A DNA stretch of 50,806 bases from Ignavibacteria bacterium (GCA_016873795.1 VGWA01000008.1:1-50806), one strand, 5' to 3'. Counted from the stretch's first letter, positions 1-50,806 are shown. Numbers and translations: made by a program. The notes: a model not told the origin generated them from the letters alone.

Positions 1-254
1 TTGAGAAAATAATGTCATGTTTACCATAATATATATATTTATTTTGTAAAATATAAAAATATGGTTTTTAATCTAATTTTTCAGGAATTTTTTTATAATC
101 TTTAGTAAGTTATTTTGGACAGATGTGAAAATAATATTAAATTTAGAAAGATTATATGAATTTCTTGTGATAACGGTAAGTATATCGGTAAACAAAAAAA
201 ATATTTAATTAATAAATAAGAAAATTAATTTAAAATATTTTCAAACTAAAAAAT

Positions 255-262
255 AAGGAGGT
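255..262 (+). promoter_or_regulatory. Strong Shine-Dalgarno site of the kelch/T9SS gene
   Basis: AAGGAGGT lies 5 bases before the ATG at 268 and decides that start. It shows that this lineage uses Shine-Dalgarno pairing for at least some genes. Comparable AAGGAGA sites precede the tatA and mscS-like genes on the minus strand. Confidence 0.8.
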
Positions 263-267
263 ATAAT

Positions 268-1638
268 ATGAAGAAGATATTCTTCTTTTTGCCTGTTATT
301 CTTTTTCTCTCGTTTACGGCATTCGGACAAAATCCGGATTTTGATATATCCGGTAACAAACCTTTAATTCCCGAGTTCAACGATTTTTCATTGACGACGG
401 CTGCATGGACACCTTTACCCGTTTCACCTCATGCTTATTCGAGGAGCTGTTGCTGCGCAATTTATAAAGGTGATACTTTATTTATTTATCAGTTCGGCGG
501 CGGAACGGTCAATACGCAGCAAATTCTTGTTGCCAGATACAATGCAATGACAAACGCCTGGACTCCAAGCTATGCTACAATGCCATTTAATATATCATCA
601 GGTTCAGCCGTAAGGATTCCCGGTGACAGTTTAATTTATGTTATCGGCGGAACAAACTCTCCGGCTGTCTACGGTAAGACTTTGAAATACAATGTATACA
701 CAAACACATTTACAACTATGGCAGATATGACACCGAATCCCTGTACAGACCAGTTTACGGTAGTTTACAAAGATAGTCTGATATATGCAATAGGCGGAGG
801 CGACGGATTGTTTAACACAGCCATACAATATAATTCGGTCAGGGTTTACAATATAAATACAAATACATGGTCGAGTGCAACCAATTTACCCACGAATTTA
901 AGCATGATGGGCGGAGGAATATGGGGAGATACGATAATAGTAGCCTGCGGAGTGACCGGAAGCGGTGCATATACAGCCAATGTGTACAAAGGGATTATAA
1001 ATCCGACAAATCATTTACAAATTACCTGGACTACATTGCCTGTTCTCTATCCGGCAGGTTCTATGACAAGAATGGGTTCGTTCGTAGTCAGACATGGTAA
1101 TTCCTGCGGAGTAGTATTTACAGGCGGAGCAATAAGCGGCGCAACAGTTTCAAGTCAGACAAATTTCTACAATTTATGCACACAAGCGTTTCAAACACTC
1201 CCGGCAAACAGTCTTGCAAGGTCAAACTTTAAAGGTACAGGTTTCGGAGACAGTATAATGTGGGTCGTCGGAGGATATACTACTGTCGGAGTGGGAACAT
1301 TCGAAAAAATAACTTTCTCCCAAATTGACGGTGGCTGTCTGTTGACTTCGATTGGAAATGAAACCGAAATCCCGCTTGAATATAAATTATCCCAAAATTA
1401 TCCCAATCCGTTCAATCCGTTGACAAAGATATCGTTCTCGATACCGAAATCGGATTTCGTAAAGTTAGCGGTTTATGACATACTCGGCAAGGAAGTATCG
1501 GTACTGGTTAATGAACGCAGGAATTCCGGTTCATATATAATTGACTTCGATGCCTCTTCGCTTACAAGCGGTGTTTATTTCTATAAATTAACTTCAGGTG
1601 ATTTCACTGATATGAAGAAAATGATTCTGCTTAAGTAA
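268..1638 (+). CDS. Secreted kelch-repeat protein with T9SS type A sorting domain
   Basis: This is a 456-residue exported protein, probably released or surface-anchored by the type IX secretion system. Residues 1-20 form a signal peptide ending at FGQ. The body carries kelch-type blades with repeated double-glycine strands (YQFGGG, YVIGGT, YAIGGG, WVVGGY), which predicts a beta-propeller. The last ~85 residues form the sorting domain, with NYPNPFNP near residue 380, then SIPKSDFVKLAVYDILGKEV and a final MKKMILLK strand. The strong ribosome site at 255-262 supports the start. A perfect hairpin terminator follows at 1661. The ligand or substrate cannot be told from sequence. Confidence 0.88.
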   Translation: MKKIFFFLPVILFLSFTAFGQNPDFDISGNKPLIPEFNDFSLTTAAWTPLPVSPHAYSRSCCCAIYKGDTLFIYQFGGGTVNTQQILVARYNAMTNAWTPSYATMPFNISSGSAVRIPGDSLIYVIGGTNSPAVYGKTLKYNVYTNTFTTMADMTPNPCTDQFTVVYKDSLIYAIGGGDGLFNTAIQYNSVRVYNINTNTWSSATNLPTNLSMMGGGIWGDTIIVACGVTGSGAYTANVYKGIINPTNHLQITWTTLPVLYPAGSMTRMGSFVVRHGNSCGVVFTGGAISGATVSSQTNFYNLCTQAFQTLPANSLARSNFKGTGFGDSIMWVVGGYTTVGVGTFEKITFSQIDGGCLLTSIGNETEIPLEYKLSQNYPNPFNPLTKISFSIPKSDFVKLAVYDILGKEVSVLVNERRNSGSYIIDFDASSLTSGVYFYKLTSGDFTDMKKMILLK

Positions 1639-1660
1639 ATTTTGATTAGAAATATTAATA

Positions 1661-1697
1661 AAAGGTTATATGCATTTTGCATATAACCTTTTTTTAT
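1661..1697. terminator. Rho-independent terminator between convergent genes
   Basis: A perfect 14-bp stem (AAAGGTTATATGCA with its complement) closes a TTT loop and is followed by a run of seven T. It ends the kelch gene on the plus strand. It sits directly at the end of the convergent phosphatase gene, whose stop begins at 1694, so it may serve both directions. Confidence 0.9.
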
Positions 1698-2908
1698 TGG
1701 TTAATTGTAATTGTCTCTATCACTACACCGTCTTTGTCAATTACCGTAATCTGCATTGAATTTCCGTTTATCTCTAACCGTGCAAAATGATATGTCATCC
1801 GGTAATTGTGTACCGTTACATACGATGGTACATTAATCGGAAGCGGTGAAGCTAACGGTGCTCCGCCTCCGCCCAGTGTTAAATACTGAATACCGTTTGC
1901 CTCGCATCTCGCATAATAATGCTGATGCCCCTGCAAAACAACTTTAACTCCTTTGCTTTCGAATAAGGGACTTAAGGTTGTATAAATTACGCTGTCGCAA
2001 ACCGTCGTTGCATAAGCAGGAATGTGAAATGCAGCGATTTTCCATTGCTTGTTTGTAGCCGATAAATCCGTATTTATCCAGTTATACTGAAAACTTTCCG
2101 CGGAAAAATCTGCCGTATAGACGTCTATTATTGTAAAATGCACGGGTCCGTAATCGAATGAATAATATAAATTCTTTGCCGGTGTATTAATTACGTACAT
2201 CGGATAATTAAAATATTTTTTAAGTAACTCGCCTGCTCTTCGGTTTTCTTCCGCTGTGTCGATTGATAGTAAATACTTTTCATGATTTCCCATTGCTCCC
2301 ATTATCGGTATTCTTGCTTGAATCTGCGGTGTTTCCATATAATCCCTGTAGAAATATTCGTTGTCCCAGTAACTTTCTTCCAGCCCGTAATTGACAAAAT
2401 CTCCGGTATGTATCGATATGGTATTTCTGTTTGTCATATCCATATCTATGTCATTTAACATCTTTGAAAGTACCCGATTATGATTCTCCGGACTCGAACG
2501 TGTATCTCCGTATGCGTAAAACGTTAAACTTGTTTGTGAATATTCAGGTGCCGTTTTGAATTTGCCTGTGTGATAAGAACTATCAACTTTTATCCTGTAA
2601 TAATATATCGTCCCCGGATTCAGATTCCCGATGCTGAGCTCGTATATGTTATCGTTTAAACTTATTCCCTGATATAATCCGCTTCCGTAATTAATCGTCT
2701 CTCCCCATTCTATTTCGGAAATTGAAGGTGTCGTTATTGTCTGCCACCTTACTTTCATACTCGTGTTGTTGTTCATATAAATCAAATATGGACCTTTTCT
2801 TATATTCTCATCTCCGCCGTTCGGCGTCTCGATTATTAATTTATCGGTATAACATCCCGGAAAAATTACTGCAATTAATAATATGTAAACAATATTCTTT
2901 ATTCTCAT
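1694..2908 (-). CDS. Purple-acid-phosphatase-like metallophosphoesterase lipoprotein
   Basis: This is a 404-residue envelope lipoprotein expected to hydrolyse phosphoesters. A lipobox ending at Cys19 (IFPGC) follows a hydrophobic signal. Residues ~38-120 look like the fibronectin-type N-terminal domain of purple acid phosphatases. The calcineurin-like core shows all the usual metal-binding blocks: GDTR (Asp135), HTGDFVNYG (Asp170), GNHE (Asn208-His209), the isolated His in AAFHIP, and GHQHYYAR near the C-terminus. The two-metal site therefore looks intact. Substrate is unknown. It is transcribed alone and converges on the T9SS kelch gene. Confidence 0.88.
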   Translation of the reverse strand: MRIKNIVYILLIAVIFPGCYTDKLIIETPNGGDENIRKGPYLIYMNNNTSMKVRWQTITTPSISEIEWGETINYGSGLYQGISLNDNIYELSIGNLNPGTIYYYRIKVDSSYHTGKFKTAPEYSQTSLTFYAYGDTRSSPENHNRVLSKMLNDIDMDMTNRNTISIHTGDFVNYGLEESYWDNEYFYRDYMETPQIQARIPIMGAMGNHEKYLLSIDTAEENRRAGELLKKYFNYPMYVINTPAKNLYYSFDYGPVHFTIIDVYTADFSAESFQYNWINTDLSATNKQWKIAAFHIPAYATTVCDSVIYTTLSPLFESKGVKVVLQGHQHYYARCEANGIQYLTLGGGGAPLASPLPINVPSYVTVHNYRMTYHFARLEINGNSMQITVIDKDGVVIETITINQ

Positions 2909-3023
2909 TATGATTTATTCTTAAATATCGTAAAAGTATTTCGAATATTCAAATAATTAATAAATTAAAATTTATGTAATTTATTTACATTTATTGTTCA
3001 TACATTCTTTTATATCTTTATCT

Positions 3024-3842
3024 ATGAAAGAACAAAAAAATAATAATAAAGAAAACAAACCTATTGAAAAAATTATTTCATCGGTTAAAAAAATTGCGGG
3101 ATATCTGTGCTCACGCGGATGGGCGGAAAAAAATGCAGGTAATATCTCTGTCAATGTCAGTGAACAACTTGTTATAAGCCTCGATATTCTTATCGACTTC
3201 CCTGAAATCAAACTCCCTAAACCTTTACCCGAACTTCATAATGAATTAATCTTGATTACTTCCTCCGGCTCGCGTATGAGAGACTTACTCAAAAATCCGG
3301 CGGAAAATTCCATAATACTTTCTTTCAACGAAAAAGGCGACGGCTATAGACAGGTTAGTTTAGACAGAATATCAAAATATAAAATTAAGAATAAAAAGCA
3401 GCTGTTTCCGACATCCGAATTATCGACTCATCTTTTGCTCCATCAATGGTTCGAAAAAAATAAAATGAAAGAGAAAGCAGTGTTGCATACACATCCTACC
3501 GAGCTGATTGCCCTTACTCATATTCCCGAATATAAGACTACCGCTAAGATTAACAGACTTATTTTTTCAATGCATCCCGAAACAAAACTTCTGCTCCCCG
3601 AAGGCATCGGATTTGTTAAATTCACGAAACCAGGAACTGATGAAATCGGTCTAAAAACTCTTTCGGCTTTAAAAAAATACAAAACGGCAGTTTGGGAAAA
3701 ACACGGCTGCTTTGCTGTCGGAGAGGATATTGACGAGGTATTCGATTATGTCGATATTGTAGTCAAAGCCGTAAAGATATTCTTTTTATGCAGAAGTATC
3801 GGCTGCAAACCGGAAGGAATCAATCTTAAAGAATTAAATTAA
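3024..3842 (+). CDS. rhaD: Class II aldolase, rhamnulose-1-phosphate aldolase-like
   Basis: Class II aldolase/adducin fold, closest by motif to rhamnulose-1-phosphate aldolase, which cleaves the sugar phosphate to dihydroxyacetone phosphate and lactaldehyde. Shared blocks, in order, are GWAEKNAGN, the PTSEL glutamate segment, the zinc pair HTH followed by PTELIALT, GTDEIG, and the third zinc ligand in WEKHGCF. The ATG at 3024 gives 272 residues, against about 274 in the E. coli enzyme. A TTG at 2994 would add ten residues with no better ribosome site. It precedes radC by only 6 bases. No other rhamnose genes are in the window, so the substrate could be a different sugar phosphate. Confidence 0.75.
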   Translation: MKEQKNNNKENKPIEKIISSVKKIAGYLCSRGWAEKNAGNISVNVSEQLVISLDILIDFPEIKLPKPLPELHNELILITSSGSRMRDLLKNPAENSIILSFNEKGDGYRQVSLDRISKYKIKNKKQLFPTSELSTHLLLHQWFEKNKMKEKAVLHTHPTELIALTHIPEYKTTAKINRLIFSMHPETKLLLPEGIGFVKFTKPGTDEIGLKTLSALKKYKTAVWEKHGCFAVGEDIDEVFDYVDIVVKAVKIFFLCRSIGCKPEGINLKELN

Positions 3843-3848
3843 GAAATA

Positions 3849-4592
3849 ATGAAAAAGAATATTGTAGCAGAAACTGCTGCAGCTGGAATTAAAAAACCGC
3901 AGATGTTGAAAGATTTGCCCGCAGAAAAAAAACCGCGCGAAAAATTTTTGAAAGAAGGCTCCGATAGGATGGAACTCTATGAACTGATTGCGATTTTTTT
4001 AAGAACCGGTATGAAGAAAGTTTCGGTAATCGACCTTTCGAAAGCATTACTGAAAAAATATAAAAAATTGGAATATCTTATCGAAGCACCGGTCAGAGAT
4101 TTAATGGAAATAAAGGGAATCGGACTTGCAAAAGCAGCACAGCTTGCTGCATGTTTTGAACTTGCAAAAAGATATTCAAGGGAAAAAGCCGAAGTATTGA
4201 AGGAAAAACTGAATAAAGAAGGATTTAAAAGTCCTGAAGAAATTTATAATTTTCTTAAATTCAGCATTTTCGATTTTAAGAAAGAACATTTTTATGTACT
4301 AACACTGGATATACGTAACAGAATGATTGATATGCAGGAAATATCGACCGGTACTTTGAGCTCGAGCCTTGTTCATCCGAGAGAAACATATCTTGAGGCA
4401 ATCAGAAAACATTCCGCCTCCATTGTGGTTGCTCACAATCACCCTTCGGGTGACGTTCAGCCTTCCGAAGACGATATAAAAATTACAAAACGACTTGCCG
4501 AAGCGGGAAAAATTATCGGAATCGAACTTATTGACCATATTATATTTACAGAAGATAAATTCTACAGCTTCAAGGAAGAAGGAATGATGTAA
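3849..4592 (+). CDS. radC: RadC-family JAB1/MPN-domain protein
   Basis: RadC (UPF0758) family, 247 residues. The N-terminal part has a helix-hairpin-helix-like segment (MEIKGIGLAKAAQL, residues 86-99). The C-terminal JAMM metal motif is HNHPSGD (His196, His198) with an acidic DD at 208-209. The family was named for a repair role in E. coli that has since been questioned, so the true function is uncertain. The conserved start seen in homologues (xxKDLPxxxxPREK) corresponds to Met19 at 3903, so the first 18 residues may not be translated. It probably shares a transcript with the aldolase gene just upstream. Confidence 0.9.
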   Translation: MKKNIVAETAAAGIKKPQMLKDLPAEKKPREKFLKEGSDRMELYELIAIFLRTGMKKVSVIDLSKALLKKYKKLEYLIEAPVRDLMEIKGIGLAKAAQLAACFELAKRYSREKAEVLKEKLNKEGFKSPEEIYNFLKFSIFDFKKEHFYVLTLDIRNRMIDMQEISTGTLSSSLVHPRETYLEAIRKHSASIVVAHNHPSGDVQPSEDDIKITKRLAEAGKIIGIELIDHIIFTEDKFYSFKEEGMM

Positions 4593-4690
4593 TTAAAATA
4601 AAAAAACAAGCGTTTCCGATAAAATTATTGTTTGAACTTTTATTAGTAAATGAGGTGTTTAACTATTAATTAATATTTAAAGAATATAAA

Positions 4691-5260
4691 ATGATGAAAT
4701 ATATATTTATAGTGTTATTGTCTTTATTATTATTTAATTCCGGTTTTTCAAAAGACCCTGGAGATACCGTAGAGCCGTTTGTTATTTCAAACTATGACGG
4801 AAATGTTTATGATTTGAATAATTTTCCCGAATCAAAAGCACTGATAATAATTTTCTGGTCAACTCAATGTCCTTTTGTTCAGCCGTACAATGACCGTATA
4901 AACGATTTTGTGAAAGAATATCAGGAAAAAGGATTTGTTTTTTGGGGAATTAATTCAAACAATACCGAACCTGTTTCCGAAGTTATGGAACACACTGCAA
5001 AAAACCGATATGTGTTTCCGATGTTGAAAGACGAAAATAATGTCGTCGCGGATTTGTTCGAAGCAACAAGAACTCCGGAAGTTTTTATCCTGAATAAAGA
5101 CAGAGTTATTCTGTATCACGGCAGAATCGAGGATAACAGTTATGCCGAGAAAGTTACTTCAAAAGACCTGAAAAATGCTCTTGATGAAATATTTGAAGGT
5201 AAAGATATATCAGTGAAATCGACAAAAGCATTCGGCTGTACAATTAAAAGAATTAATTAA
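4691..5260 (+). CDS. Exported redoxin/thioredoxin-fold protein
   Basis: A 189-residue AhpC/TSA-redoxin-like protein with a signal peptide (residues 1-20). The active-site region reads STQCPF with Cys60. There is no second cysteine in a CxxC arrangement. A second cysteine lies in the C-terminal AFGCTIKR segment (Cys183), a tail I recall from a bacterial extracytoplasmic redoxin family. The two cysteines could form a disulfide during catalysis, which is inference. It is 20 bases upstream of a TlpA-like gene, so the pair may act together in envelope thiol chemistry. Confidence 0.8.
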   Translation: MMKYIFIVLLSLLLFNSGFSKDPGDTVEPFVISNYDGNVYDLNNFPESKALIIIFWSTQCPFVQPYNDRINDFVKEYQEKGFVFWGINSNNTEPVSEVMEHTAKNRYVFPMLKDENNVVADLFEATRTPEVFILNKDRVILYHGRIEDNSYAEKVTSKDLKNALDEIFEGKDISVKSTKAFGCTIKRIN

Positions 5261-5280
5261 ATAAATAAAATTTTAATAAA

Positions 5281-5766
5281 ATGAAAAAAATATTTCTTAT
5301 TGTAGTATTTCTCTTTTTAATAAGCGGAATAGGACTGTCACAAAACGTAAAAATATTAACCTCAACGGACGAAATTGATGAGATAAAAAAACAAAATGAA
5401 GGCAAAGTGGTTTTGTATAATTTCTGGGCAACCTGGTGCGGACCCTGCAAAGAAGAATTTCCGGATTTAATGAAATTATATAACAATTATAAAGATGAAG
5501 ATTTTGTTATTGTATTCTTTTCACTCGATATACCGGAGCAGATTGATACGAAATTAAAACCATTCCTTAAAAATCATTCTGTAAATTTCCTGACGTATCT
5601 CATAGATTTCCAGAATAACGAAAATATCATAGATTATTTCGACAAGGATTTCGGAGGTGCCATACCAACTACGTATATATACGATAAATCAGGAAACCTG
5701 AAACAGAAACTGGTCGGGAGCCGTGAATATAATCAGTTCGAATCTCTGATTAAAGACCTTCTTTAA
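5281..5766 (+). CDS. TlpA-like exported thioredoxin
   Basis: A 161-residue thioredoxin-fold protein with a signal peptide ending near residue 20. The canonical active site is WCGPC with Cys53 and Cys56. The length and the later cis-proline strand (GAIPTTYIYD) are typical of TlpA/ResA-type reductases that reduce disulfides outside the cytoplasm. It follows the redoxin gene with a short spacer and likely shares its transcript. The client protein is not evident. Confidence 0.88.
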   Translation: MKKIFLIVVFLFLISGIGLSQNVKILTSTDEIDEIKKQNEGKVVLYNFWATWCGPCKEEFPDLMKLYNNYKDEDFVIVFFSLDIPEQIDTKLKPFLKNHSVNFLTYLIDFQNNENIIDYFDKDFGGAIPTTYIYDKSGNLKQKLVGSREYNQFESLIKDLL

Positions 5767-5808
5767 TTTTTAATTACATATTCCGCTCTGTCATTACATT
5801 CCGAAAAT

Positions 5809-5826
5809 AAAAAATCCGGATTTTTT
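5809..5826. terminator. Possible weak terminator after the thioredoxin pair
   Basis: The sequence AAAAAATCCGGATTTTTT is a perfect palindrome ending in T residues, 43 bases after the tlpA-like stop. The stem is short in G+C and needs a small loop, so it may be only a weak bidirectional terminator. Confidence 0.4.
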
Positions 5827-5919
5827 ACATAAGTGTTAAAATATCTGACTTTTAAATTTAATTTCAAAAATTAAATTTTGTCTAATTATTTTTATTAATT
5901 TAATCTCAGGAGAAAAATT

Positions 5920-6174
5920 ATGGCTGAAGTTATCAAAGATGTAATTTTGGAATATGTTAAAAACGAATATCTCGAAGAAGGAGATGACAGAGAAGTCAAC
6001 TTTGACACTCCACTGATATCCGGAGGAATAGTAGATTCTTTCTCAATGGTCTCACTAAAGGTATTTCTGGAAACAAAATATAATATCCAGATTCCCGATT
6101 CGAAAGCTACACCTGAAGCATTCGACAGCGTGAATAATATCGTTGTTCTGCTGAAAGAATTTAATATTGAATAG
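5920..6174 (+). CDS. Acyl carrier protein
   Basis: An 84-residue acyl carrier protein. The phosphopantetheine attachment motif is GGIVDSFS with Ser40. The rest is the usual acidic helical bundle. AGGAGA lies 8 bases before the ATG. Its stop codon overlaps the Shine-Dalgarno site of the following alpha-oxoamine synthase gene, so the two proteins are probably made together. No fatty-acid synthesis genes are nearby, which argues for a dedicated carrier and against the general FAS acyl carrier protein. Confidence 0.88.
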   Translation: MAEVIKDVILEYVKNEYLEEGDDREVNFDTPLISGGIVDSFSMVSLKVFLETKYNIQIPDSKATPEAFDSVNNIVVLLKEFNIE

Positions 6175-6179
6175 GAGGT
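6173..6179 (+). promoter_or_regulatory. Shine-Dalgarno site overlapping the acp stop codon
   Basis: AGGAGGT overlaps the TAG stop of the acyl carrier gene (6172-6174) and lies 5 bases before the ATG at 6185. The overlap suggests translational coupling of carrier protein and synthase. Confidence 0.75.
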
Positions 6180-6184
6180 ATTAG

Positions 6185-7429
6185 ATGTATAGTCCCGAAA
6201 CAAGAAGTATTTTTTTGAATGAACTGACCGGAATAAAATCCGCCGGATTGTTTAAAGAAGAACGTGCAATCTGCGCCCCGCAAAGTTCGGAAATAGAAGT
6301 TGAGTTCCCCATTGGCTCGGAGAAAAAGAAAGTTATCAATATGTGTGCCAATAATTACCTCGGTCTCTCTTCCCACCCTGAAGTTGTGGAAGCAGCAAGA
6401 CGCGGACTCGACCACAGGGGATACGGTATGTCGTCGGTCAGATTTATTTGCGGAACTCAGGATATTCATAAAGAACTCGAAAGAAAATTAACCGAATTCC
6501 TCGGAACGGAAGATACTGTTCTTTTTCCATCCTGCTTCGACGCTAATGCAGGAGTCTTCGAAGCCACGCTTAACGAAAATGATGTTATGATTGCAGACAG
6601 ATTGGTACATGCCTCTATCGTTGACGGTATGAGACTCTGCAAGGCACAGCAGGATACATTCAAACACAGCGATATGAATCATCTCGAACAGAAACTTCAG
6701 CTGCATCAGAATAAAAGAATCAGAATGATTATTACCGACGGCTCTTTCTCGATGGACGGTGACCTCGCTAAACTCGATAAAATTGTCGAACTTGCCGAAA
6801 AATATAACGCTATGGTCTTTATAGACGAGAGCCATACGTCAGGATTTATCGGGAAAACAGGACGGGGGACTCACGAACATTTCGGCGTTATGGGAAAAAT
6901 TGATATCATTACAACTACTCTCGGAAAAGCACTCGGCGGCGCATCAGGCGGATGCGTGTCAGGGAGAAAAGAAATCGTCGAAATGTGCAGACAAAGAGGA
7001 AGACCGTATCTCTTTTCAAATACTGTAGCACCCGTTGTCGTCGAAGGTGCGTTGAAAGTACTCGATCTGATTTCCAAATCTACCGAAAGAAGAAATAAAC
7101 TCGAAAACAATACGATGTTCTGGAGAAAAGGATTAACGGAAGCCGGATTTATTATTAAAGAAGGCGAAACTCCAATCGTACCCGTTATGCTGTTCAATGC
7201 AAAGTTATCTCAGGACTTTTCAAAGGATTTGTATTCGGAAGGTATCTATGCAGTCGGATTCTTTTTCCCTGTCGTCCCCAAAGGACAGGCAAGAATCAGA
7301 ACACAACTTTCCGCCGCACACGAAATCCATCATCTTGAAAAAGCGCTTGAAGCTTTCATTAAAGTAGGTAAAAAATACGAAATACTCGGAAAAACCAAAC
7401 AGGAAATTATAGACAGATACGGAATGTAA
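6185..7429 (+). CDS. Kbl-like alpha-oxoamine synthase paired with an acyl carrier protein
   Basis: A PLP-dependent enzyme of the alpha-oxoamine synthase family (Kbl, BioF, HemA, serine palmitoyltransferase), which condenses an amino acid with an acyl thioester. The 414 residues track E. coli Kbl closely: NNYLGL, SVRFICGTQDIHKELE, His142 in HASI, the PLP-binding DESH (Asp214, His217), the Schiff-base Lys248 in TTLGKALGG, and PKGQARIR. A second, more canonical kbl lies at 12015. This copy differs in being coupled to an acyl carrier protein and in a C-terminal extension. It may use an acyl-ACP in place of acetyl-CoA, as serine palmitoyltransferase-like enzymes can; that is inference. Confidence 0.85.
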   Translation: MYSPETRSIFLNELTGIKSAGLFKEERAICAPQSSEIEVEFPIGSEKKKVINMCANNYLGLSSHPEVVEAARRGLDHRGYGMSSVRFICGTQDIHKELERKLTEFLGTEDTVLFPSCFDANAGVFEATLNENDVMIADRLVHASIVDGMRLCKAQQDTFKHSDMNHLEQKLQLHQNKRIRMIITDGSFSMDGDLAKLDKIVELAEKYNAMVFIDESHTSGFIGKTGRGTHEHFGVMGKIDIITTTLGKALGGASGGCVSGRKEIVEMCRQRGRPYLFSNTVAPVVVEGALKVLDLISKSTERRNKLENNTMFWRKGLTEAGFIIKEGETPIVPVMLFNAKLSQDFSKDLYSEGIYAVGFFFPVVPKGQARIRTQLSAAHEIHHLEKALEAFIKVGKKYEILGKTKQEIIDRYGM

Positions 7430-7439
7430 TTTAATTCTT

Positions 7440-7475
7440 CACTCCCCGTTCGCGACTAAAGTCAGGAAGGGGACT
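7440..7475. repeat. REP-like imperfect palindrome
   Basis: The arms read ACTCCCC-TTC-GACT and AGTC-GAA-GGGGACT with single-base interruptions around a central AA. It sits in the spacer after the Kbl-like gene and is one of several G+C-rich palindromes in otherwise AT-rich spacers of this window. Confidence 0.55.
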
Positions 7476-7481
7476 TTGGGA

Positions 7482-7631
7482 ACGAGAAAAAAAATTCTTG
7501 TTAACGAATATAAATATCCCGGCATACACACCATAGATTTCAATGCTTCTAATTTCTCCGGCGGTGTGTCTTTCTACCGTCTTAAAGTCGGCTAATTCAC
7601 CGAAACCAAAAAAATGGTGCTAATCAGATAA
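7482..7631 (+). pseudogene. Remnant of a T9SS sorting domain
   Basis: Reading in the frame of 7482 gives VNEYKYPGIHTIDFNAS, then FSGGVSFYRLKVG, a TAA stop at 7593-7595, then FTETKKMVLIR and a final TAA at 7629. This matches the last ~45 residues of the type A sorting domain in the three intact clients in this window, for example SSGIYFYRMTAG followed by a final KMAIIK. There is no upstream gene body and no start. It is therefore the broken tail of a lost secreted protein. Confidence 0.8.
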
Positions 7632-7654
7632 TCAACTATTATTCCTGATATACT

Positions 7655-8941
7655 CTATTTCAAATCTATTCCGAATAAGGTCAGATACATAATTTTATAT
7701 ATCTCAGTGTTGTCTATCGTTCCTTTCATTCTTTCCGAATTTAAACCTTCTGCTCTCCATATCACCGAACCGGTAATGTCTTCCATAGTTGCCCATACGA
7801 CTGCGAATTTTCTTGATTTACCGTCTTTGTCCGGAGGTGTTTCGAACGGTTCTGTTCCTGTACCCCTGGCACCGTCTATCGGTCCTGAATCTTTAAACTT
7901 ATAAACTAAATTTCCGTCTTTTCTTAAAAGATAAGAATATGCCTCGATTGATATCAACCCCCCTGCATCACTGTCCGCTCCCGTTAATAATAATGTATTC
8001 GGATTTTTATTTATAAAATCCAGTGCGGTTCCAATTGCGTCATCTGCCCTCTTTAATGCCTCTAATGTTCCGCTTGCATTCTGTACGTTTGAAAAATTAT
8101 CCGTTCCTTCCTCTTCTATTACGAGGAAAAACTGATTACCGTCTCTTGATAGAATTTTAAGTGCGGCTTCGGTCATTTCTCTGACTGTCGGTACGTTCGG
8201 CTTGTAATTCTGAAGATTGCTCTCCCTGAGCTGCTCCTCCGTCTTGTCATTGAATGTGTGGGATTCGGAAAATATACCTATTACTTTTTCTGTATTTAAG
8301 GGAAGATTTATTAATTCCTCCCTTGTGTATATTATTGTATATCCCTTTTGTTTGGCTGTCTCTATTAGATTAAGACTGTCCTTCCGTTTTCCACTTTTAG
8401 TATGAATACCTTCTGTTCCGACCGGTAAATACCATTCTTCGCCTCCGGCGAATATTACATTCACCCCCGATTCGACTATTTGGTATGCAATATCCTGAAA
8501 GTTTCTTCTTTTGGTTACCTGTGCAACAAATGCACCCGTACCGGGTTCTATAACCGAGCCGGTATTTATTAATCCCGTCTTAATTCCGCTTTCTATTGCC
8601 TCCTGCATTATACTCATTTTCTTCCCTGACCTCGATATTATCTCTTCCCCTTCGTCTAATCCGTATGCGTCACTGTGTACCTTTACTCCGTATGCATGCA
8701 CTGTAGCTCCTGCATTTGAACTTGCTGAAATGTTATCTTTGATATGACATTTGTACACTGCAGTGTGTGTCATCATATCCCAATTCAGCATACCGTCCGG
8801 TCCGTAATACAGATTCCTTGCGGCATTGTAATGTCCCACTCCCGTTCCGTCAGGATGTATGAAAATTACACTTCCTTTCTGCTGTGCTTCGGATATGTTG
8901 AATAAAATTAATAATGCGAAAATAATAAATATGCTTTTCAT
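7655..8941 (-). CDS. Alkaline-phosphatase-fold exported protein lacking the zinc histidines
   Basis: A 428-residue protein with a signal peptide (1-19) and the overall block order of alkaline phosphatase: DGTG (Asp31), a serine nucleophile region ASSNAGAT (Ser74/75), an Arg in QVTKR, EEEGTDNFSN, TGADSDAGG, and a C-terminal ITGS segment. Aligned by eye to E. coli PhoA, Asp327 and Asp369 are kept (Asp281, Asp323). The zinc ligands His331, His370 and His412 appear as Asn285, Ser324 and Ile389. The fold assignment is firm. Ordinary phosphatase activity is doubtful, and the protein may be a pseudoenzyme or use other metals. It is divergent from the GH16-like lipoprotein gene. Confidence 0.82.
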   Translation of the reverse strand: MKSIFIIFALLILFNISEAQQKGSVIFIHPDGTGVGHYNAARNLYYGPDGMLNWDMMTHTAVYKCHIKDNISASSNAGATVHAYGVKVHSDAYGLDEGEEIISRSGKKMSIMQEAIESGIKTGLINTGSVIEPGTGAFVAQVTKRRNFQDIAYQIVESGVNVIFAGGEEWYLPVGTEGIHTKSGKRKDSLNLIETAKQKGYTIIYTREELINLPLNTEKVIGIFSESHTFNDKTEEQLRESNLQNYKPNVPTVREMTEAALKILSRDGNQFFLVIEEEGTDNFSNVQNASGTLEALKRADDAIGTALDFINKNPNTLLLTGADSDAGGLISIEAYSYLLRKDGNLVYKFKDSGPIDGARGTGTEPFETPPDKDGKSRKFAVVWATMEDITGSVIWRAEGLNSERMKGTIDNTEIYKIMYLTLFGIDLK

Positions 8942-9070
8942 TTTTTCAGTAAATATAAAAAATATGTATTAATTTATTGTTAACAAAATTATTCGTAATT
9001 AAATTTATTATTGAATAATTAAAGTAATAATTTTGTTGTAAAGTTATCAATATTCAACTTCATTTTATTT

Positions 9071-9895
9071 ATGAAATATTCCGTAAATCTTTTTTTAATA
9101 TTATTCTTGACTATGGCTCTTTTTATGTTATCCTGTACCGGCAGCGGCAGCTACTACGGCGTATATAAGCCGAAAATTATCAACTGGTCGGGATATAACT
9201 GGAAAATAAAATCCGCAGTAGCCTCACCTGTCGGTCCCGGAAATAATTATTTTTCCGACGAAAATGTCCGGATTGACGACAATGGATTTCTGCATCTGAA
9301 AATTTCCAAAAAGTATGGAAAATATTTTTGTTCGGAAATTTCAACCGAAGAAAATTTCGGCTATGGTACTTTTATTTTTTATGCTTCAGGCAGGAAAGAT
9401 ATGTTCGATAAAAATGTTGTTTTAGGTATGTTTACATGGAATAATGAAAATTGTGTTTCGAATGCAAACAGCGAACTCGATATTGAAGTCAGTAAATGGA
9501 CGGAAAATATTGAAACCTCATATATTCAGTATGTCGTTCAACCCGAAAATGACGGGCTCGAAAAAGAAAGACTTCACAGAATACCTCTTTATATATACGG
9601 AGATTATACAATGCATATTATTAAATGGTATAAAGATTCCGTTTCTTTCTCGAGTTATCACGGACATACATGCCCGCCTCCTGCCTCGAATTTAATTTCA
9701 GAATGGACTTTCGATAAAAGTAATCCGCCGAAAAGTAAGTTGGATTGCAGCTCGAATCCCGTTGTCATCCCTGAACCCGGAAACAATACAAAAATCAATA
9801 TTAACCTCTGGCTTATTAACGGTATGCCTCCCTCAGACGATATAAAGCCGGAGGTTATTATCAACAAAGTCGAATATTTCCCTGAAAATTATTAA
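9071..9895 (+). CDS. GH16-like lipoprotein
   Basis: A 274-residue lipoprotein with a lipobox ending at Cys22 (LFMLSC). The central motif ELDIE (Glu135, Asp137, Glu139) matches the catalytic ExDxE of glycoside hydrolase family 16, which cleaves beta-1,3 or beta-1,4 glucans and galactans. It is preceded by a strand typical of the family (FGYGTFIFYASGR). The surrounding pattern of short beta strands fits a concanavalin-like jelly roll. The catalytic trio is intact, so it may be active at the cell surface. The substrate is not readable. It is transcribed away from the alkaline-phosphatase-like gene. Confidence 0.75.
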   Translation: MKYSVNLFLILFLTMALFMLSCTGSGSYYGVYKPKIINWSGYNWKIKSAVASPVGPGNNYFSDENVRIDDNGFLHLKISKKYGKYFCSEISTEENFGYGTFIFYASGRKDMFDKNVVLGMFTWNNENCVSNANSELDIEVSKWTENIETSYIQYVVQPENDGLEKERLHRIPLYIYGDYTMHIIKWYKDSVSFSSYHGHTCPPPASNLISEWTFDKSNPPKSKLDCSSNPVVIPEPGNNTKININLWLINGMPPSDDIKPEVIINKVEYFPENY

Positions 9896-10045
9896 CCGTT
9901 ATTTTATTTTTTCAAGGTTATTTATTTCATATTATCAAATTTAGTTTATATTTGTTATTTTGAATAAAAATGTATATTGCCAAAACGAACAGGATTGTGA
10001 TATAAATTGATAAAATGCTTATGACCTTATAATTCATACAATATA

Positions 10046-10330
10046 ATGAAAAACAAAAGGCTTATAATAATTCTGACAGTAGTAGTAATTCTGTTACTTA
10101 TTCCTTTAATGGCAATGCAATTCACAGATGAAGTTGATTGGAAAATAAATGATTTTGTAACAATGGGAGTTCTGTTGTTCGGAACAGGGTTATTATGTGA
10201 GCTTGTAATCAGAAAAGTAAAAAGTAGAAAATACAGAATTTTTATCTGCGGAGTTATTTTATTTGCCTTCTTTCTTATTTGGGTTGAACTTGCAGTCGGA
10301 CTGTTCGGTACACCATTTGCAGGTTCATAG
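10046..10330 (+). CDS. Small three-helix membrane protein, unknown function
   Basis: A 94-residue protein with three predicted membrane segments at about 6-24, 37-55 and 64-86, joined by a short acidic loop and a basic RKVKSRKYR loop. I do not recognise a family with a known role. It stands alone between the GH16-like and barrel genes. Confidence 0.65.
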   Translation: MKNKRLIIILTVVVILLLIPLMAMQFTDEVDWKINDFVTMGVLLFGTGLLCELVIRKVKSRKYRIFICGVILFAFFLIWVELAVGLFGTPFAGS

Positions 10331-10499
10331 GAAAGAAAAAAACGGATACGCACAATGTTTAAGATTGTTTTCAGCTTTAGTAAACAATAAAGTGTCTCTG
10401 AGACAGCAAAAACTTTCTTGTTAATTAGTAAGTATTTTGAATTGAGAATAACCTAATACTATCTTGAATTAATTAAAAACCGCAAAGGCGGACAAATTT

Positions 10500-11081
10500 A
10501 TGAAAACATTAACAATTATTCTTTTTGTTTTTCTTTTTTTCCTTGTAACAAACAGTTCTGTTGCACAGTTCGGCAGGTCTTCGTTTGCTTTTAATATCGG
10601 TGCGTATGTTCCGACCGGAAAAATCGACGGCTATAATTATAAAGTCGGCTTTAATCTTGGTGCTGAGTATGAAGACTGTATATATCCGGCGGCATTGTTT
10701 GTTAATGCTACTTTTAATATGACAAGACTGAAATTTACCGATAATGCTTCGCGATATGTCGTCAGTTCGAATTCGAGCCTTTTTGAACTGACAGGCGGAG
10801 CCAGATATTATCTTTCTAAAGGGAAAGTTAAACCTTTTGCTGATGTCTCCCTTGGTGTATATGTGAATAACAGGAGTGCTTATTCCGATTCTCTTTTCAA
10901 ATATGATTCCGATACACAGACACGGATGGGAGGCAACACGGGAATTGGAGTTGCAATATTTTTAAATCCTAATCTGGATTTACTATTAAAGACGAAATTC
11001 CATTTCTTCTTTGTTAACCGCGACGGTGTAGACGTAAATAATTATGCCGGATTTTATGCCGGTTTGAAATATAGTTTCTGA
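10500..11081 (+). CDS. Outer-membrane beta-barrel protein
   Basis: A 193-residue protein with a signal peptide (1-22). The rest alternates polar and hydrophobic residues in short strands with tyrosine and glycine, ending in YAGLKYSF. The terminal phenylalanine fits an eight-stranded barrel inserted by the Bam complex. It resembles the general OmpA/OmpW-like porin group. The function is unknown. It ends one base before the stop of the convergent radical SAM gene, with no room for a separate terminator. Confidence 0.7.
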   Translation: MKTLTIILFVFLFFLVTNSSVAQFGRSSFAFNIGAYVPTGKIDGYNYKVGFNLGAEYEDCIYPAALFVNATFNMTRLKFTDNASRYVVSSNSSLFELTGGARYYLSKGKVKPFADVSLGVYVNNRSAYSDSLFKYDSDTQTRMGGNTGIGVAIFLNPNLDLLLKTKFHFFFVNRDGVDVNNYAGFYAGLKYSF

Positions 11082-11882
11082 CTAATAATAAATTTCCGAT
11101 TTTATTCCTTCCGCATCAAGCAGATTTTTTATCTCCTCAAGTTCACTTAATTCAAGTATTTCTATGTCTTCGGAAGCAGCTGCACGGTCGAGTGTGTATA
11201 TCTGTACCTCCAAAGGTTTTATTAATTTTATTTTTTCTATCCAGTCGGTGACGTTATCCCGGTTGTAATTTCCCGAAATACCCTTAGTGAATAATGATTG
11301 TATTATTATGTCTTTCAAATTCTTTAAACCGTCTGTAATATCTTTTAAGGTTATTTCGTCTGTCTGAATTACTCCCCGTAAAGGTATGTTGTATTTTTGA
11401 AATGTTTCTTCATTACCGGCATCGAGTTTCATTATTCTTGTGTCGAGCTTCGATAATGCTTTTTGTATAATCGGATTCATTGCAGTCGAAGAATTTGAAA
11501 GTATTGTTACTTTTGTATCGGGAAGGTATTTATCCCGTATTTTAATTACCTGTTCTGCAATAAAATCGAAATCGGGATGTAAAGTCGGCTCTCCGTTACC
11601 CGAGAATGTGATATTGTCCAGAATCCTTCCCTGCTGAAAATTCAATCTTGAATTTATGGAATTTTTGGCAAAATATTTCAAAGCATCAGTTATTTCCGCT
11701 GCTGTCGGAAATCCGGAAGAAATTTCTGTGTTAATATCATTCTTGTGTAATATAGTCCGTCCGCGCTCGCAGTATAAACAATCGAATGAACAAATCTTAT
11801 AAATTATTATGTTTAAACCGAGCGATAAACCAAGTCTCCTTGATAAAATTGGTCCGTATATTATTTGTCTGTGTAAAATCAT
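11082..11882 (-). CDS. Radical SAM protein (COG0731-like)
   Basis: A 266-residue protein with the radical SAM cluster motif CSFDCLYC (Cys31, Cys35, Cys38). The N-terminal sequence YGPILSRRLGLSLGLN is characteristic of the COG0731 group, distantly related to wybutosine-type enzymes. The glycine-rich SAM segment FSGNGEPTLHPDF follows. Members of this group are widespread and mostly uncharacterised. It is a single gene reading toward the barrel protein. Confidence 0.85.
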   Translation of the reverse strand: MILHRQIIYGPILSRRLGLSLGLNIIIYKICSFDCLYCERGRTILHKNDINTEISSGFPTAAEITDALKYFAKNSINSRLNFQQGRILDNITFSGNGEPTLHPDFDFIAEQVIKIRDKYLPDTKVTILSNSSTAMNPIIQKALSKLDTRIMKLDAGNEETFQKYNIPLRGVIQTDEITLKDITDGLKNLKDIIIQSLFTKGISGNYNRDNVTDWIEKIKLIKPLEVQIYTLDRAAASEDIEILELSELEEIKNLLDAEGIKSEIYY

Positions 11883-12014
11883 ATTTATAAAATAATCTAA
11901 ATATCCGAATCGTTTAATTCAAAAGAATTGCCCGACTATACTGCATATTGTAAAGAATATATTACCAATTTTTGTTATTTTTACATTAATAATTATTTCG
12001 AAAGGAATTTTATT

Positions 12015-13277
12015 ATGTACCAACGAACAAAATACGACATGAGACAGGAATTAAACCTTATAAGAGAATCCGGATTGTTTAAAGATGAACGTGTAATTCT
12101 CTCAGACCAGAAAGCAAATATCAATGTTATCTATCCCGACGGTTCTACGCCGCGCGAAGTGCTTAATTTCTGTTCGAATAATTACCTGGGACTTGCCAAT
12201 AATTCCGAAATGATAAAAGCCGCTCATGAGACCCTCGATAAATACGGATTCGGACTCGCATCCGTCAGATTTATCTGCGGCACTCAGGATATACATAAAA
12301 AACTCGAAGATAGAATTGCCAATTTTTACGAAACAGATGATGCAATTTTGTATTCATCCTGTTATGATGCAAACGGCGGTGTGTTTGAGGCAATTACGCA
12401 TCAGGACGATGCTATTATTACCGATAAACTGAATCATGCAAGTATTATAGACGGTATCAGACTTTCAAAAGCAAAACGGTTCATTTACGAGCATAATAAT
12501 ATGCAGTCGCTCGAACAGAAACTTATACTCGCAAGAGAAGGCGAAGATATATGGGAACATACCGGACTCGCTGCTGAACCTCATCCTGCAAGAAATATTT
12601 TAATAGTTACAGACGGCGTCTTCTCGATGGACGGTGATATTGCCAATCTGAAAGAAATTGTCAGACTTGCCAATAAATACGATGCGATGGTGCTTGTTGA
12701 TGATTCACATGCTACGGGATTTTTCGGGAAAACCGGCAGGGGAGCAATAGAATACTGCGGAGTTCTCGGCGAAATTGACATCATTACTTCTACTCTCGGA
12801 AAAGCTATGGGCGGTGCCTCAGGCGGATTTACCGCAGGCAAAAGAGAAATTATTCAACTGCTGAGACAGCGGTCAAGACCTTACCTGTTCTCTAATTCAC
12901 TTGCACCCGTTATCGTCGGCGCCTCGGTTGCTGCATTCGACCTGCTCGAAAAAAGCAATGACCTGAGAGAAAAATTAATGGAAAATACACGGCACTTCAG
13001 GAATTCTATGACTAAAATCGGATTTGATATAATCGAAAGTGTTCATCCGATTGTTCCGATATTATTCAGAAAATTCGAACATGACGCACACCTTGCTGCT
13101 TCTACGGCTAAAGATTTATACGAAGAAGGTATCTACGTAGTAGGATTTTCGTATCCGGTAGTACCTAAAGGTCAGGCAAGAATAAGAGTGCAAATCTCTG
13201 CCGCTCATTCAAAAGAAGATATAGAAAAATGTGTTTCTGCATTTGAAAAAGTCGGAAAAAAATTGAATGTTATATGA
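12015..13277 (+). CDS. kbl: Glycine C-acetyltransferase (2-amino-3-ketobutyrate CoA ligase)
   Basis: PLP enzyme that interconverts 2-amino-3-ketobutyrate plus CoA with glycine plus acetyl-CoA in threonine breakdown. Motifs match E. coli Kbl over the full length: NNYLGL, VRFICGTQDIHKKLE, HASIIDGIRL, VDDSH (Asp229, His232), Lys263 in STLGKAMGGASGG, and PKGQARIR. It even ends in GKKLNVI, like the E. coli tail. The ATG at 12015, with AAAGGAA upstream, gives 420 residues. An upstream TTG at 11928 is less likely. A ~12-residue insertion near 178-190 is absent from E. coli. It overlaps the next gene by 4 bases. Confidence 0.9.
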   Translation: MYQRTKYDMRQELNLIRESGLFKDERVILSDQKANINVIYPDGSTPREVLNFCSNNYLGLANNSEMIKAAHETLDKYGFGLASVRFICGTQDIHKKLEDRIANFYETDDAILYSSCYDANGGVFEAITHQDDAIITDKLNHASIIDGIRLSKAKRFIYEHNNMQSLEQKLILAREGEDIWEHTGLAAEPHPARNILIVTDGVFSMDGDIANLKEIVRLANKYDAMVLVDDSHATGFFGKTGRGAIEYCGVLGEIDIITSTLGKAMGGASGGFTAGKREIIQLLRQRSRPYLFSNSLAPVIVGASVAAFDLLEKSNDLREKLMENTRHFRNSMTKIGFDIIESVHPIVPILFRKFEHDAHLAASTAKDLYEEGIYVVGFSYPVVPKGQARIRVQISAAHSKEDIEKCVSAFEKVGKKLNVI

Positions 13278-14614
13278 TAATCTATAAGTATATACTGAAA
13301 TCCCATATTGGTCCTTTTCTGTTTGCTTTTTTCACGACTATATTTCTTTTTCTTTTCCAGTTTCTGATGAAATCGATTGACCAGCTCGTGGGAAAAGGGA
13401 TAAGTATATGGGTCATTATTCAGTTAATTGCTTATAATCTTGCATGGATGGTTACGCTTGCGGTGCCGATGGCTGTACTTGTTTCTGTTTTGATGGCATT
13501 CGGAAATTTATCTTCAAATAACGAAATAACTGTTATGAAAGCGGGGGGAATCAGTTTGCAAAAACTCATGATTCCGGTTATAATCGTTGCTTTGATTATT
13601 ACATATCTGATGATAAGATTTAATAACGATGTTCTTCCCGAAACGAACCATCAGGCAAGAATTTTACTGACCGATATCTCGAGGACTAAACCTACTTTCT
13701 TCCTCGAGCCGGGTAAATTTTCCGAAGACATTAAAGGAACAAGAATATTCGTAAGGAAAACATTTGAAAACAGCAACAAACTCGAAGGAATTTATATTTA
13801 CGATTATTCGGACCCGAGTTATAAAAATATTATTACTGCTAAAAGAGGCGATATAGGGTTTACAAGCGATTTTGATAATATTGTTATGAACCTCGAAGAA
13901 GGTGAAATACATCAGCTTTATTCGATTAATCCTACGATTAAATACCGGAAAATCGAATTTCAAAGTCACAGGATAACTTTTGAATCGGAAAATTTCGGAT
14001 TTCAGAGAAGTTCGGGAAGCACTTTTATCAGAGGTGACAGGGAGTTGTCTTCTGCCTCAATGAATAAGATTGTTGATAGTCTGAAACTTGAGATAAAAAA
14101 GATAAGAGCAAAATTTACCGCAGACACAGAAGTAATATTAAGAAGATATTTTTATGTCGTGGATTCCTGTCTGCAAATAAATCACGGAGCGTATACGGAA
14201 AGTCAAGGTATTAAGCCCCTCGACAGTTTAAAGACTCCTTACAAAGACAGTCTGAAAGCTTCGTTCAATCAAGTCAGAGACATACCCAATCTTGCAAGAA
14301 ATAATAATCTTTTAACGGGTCAGTATCAAAGACAAATAAATTCCTATGACGTGGAGATATACAAAAAATATTCGATTCCATTTGCATGTCTGGTTTTTGC
14401 ATTAGTCGGAGCACCGCTCGGTTATAAAATCCGTAAGAGCGGTTTCGGAGTTGCTGCCGGTCTTTCTCTGCTTTTCTTTTTAATTTACTGGATTGCTTTA
14501 ATCGGGGGTGAAAAACTTGCAGACAGAAGCATTGTAAGTCCTTTTGTCGGTATGTGGGTTGTTAATTTTATTCTTGGCGGGTTCGGTTTGTATTTAATAT
14601 TTAAAACAAAATAA
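13274..14614 (+). CDS. LptF/LptG-family permease
   Basis: A 446-residue YjgP/YjgQ-type permease, a membrane subunit of the LptBFG transporter that pulls lipopolysaccharide from the inner membrane. It has three N-terminal membrane segments, a large periplasmic beta-jellyroll-like middle (~130-340) and three C-terminal segments. The typical segment MKAGGISLQKLM follows the second/third helix. Sequence alone does not say whether it is LptF or LptG. Its ATG overlaps the kbl stop, so the two are cotranscribed. The SRP RNA gene follows 14 bases after the stop. Confidence 0.85.
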   Translation: MIIYKYILKSHIGPFLFAFFTTIFLFLFQFLMKSIDQLVGKGISIWVIIQLIAYNLAWMVTLAVPMAVLVSVLMAFGNLSSNNEITVMKAGGISLQKLMIPVIIVALIITYLMIRFNNDVLPETNHQARILLTDISRTKPTFFLEPGKFSEDIKGTRIFVRKTFENSNKLEGIYIYDYSDPSYKNIITAKRGDIGFTSDFDNIVMNLEEGEIHQLYSINPTIKYRKIEFQSHRITFESENFGFQRSSGSTFIRGDRELSSASMNKIVDSLKLEIKKIRAKFTADTEVILRRYFYVVDSCLQINHGAYTESQGIKPLDSLKTPYKDSLKASFNQVRDIPNLARNNNLLTGQYQRQINSYDVEIYKKYSIPFACLVFALVGAPLGYKIRKSGFGVAAGLSLLFFLIYWIALIGGEKLADRSIVSPFVGMWVVNFILGGFGLYLIFKTK

Positions 14615-14628
14615 GTATTTTTATATCT

Positions 14629-14720
14629 GTCAAGCCCCGGACGATATGATGTTGCCCAACCCCGTCAGGTTCGGAAGAAAGCAGCGGTAAGTGACTAGTA
14701 TGGGATCCGGGTGTCTTGAC
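14629..14720 (+). ncRNA. ffs: Signal recognition particle RNA (small bacterial 4.5S type)
   Basis: About 92 nt. The apical domain contains GTCAGGTTCGGAAGAAAGCA, which holds the conserved GGAA tetraloop and the Ffh-binding internal loops. The ends pair as GTCAAG with CTTGAC, and CCCCGGA with TCCGGG. A T-run starting at 14722 supplies the terminator. The RNA works with Ffh and FtsY to target membrane proteins. Confidence 0.93.
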
Positions 14721-14862
14721 ATTTTTTTTCCGTATAATAATCTTTCATCTCACCCTCCTGAAAAACCCTGATTTATTTTTTTAATAAAAAAACCCGTGCA
14801 AACCCGACTTTGGTTCTGTTTCATCAGTATCAATCGTTGTTCTGTTTGAATGTTTTCACATT

Positions 14863-16293
14863 TTATAAAATGTATTTCGCTAACCTCAATATCCCCGCTT
14901 CATCGAATTTCTTTCCTGTTATCTGTAAACCGACAGGTAAACCATTTTTATCTTTTCCCGCCGGAATCGATACGGCAGGCAAACCTGCAAGATTCGCTGA
15001 CACTGTAAGTATGTCACTCATATACATCTCCAGGGGGTTATCTGTCTTTTCGCTGATTTTAAATGCAGTTGTGGGAGTAGTCGGAGTTATTATGTAATCC
15101 GCCTTTTTGAATGCGTTCCCGAAATCTTTTATTATCAGCTGCCTTGCTTTCTGTGCCTTCTTGTAATATTGTTCGTAATAACCCGAACTTAAAACGTATG
15201 TCCCCAGCATTATTCTCCTCTTAACCTCTTCTCCGAATCCTTCCGAACGTGTTCTTGTATACATCTCTTCTATACCATCTGTTGCCTCTAACTCTGCTCT
15301 GTAACCGTATCTTACACCGTCATACCTCGATAAATTGCTCGAACATTCTGCCGAAGTTAATATATAATAAACAGGAATAATATAATCTGTATTAGGCAGT
15401 GAAATTTCTTTCACTCTGTAACCTCTTTTGCTCAGTTCTTCGAGTTTTAATAAAATTGTCTCCCTTATCTCATCCTGTATTCCTGTTTCAAAAGCTTCTT
15501 TTGCATAACCTATAATTATGTCTTTCGGATTTATTTCTTTTTGAATTTCTTTGTAATAATCCCGAACAGGTTTTTTAGAACTTGTTATGTCATTTTCATC
15601 ATATCCCGATATGCAGTTTAATATTTCTGCTGTATCATTTATATCGTTTGCGAGTATTCCTATCGAATCGAACGAAGAAGCAAATGCAGTAAGTCCGTAT
15701 CTTGATATTCTTCCGTAAGTAACTTTCAATCCCGTAATACCGCAGAATGAAGCGGGCTGTCTGACCGAACCTCCGGTATCCGAACCAAGAGATGCCGTGC
15801 ACATTCCCGCGGCAACAGATACTGCACTTCCTCCCGACGAACCGCCGGGAACACGTTTACTATCGAACGGATTCCTTACGGCACCGAAATACGAATTTTC
15901 ATTCGACGAACCCATTGCAAACTCGTCGCAGTTTGTTTTTCCGATTATTATCGCATCTTCTTTTAAAATTCTTTCGATTGCCGTCGCATTATACGGAGCG
16001 GTATAATTACTCAACATCTTCGAACCGCATGTCATCAGTCTGTCTTTTACCGATATTACGTCTTTTACGGATATAACAAGTCCTGCCAGTTTTCCTGCTT
16101 TTCCGCCGATAATTTTTTTCTGAACTATTTCCGCATTCTGCATCGCATCTTTTTCGAATACGGAAATAAATGCATTTAAATCTTTTTGTGATTTTATATT
16201 TTCAAGGCAGGAATTGATAAGATTCGGAAGTGTAATTTTACCCTCTTTGATTAAATCCCTGATTTCACTTAAACTGCGGGGTACCGGCTTCAC
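14863..16293 (-). CDS. gatA: Glutamyl/aspartyl-tRNA amidotransferase subunit A
   Basis: Amidase-signature enzyme, 476 residues. It is the glutaminase subunit of GatCAB, which converts misacylated Glu-tRNA(Gln) or Asp-tRNA(Asn) to the correct form. The Ser-cisSer-Lys triad is visible as Lys77 (SVKD), Ser152 in GGSSGGSA, and Ser176 in DTGGSVRQP. Length matches the family. gatB and gatC are not in the window. It starts 5 bases after the tatA gene ends, so the two form one transcript. Confidence 0.95.
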   Translation of the reverse strand: MKPVPRSLSEIRDLIKEGKITLPNLINSCLENIKSQKDLNAFISVFEKDAMQNAEIVQKKIIGGKAGKLAGLVISVKDVISVKDRLMTCGSKMLSNYTAPYNATAIERILKEDAIIIGKTNCDEFAMGSSNENSYFGAVRNPFDSKRVPGGSSGGSAVSVAAGMCTASLGSDTGGSVRQPASFCGITGLKVTYGRISRYGLTAFASSFDSIGILANDINDTAEILNCISGYDENDITSSKKPVRDYYKEIQKEINPKDIIIGYAKEAFETGIQDEIRETILLKLEELSKRGYRVKEISLPNTDYIIPVYYILTSAECSSNLSRYDGVRYGYRAELEATDGIEEMYTRTRSEGFGEEVKRRIMLGTYVLSSGYYEQYYKKAQKARQLIIKDFGNAFKKADYIITPTTPTTAFKISEKTDNPLEMYMSDILTVSANLAGLPAVSIPAGKDKNGLPVGLQITGKKFDEAGILRLAKYIL

Positions 16294-16298
16294 ATTTT

Positions 16299-16499
16299 TT
16301 ATGCTTTTGGGCTTTTTTTGTCTTTGTCGTCTTTTGTTGAGTTTTTGATTTCTGACTCGATGTCAGTCGTTGCTTTCTTGAACTCTTTTAAACCCTTTCC
16401 TATACCCTGCATGAATTCCGGGATTTTCTTTGCGCCGAATAGTACTAAAATTACTACTAATATTAAAACTAATTCCCATCCGCTTATCCAGGACGGCAT
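16299..16499 (-). CDS. tatA: Twin-arginine translocase subunit TatA/E
   Basis: A 66-residue protein with one N-terminal membrane helix (ELVLILVVILVLFGAKKIP) followed by the amphipathic helix (GIGKGLKEFKKATTDIE) and a charged tail. This is the hallmark layout of TatA/TatE, which forms the pore that moves folded proteins across the inner membrane. An AAGGAGA site precedes the ATG. It is directly upstream of gatA. Confidence 0.92.
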   Translation of the reverse strand: MPSWISGWELVLILVVILVLFGAKKIPEFMQGIGKGLKEFKKATTDIESEIKNSTKDDKDKKSPKA

Positions 16500-16639
16500 C
16501 TTCTTTCTCCTTTGTGTTTTTAAAATATAAAAATAACCTTATTATTTTCGAAATTCAATGTAACTTTTTTTATACCAGACATCCTCAACTCAACATACAT
16601 CCATACCTTCTTTGTGTGCGCATAAAAGAACTGTGCATA

Positions 16640-16659
16640 CCTGCCCGCCGTCAGGCAGG
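16640..16659. repeat. Palindromic G+C-rich intergenic repeat
   Basis: CCTGCC and GGCAGG arms enclose CGCCGTCA in an AT-rich spacer. I recall similar palindromes scattered in environmental bacterial genomes. The flanking sequence from about 16670 to 16800 also looks like dispersed noncoding repeat and not gene sequence. Confidence 0.5.
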
Positions 16660-16782
16660 CTCTTATCAATGAATTTTCTTTTGTCTTTTTTTTTCTGGTC
16701 ATGGTAATTCTATAATCCTTATAAATCATGGTTCAAGACTCTGTCGTCGTACTCCACAAAATCAATACCTGTCATACCAAAT

Positions 16783-17319
16783 CTACGGGGTCGAGTTAGA
16801 AATCTTTTCTCCGCGAATAATTATTTTATCAGAAGTAATCTTTGAGTTTGGGACAATAATTTTTATATTATCGCCGCCGTCCATAATAGTGCTGAAAATC
16901 TGAATTTCCTTCACAGTGCCTCTTGCTCCTCCTGCCTCAACATCTTCGCCTACTTTAAACGGCTGAAAAAGTATCAACATCACACCCGCCGAAAAATTTG
17001 CAAGCGAACCCTGTAATGCCAAACCTATAGCCAAACCGGCTGCTCCCAAAATTGCCAAAAATGATGTCGTTTGAACACCGATCTCATTTAATGCAGCAAG
17101 AACAACAAACGTTAATAAAACATAATATATTACATTTTTAAAGAAAGAAGCCAGAGTTGCGTTAACTTTAGCCTTAAGAATTGCACGGATTGAAATCTTT
17201 GTTAAAAAACGTGCAAGCCATTTTCCAAGAATAAGAATTATAATGGCATAAACCAAATTAATGCCGTTATCTTTTAAATAAATAACAGCATTGTCAATTA
17301 AAACTTGAATACTTTGCAT
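16783..17319 (-). CDS. Short MscS-type mechanosensitive channel
   Basis: A 178-residue MscS-family protein. Two hydrophobic helices lead into the pore helix and linker (LGAAGLAIGLALQGSLANF), then the beta domain starts (FKVGEDVEAG, TIMDGGDNIKIIVPN). Typical members are about 280 residues; here the C-terminal alpha/beta domain is missing. The stop at 16783 coincides with repeat-like sequence, so the gene may be truncated. Some natural family members are short, so loss of function is not certain. An AAGGAGA site precedes the ATG. Confidence 0.8.
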   Translation of the reverse strand: MQSIQVLIDNAVIYLKDNGINLVYAIIILILGKWLARFLTKISIRAILKAKVNATLASFFKNVIYYVLLTFVVLAALNEIGVQTTSFLAILGAAGLAIGLALQGSLANFSAGVMLILFQPFKVGEDVEAGGARGTVKEIQIFSTIMDGGDNIKIIVPNSKITSDKIIIRGEKISNSTP

Positions 17320-17720
17320 ATTGTTCTCCTTAATTATTTTTTAGAAAATATCAATTTCTGAAAAAGAGTTTACATGTGAATTCGGGTAGTCCACTGAGTA
17401 GTCATATTCACAATGGTAAGCTCGTCATTGCTCGGATTATAATCCGCCCCGAATACCGTACATTTGTCAATCATTAACTTAAAATTGGAAATGTTAACGG
17501 TATTTTATGTTTCTGAAATTTTTCCCATATATATTACTGTTTAATTATTAAAATTTACTAAACTTAAATATTCTTGTAATGGTTCAGCGGAAAATGGAAT
17601 TTTGGTTAATTTAATATTGGAAAAATCAAACTTTATTTCTATACAATAATCTATTCTTTTTTGCTAATGTAAGTTTTTTTTCCCGATAAATCGGGATAAA
17701 TTCTTTTTTATTACTGTAGG
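17320..17720. other. Gene-poor spacer before the IS remnant
   Basis: AT-rich spacer upstream of the MscS-like gene. On the minus strand a 34-codon open frame (17370-17474, ATG start) encodes a segment with coding-like composition (FGADYNPSNDEL). It has no clear ribosome site and I do not recognise it. A palindrome TCCCGAT-AA-ATCGGGA lies at 17681-17696. Otherwise I see nothing. Confidence 0.4.
17681..17696. repeat. Palindrome TCCCGAT-AA-ATCGGGA
   Basis: A perfect 7-bp inverted repeat with a 2-base centre, between the IS remnant and the MscS gene. It resembles the palindrome inside the IS remnant at 18213-18228 (TCCCGAG-TT-CTCGGGA), so both may belong to one small repeat family. Confidence 0.5.
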
Positions 17721-18345
17721 TTATTTATTCCTTTCTTTTAATCGGTCATCGACTCTTTTATTTATGAAGTCCTCTGGAGTAATACAAAACAATGAACTGT
17801 GTAATCTACGGGTATTATAATAATCAATACATCTTGATGTCTGATTACGTGCATCTTCAAAATCTATCAACGAATGTTTGTTGATACACTCAGATTGAAT
17901 TGTGCGATGGAAGCGTTCTATCTTACCGTTACTTTGAGGATATATTACTGATGTTCTGATATGTTGCAAACCAACTATTATTTCTTCTTTGTTATCAGGT
18001 TCAGTCCATTTTCCGTTTAAATCCCGCCATTTGAATTTTTTTCAAACTTATATTTTTCACTGACAAGCTCGGCTATAACTGTATCTTTTTGAATAAGTTT
18101 TCTTTCTAATTGTTTCTGCTTGTCATCTTTAAAAGTTCCATTATTTTTGGCTTTATTAGAAAAAACCTCTTCTACTGACTTAAACAATTTCTTCTTCCGG
18201 TTATAGATGTCATCCCGAGTTCTCGGGACAAGTTTAGGATGTATTTCATATTTTTCTGCCAGTTTTTCCCAATAGAATCGGGAGGTGTTTGATTTTCGGG
18301 AAACTCTCTGATAATCGACATTTTTTGTACCTGTGTGAAATGTCT
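17721..18345 (-). pseudogene. Decayed IS3-type transposase remnant
   Basis: Read on the minus strand. The 5' part holds an OrfA-like helix-turn-helix and coiled segment (EKLAEKYEIHPKL, then KKKLFKSVEEVFSNKAK and a leucine-zipper-like KQLERKLIQKD). A frame change near 18035 leads into the usual start of OrfB (DLNGKWTEPDNKEE). This jumps straight to the OrfB C-terminus (HIRTSVIYPQSNGKIERFHR, the segment carrying the DDE glutamate, then YYNTRRLHSSL). Most of the DDE core is deleted. The open 3' part, 17721-17969, is 82 codons. A palindrome interrupts the OrfA part. The element cannot transpose itself. Confidence 0.85.
18213..18228. repeat. Palindrome inserted in the transposase remnant
   Basis: TCCCGAG-TT-CTCGGGA lies within the OrfA-like frame just after the EIHPKL motif. 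At this point related transposases continue directly into the basic WKK-type segment. About ten extra residues (VPRTRDDIYN) are encoded there, consistent with insertion of a short palindromic element. Confidence 0.55.
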
Positions 18346-18433
18346 TCTTTATGTTATTTTATGATCCTTTTCTTACAAATATAATAAATTCAAAATTCCA
18401 ATTCCATCTGAAGAATAACATCTTCTTCACTCT

Positions 18434-19165
18434 CTACTTCTTCTCCACACTGTCCCTTATACTTTTTATTTCCTCTTCGGTGAGTATTAACTTCATTTTC
18501 ACCTTACTTGTGTCCTTTTTGATTGTGGACTTCTCTGATTTCTTTTCCTCCTTTGTTTCCGGCATTTTCCCGAGTTCGTCCGTTCCTACTTTCTCTCCTT
18601 CCTCCCTCATTGTCCCTTTTGCATCTTTTGTCTTTGTCTGTACTTTTATATTATCTGTTTCAGCTGGCGGTAATGTAGGTGCCTGCCTTACTTCATCGGT
18701 TGAACGCAATGTTCCGGAAGTTTTTACAGCCGGCATTTTCGTTTCGGTTTTCTTGTCTTCCTTTTCCTCTACTTTTGCAATTTGTTCCTGTTTTTCTTTC
18801 GGTTTCTCAGTTTCGGAGGTCGTAGTCGGAGCAGATGTTATTTGCTGTTCGGATTTTTCCTGTGTGATTATCGGAATGTCCTGAACATCTCTTGTTTTAT
18901 ACACGAATATCAAAATTACGAAAATTATTACTATCATACTCATAGCAGGAATCAGCCAGGGTCTTGTGGTTGAACCGAGTATTTTATTTATTAAATTATC
19001 TTCTCTCTTTTTTGTTAATTCTTTATGAAGTTCCTTGCCTGTGATTTTTGATTCGGCAAGATTTATTTTTTGCTTCAGATTGATATTAAAATTTTCGCTT
19101 GCCTTTATTTTAGGCAGTTTCTTAAGTTTATCTCTTATTTCTTTATATTTTTCCTCTTCGTTCAT
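18434..19165 (-). CDS. Candidate anti-sigma factor, single-pass membrane protein
   Basis: A 243-residue protein with a charged helical N-terminal domain (1-65), one membrane helix at about 70-89 (WLIPAMSMIVIIFVILIFVY) and a long lysine/glutamate/threonine-rich disordered tail. There is no recognisable family motif, including no zinc-binding HxxxCxxC. Its gene begins 7 bases after the ECF sigma gene and is in the same transcript. That position and topology suggest it holds the sigma factor at the membrane; this is inference from context. The tail would be extracytoplasmic. Confidence 0.6.
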   Translation of the reverse strand: MNEEEKYKEIRDKLKKLPKIKASENFNINLKQKINLAESKITGKELHKELTKKREDNLINKILGSTTRPWLIPAMSMIVIIFVILIFVYKTRDVQDIPIITQEKSEQQITSAPTTTSETEKPKEKQEQIAKVEEKEDKKTETKMPAVKTSGTLRSTDEVRQAPTLPPAETDNIKVQTKTKDAKGTMREEGEKVGTDELGKMPETKEEKKSEKSTIKKDTSKVKMKLILTEEEIKSIRDSVEKK

Positions 19166-19172
19166 CGTTATT

Positions 19173-19769
19173 TTAATTTTCGCGGTATATGTCTTTCAGT
19201 AAATCTTTTAATTTTTCCCTTGCTCTGTTTATTCTCGATTTTACTGTACCGAGCGGTATATCAAGTATTTCGCTTATTTCCTCATACTCAAGTTCTTCTA
19301 TATCCCTTAACACGATTATTGCTCTGAAATTTTCTTCGAGCGAGTTAATCGCTTTTTGTATGTAATCGCTTTCCACAACCGAACCCGCTTCCTCTTCCGG
19401 ATTTCGTACCGTTGATCTGATATCAAAATCCTTGTCGTGTTCAGGGTCATAGTCGCTTATAGATATTGTGCTTATTTTTGATTCCTTTTTCTTGTATGTT
19501 CTTGTTATGTTCAATGCTATCGTATAAAACCAGGTTGAAAATTTTGCAATATCCCTGTATAATTTCTTGTTCAAATACAGTTTAATAAAAGTTTCCTGTG
19601 CAATATCCTCAGATTCTTCTTTCGAACCTGTGTATCTGAATATGAAGTTGACAAGTTTATCTTTATATCTGTCCACTATTTCGTTAAATGCATCGATGTC
19701 TTCTTTCTGAAAAAAAGCTATTAATTCTTCATCGCTGCATATTTTATAATTTCTTTTATTATCGGGCAA
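19173..19769 (-). CDS. ECF-type RNA polymerase sigma factor
   Basis: A 198-residue sigma-70 family factor. Region 2 spans about 25-90 (KEESEDIAQETFIKLY, FSTWFYTIALN). Region 4, with its helix-turn-helix, spans about 135-190 (YEEISEILDIPLGTVKSRI). There is no region 1.1 or 3, which defines the extracytoplasmic-function group. It redirects RNA polymerase to an unknown set of promoters. The downstream membrane protein is the likely regulator. Confidence 0.92.
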   Translation of the reverse strand: MPDNKRNYKICSDEELIAFFQKEDIDAFNEIVDRYKDKLVNFIFRYTGSKEESEDIAQETFIKLYLNKKLYRDIAKFSTWFYTIALNITRTYKKKESKISTISISDYDPEHDKDFDIRSTVRNPEEEAGSVVESDYIQKAINSLEENFRAIIVLRDIEELEYEEISEILDIPLGTVKSRINRAREKLKDLLKDIYREN

Positions 19770-19820
19770 TGTCCCTGTATTTTAAACTTTTTTGATGTGT
19801 TTTTGTTCCTTTATTGTCTG

Positions 19821-20858
19821 CTATAAGTCGGCTATTTCGTTTATTAAATAAATTATCAGGTTCTTGTTATCGCATGTTGCGGTTTTCATTTTTTTTGTCA
19901 CATAATGTATGATATTAAACGCTTTTTTCAATTTATATTCGTCAATCTGCCTTAAATAGCTGCGGTATGTTCCTACTGTCTTTTCCTTGTCCTCGTTCCA
20001 GATTTTCAGTTCCCTGTACAGTCCAAAACCCGAAAGTTTGCTTGTTTCCGGTTCCAGCAGCTTCGAAACGGCAATTAATGCGGAATTTATCCTGAATATC
20101 AGTAATAAATCCTTATCTTCTCTTAATTGTATGTTATTGTATATTTTAATTGCTTTTTCTTTGTCTCTCGAAAACAATGTATCAATAAAATCGTCTACCG
20201 TGAAGTTTCTCGAAAATCCTGTGCATAAATCTATTGCTTCCTTTGTTATTTCATCGCTCTTGTAACAGAATGTCTTTAATTTTTCAATTTCCATTGATAT
20301 ATCATCGAGCGATTCGTCTGTAAACTGCAGAAAATATTCTATTGTCTCATCTTTTATTCTGTAACCCGCGAACTGTGATTTTATCCATTTTGGTAAGTTC
20401 TTAATATCATCTATAAAATACAAACTCAGATTTTTATGCGTAAAGTCTTCGTAATTTGCCATGCTGTATTCTTTTTCCAGAGAAGTCATTATGAGCATTA
20501 TATCCGGATTATAATTGTCAAAGTAGGTTCTGAAAGTTTTTTTTGAGTCTTTTAATAATCCTCTACCACCCTGTTTTTTTATAATTTTATAGTTTATGAT
20601 TTTTCTTTCAGCAAAAAAATCAAGATTTCCCGTTTCGCTAATTACCTGCTCGATTGAGTTTTCGTCGGAATAAAAAATTTTCAAATCATTTTTTTTCGAA
20701 TAAAATTCTCCGATAAACTCTTTTCCTGCAGTGTCTATTATTTCATCCAGTAAAATTTTCTCTTTTGAGAAAAGCATTAAATTATTCGGAACTTCTTTCC
20801 TGACAGATTCCCGAAGTTTGAAATAATCTATCAAATATTTTTTGTCAATTTTCTCCAT
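19821..20858 (-). CDS. holA: DNA polymerase III delta subunit
   Basis: A 345-residue HolA-like protein, the clamp-loader subunit that opens the sliding clamp. Supporting features are the N-terminal segment with FSKEKILLDEII, the mid-section FFAERKIINYKII, the repeated helices around TDESLDDISMEIEKLKTF and FTVDDFIDTLFSRDKEKAI, and the overall length (~340). Sequence similarity within this family is low and the call rests on the pattern of these blocks. An 8-bp tandem repeat array begins 31 bases upstream of the start. Confidence 0.82.
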   Translation of the reverse strand: MEKIDKKYLIDYFKLRESVRKEVPNNLMLFSKEKILLDEIIDTAGKEFIGEFYSKKNDLKIFYSDENSIEQVISETGNLDFFAERKIINYKIIKKQGGRGLLKDSKKTFRTYFDNYNPDIMLIMTSLEKEYSMANYEDFTHKNLSLYFIDDIKNLPKWIKSQFAGYRIKDETIEYFLQFTDESLDDISMEIEKLKTFCYKSDEITKEAIDLCTGFSRNFTVDDFIDTLFSRDKEKAIKIYNNIQLREDKDLLLIFRINSALIAVSKLLEPETSKLSGFGLYRELKIWNEDKEKTVGTYRSYLRQIDEYKLKKAFNIIHYVTKKMKTATCDNKNLIIYLINEIADL

Positions 20859-20888
20859 ATTTCAAATTCACTTCCCCCTCATCCTGAC

Positions 20889-20952
20889 CATACAATCATA
20901 CATCCATACAATCATACAATCATACAACCATACAATCATATAATCCTACATT
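20889..20952. repeat. Tandem array of eight 8-bp units
   Basis: Eight consecutive units of consensus CATACAAT: units 1, 3, 4 and 6 are exact, and units 2, 5, 7 and 8 are variants. It lies between the large barrel gene and holA, 31 bases upstream of the holA start codon on its transcribed strand. Such arrays can change length by slippage. Confidence 0.85.
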
Positions 20953-21018
20953 CAATTCTTCTCCGTTTCTCATTCTTCTCTTTGTTTTTTTTATTATTAA
21001 TTTTTAATTTTTAATTAC

Positions 21019-23865
21019 TTAATAGTCCCACCCGAACAAAAACTGATAGAAAAATTCTTTCTGAAATTTAGTAAAATTATTTTCAATTCTCTTGCCCATA
21101 TCGAATCTCAGCACGAGTATACCGAATATATTAAATCTTATTCCCGCACCTATGCTTCCTCTTGTGTAATCATAATTATCCGCATTATCCCAGCAATTAC
21201 CGGCATCAAAAAATATTGCGCCTTTAATACCCGGAAAGCCCAGTTCCATTCCGATTGGCAGCTGCATTGCAAGTAAATCAATCAGCGGAAATCTCAGTTC
21301 GATATTTGTCTGCCACATTTTGGAACCTTTTATCGAATTCAGGGGCCACCCCCGTAATGACCACGAACCGCCGAGAAAAAATCTTCTCGGCGTTTTACCT
21401 TCATTCATAAAATATTGTCCTCTGAATGCCAGCGAAACAGGTTTTGAGATTCTTATGTATTCCCTGACATCCAGCATCAGACTGAAATAATCTTCGTTTG
21501 AATTCAATAAATCCGTAACGTAACCGATTGTAAGGTTATGTCTCTCTCCGTCAACCGGTCCTGTGTAATCCCACAAGGTGTTGTCTTTTATATAACTGAG
21601 CGAATTATATAAAAGCAACGACCTTTTATAATTGAGTATATCTATATCTTTTATTGACTGTGATAAACTTGTAGTCGCCTCGATTCTGCGGAAAAAAGAC
21701 AGCGGATACGATAATGAAAAATATCCTCCGTACAACCTTTCGTAATATGAAAAATCGGATTCGCGTAAATCGTACCGTTTACCCGAAAGATGATACACAC
21801 CGTATGCATAATTCAGACGGTGTTCGAGTGAAACTTTTGAAATTGCAATATTGAAGCTTTTCCAGAATTCCGATTGTCCGTCCGAAGTATTATAGACAAG
21901 AAAATAATATCTTTCGTCTCCGAGCATATCGCTAAGCGATAGAATTCCGCCTGCCGCAGAACCGAATACAGGGTCTGCACTAATGGAAGTTATCGCAAAA
22001 TCCAGTGAATATCTCTTTTTATATTTGTATGTATTTTTTTCTATATCGCCGAAAATCCTCTTTGATGTCCAGTTATCGAAATATTCAGGAATATTATCTT
22101 CCTTTGTAGTTATCGTTGTGTCTGTTTTTTCCTTTATGTTATCAATCAGTCTGAGAGTAATGGAATGGTGTTCGAAAGACGAAAAACATATTCTGTCATT
22201 TCCGCACCACTTAGGGTCGTAGGCGGCAGTGGTAAAATTTGTTATTCTTGTAGTCGGAGTCTTGGGTATTGTATCTGCTGAAGCAGTCGAGTAAGTTTCA
22301 TTCAGATTAATGTACCAGATATTAAAAGAGCCGGAAGCATCCGAAGTGTAAATAATTTTTGTTCCGTCAGACGAATAATGCGGATAAAAATCAATTTGAT
22401 TTCCGTGAGTGAGATAAGATATCCTGTTGGTTTCCAGATTATAAAGGAAAAGATTATACTTATTATTTTTTCCGTAAGCGGTTCTGTCGGATGAAAAAAC
22501 GATAAATTTTCCGTCCGGCGAGAGGTCAGGGTCCCGGTCATCATAGAAGTCGTTTGTCAGTCTTATGAGTTTTTCAGTAGCAGGCTCGAAAATATACAAA
22601 TCGCTTTTTCCCGTATATTCGATACCGGAAAAGATTATTTTTTTTCCGTCTTTGCTCCAGCTCGGCGAGGATATACCGACTATATTTTCTAAAGAGTAAT
22701 CGGCAATTTTTTTATTTTCCTTTAAGTTGTAAATATGAATTACGTCCGCTGCCCCTTTCTGTGTTGCAAAAGCAAGTTTTCCGTCTTCGGAAATATCGAT
22801 TCCTGACCTGAAGTAATGAAACTGTTCGAGTTCTTCGCTTCTTTCTCCGTGTACTACTATTTCCGGTTCGTTCGGTTCGTTTATATTCACCTTATATATA
22901 TTTGTATATCCGTTTTCATTGCCTATAAAATAAATTTCTTCCTTGCCGTTGAAATTCGTATATGCAGGTTTATGTGCAAAACCTTTTGTATATACTTCTC
23001 TGCTTACCTGCGAGGGATTATCGAAATCTTCAAGGTGCGGATAATATTTCTTTTTTAAATAGTATAAAAACTCCTTATCAAATTCCGTATAATCTTTTCC
23101 GATTGTGAATTTCATTACATTGGAAAAATTATCATCAAGCCAGAAGTTGTCAATTAATTCGAGAATTTTATGCTCCCCGTACTGTTCCGAAATATATCTT
23201 AATGCCATCTGTCCGAGTTTATACATAATAAAAGTCCCCCATACTCTTTCCCAATCACTCAGTCCCGGAAGGTAATTATACAAAATTGCATCTTTAATAA
23301 CCATCTCGGCATCGTTATCCCATTCGTTCGACCAGAATTCAGCAAGTCCTTCCACAAACCACAGCGGCGGTATTCTCTCGGAAATAATCCCGTGAGTTTT
23401 CAGAACTGCATTCGCTTTACTTACGGTAAAGACGTGAACAAGTTCATGTTTAACGACATGTCTGAAATTTCCGTATGAGCCGTCGAAAGGAACAACCACT
23501 CTTCCTTTTATAAACTCAAAAAATCCGCCTACTCCCTCCGGTATATATCCGGGTGTCGTATTAGTCTGCCTGAAATGTGAAGGTGAAGCATACACAATCA
23601 GCGGAACCGTATCCAGCAGAGAATAATTAAACTTCTGCTGTAAATCTTTATAAGCTTCTTCTGCTATATACGCCGCCTGTTCCGCAAGTTCTTTTGCCTC
23701 TTTGTAAAAATAAATTTTATAATGTTCGGTTGAAAGAACATACCATTCGAAATCTTCGTATTGAACCTTATTTTTCCCGAAATCGACAAACTGCGAATGT
23801 ATTTCGAGAAAAGGAATTAATAACAGAATACACAGAATAAAATATTTGTTTTTTCTGCCGCTCAT
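21019..23865 (-). CDS. Peptidase MA-like / TolB-propeller / outer-membrane barrel fusion
   Basis: A 948-residue exported protein with three parts. After a signal peptide (~1-24), residues ~45-260 form a gluzincin-type metallopeptidase: zinc motif HELVH (His140, Glu141, His144) with the downstream WFVEGLAEF giving Glu172 as third ligand. Residues ~290-600 carry TolB/WD40-like blades (DPDLSPDGKFIVFSSDR, SSPSWSKDGKKIIFSG). The C-terminal ~300 residues look like a BamA/TamA-type surface-antigen barrel (LGGSWSLRGWP, FFDAGNCW, ending FLFGWDY). The catalytic residues are intact. It is probably an outer-membrane protein presenting a protease and propeller. Confidence 0.85.
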   Translation of the reverse strand: MSGRKNKYFILCILLLIPFLEIHSQFVDFGKNKVQYEDFEWYVLSTEHYKIYFYKEAKELAEQAAYIAEEAYKDLQQKFNYSLLDTVPLIVYASPSHFRQTNTTPGYIPEGVGGFFEFIKGRVVVPFDGSYGNFRHVVKHELVHVFTVSKANAVLKTHGIISERIPPLWFVEGLAEFWSNEWDNDAEMVIKDAILYNYLPGLSDWERVWGTFIMYKLGQMALRYISEQYGEHKILELIDNFWLDDNFSNVMKFTIGKDYTEFDKEFLYYLKKKYYPHLEDFDNPSQVSREVYTKGFAHKPAYTNFNGKEEIYFIGNENGYTNIYKVNINEPNEPEIVVHGERSEELEQFHYFRSGIDISEDGKLAFATQKGAADVIHIYNLKENKKIADYSLENIVGISSPSWSKDGKKIIFSGIEYTGKSDLYIFEPATEKLIRLTNDFYDDRDPDLSPDGKFIVFSSDRTAYGKNNKYNLFLYNLETNRISYLTHGNQIDFYPHYSSDGTKIIYTSDASGSFNIWYINLNETYSTASADTIPKTPTTRITNFTTAAYDPKWCGNDRICFSSFEHHSITLRLIDNIKEKTDTTITTKEDNIPEYFDNWTSKRIFGDIEKNTYKYKKRYSLDFAITSISADPVFGSAAGGILSLSDMLGDERYYFLVYNTSDGQSEFWKSFNIAISKVSLEHRLNYAYGVYHLSGKRYDLRESDFSYYERLYGGYFSLSYPLSFFRRIEATTSLSQSIKDIDILNYKRSLLLYNSLSYIKDNTLWDYTGPVDGERHNLTIGYVTDLLNSNEDYFSLMLDVREYIRISKPVSLAFRGQYFMNEGKTPRRFFLGGSWSLRGWPLNSIKGSKMWQTNIELRFPLIDLLAMQLPIGMELGFPGIKGAIFFDAGNCWDNADNYDYTRGSIGAGIRFNIFGILVLRFDMGKRIENNFTKFQKEFFYQFLFGWDY

Positions 23866-24181
23866 ATAACATAAATATCACAGACAAAAAATAATAAATC
23901 AATTCAAAAAAAATCAGTTCTGTTTCCTTTTATGTCCGGATTTTTATATTTATTACTGCATATATCGGAATTATCCGAAAGCAAATAAACTAAAAAATTG
24001 TCTGTAAATGCTTTAAAAGCGATTACTTAATACCGGGTTTTTCCATTTTCTCTAAAAGGGTCTGTGCTTCCTTCCGAAAACATTTCAGATTAGTTATTGC
24101 GGCAAAGCAGAATTATTATGTTTTTATATTTACCTTGATATTTTTAGAATATAAAATAAAATTTGGGTAAATAATTTTAAA
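23866..24181. promoter_or_regulatory. Divergent intergenic region between barrel fusion and T9SS genes
   Basis: 316 bases of AT-rich sequence between divergent start codons. It must hold promoters for both the metallopeptidase-barrel gene and the first propeller gene. Just before the plus-strand start lies TAAAATTTGG, loosely like the TAnnTTTG -7 element of Bacteroidota promoters. I see no operator or convincing ORF. Confidence 0.4.
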
Positions 24182-26581
24182 ATGAAAATATTAAAAAACT
24201 ATCGGGGGAAGATAAAGATCTTTTTCTTAGTATTTTTATTACTTCTGTTCATAAAGGAAATAAATCCGGAGGAAACATCTTTTAATAATAATTTGGAAGG
24301 ATATATAATCCAGAAATATTTTCCGGGACTTTTTATATTTTATTATGCATCAATTGACCCCCCTGTACTCGTATCTCCGACAAACGGAGCTGTAAACATG
24401 CCTCTGACTCTGCCGCTTGTATGGAACGCTGTTCCTACCGCTATTCATTACAGAGTTCAGGTTGCCAGGGATTCTAATTTTACCAATATTATCGTAAATG
24501 ATTCTACGGTTACATCTACATCAAAAACCATTTCGAATCTCAATAATAACAGCAGATATTACTGGAAAGTACAGGCGAAAAATTCCACTGAAGGGTGGGG
24601 ACCTTTTTCTTCAACATGGGTATTTTATACTTCTGTTGTCGCACCCCAGCTCGTAACAATTTTTGCACAGAATAAACAAATTACGATTTTCTGGACACAA
24701 GGCTCTGATACCAATATTGCGAAATTCAGAATTTACAGAGGTAATACTTCCCCTGCAACAACTTTGATTGACAGCGTAGCAGGTAGTACACTGTCATACC
24801 TGAATACCGGACTGACAAACGGAGTCCCTTATTATTACAGAGTGAAAGCGGTTACTCATTTTAATACTGAAAGTTCATATAGTAATGAATTAAATGCTAC
24901 TCCGTATAACCTTCCTCCTGTTGCTGCTATTCAGAGAGATACGGCAATTTTCAACTCGGGCAGAGTGTTGACAAGGTTATTAATGTTCAGAAGTGTGGGA
25001 AGTTATGACCCTGACGGTTATATAGATTCAGTCTTCTGGTATCTGAATAATCAACTTGTAATTGCTTCTCATAATCTCGACAGTCTTCATTATAACTTTC
25101 CGCAGGGTACGAATTATGTAAAATTAATTGTACAGGATAACGACGGAGCAAGGGATTCGAGTAAAGCAACGGTAAATATTACTGTTTTTAAAAAATTCTT
25201 CAGCGGAAATGCCTCGGGCGGACTTAGTTTAATCGGCGACAGCGTGCTTTATGCCGTTATTTCGGGTCCCGGAGGCAGTTCGGCTGTATATAAAATGGAT
25301 ATAGACGGAAATATCGTTTATCCGTTAAATGTGAACGGAAATATTCTGTCTTCGAGCTCGATTGGATATGATACATCTGTTTACATCGGCTCTACGGATT
25401 ATAACTTATACGGATTCAGCAGATACGGAATAGCACTCTGGCCTGCTCTTCCTCTGGGCGGACAGCTTTCAGCCACACCGACTATTGATTCGGCAGGAAG
25501 AAGACTTTATATAGGTGTTTCAAACAGTAATTTTTTTGCGGTAAGACGTGATACGGGAAATATTGCATGGGTTATGTATGGAGACGCTCCGATAAGAAAT
25601 TCGGCAGTAATCACGAACGACAGAAAAATGATTCTTGCCACTGAAAAAGGAACTATTTATGGAATTGATTTGAATAATCTTCTGATTATCGGCAACGTGG
25701 TAACACCGAACTGGACAGTGGCAAACTTCGATACAATTTCCAGTTCACCGGCAATTGACTATTACGGATATTTTTACTTTGGGACAAAAAACGGAAAGCT
25801 GAAAAAGATACTTCTTACTGTCGGGCAGCCTGGAGTAATTGTTTGGGAAAGTATGCTCGGCGGCTCTGTTTATGCTGCTCCCGTCATTGATGCAAATAGT
25901 AATGTCTATGTCGGCTCAACGAACGGAAAATTTTTCTGCCTGAATCCTAATAACGGAGCAATTAAATGGCAGTATCAGACTCCGTATTCTGTCCGGACAA
26001 CTGCCGCAATATCGGATATACACAGAATTTATCTAGGAAACGAAAGCGGAGAAATATATTCGCTGGATACAAGCGGAAATAGATTATGGTACTATAAAGA
26101 CAGTTCTAACATAAGTATGTCGCTTACATATCATAAAGGTACTCTTTATGCCGGAACACAGACAGGCAGAGTCGTTGCATTGTACGATTATGCGGAGACA
26201 GATAATTTTCAACCTGTAACCCTCCCGGTCTGGAAAACCTATCAGTCCAATAACCGAAGAACAGGTTCAAGCGGTATTCAGGTAATGTCCGAAGTGCTGG
26301 CAAATAATTACATTCCGTCGAAATATTCTTTAAGACAAAACTATCCCAACCCTTTTAATCCGCAGACTAAAATAAGTTTTGATATTCCGAAAAAATCGTT
26401 TGTAAGAATTCAGATTTTTGATATAACAGGCAGGGAAATGATACAGCTGGTAAACAGGGGGTTCGAGGCGGGAAGTTATACAATAGAGTTTAATGCGAAT
26501 TTCCTCTCAAGCGGAATATATTTTTACAGGATGACCGCAGGGGAATTTATAACAACACTAAAGATGGCAATAATAAAATGA
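24182..26581 (+). CDS. T9SS-secreted protein: fibronectin III, PKD-like and PQQ-type propeller
   Basis: A 799-residue secreted protein. A hydrophobic signal (~14-27) follows a basic start. Two fibronectin type III domains lie at about 56-150 (YYWKVQAKN) and 153-240 (YYYRVKAVT). A PKD-like domain follows at ~245-340 (SYDPDGYIDS). Next comes a PQQ-like beta-propeller at ~345-690 with repeated IYxGSxxxxxYxFxxxG blades. A type A sorting domain forms the last ~85 residues (NYPNPFNPQTKISFDIPKKS). The downstream gene is a paralogue sharing the PKD, propeller and sorting parts. No catalytic motif is seen; it is probably a surface or extracellular adhesion or binding protein. Confidence 0.85.
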   Translation: MKILKNYRGKIKIFFLVFLLLLFIKEINPEETSFNNNLEGYIIQKYFPGLFIFYYASIDPPVLVSPTNGAVNMPLTLPLVWNAVPTAIHYRVQVARDSNFTNIIVNDSTVTSTSKTISNLNNNSRYYWKVQAKNSTEGWGPFSSTWVFYTSVVAPQLVTIFAQNKQITIFWTQGSDTNIAKFRIYRGNTSPATTLIDSVAGSTLSYLNTGLTNGVPYYYRVKAVTHFNTESSYSNELNATPYNLPPVAAIQRDTAIFNSGRVLTRLLMFRSVGSYDPDGYIDSVFWYLNNQLVIASHNLDSLHYNFPQGTNYVKLIVQDNDGARDSSKATVNITVFKKFFSGNASGGLSLIGDSVLYAVISGPGGSSAVYKMDIDGNIVYPLNVNGNILSSSSIGYDTSVYIGSTDYNLYGFSRYGIALWPALPLGGQLSATPTIDSAGRRLYIGVSNSNFFAVRRDTGNIAWVMYGDAPIRNSAVITNDRKMILATEKGTIYGIDLNNLLIIGNVVTPNWTVANFDTISSSPAIDYYGYFYFGTKNGKLKKILLTVGQPGVIVWESMLGGSVYAAPVIDANSNVYVGSTNGKFFCLNPNNGAIKWQYQTPYSVRTTAAISDIHRIYLGNESGEIYSLDTSGNRLWYYKDSSNISMSLTYHKGTLYAGTQTGRVVALYDYAETDNFQPVTLPVWKTYQSNNRRTGSSGIQVMSEVLANNYIPSKYSLRQNYPNPFNPQTKISFDIPKKSFVRIQIFDITGREMIQLVNRGFEAGSYTIEFNANFLSSGIYFYRMTAGEFITTLKMAIIK
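26363..26535 (+). repeat. Sorting-domain DNA repeat, copy 1
   Basis: 173 bases inside the C-terminal sorting domain of the first propeller gene. By eye they match 28928-29100 in the next gene at all but three positions, whereas the rest of the two genes has diverged strongly. Confidence 0.9.
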
Positions 26582-26599
26582 TAAATAATTCGAATTAAT

Positions 26600-29146
26600 A
26601 TGAAAAAATATTTTTTACTATCACTTACAGTTTTTGTTATTTTTTTATCCGGAAAAATTACGGCACAAAATAACTGGACAGTGATTAACACAGGGGTCTC
26701 GAGCAATTTAAAATATATATCGTTTGCTAATATGTATACAGGCTGGGCTGTAGCTGACAGTGCAATTTTAAAAACAACCGACGGCGGATATAACTGGTCA
26801 TTTCAATATAATCCAGGTGGTGTCGTTTACTGGATACAGTCTGTTAATGATAGTGTTGTTTATGTTAACCGGCATTATAATACAATTTTAAAAACAACAA
26901 ATGGCGGTTCCAACTGGACAGTAATAAACACCGGAGCCGCTACACTTTGTTATTATTTATATTTTGCAGATGAAAACACAGGATATACAGCAGGTAATAC
27001 AACAATTTTGAAAACAACAAATGGGGGCAGTAACTGGAATAATTTAAATACCGGTACATCGGCATTATTACATTATGGTTATTTTCTGAATGCAAGTACA
27101 GGGTGGATAGGCAGCAATGGCGGATTAATTATTAAAACAACTAACGGAGGAGTAAACTGGACTGACTATTCAACAGGATTAAGCGGATGGACATACGGTA
27201 TTTTTTTTGTTGATTCTCTAACCGGATATGCAGGAGCCGGTGCAAAAGTAATTAAAACAACCAATGGTGGTATAACTTGGTTTGAGAATTTTAATTCCAT
27301 TTTTGGCGGTTATTGTCAGTTCTTATCTTTTAACGACTATAATTCAGGATATTTTACAGAATCTTCCGGAAAAATTTTTCGCACAACTAATGCAGGAACA
27401 AACTGGATAATAGATTGGAGCGATACACTCGTTTTTCCCTACGGAATAGATATACCGGCGATTTATATAGGTTATGCAGCTTGCAACGACGGGAAAATTT
27501 TAGTTCGTGACAGAACAAGTAAAGCCGTATTAAATAATATCTGCAGACCCGATGACGGCAGAACTCAGACTGTATTGATTACACTGTCCGATAGTCTTTG
27601 CCAGGGACTGATTGATTCTGTTTATTGGTATGTTAATGATTCTCTTGTTGGAAGAGAACATAATGTTACATATCCGTTCAAACAAGGAATTACAAATGTG
27701 AAGCTGAAAGTCGGTAATATTTCGGGCTTTTATGATTCTACAACCGCAACGGTAACTCGCGGAACATTTAAAAAATATATTCCGGGACCGGTATTTGCCG
27801 GACTTAGTATGGCTGGCGATAGTGTGTTGTATGTTATTTCAACGGGTGATAAAATTTACCGCTTGGATATTAACGGTAATCCGACTCTGAATATACAGGT
27901 GAATGGTAATATTCTCTCATCATGTTCTGTCGGAAATGATTCGTCTATTTTTATTGGCTCTTCAGACAATAACTTATATGGATTTAACAGGTACGGCTTT
28001 TATCTTTGGCCCGCAATTCCGCTCGGCGGAACAGTGAGTACGACGCCTACAGTGGACTCGATTCAAAATCGGATTTTCGTCGGCGTTGAGAACGGAAACT
28101 TCGCAGCTATCAATAAATCCAATGGTAACCTTGGCTGGGGAACACAATTAGATGCCCCGATTAAAAGTTCTGCTATTATCAGTTTTGATAGAAAACTTGT
28201 TGCAGTGACAGCTGTTGGTACTGTTTATGGATTTAATTTGAACTTTCCCAATCCTTCCCCGCCGTCATGGGTAAAAAGTTTGAATGATTCGATTCTTATA
28301 TCACCCGCAGTGGATAAGTACGGGTATTTTTATTTTGGTTCAAAAAGCGGTAAAATATATAAAGTTGCAATATATGGTACTACAAATATATCCCCAATAT
28401 GGCAAACGAATCTTGGGTCTCCCGTTACCTCTTCACTGACAATAGACGCTTATGGGAATCTATATGCGGGAACAGCAAGCGGCAGGTTATATTCCGTAAA
28501 AGTATATAACGGAAATATAAACTGGTATTTTCAGACAGACAGTGCAATTAAATCAACGGCATCCATCACTCCCTCCGGGAGAATTTATTTTGGCAATAAT
28601 AATGGTGAGGTATTTGGTCTTGATACTAATAAAAATGTCAAATTTTACTTTAAGGATAGTTCAAAAGTAAGTTGTTCAATGCTCTATCATAAAGGTACTC
28701 TTTACTATGGAACCGAAACGGGCAGATTATATGCTTTTTATGACACTACAGCGGGTATAGATTATGGGACCAAAGATAACCCTGTTCCGATGTGGGGAAC
28801 TTTTCAAAATAATATCAGAAGAACAGGTGTGCAAAATGATTCTTTAATTACTCCGGTTTATCAGGTCAACAGTACAATTCCGGACAAGTTAAAGTTGTTC
28901 CAAAATTATCCCAATCCATTCAATCCACAGACTAAAATAAGTTTTGATATTCCGAAAAAATCGTTTGTAAGAATTCAGATTTTTGATATAACAGGCAGGG
29001 AAATGATGCAGCTGGTAAACAGGGAATTCGAGGCGGGAAGTTATACAATAGAGTTTAATGCGAATTTCCTCTCAAGCGGAATATATTTTTACAGGATGAC
29101 AGCAGGTGACTTTTCAACAACACTGAAAATGGCAGTAATAAAATAA
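26600..29146 (+). CDS. T9SS-secreted protein: Ycf48/BNR-type repeats plus PQQ-type propeller
   Basis: An 848-residue paralogue of the preceding gene, 18 bases downstream and probably cotranscribed. After the signal peptide (1-22), residues ~25-310 carry about seven repeats of the form ILKTTNGGSNWT, as in Ycf48-like and BNR propellers. These replace the fibronectin domains of its neighbour. It then shares the PKD-like domain, the PQQ-type propeller (VNGNILSSCSVGNDSSIFIG) and the type A sorting domain (NYPNPFNPQTKISFDIPKKS). So a common C-terminal half carries two different N-terminal halves. Ligands are unknown. Confidence 0.85.
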   Translation: MKKYFLLSLTVFVIFLSGKITAQNNWTVINTGVSSNLKYISFANMYTGWAVADSAILKTTDGGYNWSFQYNPGGVVYWIQSVNDSVVYVNRHYNTILKTTNGGSNWTVINTGAATLCYYLYFADENTGYTAGNTTILKTTNGGSNWNNLNTGTSALLHYGYFLNASTGWIGSNGGLIIKTTNGGVNWTDYSTGLSGWTYGIFFVDSLTGYAGAGAKVIKTTNGGITWFENFNSIFGGYCQFLSFNDYNSGYFTESSGKIFRTTNAGTNWIIDWSDTLVFPYGIDIPAIYIGYAACNDGKILVRDRTSKAVLNNICRPDDGRTQTVLITLSDSLCQGLIDSVYWYVNDSLVGREHNVTYPFKQGITNVKLKVGNISGFYDSTTATVTRGTFKKYIPGPVFAGLSMAGDSVLYVISTGDKIYRLDINGNPTLNIQVNGNILSSCSVGNDSSIFIGSSDNNLYGFNRYGFYLWPAIPLGGTVSTTPTVDSIQNRIFVGVENGNFAAINKSNGNLGWGTQLDAPIKSSAIISFDRKLVAVTAVGTVYGFNLNFPNPSPPSWVKSLNDSILISPAVDKYGYFYFGSKSGKIYKVAIYGTTNISPIWQTNLGSPVTSSLTIDAYGNLYAGTASGRLYSVKVYNGNINWYFQTDSAIKSTASITPSGRIYFGNNNGEVFGLDTNKNVKFYFKDSSKVSCSMLYHKGTLYYGTETGRLYAFYDTTAGIDYGTKDNPVPMWGTFQNNIRRTGVQNDSLITPVYQVNSTIPDKLKLFQNYPNPFNPQTKISFDIPKKSFVRIQIFDITGREMMQLVNREFEAGSYTIEFNANFLSSGIYFYRMTAGDFSTTLKMAVIK
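28928..29100 (+). repeat. Sorting-domain DNA repeat, copy 2
   Basis: Partner of 26363-26535. The three differences I count are one base in the ATGATACAG/ATGATGCAG codon and two bases in the GGG/GAA codon before TTCGAG. The identity extends over synonymous positions, which indicates recent sequence transfer between the copies. Confidence 0.9.
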
Positions 29147-29168
29147 TATTTCAGAAAAATTATTTCAA

Positions 29169-32100
29169 TTATTGAATTATAAATCCTGCCCAGAAGAAAG
29201 GTTCTGAATATTTTTGTCGTAACTTCCGTTGTGCAAGATTAAATGATTCTACTTTATCCGTTTTATTGACTAACCAGTTTTTGTAAAATTCCATCATTAA
29301 TTCGACGGTTGCATCGTCCGGAACTTTCCATAAACTCATTATCAGTGTTTTTACTCCGGCAATTTTAAAAGCCCTCTGTAATCCGAATACCCCTTCTCCA
29401 CCCTTTATATCACCGAGCCCTGTTTCGCAGGCTGATAGTATTACTAAATCGGTGTTTGATAAATCCATGTTTGCAACTTCGTATGCCGTCAGAATCCCGT
29501 TTTCTAATCCTTCTATTTCCTTTCCCCCTGTCCATATACGGTTTGCTCCGGCAAATATTAATCCCGAACGGAATAACGGATTATCAGAGTACATGAAAAC
29601 TTTTCCGGATTCTTTTAACTGTGACTCTATGTCATATTTCTTTTTTGGTTCGGGAAAGAAAAATCCGTGTGTTGCTATGTGTATTATTAAAGGCGAGTGC
29701 GGATAATTGAGATTTTTAAAAGTCTCTTCGGTGGCAAATTCCGAATTGTATTCAATTACCTCGTAATTGTTTTCCTGTAAAAGATTTTTTATGTTATCGG
29801 CTTCTTTTTTTGTGCCTTCTAAATATTCCCATCTCCTGTATCCTTTTTCTTCCGATAAAGCAACTATGAATTTACCTTCGGGTTTGAAATCTTCTTCGTC
29901 AGATACGATTTCAATTTGTTCCGCTTCCGGCTTTATGATATCAATATCATATAATAATCCGCCGTATATAACAGCATTATTGTCAGTTATCTTTTCTTCT
30001 TCAATTACACTTTTTTTTACTGTGATATCTTTCAAATTGTTTATGTATTCTAATGAATATCTGTCAACAAGATATTTGCCTTCGGAATCTATTAATGCCG
30101 CAAAAGATAATTTATTCAATACACCTGTCGGCGATATATATATTCTTTTTATACCCGCTAAATGTGATTCTATAGGTTTCCACAATAAATTATACAGTTT
30201 GTTGCTTGTTTCACTGTTTCTGATATAACTGTAAGTGTTCTCCTGCGAAAACGAAAGGAATTCCTCTATTTCATATATCGAACTTAAATTCAAATATATC
30301 GGATGTTCTATCCCTTTCTTTATTACTGAAGCACAATAAATTATAGTATCAGTCCAGTTTTTGTTGAATAATTGAAAATCGAAATATTCAATCACCGCCT
30401 CTTCATCGTTCAGATTATCCCGTATTTGTTTCCATTCGTATAATTTTTCTTCCTCCGATTTTAATACCGTTGTTTTTCGTCCTATTTCCTTTTCGATTTC
30501 CTTAGATTTGTTTTCGAGTTCCCTGATGTCTATATTCTGTTCCTCTCGTTCTTTTATCGAAAGTGTGTATGCCTTCGATATCTCCTTTCTCGTCGTAATA
30601 AATTCGTCGTATAATCTTATTAAATTTGAATCATTTGTTTTGTTAATGATGTTTTTCAACCTTGAGTTCGATGTAAGGGTTATCCCTTTGAAGATAATTC
30701 TTAAATTTGTGATGTCGTCAATTAACGATTTATCGAAGTTATACCTTTCTTTGACGTATGAGCAAAATAAGTCAAGTTGATAATTCACTCTCTTTAAAAA
30801 ATTTAGTTTTTCTGTCTCGCTTAAACCCGGGAAATATGTATATACCTGTTGTTGAATATTTTGATTCGCCTCTTTTAATAATTTTCCTGCTTCGTCGTAT
30901 TTCCCTTCATTCATCAGTAATGATGTCATATTATTCAATAATATTATATAAAAGGGATGATTTTTACCGAGAACTTCCGTAACTTTCTCCTTTGCTTCGT
31001 TGTATAATTTGTGTGATAATTCATATTGCCCTGTCTGCTGATATAACAAAGCAAGATTTTTTAATGAGATGGCATAATCAGGGTGATTCTCACCTAATGA
31101 TTCTTTTCGTATTTTTAATGCCTGAAGCAGGTACTTTTCTGCATCCTTGTAATTTCCGCTTGCAATTTTTGAAAATGCGATGTTATTCAATGACTGCGCA
31201 TATTCCGGATGATTTTCACCAAGCAAAGATTTTCTGATTTCCGATGCTTTTATGAATAGAGTCTCCGCCTGACGGTAATTATTTGTTGTATAATATACTG
31301 CCGCAAGATTGTTCAGGGATTTTGCATACTCGATGTTTTTTTCTCCGGATAACTCTTTGTAAATTTCTGTTGCTTTAATATATAGTTTTTCCGCTTCCTC
31401 ATAGTTATTAGTCATATAATAAAATCCTGCAAGATTGTTTAACGTCTTCGCATATTCTGGATGTTTCTCTGAAAAAATCCCCTTGATTATTTCAAGAGAT
31501 TGTTTGAAAAGCGGTTCTGCTCTCTCATAGGAACCTATGTCATAATATAGTAAACCCAGATTGTTAACAGTGTTTGCATAATTCAAATTATTTTCGCCTA
31601 TTAATTCCTTGTCTAATTCGAGAACTCTTTTGTATAACGGCTCGGCTTTCTTATAGTAACCCATCGTATGATACAGAAATGCAATGTCGTTCAATGTGTT
31701 GGAATATTCAGGATGATTTTCTCCGAGTAAATCCTTTTTTAAACCGAGAGCTTTTAAATATAACTGCTCCGATTTATAGTATAATCCCGAATACATATAT
31801 AAACCCGCAAGATTACTTAATACCTTAGAATAATTTAAACTGTTTTGTGCTGACAGTTTTTCATATATATTAATTGCCTTTACATATAATGACTCTGCTT
31901 TTTCAAACTCTCCAATCATATCGTATAAATATGCAAGATTATCCGTCATTAAGGCATAATTTATATTCTTTTCACCGGTTAATAAGTATTGAACAGAAAT
32001 TGCTTCTTTTAAAATTGCTTCTGCTTTCTCATACTGATTCTGGAAAATATATAACTCCGATAATAAATTCAGAGTCTTTGAATACTCTTCCGAATTTTTT

Positions 32101-32399
32101 CCTTTTGAACGTTCGAATATTTCTAATGAATTGTTATACATATCCTCCGATTCTTTGTATAAACCGACTTCCTTCAGAATTTCGCCATATAATGAAAGTG
32201 ATAAAGCATAATTGATGCTTTCTTCTCCGAACTCGTTCTTCGCTCCCTCTAATGTTTTTTCGGATATTAACTTTGCACTTTCATATTTTCCCGAATCCAG
32301 AAGCGATTTTGTAGAATTGTAAAGTTCTTCCCAGCTTTGTGCGTATGAAAATACTGCCTGAATTAAAAAAAGAATAATTATGATTATTCTGTATCGCAT
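29169..32399 (-). CDS. Exported TPR-CHAT protein (caspase-like protease fold)
   Basis: A 1076-residue protein. Residues 1-20 form a signal peptide (IILFLIQAVFSYAQ). About eleven 42-residue tetratricopeptide repeats (~22-510) carry the LGENHPEYAxxLNNLA pattern of the kinesin-light-chain/NB-ARC-associated type. A helical linker (~530-660) follows. The CHAT domain is C-terminal. The caspase-type dyad is visible as His911 (HIATHGFF) and Cys991 (ILSACETG), followed by GGEGVFGLQRAF and SLWKVPDDA. CHAT domains are known from separase-like and TPR-CHAT proteases, including ones in Craspase-type systems. This one is predicted to be exported, unlike those cytoplasmic enzymes. It is divergent from a CHASE2 gene. 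Confidence 0.9.
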   Translation of the reverse strand: MRYRIIIIILFLIQAVFSYAQSWEELYNSTKSLLDSGKYESAKLISEKTLEGAKNEFGEESINYALSLSLYGEILKEVGLYKESEDMYNNSLEIFERSKGKNSEEYSKTLNLLSELYIFQNQYEKAEAILKEAISVQYLLTGEKNINYALMTDNLAYLYDMIGEFEKAESLYVKAINIYEKLSAQNSLNYSKVLSNLAGLYMYSGLYYKSEQLYLKALGLKKDLLGENHPEYSNTLNDIAFLYHTMGYYKKAEPLYKRVLELDKELIGENNLNYANTVNNLGLLYYDIGSYERAEPLFKQSLEIIKGIFSEKHPEYAKTLNNLAGFYYMTNNYEEAEKLYIKATEIYKELSGEKNIEYAKSLNNLAAVYYTTNNYRQAETLFIKASEIRKSLLGENHPEYAQSLNNIAFSKIASGNYKDAEKYLLQALKIRKESLGENHPDYAISLKNLALLYQQTGQYELSHKLYNEAKEKVTEVLGKNHPFYIILLNNMTSLLMNEGKYDEAGKLLKEANQNIQQQVYTYFPGLSETEKLNFLKRVNYQLDLFCSYVKERYNFDKSLIDDITNLRIIFKGITLTSNSRLKNIINKTNDSNLIRLYDEFITTRKEISKAYTLSIKEREEQNIDIRELENKSKEIEKEIGRKTTVLKSEEEKLYEWKQIRDNLNDEEAVIEYFDFQLFNKNWTDTIIYCASVIKKGIEHPIYLNLSSIYEIEEFLSFSQENTYSYIRNSETSNKLYNLLWKPIESHLAGIKRIYISPTGVLNKLSFAALIDSEGKYLVDRYSLEYINNLKDITVKKSVIEEEKITDNNAVIYGGLLYDIDIIKPEAEQIEIVSDEEDFKPEGKFIVALSEEKGYRRWEYLEGTKKEADNIKNLLQENNYEVIEYNSEFATEETFKNLNYPHSPLIIHIATHGFFFPEPKKKYDIESQLKESGKVFMYSDNPLFRSGLIFAGANRIWTGGKEIEGLENGILTAYEVANMDLSNTDLVILSACETGLGDIKGGEGVFGLQRAFKIAGVKTLIMSLWKVPDDATVELMMEFYKNWLVNKTDKVESFNLAQRKLRQKYSEPFFWAGFIIQ

Positions 32400-32517
32400 T
32401 CTAAAAAATCGTAAATAGAAATTTTATTTTAAAGTCAAATTAATTAATTATATGATTTTTCTTAAAATGACATTATTCTTTTTCCTTCATTTTTCTTTTT
32501 ATTGAACAATAATTACA

Positions 32518-33864
32518 ATGATTTTTTATATAATTTACGATATTTTTATAATAATGGGTTTCTTTAGGAAAAAGATTGACAAAACCACTAAAAGAATCAG
32601 AGGGCATATTTTTGTTTCGGTTTTGCATTCTTTTGCTATGTTGTTTCTTACACTTTTTCTGCTTAATCAGAGATTAATCTACGGCGATGAAATGACTCTT
32701 ATACAGATTACTTCGGCTTTTAAAAAACTTGTTCTTAAAATCGATACAAAACCTGCACGGGATGAGCTGCTGTTCGTTAATGTTGCTTATGACCCTGTTC
32801 TTGTCGAGAAACTTGACGATGACGGAATTCCGGTCGGGGAACAGCCGATTACGGACAGGAAGAAACTTGCAAGATTTTTTGAAATATTGAATAAGAAGCC
32901 TGATAATTATAAGTTTGTTATCTGTGATATTTTTTTTGCAGACCCTTCTCCCGACGATTCTCTGCTGAGTGCTCAAATCACTAAAATGAAAAACATTATC
33001 ATTCCGTTTCATGAAAACGATGACGGCAGTTATGAACTGCCGATCTTCGATGTCGAAAACGGATTTGCAGATTATGATGTAATGAGCGATTCATTTCTTA
33101 AATTCAGACTGCTGTACAAAGACACAATCAAAAGTTTACCGCTGAGAATGTATGAAATGACACATAACCGGTTCCTGAAAAAATTCGGATTTTTGTATTT
33201 TATGGGAGGAAAACCCAGTTTTAATACTATGGTGCTGGACTTTAAGGTTCGGTACTATGATATACTGGAAGATGTTTCTCCCGACCCGTATCCGTTTGTA
33301 CATCTCGGTGAGTTTCTTTCTTTGAATGAAAATATAATACAGGAGACGGTTAAAGGAAAAATAATTATGCTGGGCGATTTCAAGGAAAGAGATTTGCATC
33401 AGACGATTTTCGGAAGTATGCCCGGCACTATAATTCTGCTTAACGCTTATCTTACGCTTGTTAACAGAGACAACATTATAGATTATTTCTTTATACTTTA
33501 TCTGCTGATATGTTATTTCCTGATTTCTCTGGATTTATTTTCTCCGCATGTTAAAACAGAAAGAAGATATATTGCCGCAATTACTAAATATAAAATAGGA
33601 AACTTTATAGTAAAATATGTGGGTTTTGTCGTTTACCTTGCGGTTATTTCTTTAATTTCTTATTTTATTTTTAATATACATATAAATATTCTTGTAATTG
33701 CATTATATTTGAAAATCGTTGAATATGTAATTGCTTATTACAGAAAGAAGAAACATATTGTACAGCCTGATATACAGGAAGAACAGGAAATAACGGATGA
33801 AGTAGATATGACGGAAAAAGAGGAGGAAATAATTAACGAAACCGAAAATAAAAATATTTCATAA
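32518..33864 (+). CDS. CHASE2-domain membrane protein without an output domain
   Basis: A 448-residue protein. A membrane helix at ~29-50 leads into an extracytoplasmic CHASE2-like sensor domain (~60-310; FVICDIFFADPSPDDSLL, KIIMLGDFKERDLHQT with the GD(F) segment typical of the domain). Three further helices follow at ~320-340, 363-385 and 388-407, then a short acidic cytoplasmic tail. CHASE2 normally sits in front of kinases, cyclases or similar outputs; none is present here. The start may be Met13 at 32554, before GFFRKKIDKTTKR. It is divergent from the CHAT gene and is followed after 18 bases by three exported paralogues. I recall CHAT-CHASE2 fusions in cyanobacteria, which supports a functional link. 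Confidence 0.82.
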   Translation: MIFYIIYDIFIIMGFFRKKIDKTTKRIRGHIFVSVLHSFAMLFLTLFLLNQRLIYGDEMTLIQITSAFKKLVLKIDTKPARDELLFVNVAYDPVLVEKLDDDGIPVGEQPITDRKKLARFFEILNKKPDNYKFVICDIFFADPSPDDSLLSAQITKMKNIIIPFHENDDGSYELPIFDVENGFADYDVMSDSFLKFRLLYKDTIKSLPLRMYEMTHNRFLKKFGFLYFMGGKPSFNTMVLDFKVRYYDILEDVSPDPYPFVHLGEFLSLNENIIQETVKGKIIMLGDFKERDLHQTIFGSMPGTIILLNAYLTLVNRDNIIDYFFILYLLICYFLISLDLFSPHVKTERRYIAAITKYKIGNFIVKYVGFVVYLAVISLISYFIFNIHINILVIALYLKIVEYVIAYYRKKKHIVQPDIQEEQEITDEVDMTEKEEEIINETENKNIS

Positions 33865-33882
33865 AATTAAAATTTAAATAAT

Positions 33883-34668
33883 ATGAAGAACATAACTTTG
33901 TATTTAATAATAATTTTGCTTACTGCAGCAATGGTTTCCGCACAGGATTGCTATACGGTTTTAAAAGTTAAAGGAGACGTAAAGCTGGAAAGAACGGGAA
34001 AATATATTGCCGTGAATGACGAGTTGTGTTCAAACGACAATGTATTGTTTTCCGATAATAATTGTGTTGTTGTCGTACACAGTACAAATAAAGGAAGGTT
34101 TACGCTTAAACCGACGAAACAAAATTATAACGAACTGGAATATTACGTAAGCGATATTCTCAGACAAAGCAGCAATCTCAGTACAAGAGGAGCTAATTCG
34201 CTGGCAGAAGAATTCAGCGGAGATTATTGTATAATCGGAGAAACAAAAATTATAATAGATAAACTGGATTTTCCTATGAACGAAAATAAATTCTTTTATT
34301 TGAGTTACATAACCGGCAGCGATACTGTGTACAGGAAAATAAAATTCTTCGGTGATACACTGATAATAGAAAAAGAAGGTATTCTTAAAGATGATGTGTT
34401 CAGTTCTGATTATCTAAATAATGTAAATCTTTATTACTATGATAATGTCAATAAAGTATCAAAACTTATAAACACATTCAATCTGAACTTTATACATGAA
34501 AATGAGCTGAAGGATAATCTCGGAAACTATTTGACTATATTAAGAAAAGCAGGCAGGAACGATTACGAGATAAAAAACGAATTTTATTTCTACTTTAACG
34601 ATATTTACGGAAAAGTTAATAAAGAAAATTTCCTGCACTGGGTCGAAAATAATTTAAACTTAAAATAA
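33883..34668 (+). CDS. Exported protein, first of three tandem paralogues
   Basis: A 261-residue protein with a signal peptide (1-20). The N-terminal domain has the conserved blocks DCYTVLKVKGDV, AVNDELCSNDN, VVVVHST and GRFTLKP. Cys23 and Cys49 are conserved in all three copies and could form a disulfide. The spacing of KGDV, NDELCS and VVVVHST resembles the FecR-type beta fold, but this is a weak match. The C-terminal half is a second domain starting around FPMNExKFFYL. I do not recognise a named family. The position after the CHASE2 gene suggests it is part of the same envelope module. Confidence 0.72.
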   Translation: MKNITLYLIIILLTAAMVSAQDCYTVLKVKGDVKLERTGKYIAVNDELCSNDNVLFSDNNCVVVVHSTNKGRFTLKPTKQNYNELEYYVSDILRQSSNLSTRGANSLAEEFSGDYCIIGETKIIIDKLDFPMNENKFFYLSYITGSDTVYRKIKFFGDTLIIEKEGILKDDVFSSDYLNNVNLYYYDNVNKVSKLINTFNLNFIHENELKDNLGNYLTILRKAGRNDYEIKNEFYFYFNDIYGKVNKENFLHWVENNLNLK

Positions 34669-34672
34669 ACTT

Positions 34673-35482
34673 ATGCCGAAAATATTTTTAATGATATTTT
34701 TAGTAGCGTTTTTGCGGGTTGGTTTTGTTTATCCTCAGGATTGTTACACGGTATTGAAAATTAAAGGCGAAGCGGAAGTGGAAAAAACAGGGAAAGCAGT
34801 GGCGGTGAACGACGAATTGTGTTCAAACGATAATCTGATTTTTAAGGATGCCAAAAGTGTAGTTGTCGTTCACAGCACAAAAAAAGGCAGGTTTACTCTG
34901 AAACCGTACAAGGCGAGTAAAAACGAACTTGTATATCTTGTTGATGACATAATAAGAAACAGTACTTCGACACTAATGACGAAAAGTTTTGAATTCGATA
35001 TTCCCGTGATGCCGGAATTCTCGGGAAACCGTTATTGTGTAGTAGGCACTCTCAGACTGCCAGTTGACCCCGTTTCCTTTCCTATGAATGAAAAGTTTTG
35101 TTTCACCCTGAATTATGTCTGCGGTGAAAAAAATATCTCGGTTGATATTCCGTTTTCCTGTGATACTTTGATTCTCGATAAAGATAATCTGTTTAACAAA
35201 GAGGATTGTCCGGTTAACACTGAAGATATCGGTTCGGTAAGTTTATTTTATACGGAAAAAAACACCGAAAACAGAAAGCTGATAAATAGATTTAAATTGA
35301 ATTTCATCAGCGAAGACGAATTAAAAACCGATATAGATAATTATCTGAAAATAGTAAAGAATGATGAACTTTCGGCTCCCAATTTAATCAATGATTTATA
35401 TTCTTATGCAAATTTCCTTTACGGGAAAATCAACGGGGAATTCTTTACCGAATGGGTAAGTAAAAATTACAACTTAAATTAA
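34673..35482 (+). CDS. Exported protein, second of three tandem paralogues
   Basis: A 269-residue paralogue of its neighbours, 4 bases after the previous stop, so translation is probably coupled. The signal peptide ends near PQ21. The same blocks are seen: DCYTVLKIKGEA, AVNDELCSNDN, VVVVHST, GRFTLKP. Cys24 and Cys50 match the conserved pair. The middle is the most divergent part and holds additional cysteines (CFTLNYVCGE, PFSC, EDC) not present in the other two, which suggests a different disulfide pattern. The function is unknown. Confidence 0.72.
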   Translation: MPKIFLMIFLVAFLRVGFVYPQDCYTVLKIKGEAEVEKTGKAVAVNDELCSNDNLIFKDAKSVVVVHSTKKGRFTLKPYKASKNELVYLVDDIIRNSTSTLMTKSFEFDIPVMPEFSGNRYCVVGTLRLPVDPVSFPMNEKFCFTLNYVCGEKNISVDIPFSCDTLILDKDNLFNKEDCPVNTEDIGSVSLFYTEKNTENRKLINRFKLNFISEDELKTDIDNYLKIVKNDELSAPNLINDLYSYANFLYGKINGEFFTEWVSKNYNLN

Positions 35483-35488
35483 AATATT

Positions 35489-36280
35489 ATGAAAATAATT
35501 TCATTGTTCCTGTTTTTAATATTTTCACTTCTTCAGGTTTCTTTTGCACAGGATTGTTATACGGTAATAAAAGTCAAAGGGGATGTTCTGCTCGAAAAAA
35601 ACCGTTCAATAATATCAATTAACGACGAAATTTGTTCAGGTGATAACCTTATATTCTCGAATGAAGATAATGTTGTTGTTGTTCACAGCACTGCAAAAGG
35701 AAGATTCACTCTTAAACCGAATAAACGTACAGAAAGCGAATTGATTTTTATGGTCAATGATGTTTTGAAACAAAGCGGAAATATTTTTACAAGGGATATT
35801 ACTTTTTCTCTGGCGGATGAATTCCGGGGAGTGTATTATATAATAGGGGAGACAAGAATTCTCGTGGATACCGATGATTTTCCGATGAACGGCGACAAAT
35901 TTTTCTATATCAGATATTTCTATAATAATGACACAATCAACGCAAAACTCAGATTCGACGGGGATACTCTTATACTTGATAAAGAAACTATTTTCAGAGT
36001 TAACGGTGTAATGATTAATCCTGATGATATAAAATCCGTTTTGCTTTATTATTATGACAGTACCAACAAAACTTCCGAATTAATAAGTGAATTTACTCTG
36101 AGATTTGCCGAAGAGGAAAAACTCAGAGAAGAACTCGGCAACTATTATGCCTTGCTGAAAAAAACAAATAAAAGTGAATATGAGATAATGAACAACCTGT
36201 ATTCATATTTCAACGATGTTTACGACAGGGTAAATATTGCAAGTTTTATGAAATGGGTCAACGAAAATATAAAAAACTAA
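35489..36280 (+). CDS. Exported protein, third of three tandem paralogues
   Basis: A 263-residue paralogue, 6 bases downstream of the second copy. Signal peptide 1-20, conserved DCYTVIKVKGDV, SINDEICSGDN, VVVVHST and GRFTLKP, with Cys23 and Cys49. It is closer to the first copy than to the second in its C-terminal half (FPMNGDKFFYIRYF against FPMNENKFFYLSYI). It ends the run; a hairpin with AACCGTT/AACGGTT arms lies 75 bases downstream. The function is unknown. Confidence 0.72.
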   Translation: MKIISLFLFLIFSLLQVSFAQDCYTVIKVKGDVLLEKNRSIISINDEICSGDNLIFSNEDNVVVVHSTAKGRFTLKPNKRTESELIFMVNDVLKQSGNIFTRDITFSLADEFRGVYYIIGETRILVDTDDFPMNGDKFFYIRYFYNNDTINAKLRFDGDTLILDKETIFRVNGVMINPDDIKSVLLYYYDSTNKTSELISEFTLRFAEEEKLREELGNYYALLKKTNKSEYEIMNNLYSYFNDVYDRVNIASFMKWVNENIKN

Positions 36281-36618
36281 CCCCCTCCTGTAACCAGTGA
36301 CTTTATTACAGCCCACTACTTAAGTCGTGGGAAAAGAAAACGTCACAAGACCCGAACCGTTTTAACGGTTTTATATTAATAAAATCCAGCCCACGACTAT
36401 TGTCATGAATGCCTTTTGTTTTTGGGCTATCCAATTCCCTCTCATTCCCTCGCAAGTCGGAGCGTAGCAGATATCCCGATTTTAGTTCGGGGTGGAAATC
36501 TGTTTTTAATCCTGAACTTGTTTGGCATACAATAGTGGGATTATATTAAGAACTGAATTTTGAACCGTATTAACACTTTTTCAGTTAAATATAATTTAAT
36601 TAAAAACAAACGACTATT
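36281..36618. repeat. Spacer with several palindromic repeats
   Basis: 338 bases without a gene. They contain the near-perfect palindrome CCCACTACTT-AAGTCGTGGG (36312-36331, one mismatch), a hairpin AACCGTT-TT-AACGGTT (36355-36370), an AGCCCA/TGGGCT pair spanning 36388-36428, and an imperfect ATCCCGA/TCGGGGT palindrome at about 36475-36495. These look like dispersed REP-type elements. No ORF of note. Confidence 0.6.
36355..36376 (+). terminator. Possible terminator of the CHASE2-paralogue operon
   Basis: A 7-bp stem AACCGTT/AACGGTT with a TT loop, followed by TTAT. It is the first simple hairpin after the third paralogue. The T-run is short, so termination is uncertain. Confidence 0.4.
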
Positions 36619-37020
36619 ATGAATATGGAAATTTATTTCGAAGGCAAAAAAAAAGTAATTGCAAATTACAACGGACTGATAATAAATACCGACCAGCCGT
36701 TAAAATCAGGCGGCGACGGAAGCGCGCCTGCACCGTTTGATTTATTTCTTGCCTCAATCGGAACCTGTGCCGGAATTTACATAAAATCTTTTTGCGACAA
36801 AAGAAACATTCCGACTGATGATATTAGAATCATTCAGTCTATGAACTATAATTCAAATCTTGGATTAATAGATAAAATCGACCTGGAAATAAAACTCCCG
36901 GCCGATTTTCCGGAAAAATATAAAGATGCCCTGATAAATGCAGCGGATTTATGTGCCGTTAAAAAACATCTCAAAAATCCCCCTGAAATAAATGTTACTA
37001 CGTTAGTTGCACCAAATTAA
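36619..37020 (+). CDS. OsmC-family protein
   Basis: A 133-residue OsmC/Ohr/YhfA-like protein. The redox-active cysteine pair of the family is present: Cys50 in SIGTCAGIYIKSFC and Cys112 in AADLCAVKKHL. The glycine-rich GGDGSAPAPFDLFLAS block before the first cysteine is also typical. Family members reduce hydroperoxides or act in sulfur/redox homeostasis. It is closer to the YhfA-like branch than to Ohr by the APAPFDLFL segment. It is a single gene between repeat-rich spacers. Confidence 0.85.
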   Translation: MNMEIYFEGKKKVIANYNGLIINTDQPLKSGGDGSAPAPFDLFLASIGTCAGIYIKSFCDKRNIPTDDIRIIQSMNYNSNLGLIDKIDLEIKLPADFPEKYKDALINAADLCAVKKHLKNPPEINVTTLVAPN

Positions 37021-37057
37021 AAGGCTTTTTTAAGTGTAATATAAATTTAAATACATA

Positions 37058-37100
37058 GTCATCCCTCATCAGTGACAATCTGTCAGAATCAGTGTTCATA
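37058..37100. repeat. 43-bp direct repeat, copy 1
   Basis: Begins GTCATCCCTCATCAGTGAC and ends CAGTGTTCATA. It matches 37226-37268 except for one base (AGTG against AGCG). Confidence 0.85.
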
Positions 37101-37156
37101 TAACTTTTCTCTATTATCCTGAACATTCCTGCCATTTACCCTTTGTTCCCGCTGTC

Positions 37157-37177
37157 ATCCTGAACTTGTTTCAGGAT
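37157..37177. repeat. REP-like palindrome ATCCTGAA-CTTGT-TTCAGGAT
   Basis: A perfect 8-bp stem with a 5-base loop, set within GCTGTCATCC...GGATCTT. I recall near-identical dispersed intergenic repeats in many environmental bacterial genomes. Confidence 0.65.
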
Positions 37178-37225
37178 CTTTAATCATACCTCTGATTTTA
37201 TTTTTTATATAAATTCAACTCTGAT

Positions 37226-37268
37226 GTCATCCCTCATCAGCGACAATCTGTCAGAATCAGTGTTCATA
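37226..37268. repeat. 43-bp direct repeat, copy 2
   Basis: The second copy of the 37058 repeat, 93 bases before the tRNA-Leu gene. Confidence 0.85.
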
Positions 37269-37360
37269 AAAAATTTTTTTTAAAATAACAGTCGAAAAAC
37301 TGTTTTTTGTGGATTGAATGTAAAAGACAAAACATTTAATTTTACAATAAATAGTTAATC

Positions 37361-37446
37361 GCCCGGGTGGCGGAACAGGTAGACGCGCAGGACTTAAAAT
37401 CCTGTTCACTGCAAAGTGAGTATCGGTTCGATTCCGATCTCGGGCA
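37361..37446 (+). tRNA. tRNA-Leu (anticodon TAA)
   Basis: An 86-nt class II tRNA with a long variable arm. Acceptor stem GCCCGGG pairs with CTCGGGC (one G-U). The anticodon loop ACTTAAAAT carries TAA. The T arm is ATCGG-TTCGATT-CCGAT. The discriminator base is A, and the 3' CCA is not encoded. It is followed at once by a hairpin terminator. Confidence 0.95.
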
Positions 37447-37451
37447 CCCGA

Positions 37452-37487
37452 AAAATCCTTTAAAGCAATGCTTTAGAGGATTTTTTT
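37452..37487. terminator. Terminator of tRNA-Leu
   Basis: AATCCTTTAAAGC and GCTTTAGAGGATT form a 13-bp stem with one mismatch around AAT, followed by T residues. Preceding A residues could also let it act for the convergent hydrolase gene that ends at 37520. Confidence 0.8.
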
Positions 37488-37519
37488 ATTCCACGGATTA
37501 GTTCGATTGTACCAAAGAA

Positions 37520-38722
37520 TTATATACGGTTTTCGAAAATTTCATCTAACCTGTCGAATATCCTCTGATTCGAACGCGCGGCGGCTCCTATCTGGCAATG
37601 CTCCTCCGCTCCTTCTTCGGTTGTAAATATCAGCATCTCTTTCGGACATTTCAATGCGTCATAAAGTTTTTGTGCCTGCCCGCCTATTAGTTTATCAGAT
37701 TCCGAATCTATTACTATCATTCTGCATTTTATTTTTTCAGCAACATCTTTCATCCGGTAGTGAGAAATTTTTTCCACGTATTCGTGCGGAGTTTTACAAT
37801 TGAATTTCCACATCCCGTCGTTCATTCCCCATCTCGAAGTCGTATCTTTTTTCATAAATTCGAATGTAGCACGGTCGAATTCTTCAGGACTGTATTTTGC
37901 ATATTCCACTATTTGTTCTCTCGGAATTCCGCTGCTCTGCTCCATCGTTCCCATAAAATCGTAAATTCCGCCGTTCGGAATGCATACTGCAATTCTGTGT
38001 TCAAAAGCAACTGCCCTCGGTGCAAGGTATCCGCCGAAACTTATTCCCATTAATGCGATGCGTGACGGGTCGGTTTCCTTTCTTGATAAAACATAATCAA
38101 CTATTGGTGTTATGACTTTTTCCCAGTCATATCTGAAATAAAGTTTTTGTTTTCTCAGGACTCTGCCCTGTCCCGGTCCCTCGAAAGCAAGGAAATTATA
38201 ACCTCTGTCATGTGCCGGGAAGCCGTGTCCTATGCATAGTTCCTCGAGTGTCCCGTCAAATCCCGTTTGTACTATAATTGTTGGGCAATTATTTCTTTCT
38301 GATTTCATATAGTATGCAGGCAGTGTAGTGTCTTCGTAAGGTATTTCTATATGTTCGAAAGGAGGATCGAATAATCCGGCTGCTTTAGCGAAAGAAGAAC
38401 TTGATTTCTCCCACAATTCGACTATTCGCGGGTCGTCTGTATTGCTGTGTAAAAAAAATTCTGCCGTACGGTAATAATTAGTCGAACGTAAATAACATTC
38501 CCGCGCGCTTACGTAATGTTTTTTTGCATAAGATTCTTCCCCGTAATTGAATATCCTTTCCGCTGTCCTGTACCATTCACTGTACCAGCTTTCGTCGTCT
38601 CCTTCTTTTATTCTGTATCCTGTACTTAAACACTCTCCGATATCGGCACCCTTATAATACATCTGCGAAATTGCTCTCAGCATTTCAAATGAATACTGCT
38701 CGTCATTGAAAATTATTTTCAT
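37520..38722 (-). CDS. Alpha/beta hydrolase (FrsA/acyl-peptidase-like)
   Basis: A 400-residue hydrolase. The N-terminal ~130 residues are helical (a lid-like domain). They are followed by the alpha/beta core with the nucleophile elbow GISFGG (Ser228), an acidic residue in the DSESDK segment (~345) and a catalytic-type His375 in EEHCQIG. The EGPGQGR segment at 181-187 is shared with the FrsA-like and 2,6-dihydropseudooxynicotine hydrolase-like group. The triad looks complete. The substrate is unknown. No signal peptide, so cytoplasmic. It is a single gene. Confidence 0.82.
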   Translation of the reverse strand: MKIIFNDEQYSFEMLRAISQMYYKGADIGECLSTGYRIKEGDDESWYSEWYRTAERIFNYGEESYAKKHYVSARECYLRSTNYYRTAEFFLHSNTDDPRIVELWEKSSSSFAKAAGLFDPPFEHIEIPYEDTTLPAYYMKSERNNCPTIIVQTGFDGTLEELCIGHGFPAHDRGYNFLAFEGPGQGRVLRKQKLYFRYDWEKVITPIVDYVLSRKETDPSRIALMGISFGGYLAPRAVAFEHRIAVCIPNGGIYDFMGTMEQSSGIPREQIVEYAKYSPEEFDRATFEFMKKDTTSRWGMNDGMWKFNCKTPHEYVEKISHYRMKDVAEKIKCRMIVIDSESDKLIGGQAQKLYDALKCPKEMLIFTTEEGAEEHCQIGAAARSNQRIFDRLDEIFENRI

Positions 38723-38969
38723 ATTCTAATTTTATTTAGTTTTTTGGTAATTATAATATAAATCTGAATTACTTTAAAGGAAAAATTTAATTTTTATTAT
38801 AGTATATTAAAATGTATAAAGCAGGGAATATCATATAAAATTAATTTAATATTTTCAATCTGTTAAAAAAATGAAATAATATAAATCAAATATATTGTAT
38901 AAAACTTATGTATTAATTATATTACATAAAAATAATGCTGATTTGCAAATAAAAAATTATTATTCTAAG

Positions 38970-39767
38970 ATGAATAAAACAAACAACGATAAAAAAGTAC
39001 TTGTTATTATCGGAAGTCCGCGCAGGGGAAACACTTATAAATTTTGCGAAGAATTTACTCGTAAGTTATCTGAAATTAATTCGCGGATAGATTTCGATTT
39101 TATCCATTTAAAAGATTATAAAATTGAAATGTGCAGGGGATGCCATGCATGTCTTCTGAAGGGAGTGGAGAAATGCCCGGTTAAAGACGATGTTCAGCTG
39201 ATATTTCAAAAACTAAAATCGGCTGACAGTTTTATTCTTGCCTCACCCGGGTACAATCAGCATGTTCCCGGAATAATGAAAAATTTCATTGACAGAATGA
39301 GCTTTAACTGCCACGAGCCGGCATTAATAGGAAAAAATGCTGTAACTGTTACGACTGTCGGAGGTATGGGAGCGGAAGCGGTATCCAAATATCTTACTAC
39401 AATTGCAACCTGCTGGGGTGCGCACGTATCACAAAAACTTGTCGAACTGATAGACTATAAAAACAATTTAGAGAAATACAGGAGAAAAATTGTTAAAGTC
39501 GTCGAAAAGACGGCAAACTCGTATAATCAGGATTTAGTTTCAGAAGAAAAACCCAAACCGAATCTTTATGATTTGATGATATTTGCATCGCTGAGGGAGG
39601 AGACCAGATTTTCAGAGCATTTCAGAAATATATGGATAGAAAAAGGGTGGGCTGACAGCGACTATTATTATGATGAGGGAATAAATATATTTAACAGAAT
39701 CATAGCAAAAATTTTAGGGTTCATAGTAAGAAAAGAAATGACCGCAGTATTCAAAAAAAGTAAATAA
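38970..39767 (+). CDS. NADPH-dependent FMN reductase / flavodoxin-family protein
   Basis: A 265-residue flavodoxin-like oxidoreductase from the ATG at 38970. The FMN phosphate loop is GSPRRGNTYKF. It is followed by a cysteine cluster (CRGCHACLLKG...KCPVKDD) shared with the iron-sulfur flavoprotein group, and by the SPGYNQHVPGIMKNFIDR segment that builds the flavin pocket. The C-terminal ~85 residues are an extension, ending in a hydrophobic helix (IIAKILGFIVR). A TTG at 38895 would add 25 AT-rich residues and is less likely. The physiological substrate is unknown. Confidence 0.82.
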   Translation: MNKTNNDKKVLVIIGSPRRGNTYKFCEEFTRKLSEINSRIDFDFIHLKDYKIEMCRGCHACLLKGVEKCPVKDDVQLIFQKLKSADSFILASPGYNQHVPGIMKNFIDRMSFNCHEPALIGKNAVTVTTVGGMGAEAVSKYLTTIATCWGAHVSQKLVELIDYKNNLEKYRRKIVKVVEKTANSYNQDLVSEEKPKPNLYDLMIFASLREETRFSEHFRNIWIEKGWADSDYYYDEGINIFNRIIAKILGFIVRKEMTAVFKKSK

Positions 39768-39908
39768 GCAGTCATAAGTCGATGCATTTTGAAAATAAGG
39801 TAGTTTTACTGAGAGACAAATAAACATTTACCGAATTACACGGAATAGTAATAAATTTTTTTGTAAATATCGTCAACTGATAAATTTAAAAAATTTAAAT
39901 AAATTATT

Positions 39909-40346
39909 ATGAACATCGATATCTGGTTTCTTTTAATTTTTATCCTGTTTTGGATTCTGGGACCTTTTTCTCAACTTGTACAGCTTATAGCACCCAATTT
40001 TCACAAGAAAATAGGATTTATGGAAGAAAAAACATTTGAACCTCAGTATAAGTGGTTCTATCTCGAAGAAAAAGCGATTGCAATTGCCGATATGTCTTTC
40101 CTGATAGCAGGGATTATTTTTGTAATCGGTAGTTTGCTGAAAACCGGATGGACAATTCCATTCGGAATATTCGTTTGTACTGTTTATATCTATTTCGGAA
40201 TAATGTCTATAATGCGATGGATTCTGCTCGGGAAAAATAATCTGAGCCCTGTATCTAAAAAACAACTTCCGGTTTATGTTATTTATATGTTACTTTTTGT
40301 AATATTCGGTTTCTTCGGATTGTTTTACTTGTGGAGTAAAGTATAA
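39909..40346 (+). CDS. Four-helix membrane protein, unknown function
   Basis: A 145-residue protein with predicted membrane segments at about 5-27, 56-77, 83-107 and 120-141. No catalytic or binding motif is seen and I do not recognise the family. It is a lone gene in an AT-rich setting, 141 bases after the flavoprotein gene. Confidence 0.65.
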   Translation: MNIDIWFLLIFILFWILGPFSQLVQLIAPNFHKKIGFMEEKTFEPQYKWFYLEEKAIAIADMSFLIAGIIFVIGSLLKTGWTIPFGIFVCTVYIYFGIMSIMRWILLGKNNLSPVSKKQLPVYVIYMLLFVIFGFFGLFYLWSKV

Positions 40347-40695
40347 AAAGCAAAATATACCGAATAAATAAGTAATTTTTATTCTTCTAATATATAACAG
40401 ATAAGATGTTGTATGAAACGGATTAAGGTTTGTGGTGTACCTGAAAGAAAAAGATGTAGAAATTTTTTATAAATAAAATAAATACGCCGAAATTTCGTTT
40501 TAAAATTTTTGCATTTATTAAACGAGTAATTATTTTTACTTTATTTTTCAGAGCAAAACTATTATACAGAATTAACGAAATTATGTAGAACTTATAAAGA
40601 TAATGTTTTTGATAAGATTCTCAAATTTTTTTTATACAGAAAAACAATCAATACTTATCTGAAAGCTAAAGACATTTTAATTCAAATAATTTATT
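40347..40695. other. AT-rich spacer before the restriction island
   Basis: 349 bases with no supported gene, repeat or RNA. One frame stays open for about 55 codons up to the stop at 40701-40703, but it has no ATG, GTG or TTG start. It probably holds the promoter for the restriction genes. Confidence 0.4.
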
Positions 40696-41490
40696 ATGAA
40701 TAGAAAAAATATCGTAGGAAAATTAATAAATTTCAGGGGACTGGTATATGCCCCTGTTGAGGAAAACGGGGTCATTTTTCTGTTTTCAAAACTTACGAAT
40801 GATTTAAATCTGTACATAGAAACAATAAGAAAGGGATTCCCTGACTGCATAGCAAAAAGATATATAGGCAGAGGACAATGGGAAGAGGTTCATATAGAAT
40901 TCGAGTTTAAATCTTCAGACTTTGAAAGACACGGTCATCTCAGAAGCATGCAGAAAGGAACAAAATGCGATATGATTGTCTGCTGGGAGCATGACTGGAA
41001 AAACTGTCCGAAGGATATAGAGGTAATAGAATTAAAAAATGAGTATTTGAATTATCCCAATCAGGTTATAGAAGAGCCCGACAAGGTAACCGAAATCAGC
41101 GAGTATAATTTAGAGGATTTATATAAGAATTACAGTTCTTCAAAAGAATTATTCGAATCGTTCAATCAACAGGCAAAAAAAATTAATAAAAATGTATGGA
41201 TGAAAGTAGTTAAATCAGGTGTATTTTATTATTCGCCTGAAAAGGTCTTCTTTAATGTAAAAATTCAGAAAAAAGGATTGAGGATTACATTATTTACTGC
41301 CGGTAAAAAAATAAAAAATGTCGAACCTGTATCGGAAGAAGGTACATACGGTCAAAAATGGGGAAGGTTCTATGTTAAGGGAAAAGCAGATGTTAAACCT
41401 GCAGTAAATGTTGTAAGACGCTCTTACGAACTTATTCGGAATGCAATAAAGAATAAAGAAAATACCGGATGGTATGCCGAAGTTGAATAA
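40696..41490 (+). CDS. PD-(D/E)XK-like nuclease fused to a DUF5655-like domain
   Basis: A 264-residue protein at the head of the type I restriction island, 21 bases before hsdM. Residues ~30-110 show a PD-(D/E)XK-like pattern: PD at 49-50, then HIEFEFK with Glu70 and Lys72, and the hydrophobic CDMIVCWEHDW. The C-terminal part (~145-264) resembles DUF5655: KKGLRITLF, a GxxGxxxGRFYV-type strand, and a final long helix (RRSYELIRNAIK). The nuclease reading is inferred from motif spacing only. It could be a modification-dependent or accessory endonuclease. Its tight spacing suggests it is cotranscribed with hsdM and hsdS. Confidence 0.6.
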   Translation: MNRKNIVGKLINFRGLVYAPVEENGVIFLFSKLTNDLNLYIETIRKGFPDCIAKRYIGRGQWEEVHIEFEFKSSDFERHGHLRSMQKGTKCDMIVCWEHDWKNCPKDIEVIELKNEYLNYPNQVIEEPDKVTEISEYNLEDLYKNYSSSKELFESFNQQAKKINKNVWMKVVKSGVFYYSPEKVFFNVKIQKKGLRITLFTAGKKIKNVEPVSEEGTYGQKWGRFYVKGKADVKPAVNVVRRSYELIRNAIKNKENTGWYAEVE

Positions 41491-41511
41491 TATTTAAATT
41501 GTAAAATTACT

Positions 41512-43677
41512 ATGTCTAATCATCAGAATTTAGTCGGGTTTATATGGAATATAGCGAATAAATTGCGGGGACCTTACAAACCGCCGCAATACAGGAAGGT
41601 TATGCTGCCGATGACGGTCTTACGAAGGCTCGATTGCGTTCTTGAACCAAATAAAGAAAAAGTTCTTGCTAAATATAAGGACTTGAAAGCGAAAGGATTT
41701 AAAGATAATGCTTTGCATACGGCTCTTGCAAAATTTGCTTCAAAAGACAGAAAACAACCGTTATATAACATCAGTAAATACACATTTAAAAAACTGCTTG
41801 AAGATACCGACCATATAGCGAAGAATCTTGTAAATTATATTAATGGCTTTTCACAGATAGCAAGGGATATATTTGATAATTTCAAATTCGAACAGGAAAT
41901 TGATAAATTAAATAAAGCAAACAGACTTTATTTAATCATACAGGAATTTGCAAATATTGATTTACATCCCGATGTTATTTCAAATATTGATATGGGATAC
42001 ATTTTCGAGGAATTAATAAGAAAGTTCAATGAGCAGGCAAATGAAGAGGCGGGAGACCACTTCACACCGAGGGAAGTCATTCGGTTAATGGCACATATAC
42101 TTTATACCGGGGAAGAAGATATTTATAAGGAAGGAATAGTGAAAACTATTTATGACCCTGCCTGCGGAACAGGCGGAATGCTGTCGGTATCTGAAGAATA
42201 CATCAAAAGTCAAAACAGCAAGGCAAATGTTGTTTTATTCGGGCAGGAATATAATGAAGAATCTTATGCAATCTGTACATCCGATTTGCTTATAAAAGAC
42301 GAGGAAGTAAGCAATATAATATTCGGTGATACGCTCGGAGACGGAAAAACATCTGACGGACATCCCGATAAGAAATTCGATTATTTGCTTGCAAATCCTC
42401 CTTTCGGAGTCGAATGGAAACCTCAAAAAGATGTTGTTGAAAAAGAATATAAAGATTTGGGATTTGACGGCAGGTTCGGTCCCGGGTTACCGAGAATCAA
42501 TGACGGCTCTTTGCTTTTTCTTCTTCATATGATTTCAAAAATGAAAGAGCCGCAGGAAAAAGGCGGAGAAGGTTCAAAAATTGCAATAATATTTAACGGC
42601 TCTCCGTTATTTACGGGTGATGCCGGTTCGGGAGAGAGCAATATCAGAAGATGGATAATAGAAAACGATTGGCTTGATTGCATCGTTGCACTGCCTGACC
42701 AACTTTTTTATAATACGGGAATTTTTACTTATATCTGGTTTGTAACAAACAGAAAACCAAAAGAACGAAAAGGGAAAGTTCTTCTTATTGATGCAACAAA
42801 ACATTTCCGGAAAATGAAAAAAAGTCTGGGCAATAAGAGAAACGAATTATCGGAAGAGCATATTGAAGAAATAACAAAACTGTACGGAAAATTCAGACAT
42901 AACGCAGAACGCAAAGTGACGGCAAACGGAGAAACCGAAATTAAAATATGCAGTAAAATATTTGACAACAGAGAATTCGGATATATAAAAGTTACAGTTG
43001 AAAGACCTTTGAGATTGAATTTTCAGGCAAGTGATGAAAGAGTTCAGAGATTAAAAGAAGAACCCGCATTTATTTTATTATCAGAAAGCAAAAAGAAAAA
43101 AGATAAAACAAAAATAAAAGAGGAAGAAGAAGCGGGAAGAAAGAAACAGGAAGATTTGATAAATGCACTCGGTAAAATGAGTCAAAATAAAGTCTATAAA
43201 GACAGGGAAATTTTCATTAAGATTTTGGAAAAAACCTTATATGAAAATAATATTGAGTTCGATAGTTTTTTAAAAAAAGCAATCTTAAATGCATTATCCG
43301 AGAAAGACCCGACAGCAGAAATATGCAGAGACAGCAAAGGCAATCCGGAACCTGACTCCGAATTAAGGGATTTTGAAAATATTGATTTACCCGAAAATAT
43401 AACTTTACCGCTTCCGCTCGATTATGGAGTTAAACTTGATTTAGAGCCGTTAATTGAATTAATAAAAGAACATTGTGAGAAGTATATGAAAAAGGAGGTT
43501 CTTCCGCACGTTTCCGATGCCTGGATTGATTACAAAAAAACGAAAATCGGATATGAAATTCCTATTAACAGGCATTTTTATGTCTATAAGCCGCCGAGAG
43601 AGTTGGAGGAGATAGAACATGATATTAAAATTATAGAAGAAAAAATAATTAGCATTGTTGAAAATTTAAACCGATAA
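41512..43677 (+). CDS. hsdM: Type I restriction-modification DNA methyltransferase subunit
   Basis: A 721-residue N6-adenine methyltransferase, the M subunit of a type I system. The HsdM N-terminal helical domain covers ~1-165. The recognition block DHFTPREV lies at 182-189. The SAM-binding motif DPACGTGG is at 215-222 and the catalytic NPPFG at 295-299. All are intact. It is longer than the usual ~500-550 residues because of a charged C-terminal extension after ~500, including a lysine/glutamate-rich stretch near 525-550. HsdS starts 6 bases later. Confidence 0.95.
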   Translation: MSNHQNLVGFIWNIANKLRGPYKPPQYRKVMLPMTVLRRLDCVLEPNKEKVLAKYKDLKAKGFKDNALHTALAKFASKDRKQPLYNISKYTFKKLLEDTDHIAKNLVNYINGFSQIARDIFDNFKFEQEIDKLNKANRLYLIIQEFANIDLHPDVISNIDMGYIFEELIRKFNEQANEEAGDHFTPREVIRLMAHILYTGEEDIYKEGIVKTIYDPACGTGGMLSVSEEYIKSQNSKANVVLFGQEYNEESYAICTSDLLIKDEEVSNIIFGDTLGDGKTSDGHPDKKFDYLLANPPFGVEWKPQKDVVEKEYKDLGFDGRFGPGLPRINDGSLLFLLHMISKMKEPQEKGGEGSKIAIIFNGSPLFTGDAGSGESNIRRWIIENDWLDCIVALPDQLFYNTGIFTYIWFVTNRKPKERKGKVLLIDATKHFRKMKKSLGNKRNELSEEHIEEITKLYGKFRHNAERKVTANGETEIKICSKIFDNREFGYIKVTVERPLRLNFQASDERVQRLKEEPAFILLSESKKKKDKTKIKEEEEAGRKKQEDLINALGKMSQNKVYKDREIFIKILEKTLYENNIEFDSFLKKAILNALSEKDPTAEICRDSKGNPEPDSELRDFENIDLPENITLPLPLDYGVKLDLEPLIELIKEHCEKYMKKEVLPHVSDAWIDYKKTKIGYEIPINRHFYVYKPPRELEEIEHDIKIIEEKIISIVENLNR

Positions 43678-43683
43678 GTTTAA

Positions 43684-44973
43684 ATGGAAATCACATTTAC
43701 AAATAGATTTAAAAGTAGATGGAATTATAAAAAATTCAAATTCCTATTTAAATATCAAAAAGGAATAAATCCTAAGGAATTAATCACCTCTGAAAAAGAT
43801 TCAAAAGTATATCTAACCATGGATTATTTGAGAGGAAATAATGAAAAGCTTTTTTTTATAGAAGATTATTCAAATTATGTTCTTGTAAAAGAAGGTGAAA
43901 TATTATTACTATGGGATGGCTCTAATGCCGGTGAATTTATTATGGGTAAAGATGGTGTGCTTTCTTCGACTATGGCGAAATTATTTTTTATCAATAACAA
44001 TAATAATAAGTATTATTGGTATGTATTAAAAAGTATGGAAGTAATTCTAAAAAATTTTACAATAGGTATGGGAATACCCCACATTAATTCTAATATATTA
44101 AATAACATTTTATTGCCTATACCTAATTTTGAAGAACAAAAATTAATTGCTGATTTTCTTGATTATAAAACTGCTCAAATAGATGAACTGATTGAGCAAA
44201 AAGAAAAACTGCTCGAACTTCTTGAAGAAAAACGAATAGCGTTAATTACCAAAGCAGTTACAAAAGGTTTGAATCCTGATGTAAAAATGAAACCCTCCGG
44301 AATTGATTGGCTTGGAGATATACCGGAGCATTTTACAATTTCTAAAATAAATTATGAATTTTATATAAAACTTGGAAAGATGCTTCAACCAGAACCTAAA
44401 GATGAAAATGATATGATAAAGCCATATTTAAGAGCTGCTAATATCTTTTGGGATAAAATTGATACAAGCGATTTAAATGAAATGTATTTTAGCCCAAAAG
44501 AATTAAATGATTTAAAATTGCAAAAGGGAGATTTATTAATTAGCGAGGGGGGAGATGTTGGAAGAAGTTGTATATGTGAATATTATTTTGAAATGTATTA
44601 TCAAAATGCTTTAATTCGAGCACGAAATTTGAATAATCCAAAATCAATAACCAAATATTTATACTATTGGCTATATTTCTTAAAAATGAGTGGTAATATC
44701 AATATAATTTGCAATACTGCTACAATATCTCATTATACTGCTGAAAAAGTAAAAGCTACTCCCTTCATATTTCCTGATTTAAAAGAACAAGAAAAAATTT
44801 TATGTTATATTGAGAATAATTTAGCACCCTTAAAAGAATTAGAATTGAATATCAACGAAGCTCTTGAAAAACTCAAAGAATACCGTTCCGCATTAATTAC
44901 AGCGGCGGTTACCGGAAAAATAGACGTAAGAAATTTTAAGCCTGAAAATAAAAATGAAATTAAAAGAATCTGA
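43684..44973 (+). CDS. hsdS: Type I restriction-modification specificity subunit
   Basis: A 429-residue HsdS with two target-recognition domains (~1-150 and ~205-370). They are separated by the central conserved helix (FEEQKLIADFLDYKTAQID, LLELLEEKRIALITKAV) and closed by the matching distal helix (LKEQEKILCYIEN, EKLKEYRSALITAAVTGKID). The second domain is introduced by PSGIDWLGDIPEHF, the typical lead-in. The two domains read the two halves of the split DNA target. The recognition domains are more AT-rich than the neighbouring hsdM, as expected for modules that move between strains. It overlaps the next gene by 20 bases. Confidence 0.93.
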   Translation: MEITFTNRFKSRWNYKKFKFLFKYQKGINPKELITSEKDSKVYLTMDYLRGNNEKLFFIEDYSNYVLVKEGEILLLWDGSNAGEFIMGKDGVLSSTMAKLFFINNNNNKYYWYVLKSMEVILKNFTIGMGIPHINSNILNNILLPIPNFEEQKLIADFLDYKTAQIDELIEQKEKLLELLEEKRIALITKAVTKGLNPDVKMKPSGIDWLGDIPEHFTISKINYEFYIKLGKMLQPEPKDENDMIKPYLRAANIFWDKIDTSDLNEMYFSPKELNDLKLQKGDLLISEGGDVGRSCICEYYFEMYYQNALIRARNLNNPKSITKYLYYWLYFLKMSGNINIICNTATISHYTAEKVKATPFIFPDLKEQEKILCYIENNLAPLKELELNINEALEKLKEYRSALITAAVTGKIDVRNFKPENKNEIKRI

Positions 44974-46285
44974 AAATATTGAGTTTAAAAAGTCAACAAG
45001 CGAATTAAAAGAGTCGCTAATTTCAATATCCGCAATATTAAACAAGCATCGAAAAGGTATCTTGTATTTTGGGATGAAATCCGACAGTTCGCCTGTTAAA
45101 AATACAATTTCGGAAAAAACACTCAGGGATATTTCTCAAGCAATATCAAATAAAATTGAACCAAGAATTTATCCCATAATAGAAATGGTAAAGATTAAAT
45201 CCATTGACGTAATCAGAGTTTCTTTTGAAGGGCATCAGGTTCCATATTCAGCAAACGGAAGATATTATATCCGTGTTGCAGATGAAGACAAACAAATGTC
45301 TTCCGGTGAATTACAAAATTATATCCTGAAGAACAAAGACCACAGATGGGATAAAACCGTTAATTTAAGAGCGAAAATAAATGATATTGATGTACAAAAA
45401 GTAAAAATATTCTGTAATATTGCCGGAATTAAATTCACGAACAGCAGGGATATTATGGAATCACTGAATCTTATTCAGAATTTACAACTGACCAATGCGG
45501 CGGTACTATTATTCGGTAAAAATCCAGAAAAATTTTATTCAAATACATTTTTAAGTTGCGCAGTATTTGCAACAGATAAAACAACTACAATACTTGACCA
45601 AAAAAAGTTTGAAGGGGATATATTTTATCTGCTTGAGGAAGCAGAGAAATACATACTGCAAAATATTCATATTGGTATGAAAGTAAAAGGATTATATAGA
45701 GATGATGTTCCGGAGATTGATAAAGAAGCTCTGCGCGAAAGTTTAATTAACGCATTTCTCCATAGAGATTATTACAACCCTGACTTTATTTATATAAATA
45801 TTTTTCAAGATAGATTGGAAATCAGAAATCCGGGCAATATATTTGGAGGACTAACTTTAGACGATATTATTAAAAGACACTTATCAAAAAGGAGAAATGA
45901 GCTTCTTGCAGATATTTTTAACAGGGCTCATCTTGGAGAACGCAAAGGCAGAGGTGTTTCCCTAATTCTCGAAAAAGAACCTGAAACAAAATTTGAATCT
46001 ATATCTGATATATTTATTACTACTTTCAGAAGGAAAAAAAATTTACTCCCCCAACTTGGGGGAGTAAATGGGGGAGTAAGCGGGGGAATAAAATTATTAT
46101 ATGAAGTTATACAAAGAAATCCCGGATTAAGAATTCCCGAAATATCTAAGCAAATAAAAATTCCTGAACGAACTATTGAAAAGTGGATTGGTAAATTAAA
46201 GAAAAAAGATTTAATTGAATTCAAAGGCAGCACAAAAACAGGAGGATATTTTATAAAAAAAATCGGTTCAACAAATACGAATTAA
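44954..46285 (+). CDS. AlbA-2/Schlafen-type and RecG-C-like ATP-binding protein
   Basis: A 443-residue protein embedded in the restriction operon and overlapping hsdS by 20 bases. The N-terminal AlbA-2/Schlafen-like domain (~1-130; ENIEFKKS, GILYFGM, YYIRVADEDKQMS) leads to a GHKL-like ATPase domain found in 'RecG C-terminal' proteins (~245-350; LRESLINAFLHRDY, LEIRNPG). The C-terminus has a GGVNGGVSGG linker and a winged-helix domain (IPEISKQIKIPERTIEKW). Such proteins recur in type I loci. They may be transcriptional regulators of the system; this is inference. Confidence 0.85.
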   Translation: MKLKESENIEFKKSTSELKESLISISAILNKHRKGILYFGMKSDSSPVKNTISEKTLRDISQAISNKIEPRIYPIIEMVKIKSIDVIRVSFEGHQVPYSANGRYYIRVADEDKQMSSGELQNYILKNKDHRWDKTVNLRAKINDIDVQKVKIFCNIAGIKFTNSRDIMESLNLIQNLQLTNAAVLLFGKNPEKFYSNTFLSCAVFATDKTTTILDQKKFEGDIFYLLEEAEKYILQNIHIGMKVKGLYRDDVPEIDKEALRESLINAFLHRDYYNPDFIYINIFQDRLEIRNPGNIFGGLTLDDIIKRHLSKRRNELLADIFNRAHLGERKGRGVSLILEKEPETKFESISDIFITTFRRKKNLLPQLGGVNGGVSGGIKLLYEVIQRNPGLRIPEISKQIKIPERTIEKWIGKLKKKDLIEFKGSTKTGGYFIKKIGSTNTN

Positions 46286-46294
46286 TAAAATATT

Positions 46295-46456
46295 GTGAAA
46301 AAACATACTGAAATTCCTTTTGAAGAAACCATTGAAGATTATCCAACTATGGACGGATATTTAAAATTTTCTTCCTGTGCAAATCAATCTGTAGTAGGAA
46401 TTGAAAATAACAAAGAAATATTTCCAAGATATTTATTTGATATTAATAATCTGTAA
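46295..46456 (+). pseudogene. 53-codon ghost of an hsdR 5' end
   Basis: A GTG-initiated frame begins VKKHTEIPFEETIEDY...DGYLK. This lines up with the start of the intact gene at 46898, MKKHTEIRFEEAIEEY...HGYLK, including stretches of identical DNA. After ~24 codons the similarity ends and an unrelated tail runs to a stop at 46454. It sits exactly where hsdR would normally begin after the ATPase gene. It is a broken duplicate or the relic of a replaced hsdR. Confidence 0.75.
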
Positions 46457-46590
46457 ATAGTTTTATTATTATACAAAGTTGAATATTTTATTTCCGGAAA
46501 AAGTCGGGAAAGAAGTTATTTATATAAACAGACAATTATTTGATATTTTAAGCAGTTAAGTATTTGGTTCCTTTCAGACCTCGTTTTTAT

Positions 46591-46645
46591 AATGTGGTCT
46601 AATATAACATATATTAAACCACATTGGGAAAATGAAGTTCATTTT
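46591..46645. repeat. Two adjacent hairpins in the hsdR leader
   Basis: The first hairpin is AATGTGGT-ct-AATATA-aca-TATATT-aa-ACCACATT at 46591-46625, with 14 paired bases. The second is AAAATGAA-g-TTCATTTT at 46629-46645. Both lie between the hsdR ghost and hsdR. Confidence 0.7.
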
Positions 46646-46679
46646 AGACCGTGTTCGTTTCTTGAAATATTTTGCTAAT

Positions 46680-46800
46680 GCAGTGCACAAAAAAACAGAA
46701 AATTTGTGCATAGCTTCAGACCTATGCGTAAAAAATCAGGAAATTTACCCATAGATTGTGACCTATGCGTAAAAAATCGTAAATTTTGTGCATAGATATA
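46680..46800. repeat. Three ~41-bp tandem units, each a hairpin
   Basis: Units begin at 46680, 46721 and 46762. Units 2 and 3 start with the same CCTATGCGTAAAAAATC. Each unit holds its own inverted repeat: TGCACAAA/TTTGTGCA, CTATG-GTAAA/TTTAC-CATAG, and CTATGC/GCATAG. The array ends 97 bases before the hsdR start. Confidence 0.75.
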
Positions 46801-46897
46801 ATTTATATGAGTAATTTAAGACGAAAATTACCTATGTTAAGTAAAATTGAGTAATTATTACCTATTTGAATAATTATTTGCATTTTAATATAAATAT

Positions 46898-49255
46898 ATG
46901 AAAAAACATACCGAAATCAGGTTTGAAGAGGCGATTGAGGAATATTTTCTTGCTCACGGATATTTAAAGGGTGATTCGGATAAATATGATATTAAATATG
47001 CTCTTTTTCCCGAAGACGTCATAGAATTTCTTGAAAAATCACAGCCGGAAAAATGGAAATATTTATACGAATATAACGGAGAGAAAACAAAAGAAATTGT
47101 AATTACGGCACTAACAAAAGAACTGGATAATAAAGGTTCATTGAATGTGTTAAGGCACGGATTTAAATGTTACGGAAAAACATTTCAACTTGCCTATTTT
47201 AAACCAAATACAAATCTTAATCCCGATGCATGGTCGGATTACGGAAAGAACATTGTAAAAATATACAGGCAAGTATATTTCAGCAGTTCGAATCCAAGAC
47301 AATCTGTGGATGTTGTAATTTCTGTCAACGGTATTCCCGTAATAACAATGGAGCTGAAAAATCCGTTAACGGGACAAACGGTGGAAAATGCCAAAACCCA
47401 GTATAAAAAAACACGCGATTCAAGGGAATTATTATTTCAGTTTAAGAAAAGAACATTAGTGCATTTTGCGGTAGACACCGATGAGGTATATATGACGACG
47501 AAACTTGACGGGGAAAATACATTCTTTTTGCCGTTTAACAGAGGAAATAATTTCGGAGCGGGTAATCCTGTCGTGGAGGATAATTACAAGACGGCATATT
47601 TATGGGAAGTTGTTCTGACTAAAGATAGTTTAACGGATTTAATCGGAAAATACCTGCATCTTGAAATAACGGAAAAAAAGGTATATACCGATAAAGGCGT
47701 AATCAAAAAGAAAAAAGAAACTTTAATATTTCCGCGCTATCATCAACTTGATGTTGTAAGAAAACTCGTCGCAAACGCAAAAGTGAACGGTTCGGGACAT
47801 AATTATTTAATTCAGCATTCTGCCGGAAGCGGAAAATCAAACTCTATTGCGTGGCTGGCTTATCATCTTGCGAGTCTTCACAATAAAAATGACGAAAAAA
47901 TATTTCATTCCGTGGTAGTGATTACTGACAGAAGAGTTCTGGACAAGCAATTACAGGATACGATATACCAGTTCGAACACGTTGACGGAGTAGTGAAAAA
48001 AATCGAAGAAGATACTAAACAACTTGCAGAGTCCCTTTCTGCGGGAGTACCGATAATTATATCAACATTACAGAAATTTCCTTTCATTGCCGAAACACTT
48101 GAAAAATTTGAAAAAGAAGGGAAGAAACTGCAGATTGCAACAAAAGGGAAAAGATTCGCGGTAATCGTGGATGAAGCTCACAGTTCGCAGAGCGGGGAAA
48201 CGGCAACGGAACTGAAAAAGATTCTGAATAAAGACGGAATTGAAGCAATCGTTGCCGAGCAAATTCTGGATTTGGATGAAAAAAATCTGACAGAAGAAGA
48301 GAAAGCAGAACTAATAAGAGAAATGGCTAAACGGGGAAAGCAGCCGAATTTAAGTTTTTTTGCTTTTACCGCTACTCCGAAATTTAAAACCGAAGTTGTC
48401 TTTGATGAAGCAGGCGAAAACGGGAAATCGCCTTTTCATCTTTACAGTATGAGGCAGGCGATAGAAGAAGGATTTATACACGATGTTTTATTAAACTATA
48501 CAACCTATAAAACATTTTTTAAACTGATAAAATCAATCGAAGACGACCCCAAAGTTCCGGGAAGAAAAACCGCAAAAGCACTGACAAGATTTTTAAGTTT
48601 GCATCCGCATAATCTGAGGCAAAAAACCGAAATTATAATTGAACACTTCAGGAGTTTTACAAAAAGTAAAATCGGCGGGAGAGCAAAAGCGATGATTGTT
48701 ACGGGTTCGAGACTTCATGCTGTAAGATATAAACAGGAAATCGATAAATATATCGAGGAAAAAGAATATAAGGATTTGAAAGCACTGGTTGCTTTTTCGG
48801 GGATAGTGGAAGACCCTGATATCCCGGATTTAAAATATACTGAAGTCGGAATGAATAAAGGAATTAAGGAAAGCGAATTACCGGATAAATTTGAATCTTA
48901 TGAATACAGCGTCTTGATTGTTGCGGATAAATATCAGACGGGGTTTGACCAACCGCTACTGCATACTATGTATGTTGATAAAAGGTTGTCGGGTGTGCAG
49001 GCAGTTCAGACACTCTCGAGATTAAACAGAATACATCCCGGAAAAATTGATACATTTGTTCTGGATTTCGTTAATGATAGGAATGAAATTTTCGAATCAT
49101 TTAAACCGTATTATGAATATACCGAATTCGGTGAAATAACAGACACGCAATTGTTATATAATCTTGAGAATACTTTATTGGATTACCGTATGTTTTTCAA
49201 AAAAGACATTGATGAGTTCTGCAAGGTTTGGTTTAATACAAATAAAGAATTATGA
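46898..49255 (+). CDS. hsdR: Type I restriction subunit, truncated by an in-frame TGA
   Basis: Motor and nuclease subunit of the type I enzyme. As read it has 785 residues. The PD-(D/E)XK nuclease domain shows Asp138 and MELK with Glu152 and Lys154. The helicase has Walker A SAGSGKS (308-314), DEAH (425-428), FTATP, and the later GFDQP and QTLSRLNR motifs. The TGA at 49253-49255 falls after FNTNKEL. The same frame continues without another stop to 49939, giving a full-length gene of about 1013 codons. The missing C-terminal part is the domain that usually docks HsdR on the methyltransferase, so this product is probably unable to restrict DNA. Confidence 0.92.
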   Translation: MKKHTEIRFEEAIEEYFLAHGYLKGDSDKYDIKYALFPEDVIEFLEKSQPEKWKYLYEYNGEKTKEIVITALTKELDNKGSLNVLRHGFKCYGKTFQLAYFKPNTNLNPDAWSDYGKNIVKIYRQVYFSSSNPRQSVDVVISVNGIPVITMELKNPLTGQTVENAKTQYKKTRDSRELLFQFKKRTLVHFAVDTDEVYMTTKLDGENTFFLPFNRGNNFGAGNPVVEDNYKTAYLWEVVLTKDSLTDLIGKYLHLEITEKKVYTDKGVIKKKKETLIFPRYHQLDVVRKLVANAKVNGSGHNYLIQHSAGSGKSNSIAWLAYHLASLHNKNDEKIFHSVVVITDRRVLDKQLQDTIYQFEHVDGVVKKIEEDTKQLAESLSAGVPIIISTLQKFPFIAETLEKFEKEGKKLQIATKGKRFAVIVDEAHSSQSGETATELKKILNKDGIEAIVAEQILDLDEKNLTEEEKAELIREMAKRGKQPNLSFFAFTATPKFKTEVVFDEAGENGKSPFHLYSMRQAIEEGFIHDVLLNYTTYKTFFKLIKSIEDDPKVPGRKTAKALTRFLSLHPHNLRQKTEIIIEHFRSFTKSKIGGRAKAMIVTGSRLHAVRYKQEIDKYIEEKEYKDLKALVAFSGIVEDPDIPDLKYTEVGMNKGIKESELPDKFESYEYSVLIVADKYQTGFDQPLLHTMYVDKRLSGVQAVQTLSRLNRIHPGKIDTFVLDFVNDRNEIFESFKPYYEYTEFGEITDTQLLYNLENTLLDYRMFFKKDIDEFCKVWFNTNKEL

Positions 49256-49939
49256 AACAAGGAACATAAATTACTCAATGCAATATTAGACCCCGTAGTT
49301 CAGAGTTATGAACTTAAACCTCTTGAAGAACAGGAAACAATTAAAAAGCAAATCAGAGAATTTTTAAATTTATATAATTTTTTGTCGCAGGTAATTCCTT
49401 ATAGTGATTCGGAACTTGAAAAGCTGTATATATTTCTCCGAAATTTGATAAGAAAACTGCCGAGAAGAAATTCAGGTACGGTTATTGCTTTAGGAGACGA
49501 TGTTGCTCTGGAATATTACAGGATTCAGAAGATTGCAGAAGGAAGTATATCGTTAAAAGACGGTAAAGCAGCACCTATTATCGGACCGGTTGAAGTTGGG
49601 ACGGGCAGTATTGACGAAGAAGTACATTTATCAAAGATTATTGAAGTCTTGAATGAACGCTTTGGTACAAATTTTACAGTTGCAGACCAGTTATTTTTTG
49701 AACAGGTGAAGGAGACAGCTATTGCTAATGAAGAGCTGCAGCAGGCGGCAAAAGTAAATAAACTTGAAAATTTTTCTTACGTATTTGATAAAATGCTGGA
49801 AAGGTTATTTGTCGAAAGAATGGAAGGAAATGAAGAAATATTTAAACGCCTTATGAATGACGATGAATTCAGAACATTGGCATCGAAATATCTTGTGAAA
49901 GAAGTATATGAAAATATACTGGGAAGAATTTCTGTATAA
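49256..49939 (+). pseudogene. hsdR: Detached C-terminal part of hsdR
   Basis: In the same frame as hsdR, directly after the TGA, the sequence reads NKEHKLLNAILDPVVQSYEL and continues through a helical region to the end (LVKEVYENILGRISV). This is the typical C-terminal domain of HsdR. A TTG at 49382 could start a 185-residue fragment, but it has no clear ribosome site and would lack the first 42 residues of this part. It could be translated separately, by readthrough, or not at all. Confidence 0.88.
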
Positions 49940-50187
49940 TTTGCAATATCAGATGATTTTGCAAAAATTCTGTTCAATATAAGTTAAATTACACATTTCT
50001 CAGATTTACATTTTTTTAAATATTGCTAAATTAATTTATTTTATTATAAGTTGTTATTTTTTATTGTTACAGTTAATTAAAACCAAAAAGGATTATTAAT
50101 CTGCAATTTAAAACCAATCAATTAAATAAAAGAAGTAATAAAACAGGCGGTAATTATTCAGCCGGTGATAATTTAACTCCGAATCCT

Positions 50188-50574
50188 TTGGTCAGGGGAT
50201 TATTAATTATTGCGGGAACAATTTCTACCGGGCTCGGAATAATCGGAATTTTTCTGCCGCTTCTGCCTACAACCCCTTTTTTCCTGCTTGCTGCTGCATG
50301 CTATGCAAGGAGTTCGTTAAGGTTTTATAACTGGCTTTTGAATAATAAATTCTTCGGATGCTATGTAAAAAATTATCTGGAACGCAAAGGCGTTCCCCTT
50401 AAAGTGAAAATTATTTCGGTCTCATTATTATGGATTACTATTTCTCTTTCCGCTTTGTTTGCAACAGAAAATATTTTTGTAAGAATCATCTTAATTATTA
50501 TTGCACTCTCGGTGACGGTTCATATTATTATTATCAGAACTGCGAAGAAAGATACTAATGAAGAGGAATGTTAA
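50188..50574 (+). CDS. YbaN/DUF454-family inner-membrane protein
   Basis: A protein of about 128 residues from a TTG start. The DUF454 signature is clear: GIFLPLLPTTPFFLLAAACYARSS with neighbouring charged residues and a C-terminal pair of membrane helices (~75-115). The frame is open for some 30 codons upstream (to ~50100) without an ATG, so the true start could be upstream at a non-ATG codon. The family function is unknown. Confidence 0.85.
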   Translation: MVRGLLIIAGTISTGLGIIGIFLPLLPTTPFFLLAAACYARSSLRFYNWLLNNKFFGCYVKNYLERKGVPLKVKIISVSLLWITISLSALFATENIFVRIILIIIALSVTVHIIIIRTAKKDTNEEEC

Positions 50575-50706
50575 ATTAAATCAGGTGCACTGCTGTCCAA
50601 AATAAAAATGGAACTTGAATAAAACATAAAAAACAATCGATTTTGGACAGATTTTTCGTTAAATAGAGGATATTTTAAAACAAACCCCCCTTATTATTTT
50701 TGGAGT

Positions 50707-50806
50707 TTAAAATATTTTTAGCTGTATTTCTTCAATTTCCTTGCCTGGAGGCTTAAAAGGTTCATTTAACCATTGTTCTAAACTAATTTTGACAAACAAA
50801 TTAAAT
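50707..50806 (-). CDS. C-terminal end of a gene leaving the window
   Basis: On the minus strand, the last 100 bases are an open frame that enters from beyond the right edge and ends at TAA (50707-50709). It encodes FNLFVKISLEQWLNEP, then FKPPGKEIEEIQLKIF. Composition is protein-like. Too little is present to name a family. Confidence 0.5.
   Translation of the reverse strand, partial: FNLFVKISLEQWLNEPFKPPGKEIEEIQLKIF

Follow-up and report, generated by a model that had tools for sequence, protein, structure and literature searches.

Csx29 of the Craspase complex combines a TPR array with a CHAT domain carrying a His/Cys dyad, and is a cytoplasmic, RNA-guided protein. CHASE2 receptors typically, if not universally, have a cytoplasmic output domain. 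The gene of MtxA from Magnetospirillum (PDB 4Z29) adjoins that of a CHASE2 cyclase, and a role in periplasmic signalling has been suggested (PMC4439547). In the BiofilmReg operon, a LysM-FecR protein (COG4254) is encoded beside a CHASE2 histidine kinase (PMC5192318), and in Trichodesmium, a metacaspase and CHASE2 are fused in one polypeptide, the caspase of which is predicted to be cytoplasmic (PMC3501461, PMC2853523). We found no account, in the open-licence literature, of exported caspase-fold proteases that are linked with an output-less CHASE2 protein and a partner.

Here, we analyze a locus of this kind from an Ignavibacteria bacterium, located in a stretch of 50,806 nucleotides (the window). 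Its features are as follows.

29169..32399, minus strand: exported TPR-CHAT protein, 1076 aa (Pfam, PDB matches to TPRs, signal peptide read from the sequence)
29427..29429, minus strand: codon of the predicted catalytic Cys991 of the CHAT domain, kept in CHAT relatives
29667..29669, minus strand: codon of the predicted catalytic His911 of the CHAT domain, kept in CHAT relatives
32400..32553, no strand: intergenic region between the divergent CHAT and CHASE2 genes, 154 bp when a CHASE2 start at Met13 is assumed
32518..33864, plus strand: CHASE2 membrane protein, 448 aa as an ORF, no output domain (Pfam, hydropathy, aligned relatives)
33883..34668, plus strand: P1, exported CHASE2-partner protein, 261 aa (paralogue comparison, AlphaFold model, hhalign)
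34186..34188, plus strand: Arg102 of P1, conserved basic residue in a low-confidence linker, LSTRG (AlphaFold model, close P sequences)
34673..35482, plus strand: P2, second paralogue, 269 aa (paralogue comparison)
34982..34984, plus strand: Lys104 of P2, equivalent linker residue, LMTKS (close P sequences)
35489..36280, plus strand: P3, third paralogue, 263 aa (paralogue comparison)
35792..35794, plus strand: Arg102 of P3, equivalent linker residue, IFTRD (close P sequences)

P1 resembles MtxA in being exported and in the order of its parts, i.e., a beta-rich N-terminal region, an Ig-like domain, and TPR-like helices (for P1, in a predicted model). In contrast, the CHASE2 neighbor of MtxA bears an adenylate cyclase, and no caspase-fold protease is reported there. 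Like BiofilmReg, the window has an exported protein encoded next to a CHASE2 receptor. In BiofilmReg this protein is of the FecR type, and the N-domain of the partner family resembles FecR (E 7e-7 in an hhalign comparison with a single FecR protein, 56 columns aligned). The differences are the cytoplasmic kinase output and the response regulator of BiofilmReg, where a protease is likewise unreported, and LysM in place of the Ig-like and helical parts of the window partners. Unlike the Trichodesmium fusion, for which no partner protein is reported, the window encodes separate proteins, and its protease is exported. Finally, the window TPR-CHAT protein differs from Csx29 in two respects: it is exported, and it is linked with a membrane receptor.

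Gene content of the locus

The TPR-CHAT protein begins with a signal peptide (MRYRIIIIILFLIQAVFSYAQ, read from the sequence), followed by kinesin-light-chain-like TPRs and a C-terminal CHAT caspase-fold domain at about residues 730–1075. Besides TPRs, Pfam reports CHAT with E 8e-62; the match to PF12770 scores 209.7 bits (cut-off 24) and spans the whole domain. The dyad is intact, with H911 in IATHG and C991 in SACETG, exactly where the initial annotation had placed both residues. It is also kept in the orthologues examined, namely the f1 TPR-CHAT proteins (G000:C5, G000:C107, G151, G090, G163) and the CHATs of loci L023 and L054. From its dyad, the CHAT domain is predicted to be proteolytically active. 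PADLOC returned repeat-level TPR matches for this protein, and no defense-system protein. Elsewhere, the same genome encodes two further exported TPR-CHAT proteins and one exported WD40-C14 protein (L037–L039). Neither CHASE2 nor P genes were found near them, suggesting that exported caspase-fold proteins serve other uses too.

The CHASE2 protein, transcribed divergently from CHAT, matches the Pfam domain (PF05226) with E 2.7e-11 and 44 bits (cut-off 26.3). From hydropathy, it has one N-terminal transmembrane segment, an ectodomain of ~270 aa, and about three C-terminal transmembrane segments, so that the CHASE2 domain, lying between membrane segments, is extracytoplasmic. As initially proposed, it lacks a cytoplasmic output domain such as a cyclase or a kinase: the last membrane segment is followed by a tail of ~43 aa in which Pfam finds no domain, and the relatives in alignment A5 likewise stop shortly past this segment. 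Since the relatives begin at Met13 of the window ORF, the likely start is at 32554. PADLOC gave no meaningful match for this protein.

The gaps between CHASE2 and P1, P1 and P2, and P2 and P3 are 18, 4, and 6 bp, respectively, and hence the four genes likely form an operon. Apart from a type I restriction system beginning ~5 kb beyond the locus, no phage or mobile context was seen adjoining it.

P1–P3 are 45–51% identical in pairs and, in agreement with the initial description of three near-contiguous paralogues, all share two cysteines (C23 and C49) and the blocks DCYTV, NDE(L/I)CS, and GRFTLKP. All three have signal peptides, and their N-domains are more similar (55–68% identity) than the remainder (35–48%). 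Pfam, NCBIfam, and PADLOC gave no meaningful matches to them. The AlphaFold model of P1 (pLDDT 78, pTM 0.55), built on four sequences from the window and L004 only, contains a small beta N-domain (residues 23–75), a linker, an Ig-like domain (114–204), and three C-terminal helices; residues 96–105 of the linker are the sole stretch with pLDDT below 50. Its fold matches in the PDB are Ig-type domains and MtxA (E 0.014), while a viral fold search returned generic small Ig- or tail-type matches only.

Of 29 genomes from the bacterial family to which the window belongs, 6 carry the close family of these proteins (the close P family); a seventh match is weak (E 6e-4), and a distant member occurs in genome G157. 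By hhalign (E 4e-13), P1–P3 join a wider family of exported partners, which was collected with an alignment started from weak matches and is composed of a FecR-like beta domain, an Ig-like domain, and a TPR-like helical tail. The Pfam FecR model (PF04773) matches neither P1–P3 nor wider-family members. The close P alignment matched nothing in the PDB. The wider-family profile (A7) gave mainly TPR matches, and MtxA (4z29) over nearly its full length at E 1.3; without the helical part, matches were at chance level and 4z29 was not among them. The MtxA_C model (PF22121), run against 197 genomes, gave unspecific TPR-like matches, none over the cut-off.

Genomic neighborhoods of the partner genes

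We surveyed loci by fetching the surroundings, predicting ORFs in them, and searching these ORFs with profiles constructed for the purpose. An output-less CHASE2 gene is located directly upstream of the partner gene in 30 loci, and in L064 the two are fused in one ORF (CHASE2 at 3–391, partner at 411–739). Both observations suggest that P1–P3 are CHASE2 partners first. Tandem partner copies occur in L026 (three), L031 (four), and L068 and L069 (two each), and CHASE2 itself is doubled in L026, L031, L058, and L063. The triplication in the window is hence one case of a broader pattern.

Among the eight close-family loci outside the window, CHASE2 adjoins five (L004, L019, L020, L022, and L025) and a caspase-fold protease three, this being a WD40-Peptidase_C14 in L019 and L020 and CHAT in L023. 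Therefore, CHASE2 is the neighbor at most loci, and CHAT itself is not the conserved one; in the wider family, CHASE2 is almost always the partner. Neither outcome named beforehand as speaking against the initial reading (paralogues mostly apart from CHAT/CHASE2, or a dyad not kept among orthologues) was observed. In L021 and L024, with neither CHASE2 nor a caspase-fold protease, the orphan P gene adjoins an apparent RNase R gene.

Proposed function of the locus

On balance, we slightly favor the reading of the locus as an extracytoplasmic sensor–protease module consisting of CHASE2, its partners, and an exported caspase-fold protease. What is seen directly is the linkage of the genes, the fusions, the signals for export, the retained dyads, and the domain make-up; the physical contacts, signaling direction, activation, and targets are proposed as follows. 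CHASE2 would be a receptor in the inner membrane that senses on the outer side and has no output in the cytoplasm. P1–P3 would most likely bind its ectodomain, serving as adaptors or regulators, and the output would be an exported caspase-fold cysteine protease rather than a cytoplasmic cyclase or kinase. In the window this protease is TPR-CHAT, and in relatives it is a Peptidase_C14 protein of the WD40 or Ig type. The repeat domain of the protease may dock onto the partner proteins. A ligand bound at CHASE2 would change the partners, and the protease, thus released or activated, would act on targets in the periplasm, among which might be the linker of the partners themselves.

Conserved basic residue in the linker

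The linker between the N-domain and the Ig-like domain varies in both sequence and length. Within it, all ten close P proteins have an arginine or a lysine ([LIM]x[STK][RK]), in P1 located in the stretch with pLDDT below 50. The linker of the wider family contains a G[AS]VxR island with variable flanks; its arginine is present in 24 of 26 sequences and ranks seventh in conservation among 206 columns, and the island also occurs, as ASVDR or ASVER, in the fusions of the partner N-domain with C14. We considered whether the close-family R/K and the wider-family VxR are the same residue, and rejected this, because the two fall in separate columns of the profile alignment. Prokaryotic orthocaspases cut after positively charged residues (PMC6426788), and trypsin cuts MtxA down to a domain that begins at residue 142, near a comparable inter-domain region (PMC4439547). 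The conserved basic residue, taken together with orthocaspase specificity, makes the linker a testable candidate cleavage site.

It is conceivable, if improbable, that such cleavage is itself the signal, the caspase-fold enzyme cutting the partners after the basic residue and parting the N-domain from the Ig-like domain. The conservation described above, the orthocaspase specificity, and the trypsin product of MtxA speak for it. On the other hand, the residue is equally conserved at loci and in genomes without a caspase-fold gene (e.g., G197), the two families place their basic residues in different columns, and the motif could be a structural element or a docking site. Similarly doubtful is a broader, joint reading, in which output-less CHASE2 proteins and FecR–Ig–helix partners cut at the basic linker residue would gate interchangeable CHAT or C14 proteases as a widespread periplasmic caspase-fold class; that such a relay would run wholly outside the inner membrane and be previously unrecognized is part of this reading and just as uncertain.

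Linkage to exported caspase-fold proteases

The recurrence of caspase-fold genes speaks for the sensor–protease reading. CHAT or Peptidase_C14 is encoded within roughly 8 kb at 11 of the 30 CHASE2-partner loci, from 8 families. These are CHAT in the window and L054; C14 in L019, L020, and L050–L053; several C14 genes in L071 and L073; and C14 fused to the partner N-domain in L055. The count leaves out L023, with CHAT and P at a contig end where CHASE2 is not visible, and L078, which was fetched because it is itself a C14 match. The chance expectation is 0.0075 caspase-fold genes per locus, or ~0.2 over 30 loci, given a class-wide CHAT/C14 density of ~0.38 per Mb (matches summed, mean genome of 3.6 Mb assumed). 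The corresponding binomial probability, ~2e-16, is a guide only, because the loci are not independent. As a control, we used the listed top-scoring CHASE2 matches with long C-terminal extensions, mostly in ORFs of ~700 aa; among these, at least ~6 of 157 have a caspase-fold neighbor, and the comparison of CHASE2-partner loci with this lower bound gives a Fisher probability of 2e-6.

The arrangement varies. In L020, the protease gene is divergent as in the window, with C14 replacing CHAT, whereas in L054 CHAT lies immediately upstream of CHASE2. L050–L052 share the order CHASE2, partner, papain-like protease (with a DUF4384-like end), small exported protein, and C14. Beside CHASE2 in two genomes (L055 and L078) lies a fusion of the partner N-domain with C14 and a barrel of the outer-membrane type. 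The His/Cys dyad is kept in all neighboring caspase-fold domains checked, and nearly all of these proteins have a clear signal peptide, the starts being less certain in L053 and L078. In trees of the CHATs and of the WD40-C14s, those beside CHASE2-P do not fall in one supported clade, and an origin of the protease association as one inherited event is unsupported. The initially suggested link between CHAT, CHASE2, and the paralogues stands in the form of caspase-fold, CHASE2, and paralogue linkage in 8 families, but the focus on CHAT was too narrow.

At the same time, no caspase-fold gene is found near 19 of the 30 loci, and in G197, where CHASE2-P is present, neither CHAT nor C14 was found anywhere at the threshold used, indicating that the CHASE2-partner pair can work without the protease. 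The initial interpretation is supported in part, with its center shifted: CHASE2 and the partner form the core, and an exported CHAT or C14 is a recurrent, not obligatory, third component. The data could also be read to mean that the pair is a stand-alone sensor of the MtxA or LysM-FecR type and that CHAT is an unrelated neighbor in this genome, given also that CHAT is divergent, that the genome encodes other exported TPR-CHATs, and that caspase-free pairings of CHASE2 with FecR-type or MtxA proteins are known (PMC5192318, PMC4439547). We hold this for a little less probable even than linker cleavage as the signal, as it is at odds with 11 loci in 8 families against ~0.2 expected, and with the two kinds of protease, two fusions, and conserved operons.

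The fusions in L055 and L078, where the partner N-domain lies upstream of C14 in the position of a propeptide-like restraint, would also fit partners that inhibit the protease or restrain it in the manner of a zymogen, with CHASE2 only as their anchor and with tandem copies possibly providing differing specificities. This seems very unlikely, since the partners are conserved without proteases and their link to CHASE2 is much stronger than that to the protease. A cytoplasm-facing defense or cell-death system hardly merits belief: CHAT and C14 are common in bacterial conflict systems (PMC7159879, PMC8195603), but CHAT, C14, and P bear signal peptides, PADLOC matches are repeat-level only, and the restriction system ~5 kb away is the only such context.

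Biological implications

Bacterial relatives of caspases have mostly been studied as cytoplasmic enzymes of cell death or immunity. Here, two kinds of exported caspase-fold proteases recur beside a receptor without other visible output and a dedicated exported partner. Output-less CHASE2 proteins thereby gain a plausible effector, and MtxA-like proteins gain a context. The operons, the fusions, and the candidate cleavage residue form a set with which periplasmic caspase signaling may be tested.

Fusions and gene order around CHASE2 and its partner

CHASE2 genes and genes of the exported partner family (FecR-like N-domain, Ig-like domain, helices) occur in several arrangements in the fetched surroundings of related loci (L-numbers, with local positions):

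L055:4758-6704 and L078:5576-7771, fusions of the partner N-domain with a Peptidase_C14 (C14) caspase
L064:8133-10385, natural CHASE2-partner fusion, a single 750-aa ORF
L050:8514-14291, L051:4931-11031 and L052:312-5890, CHASE2, partner, papain-like (Peptidase_C1) protein, small exported protein, C14
L072:8096-12096, the same order without C14
L032:1642-17383 and L033:2164-17076, CHASE2 protein of about 740 aa and FecR protein in one gene run
L021:9281-10099 and L024:1600-2394, orphan genes of the window's P paralogue type, without CHASE2

Both partner-C14 fusion genes directly adjoin CHASE2, and their products have an outer-membrane beta-barrel-like C-terminus. The L064 fusion poses a topology question, since its partner portion lies C-terminal to the final TM segments. 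The five-gene order is a conserved operon, encoding two exported cysteine-protease folds (Peptidase_C1 and C14) in L050-L052; the papain-like protein, including that of L072, has a DUF4384-like end. Two CHAT genes, one encoding about 1850 aa, are divergent from the CHASE2-FecR run in L032/L033, the L032 FecR being assigned by Pfam. Next to the orphan P genes, which come from two genomes of a single genus, are genes for ribosomal proteins and what appears to be an RNase R gene.

Window flanks

24182-29146, a pair of beta-propeller proteins, each ending in a type IX sorting tail
37028-37108 and 37196-37276, 81-nt direct repeat, copies 81% identical
40696-41490, DUF5655 protein
41512-49255, HsdM, HsdS and HsdR genes of a type I restriction-modification system

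The beta-propeller proteins have similar C-termini, and their genes are convergent with the CHAT gene. The repeat lies immediately upstream of tRNA-Leu(taa) (37361-37448). The DUF5655 gene precedes the restriction-modification genes, among which an AlbA_2/Schlafen-type gene separates HsdS from HsdR.

Other caspase-fold genes

The window genome encodes two more exported TPR-CHATs and one exported WD40-Peptidase_C14 protein (L037, L038, L039), with neither CHASE2 nor P nearby. Among the matches listed, CHAT and C14 genes of several surveyed genomes (genome:contig) recurrently lie about 2.5-4 kb apart on the same strand (G001:C28, G012:C6, G032:C1, G042:C10, G052:C360, G061:C132, G068:C60, G075:C341, G108:C14, G114:C69), in what looks like another conserved caspase-fold pair.
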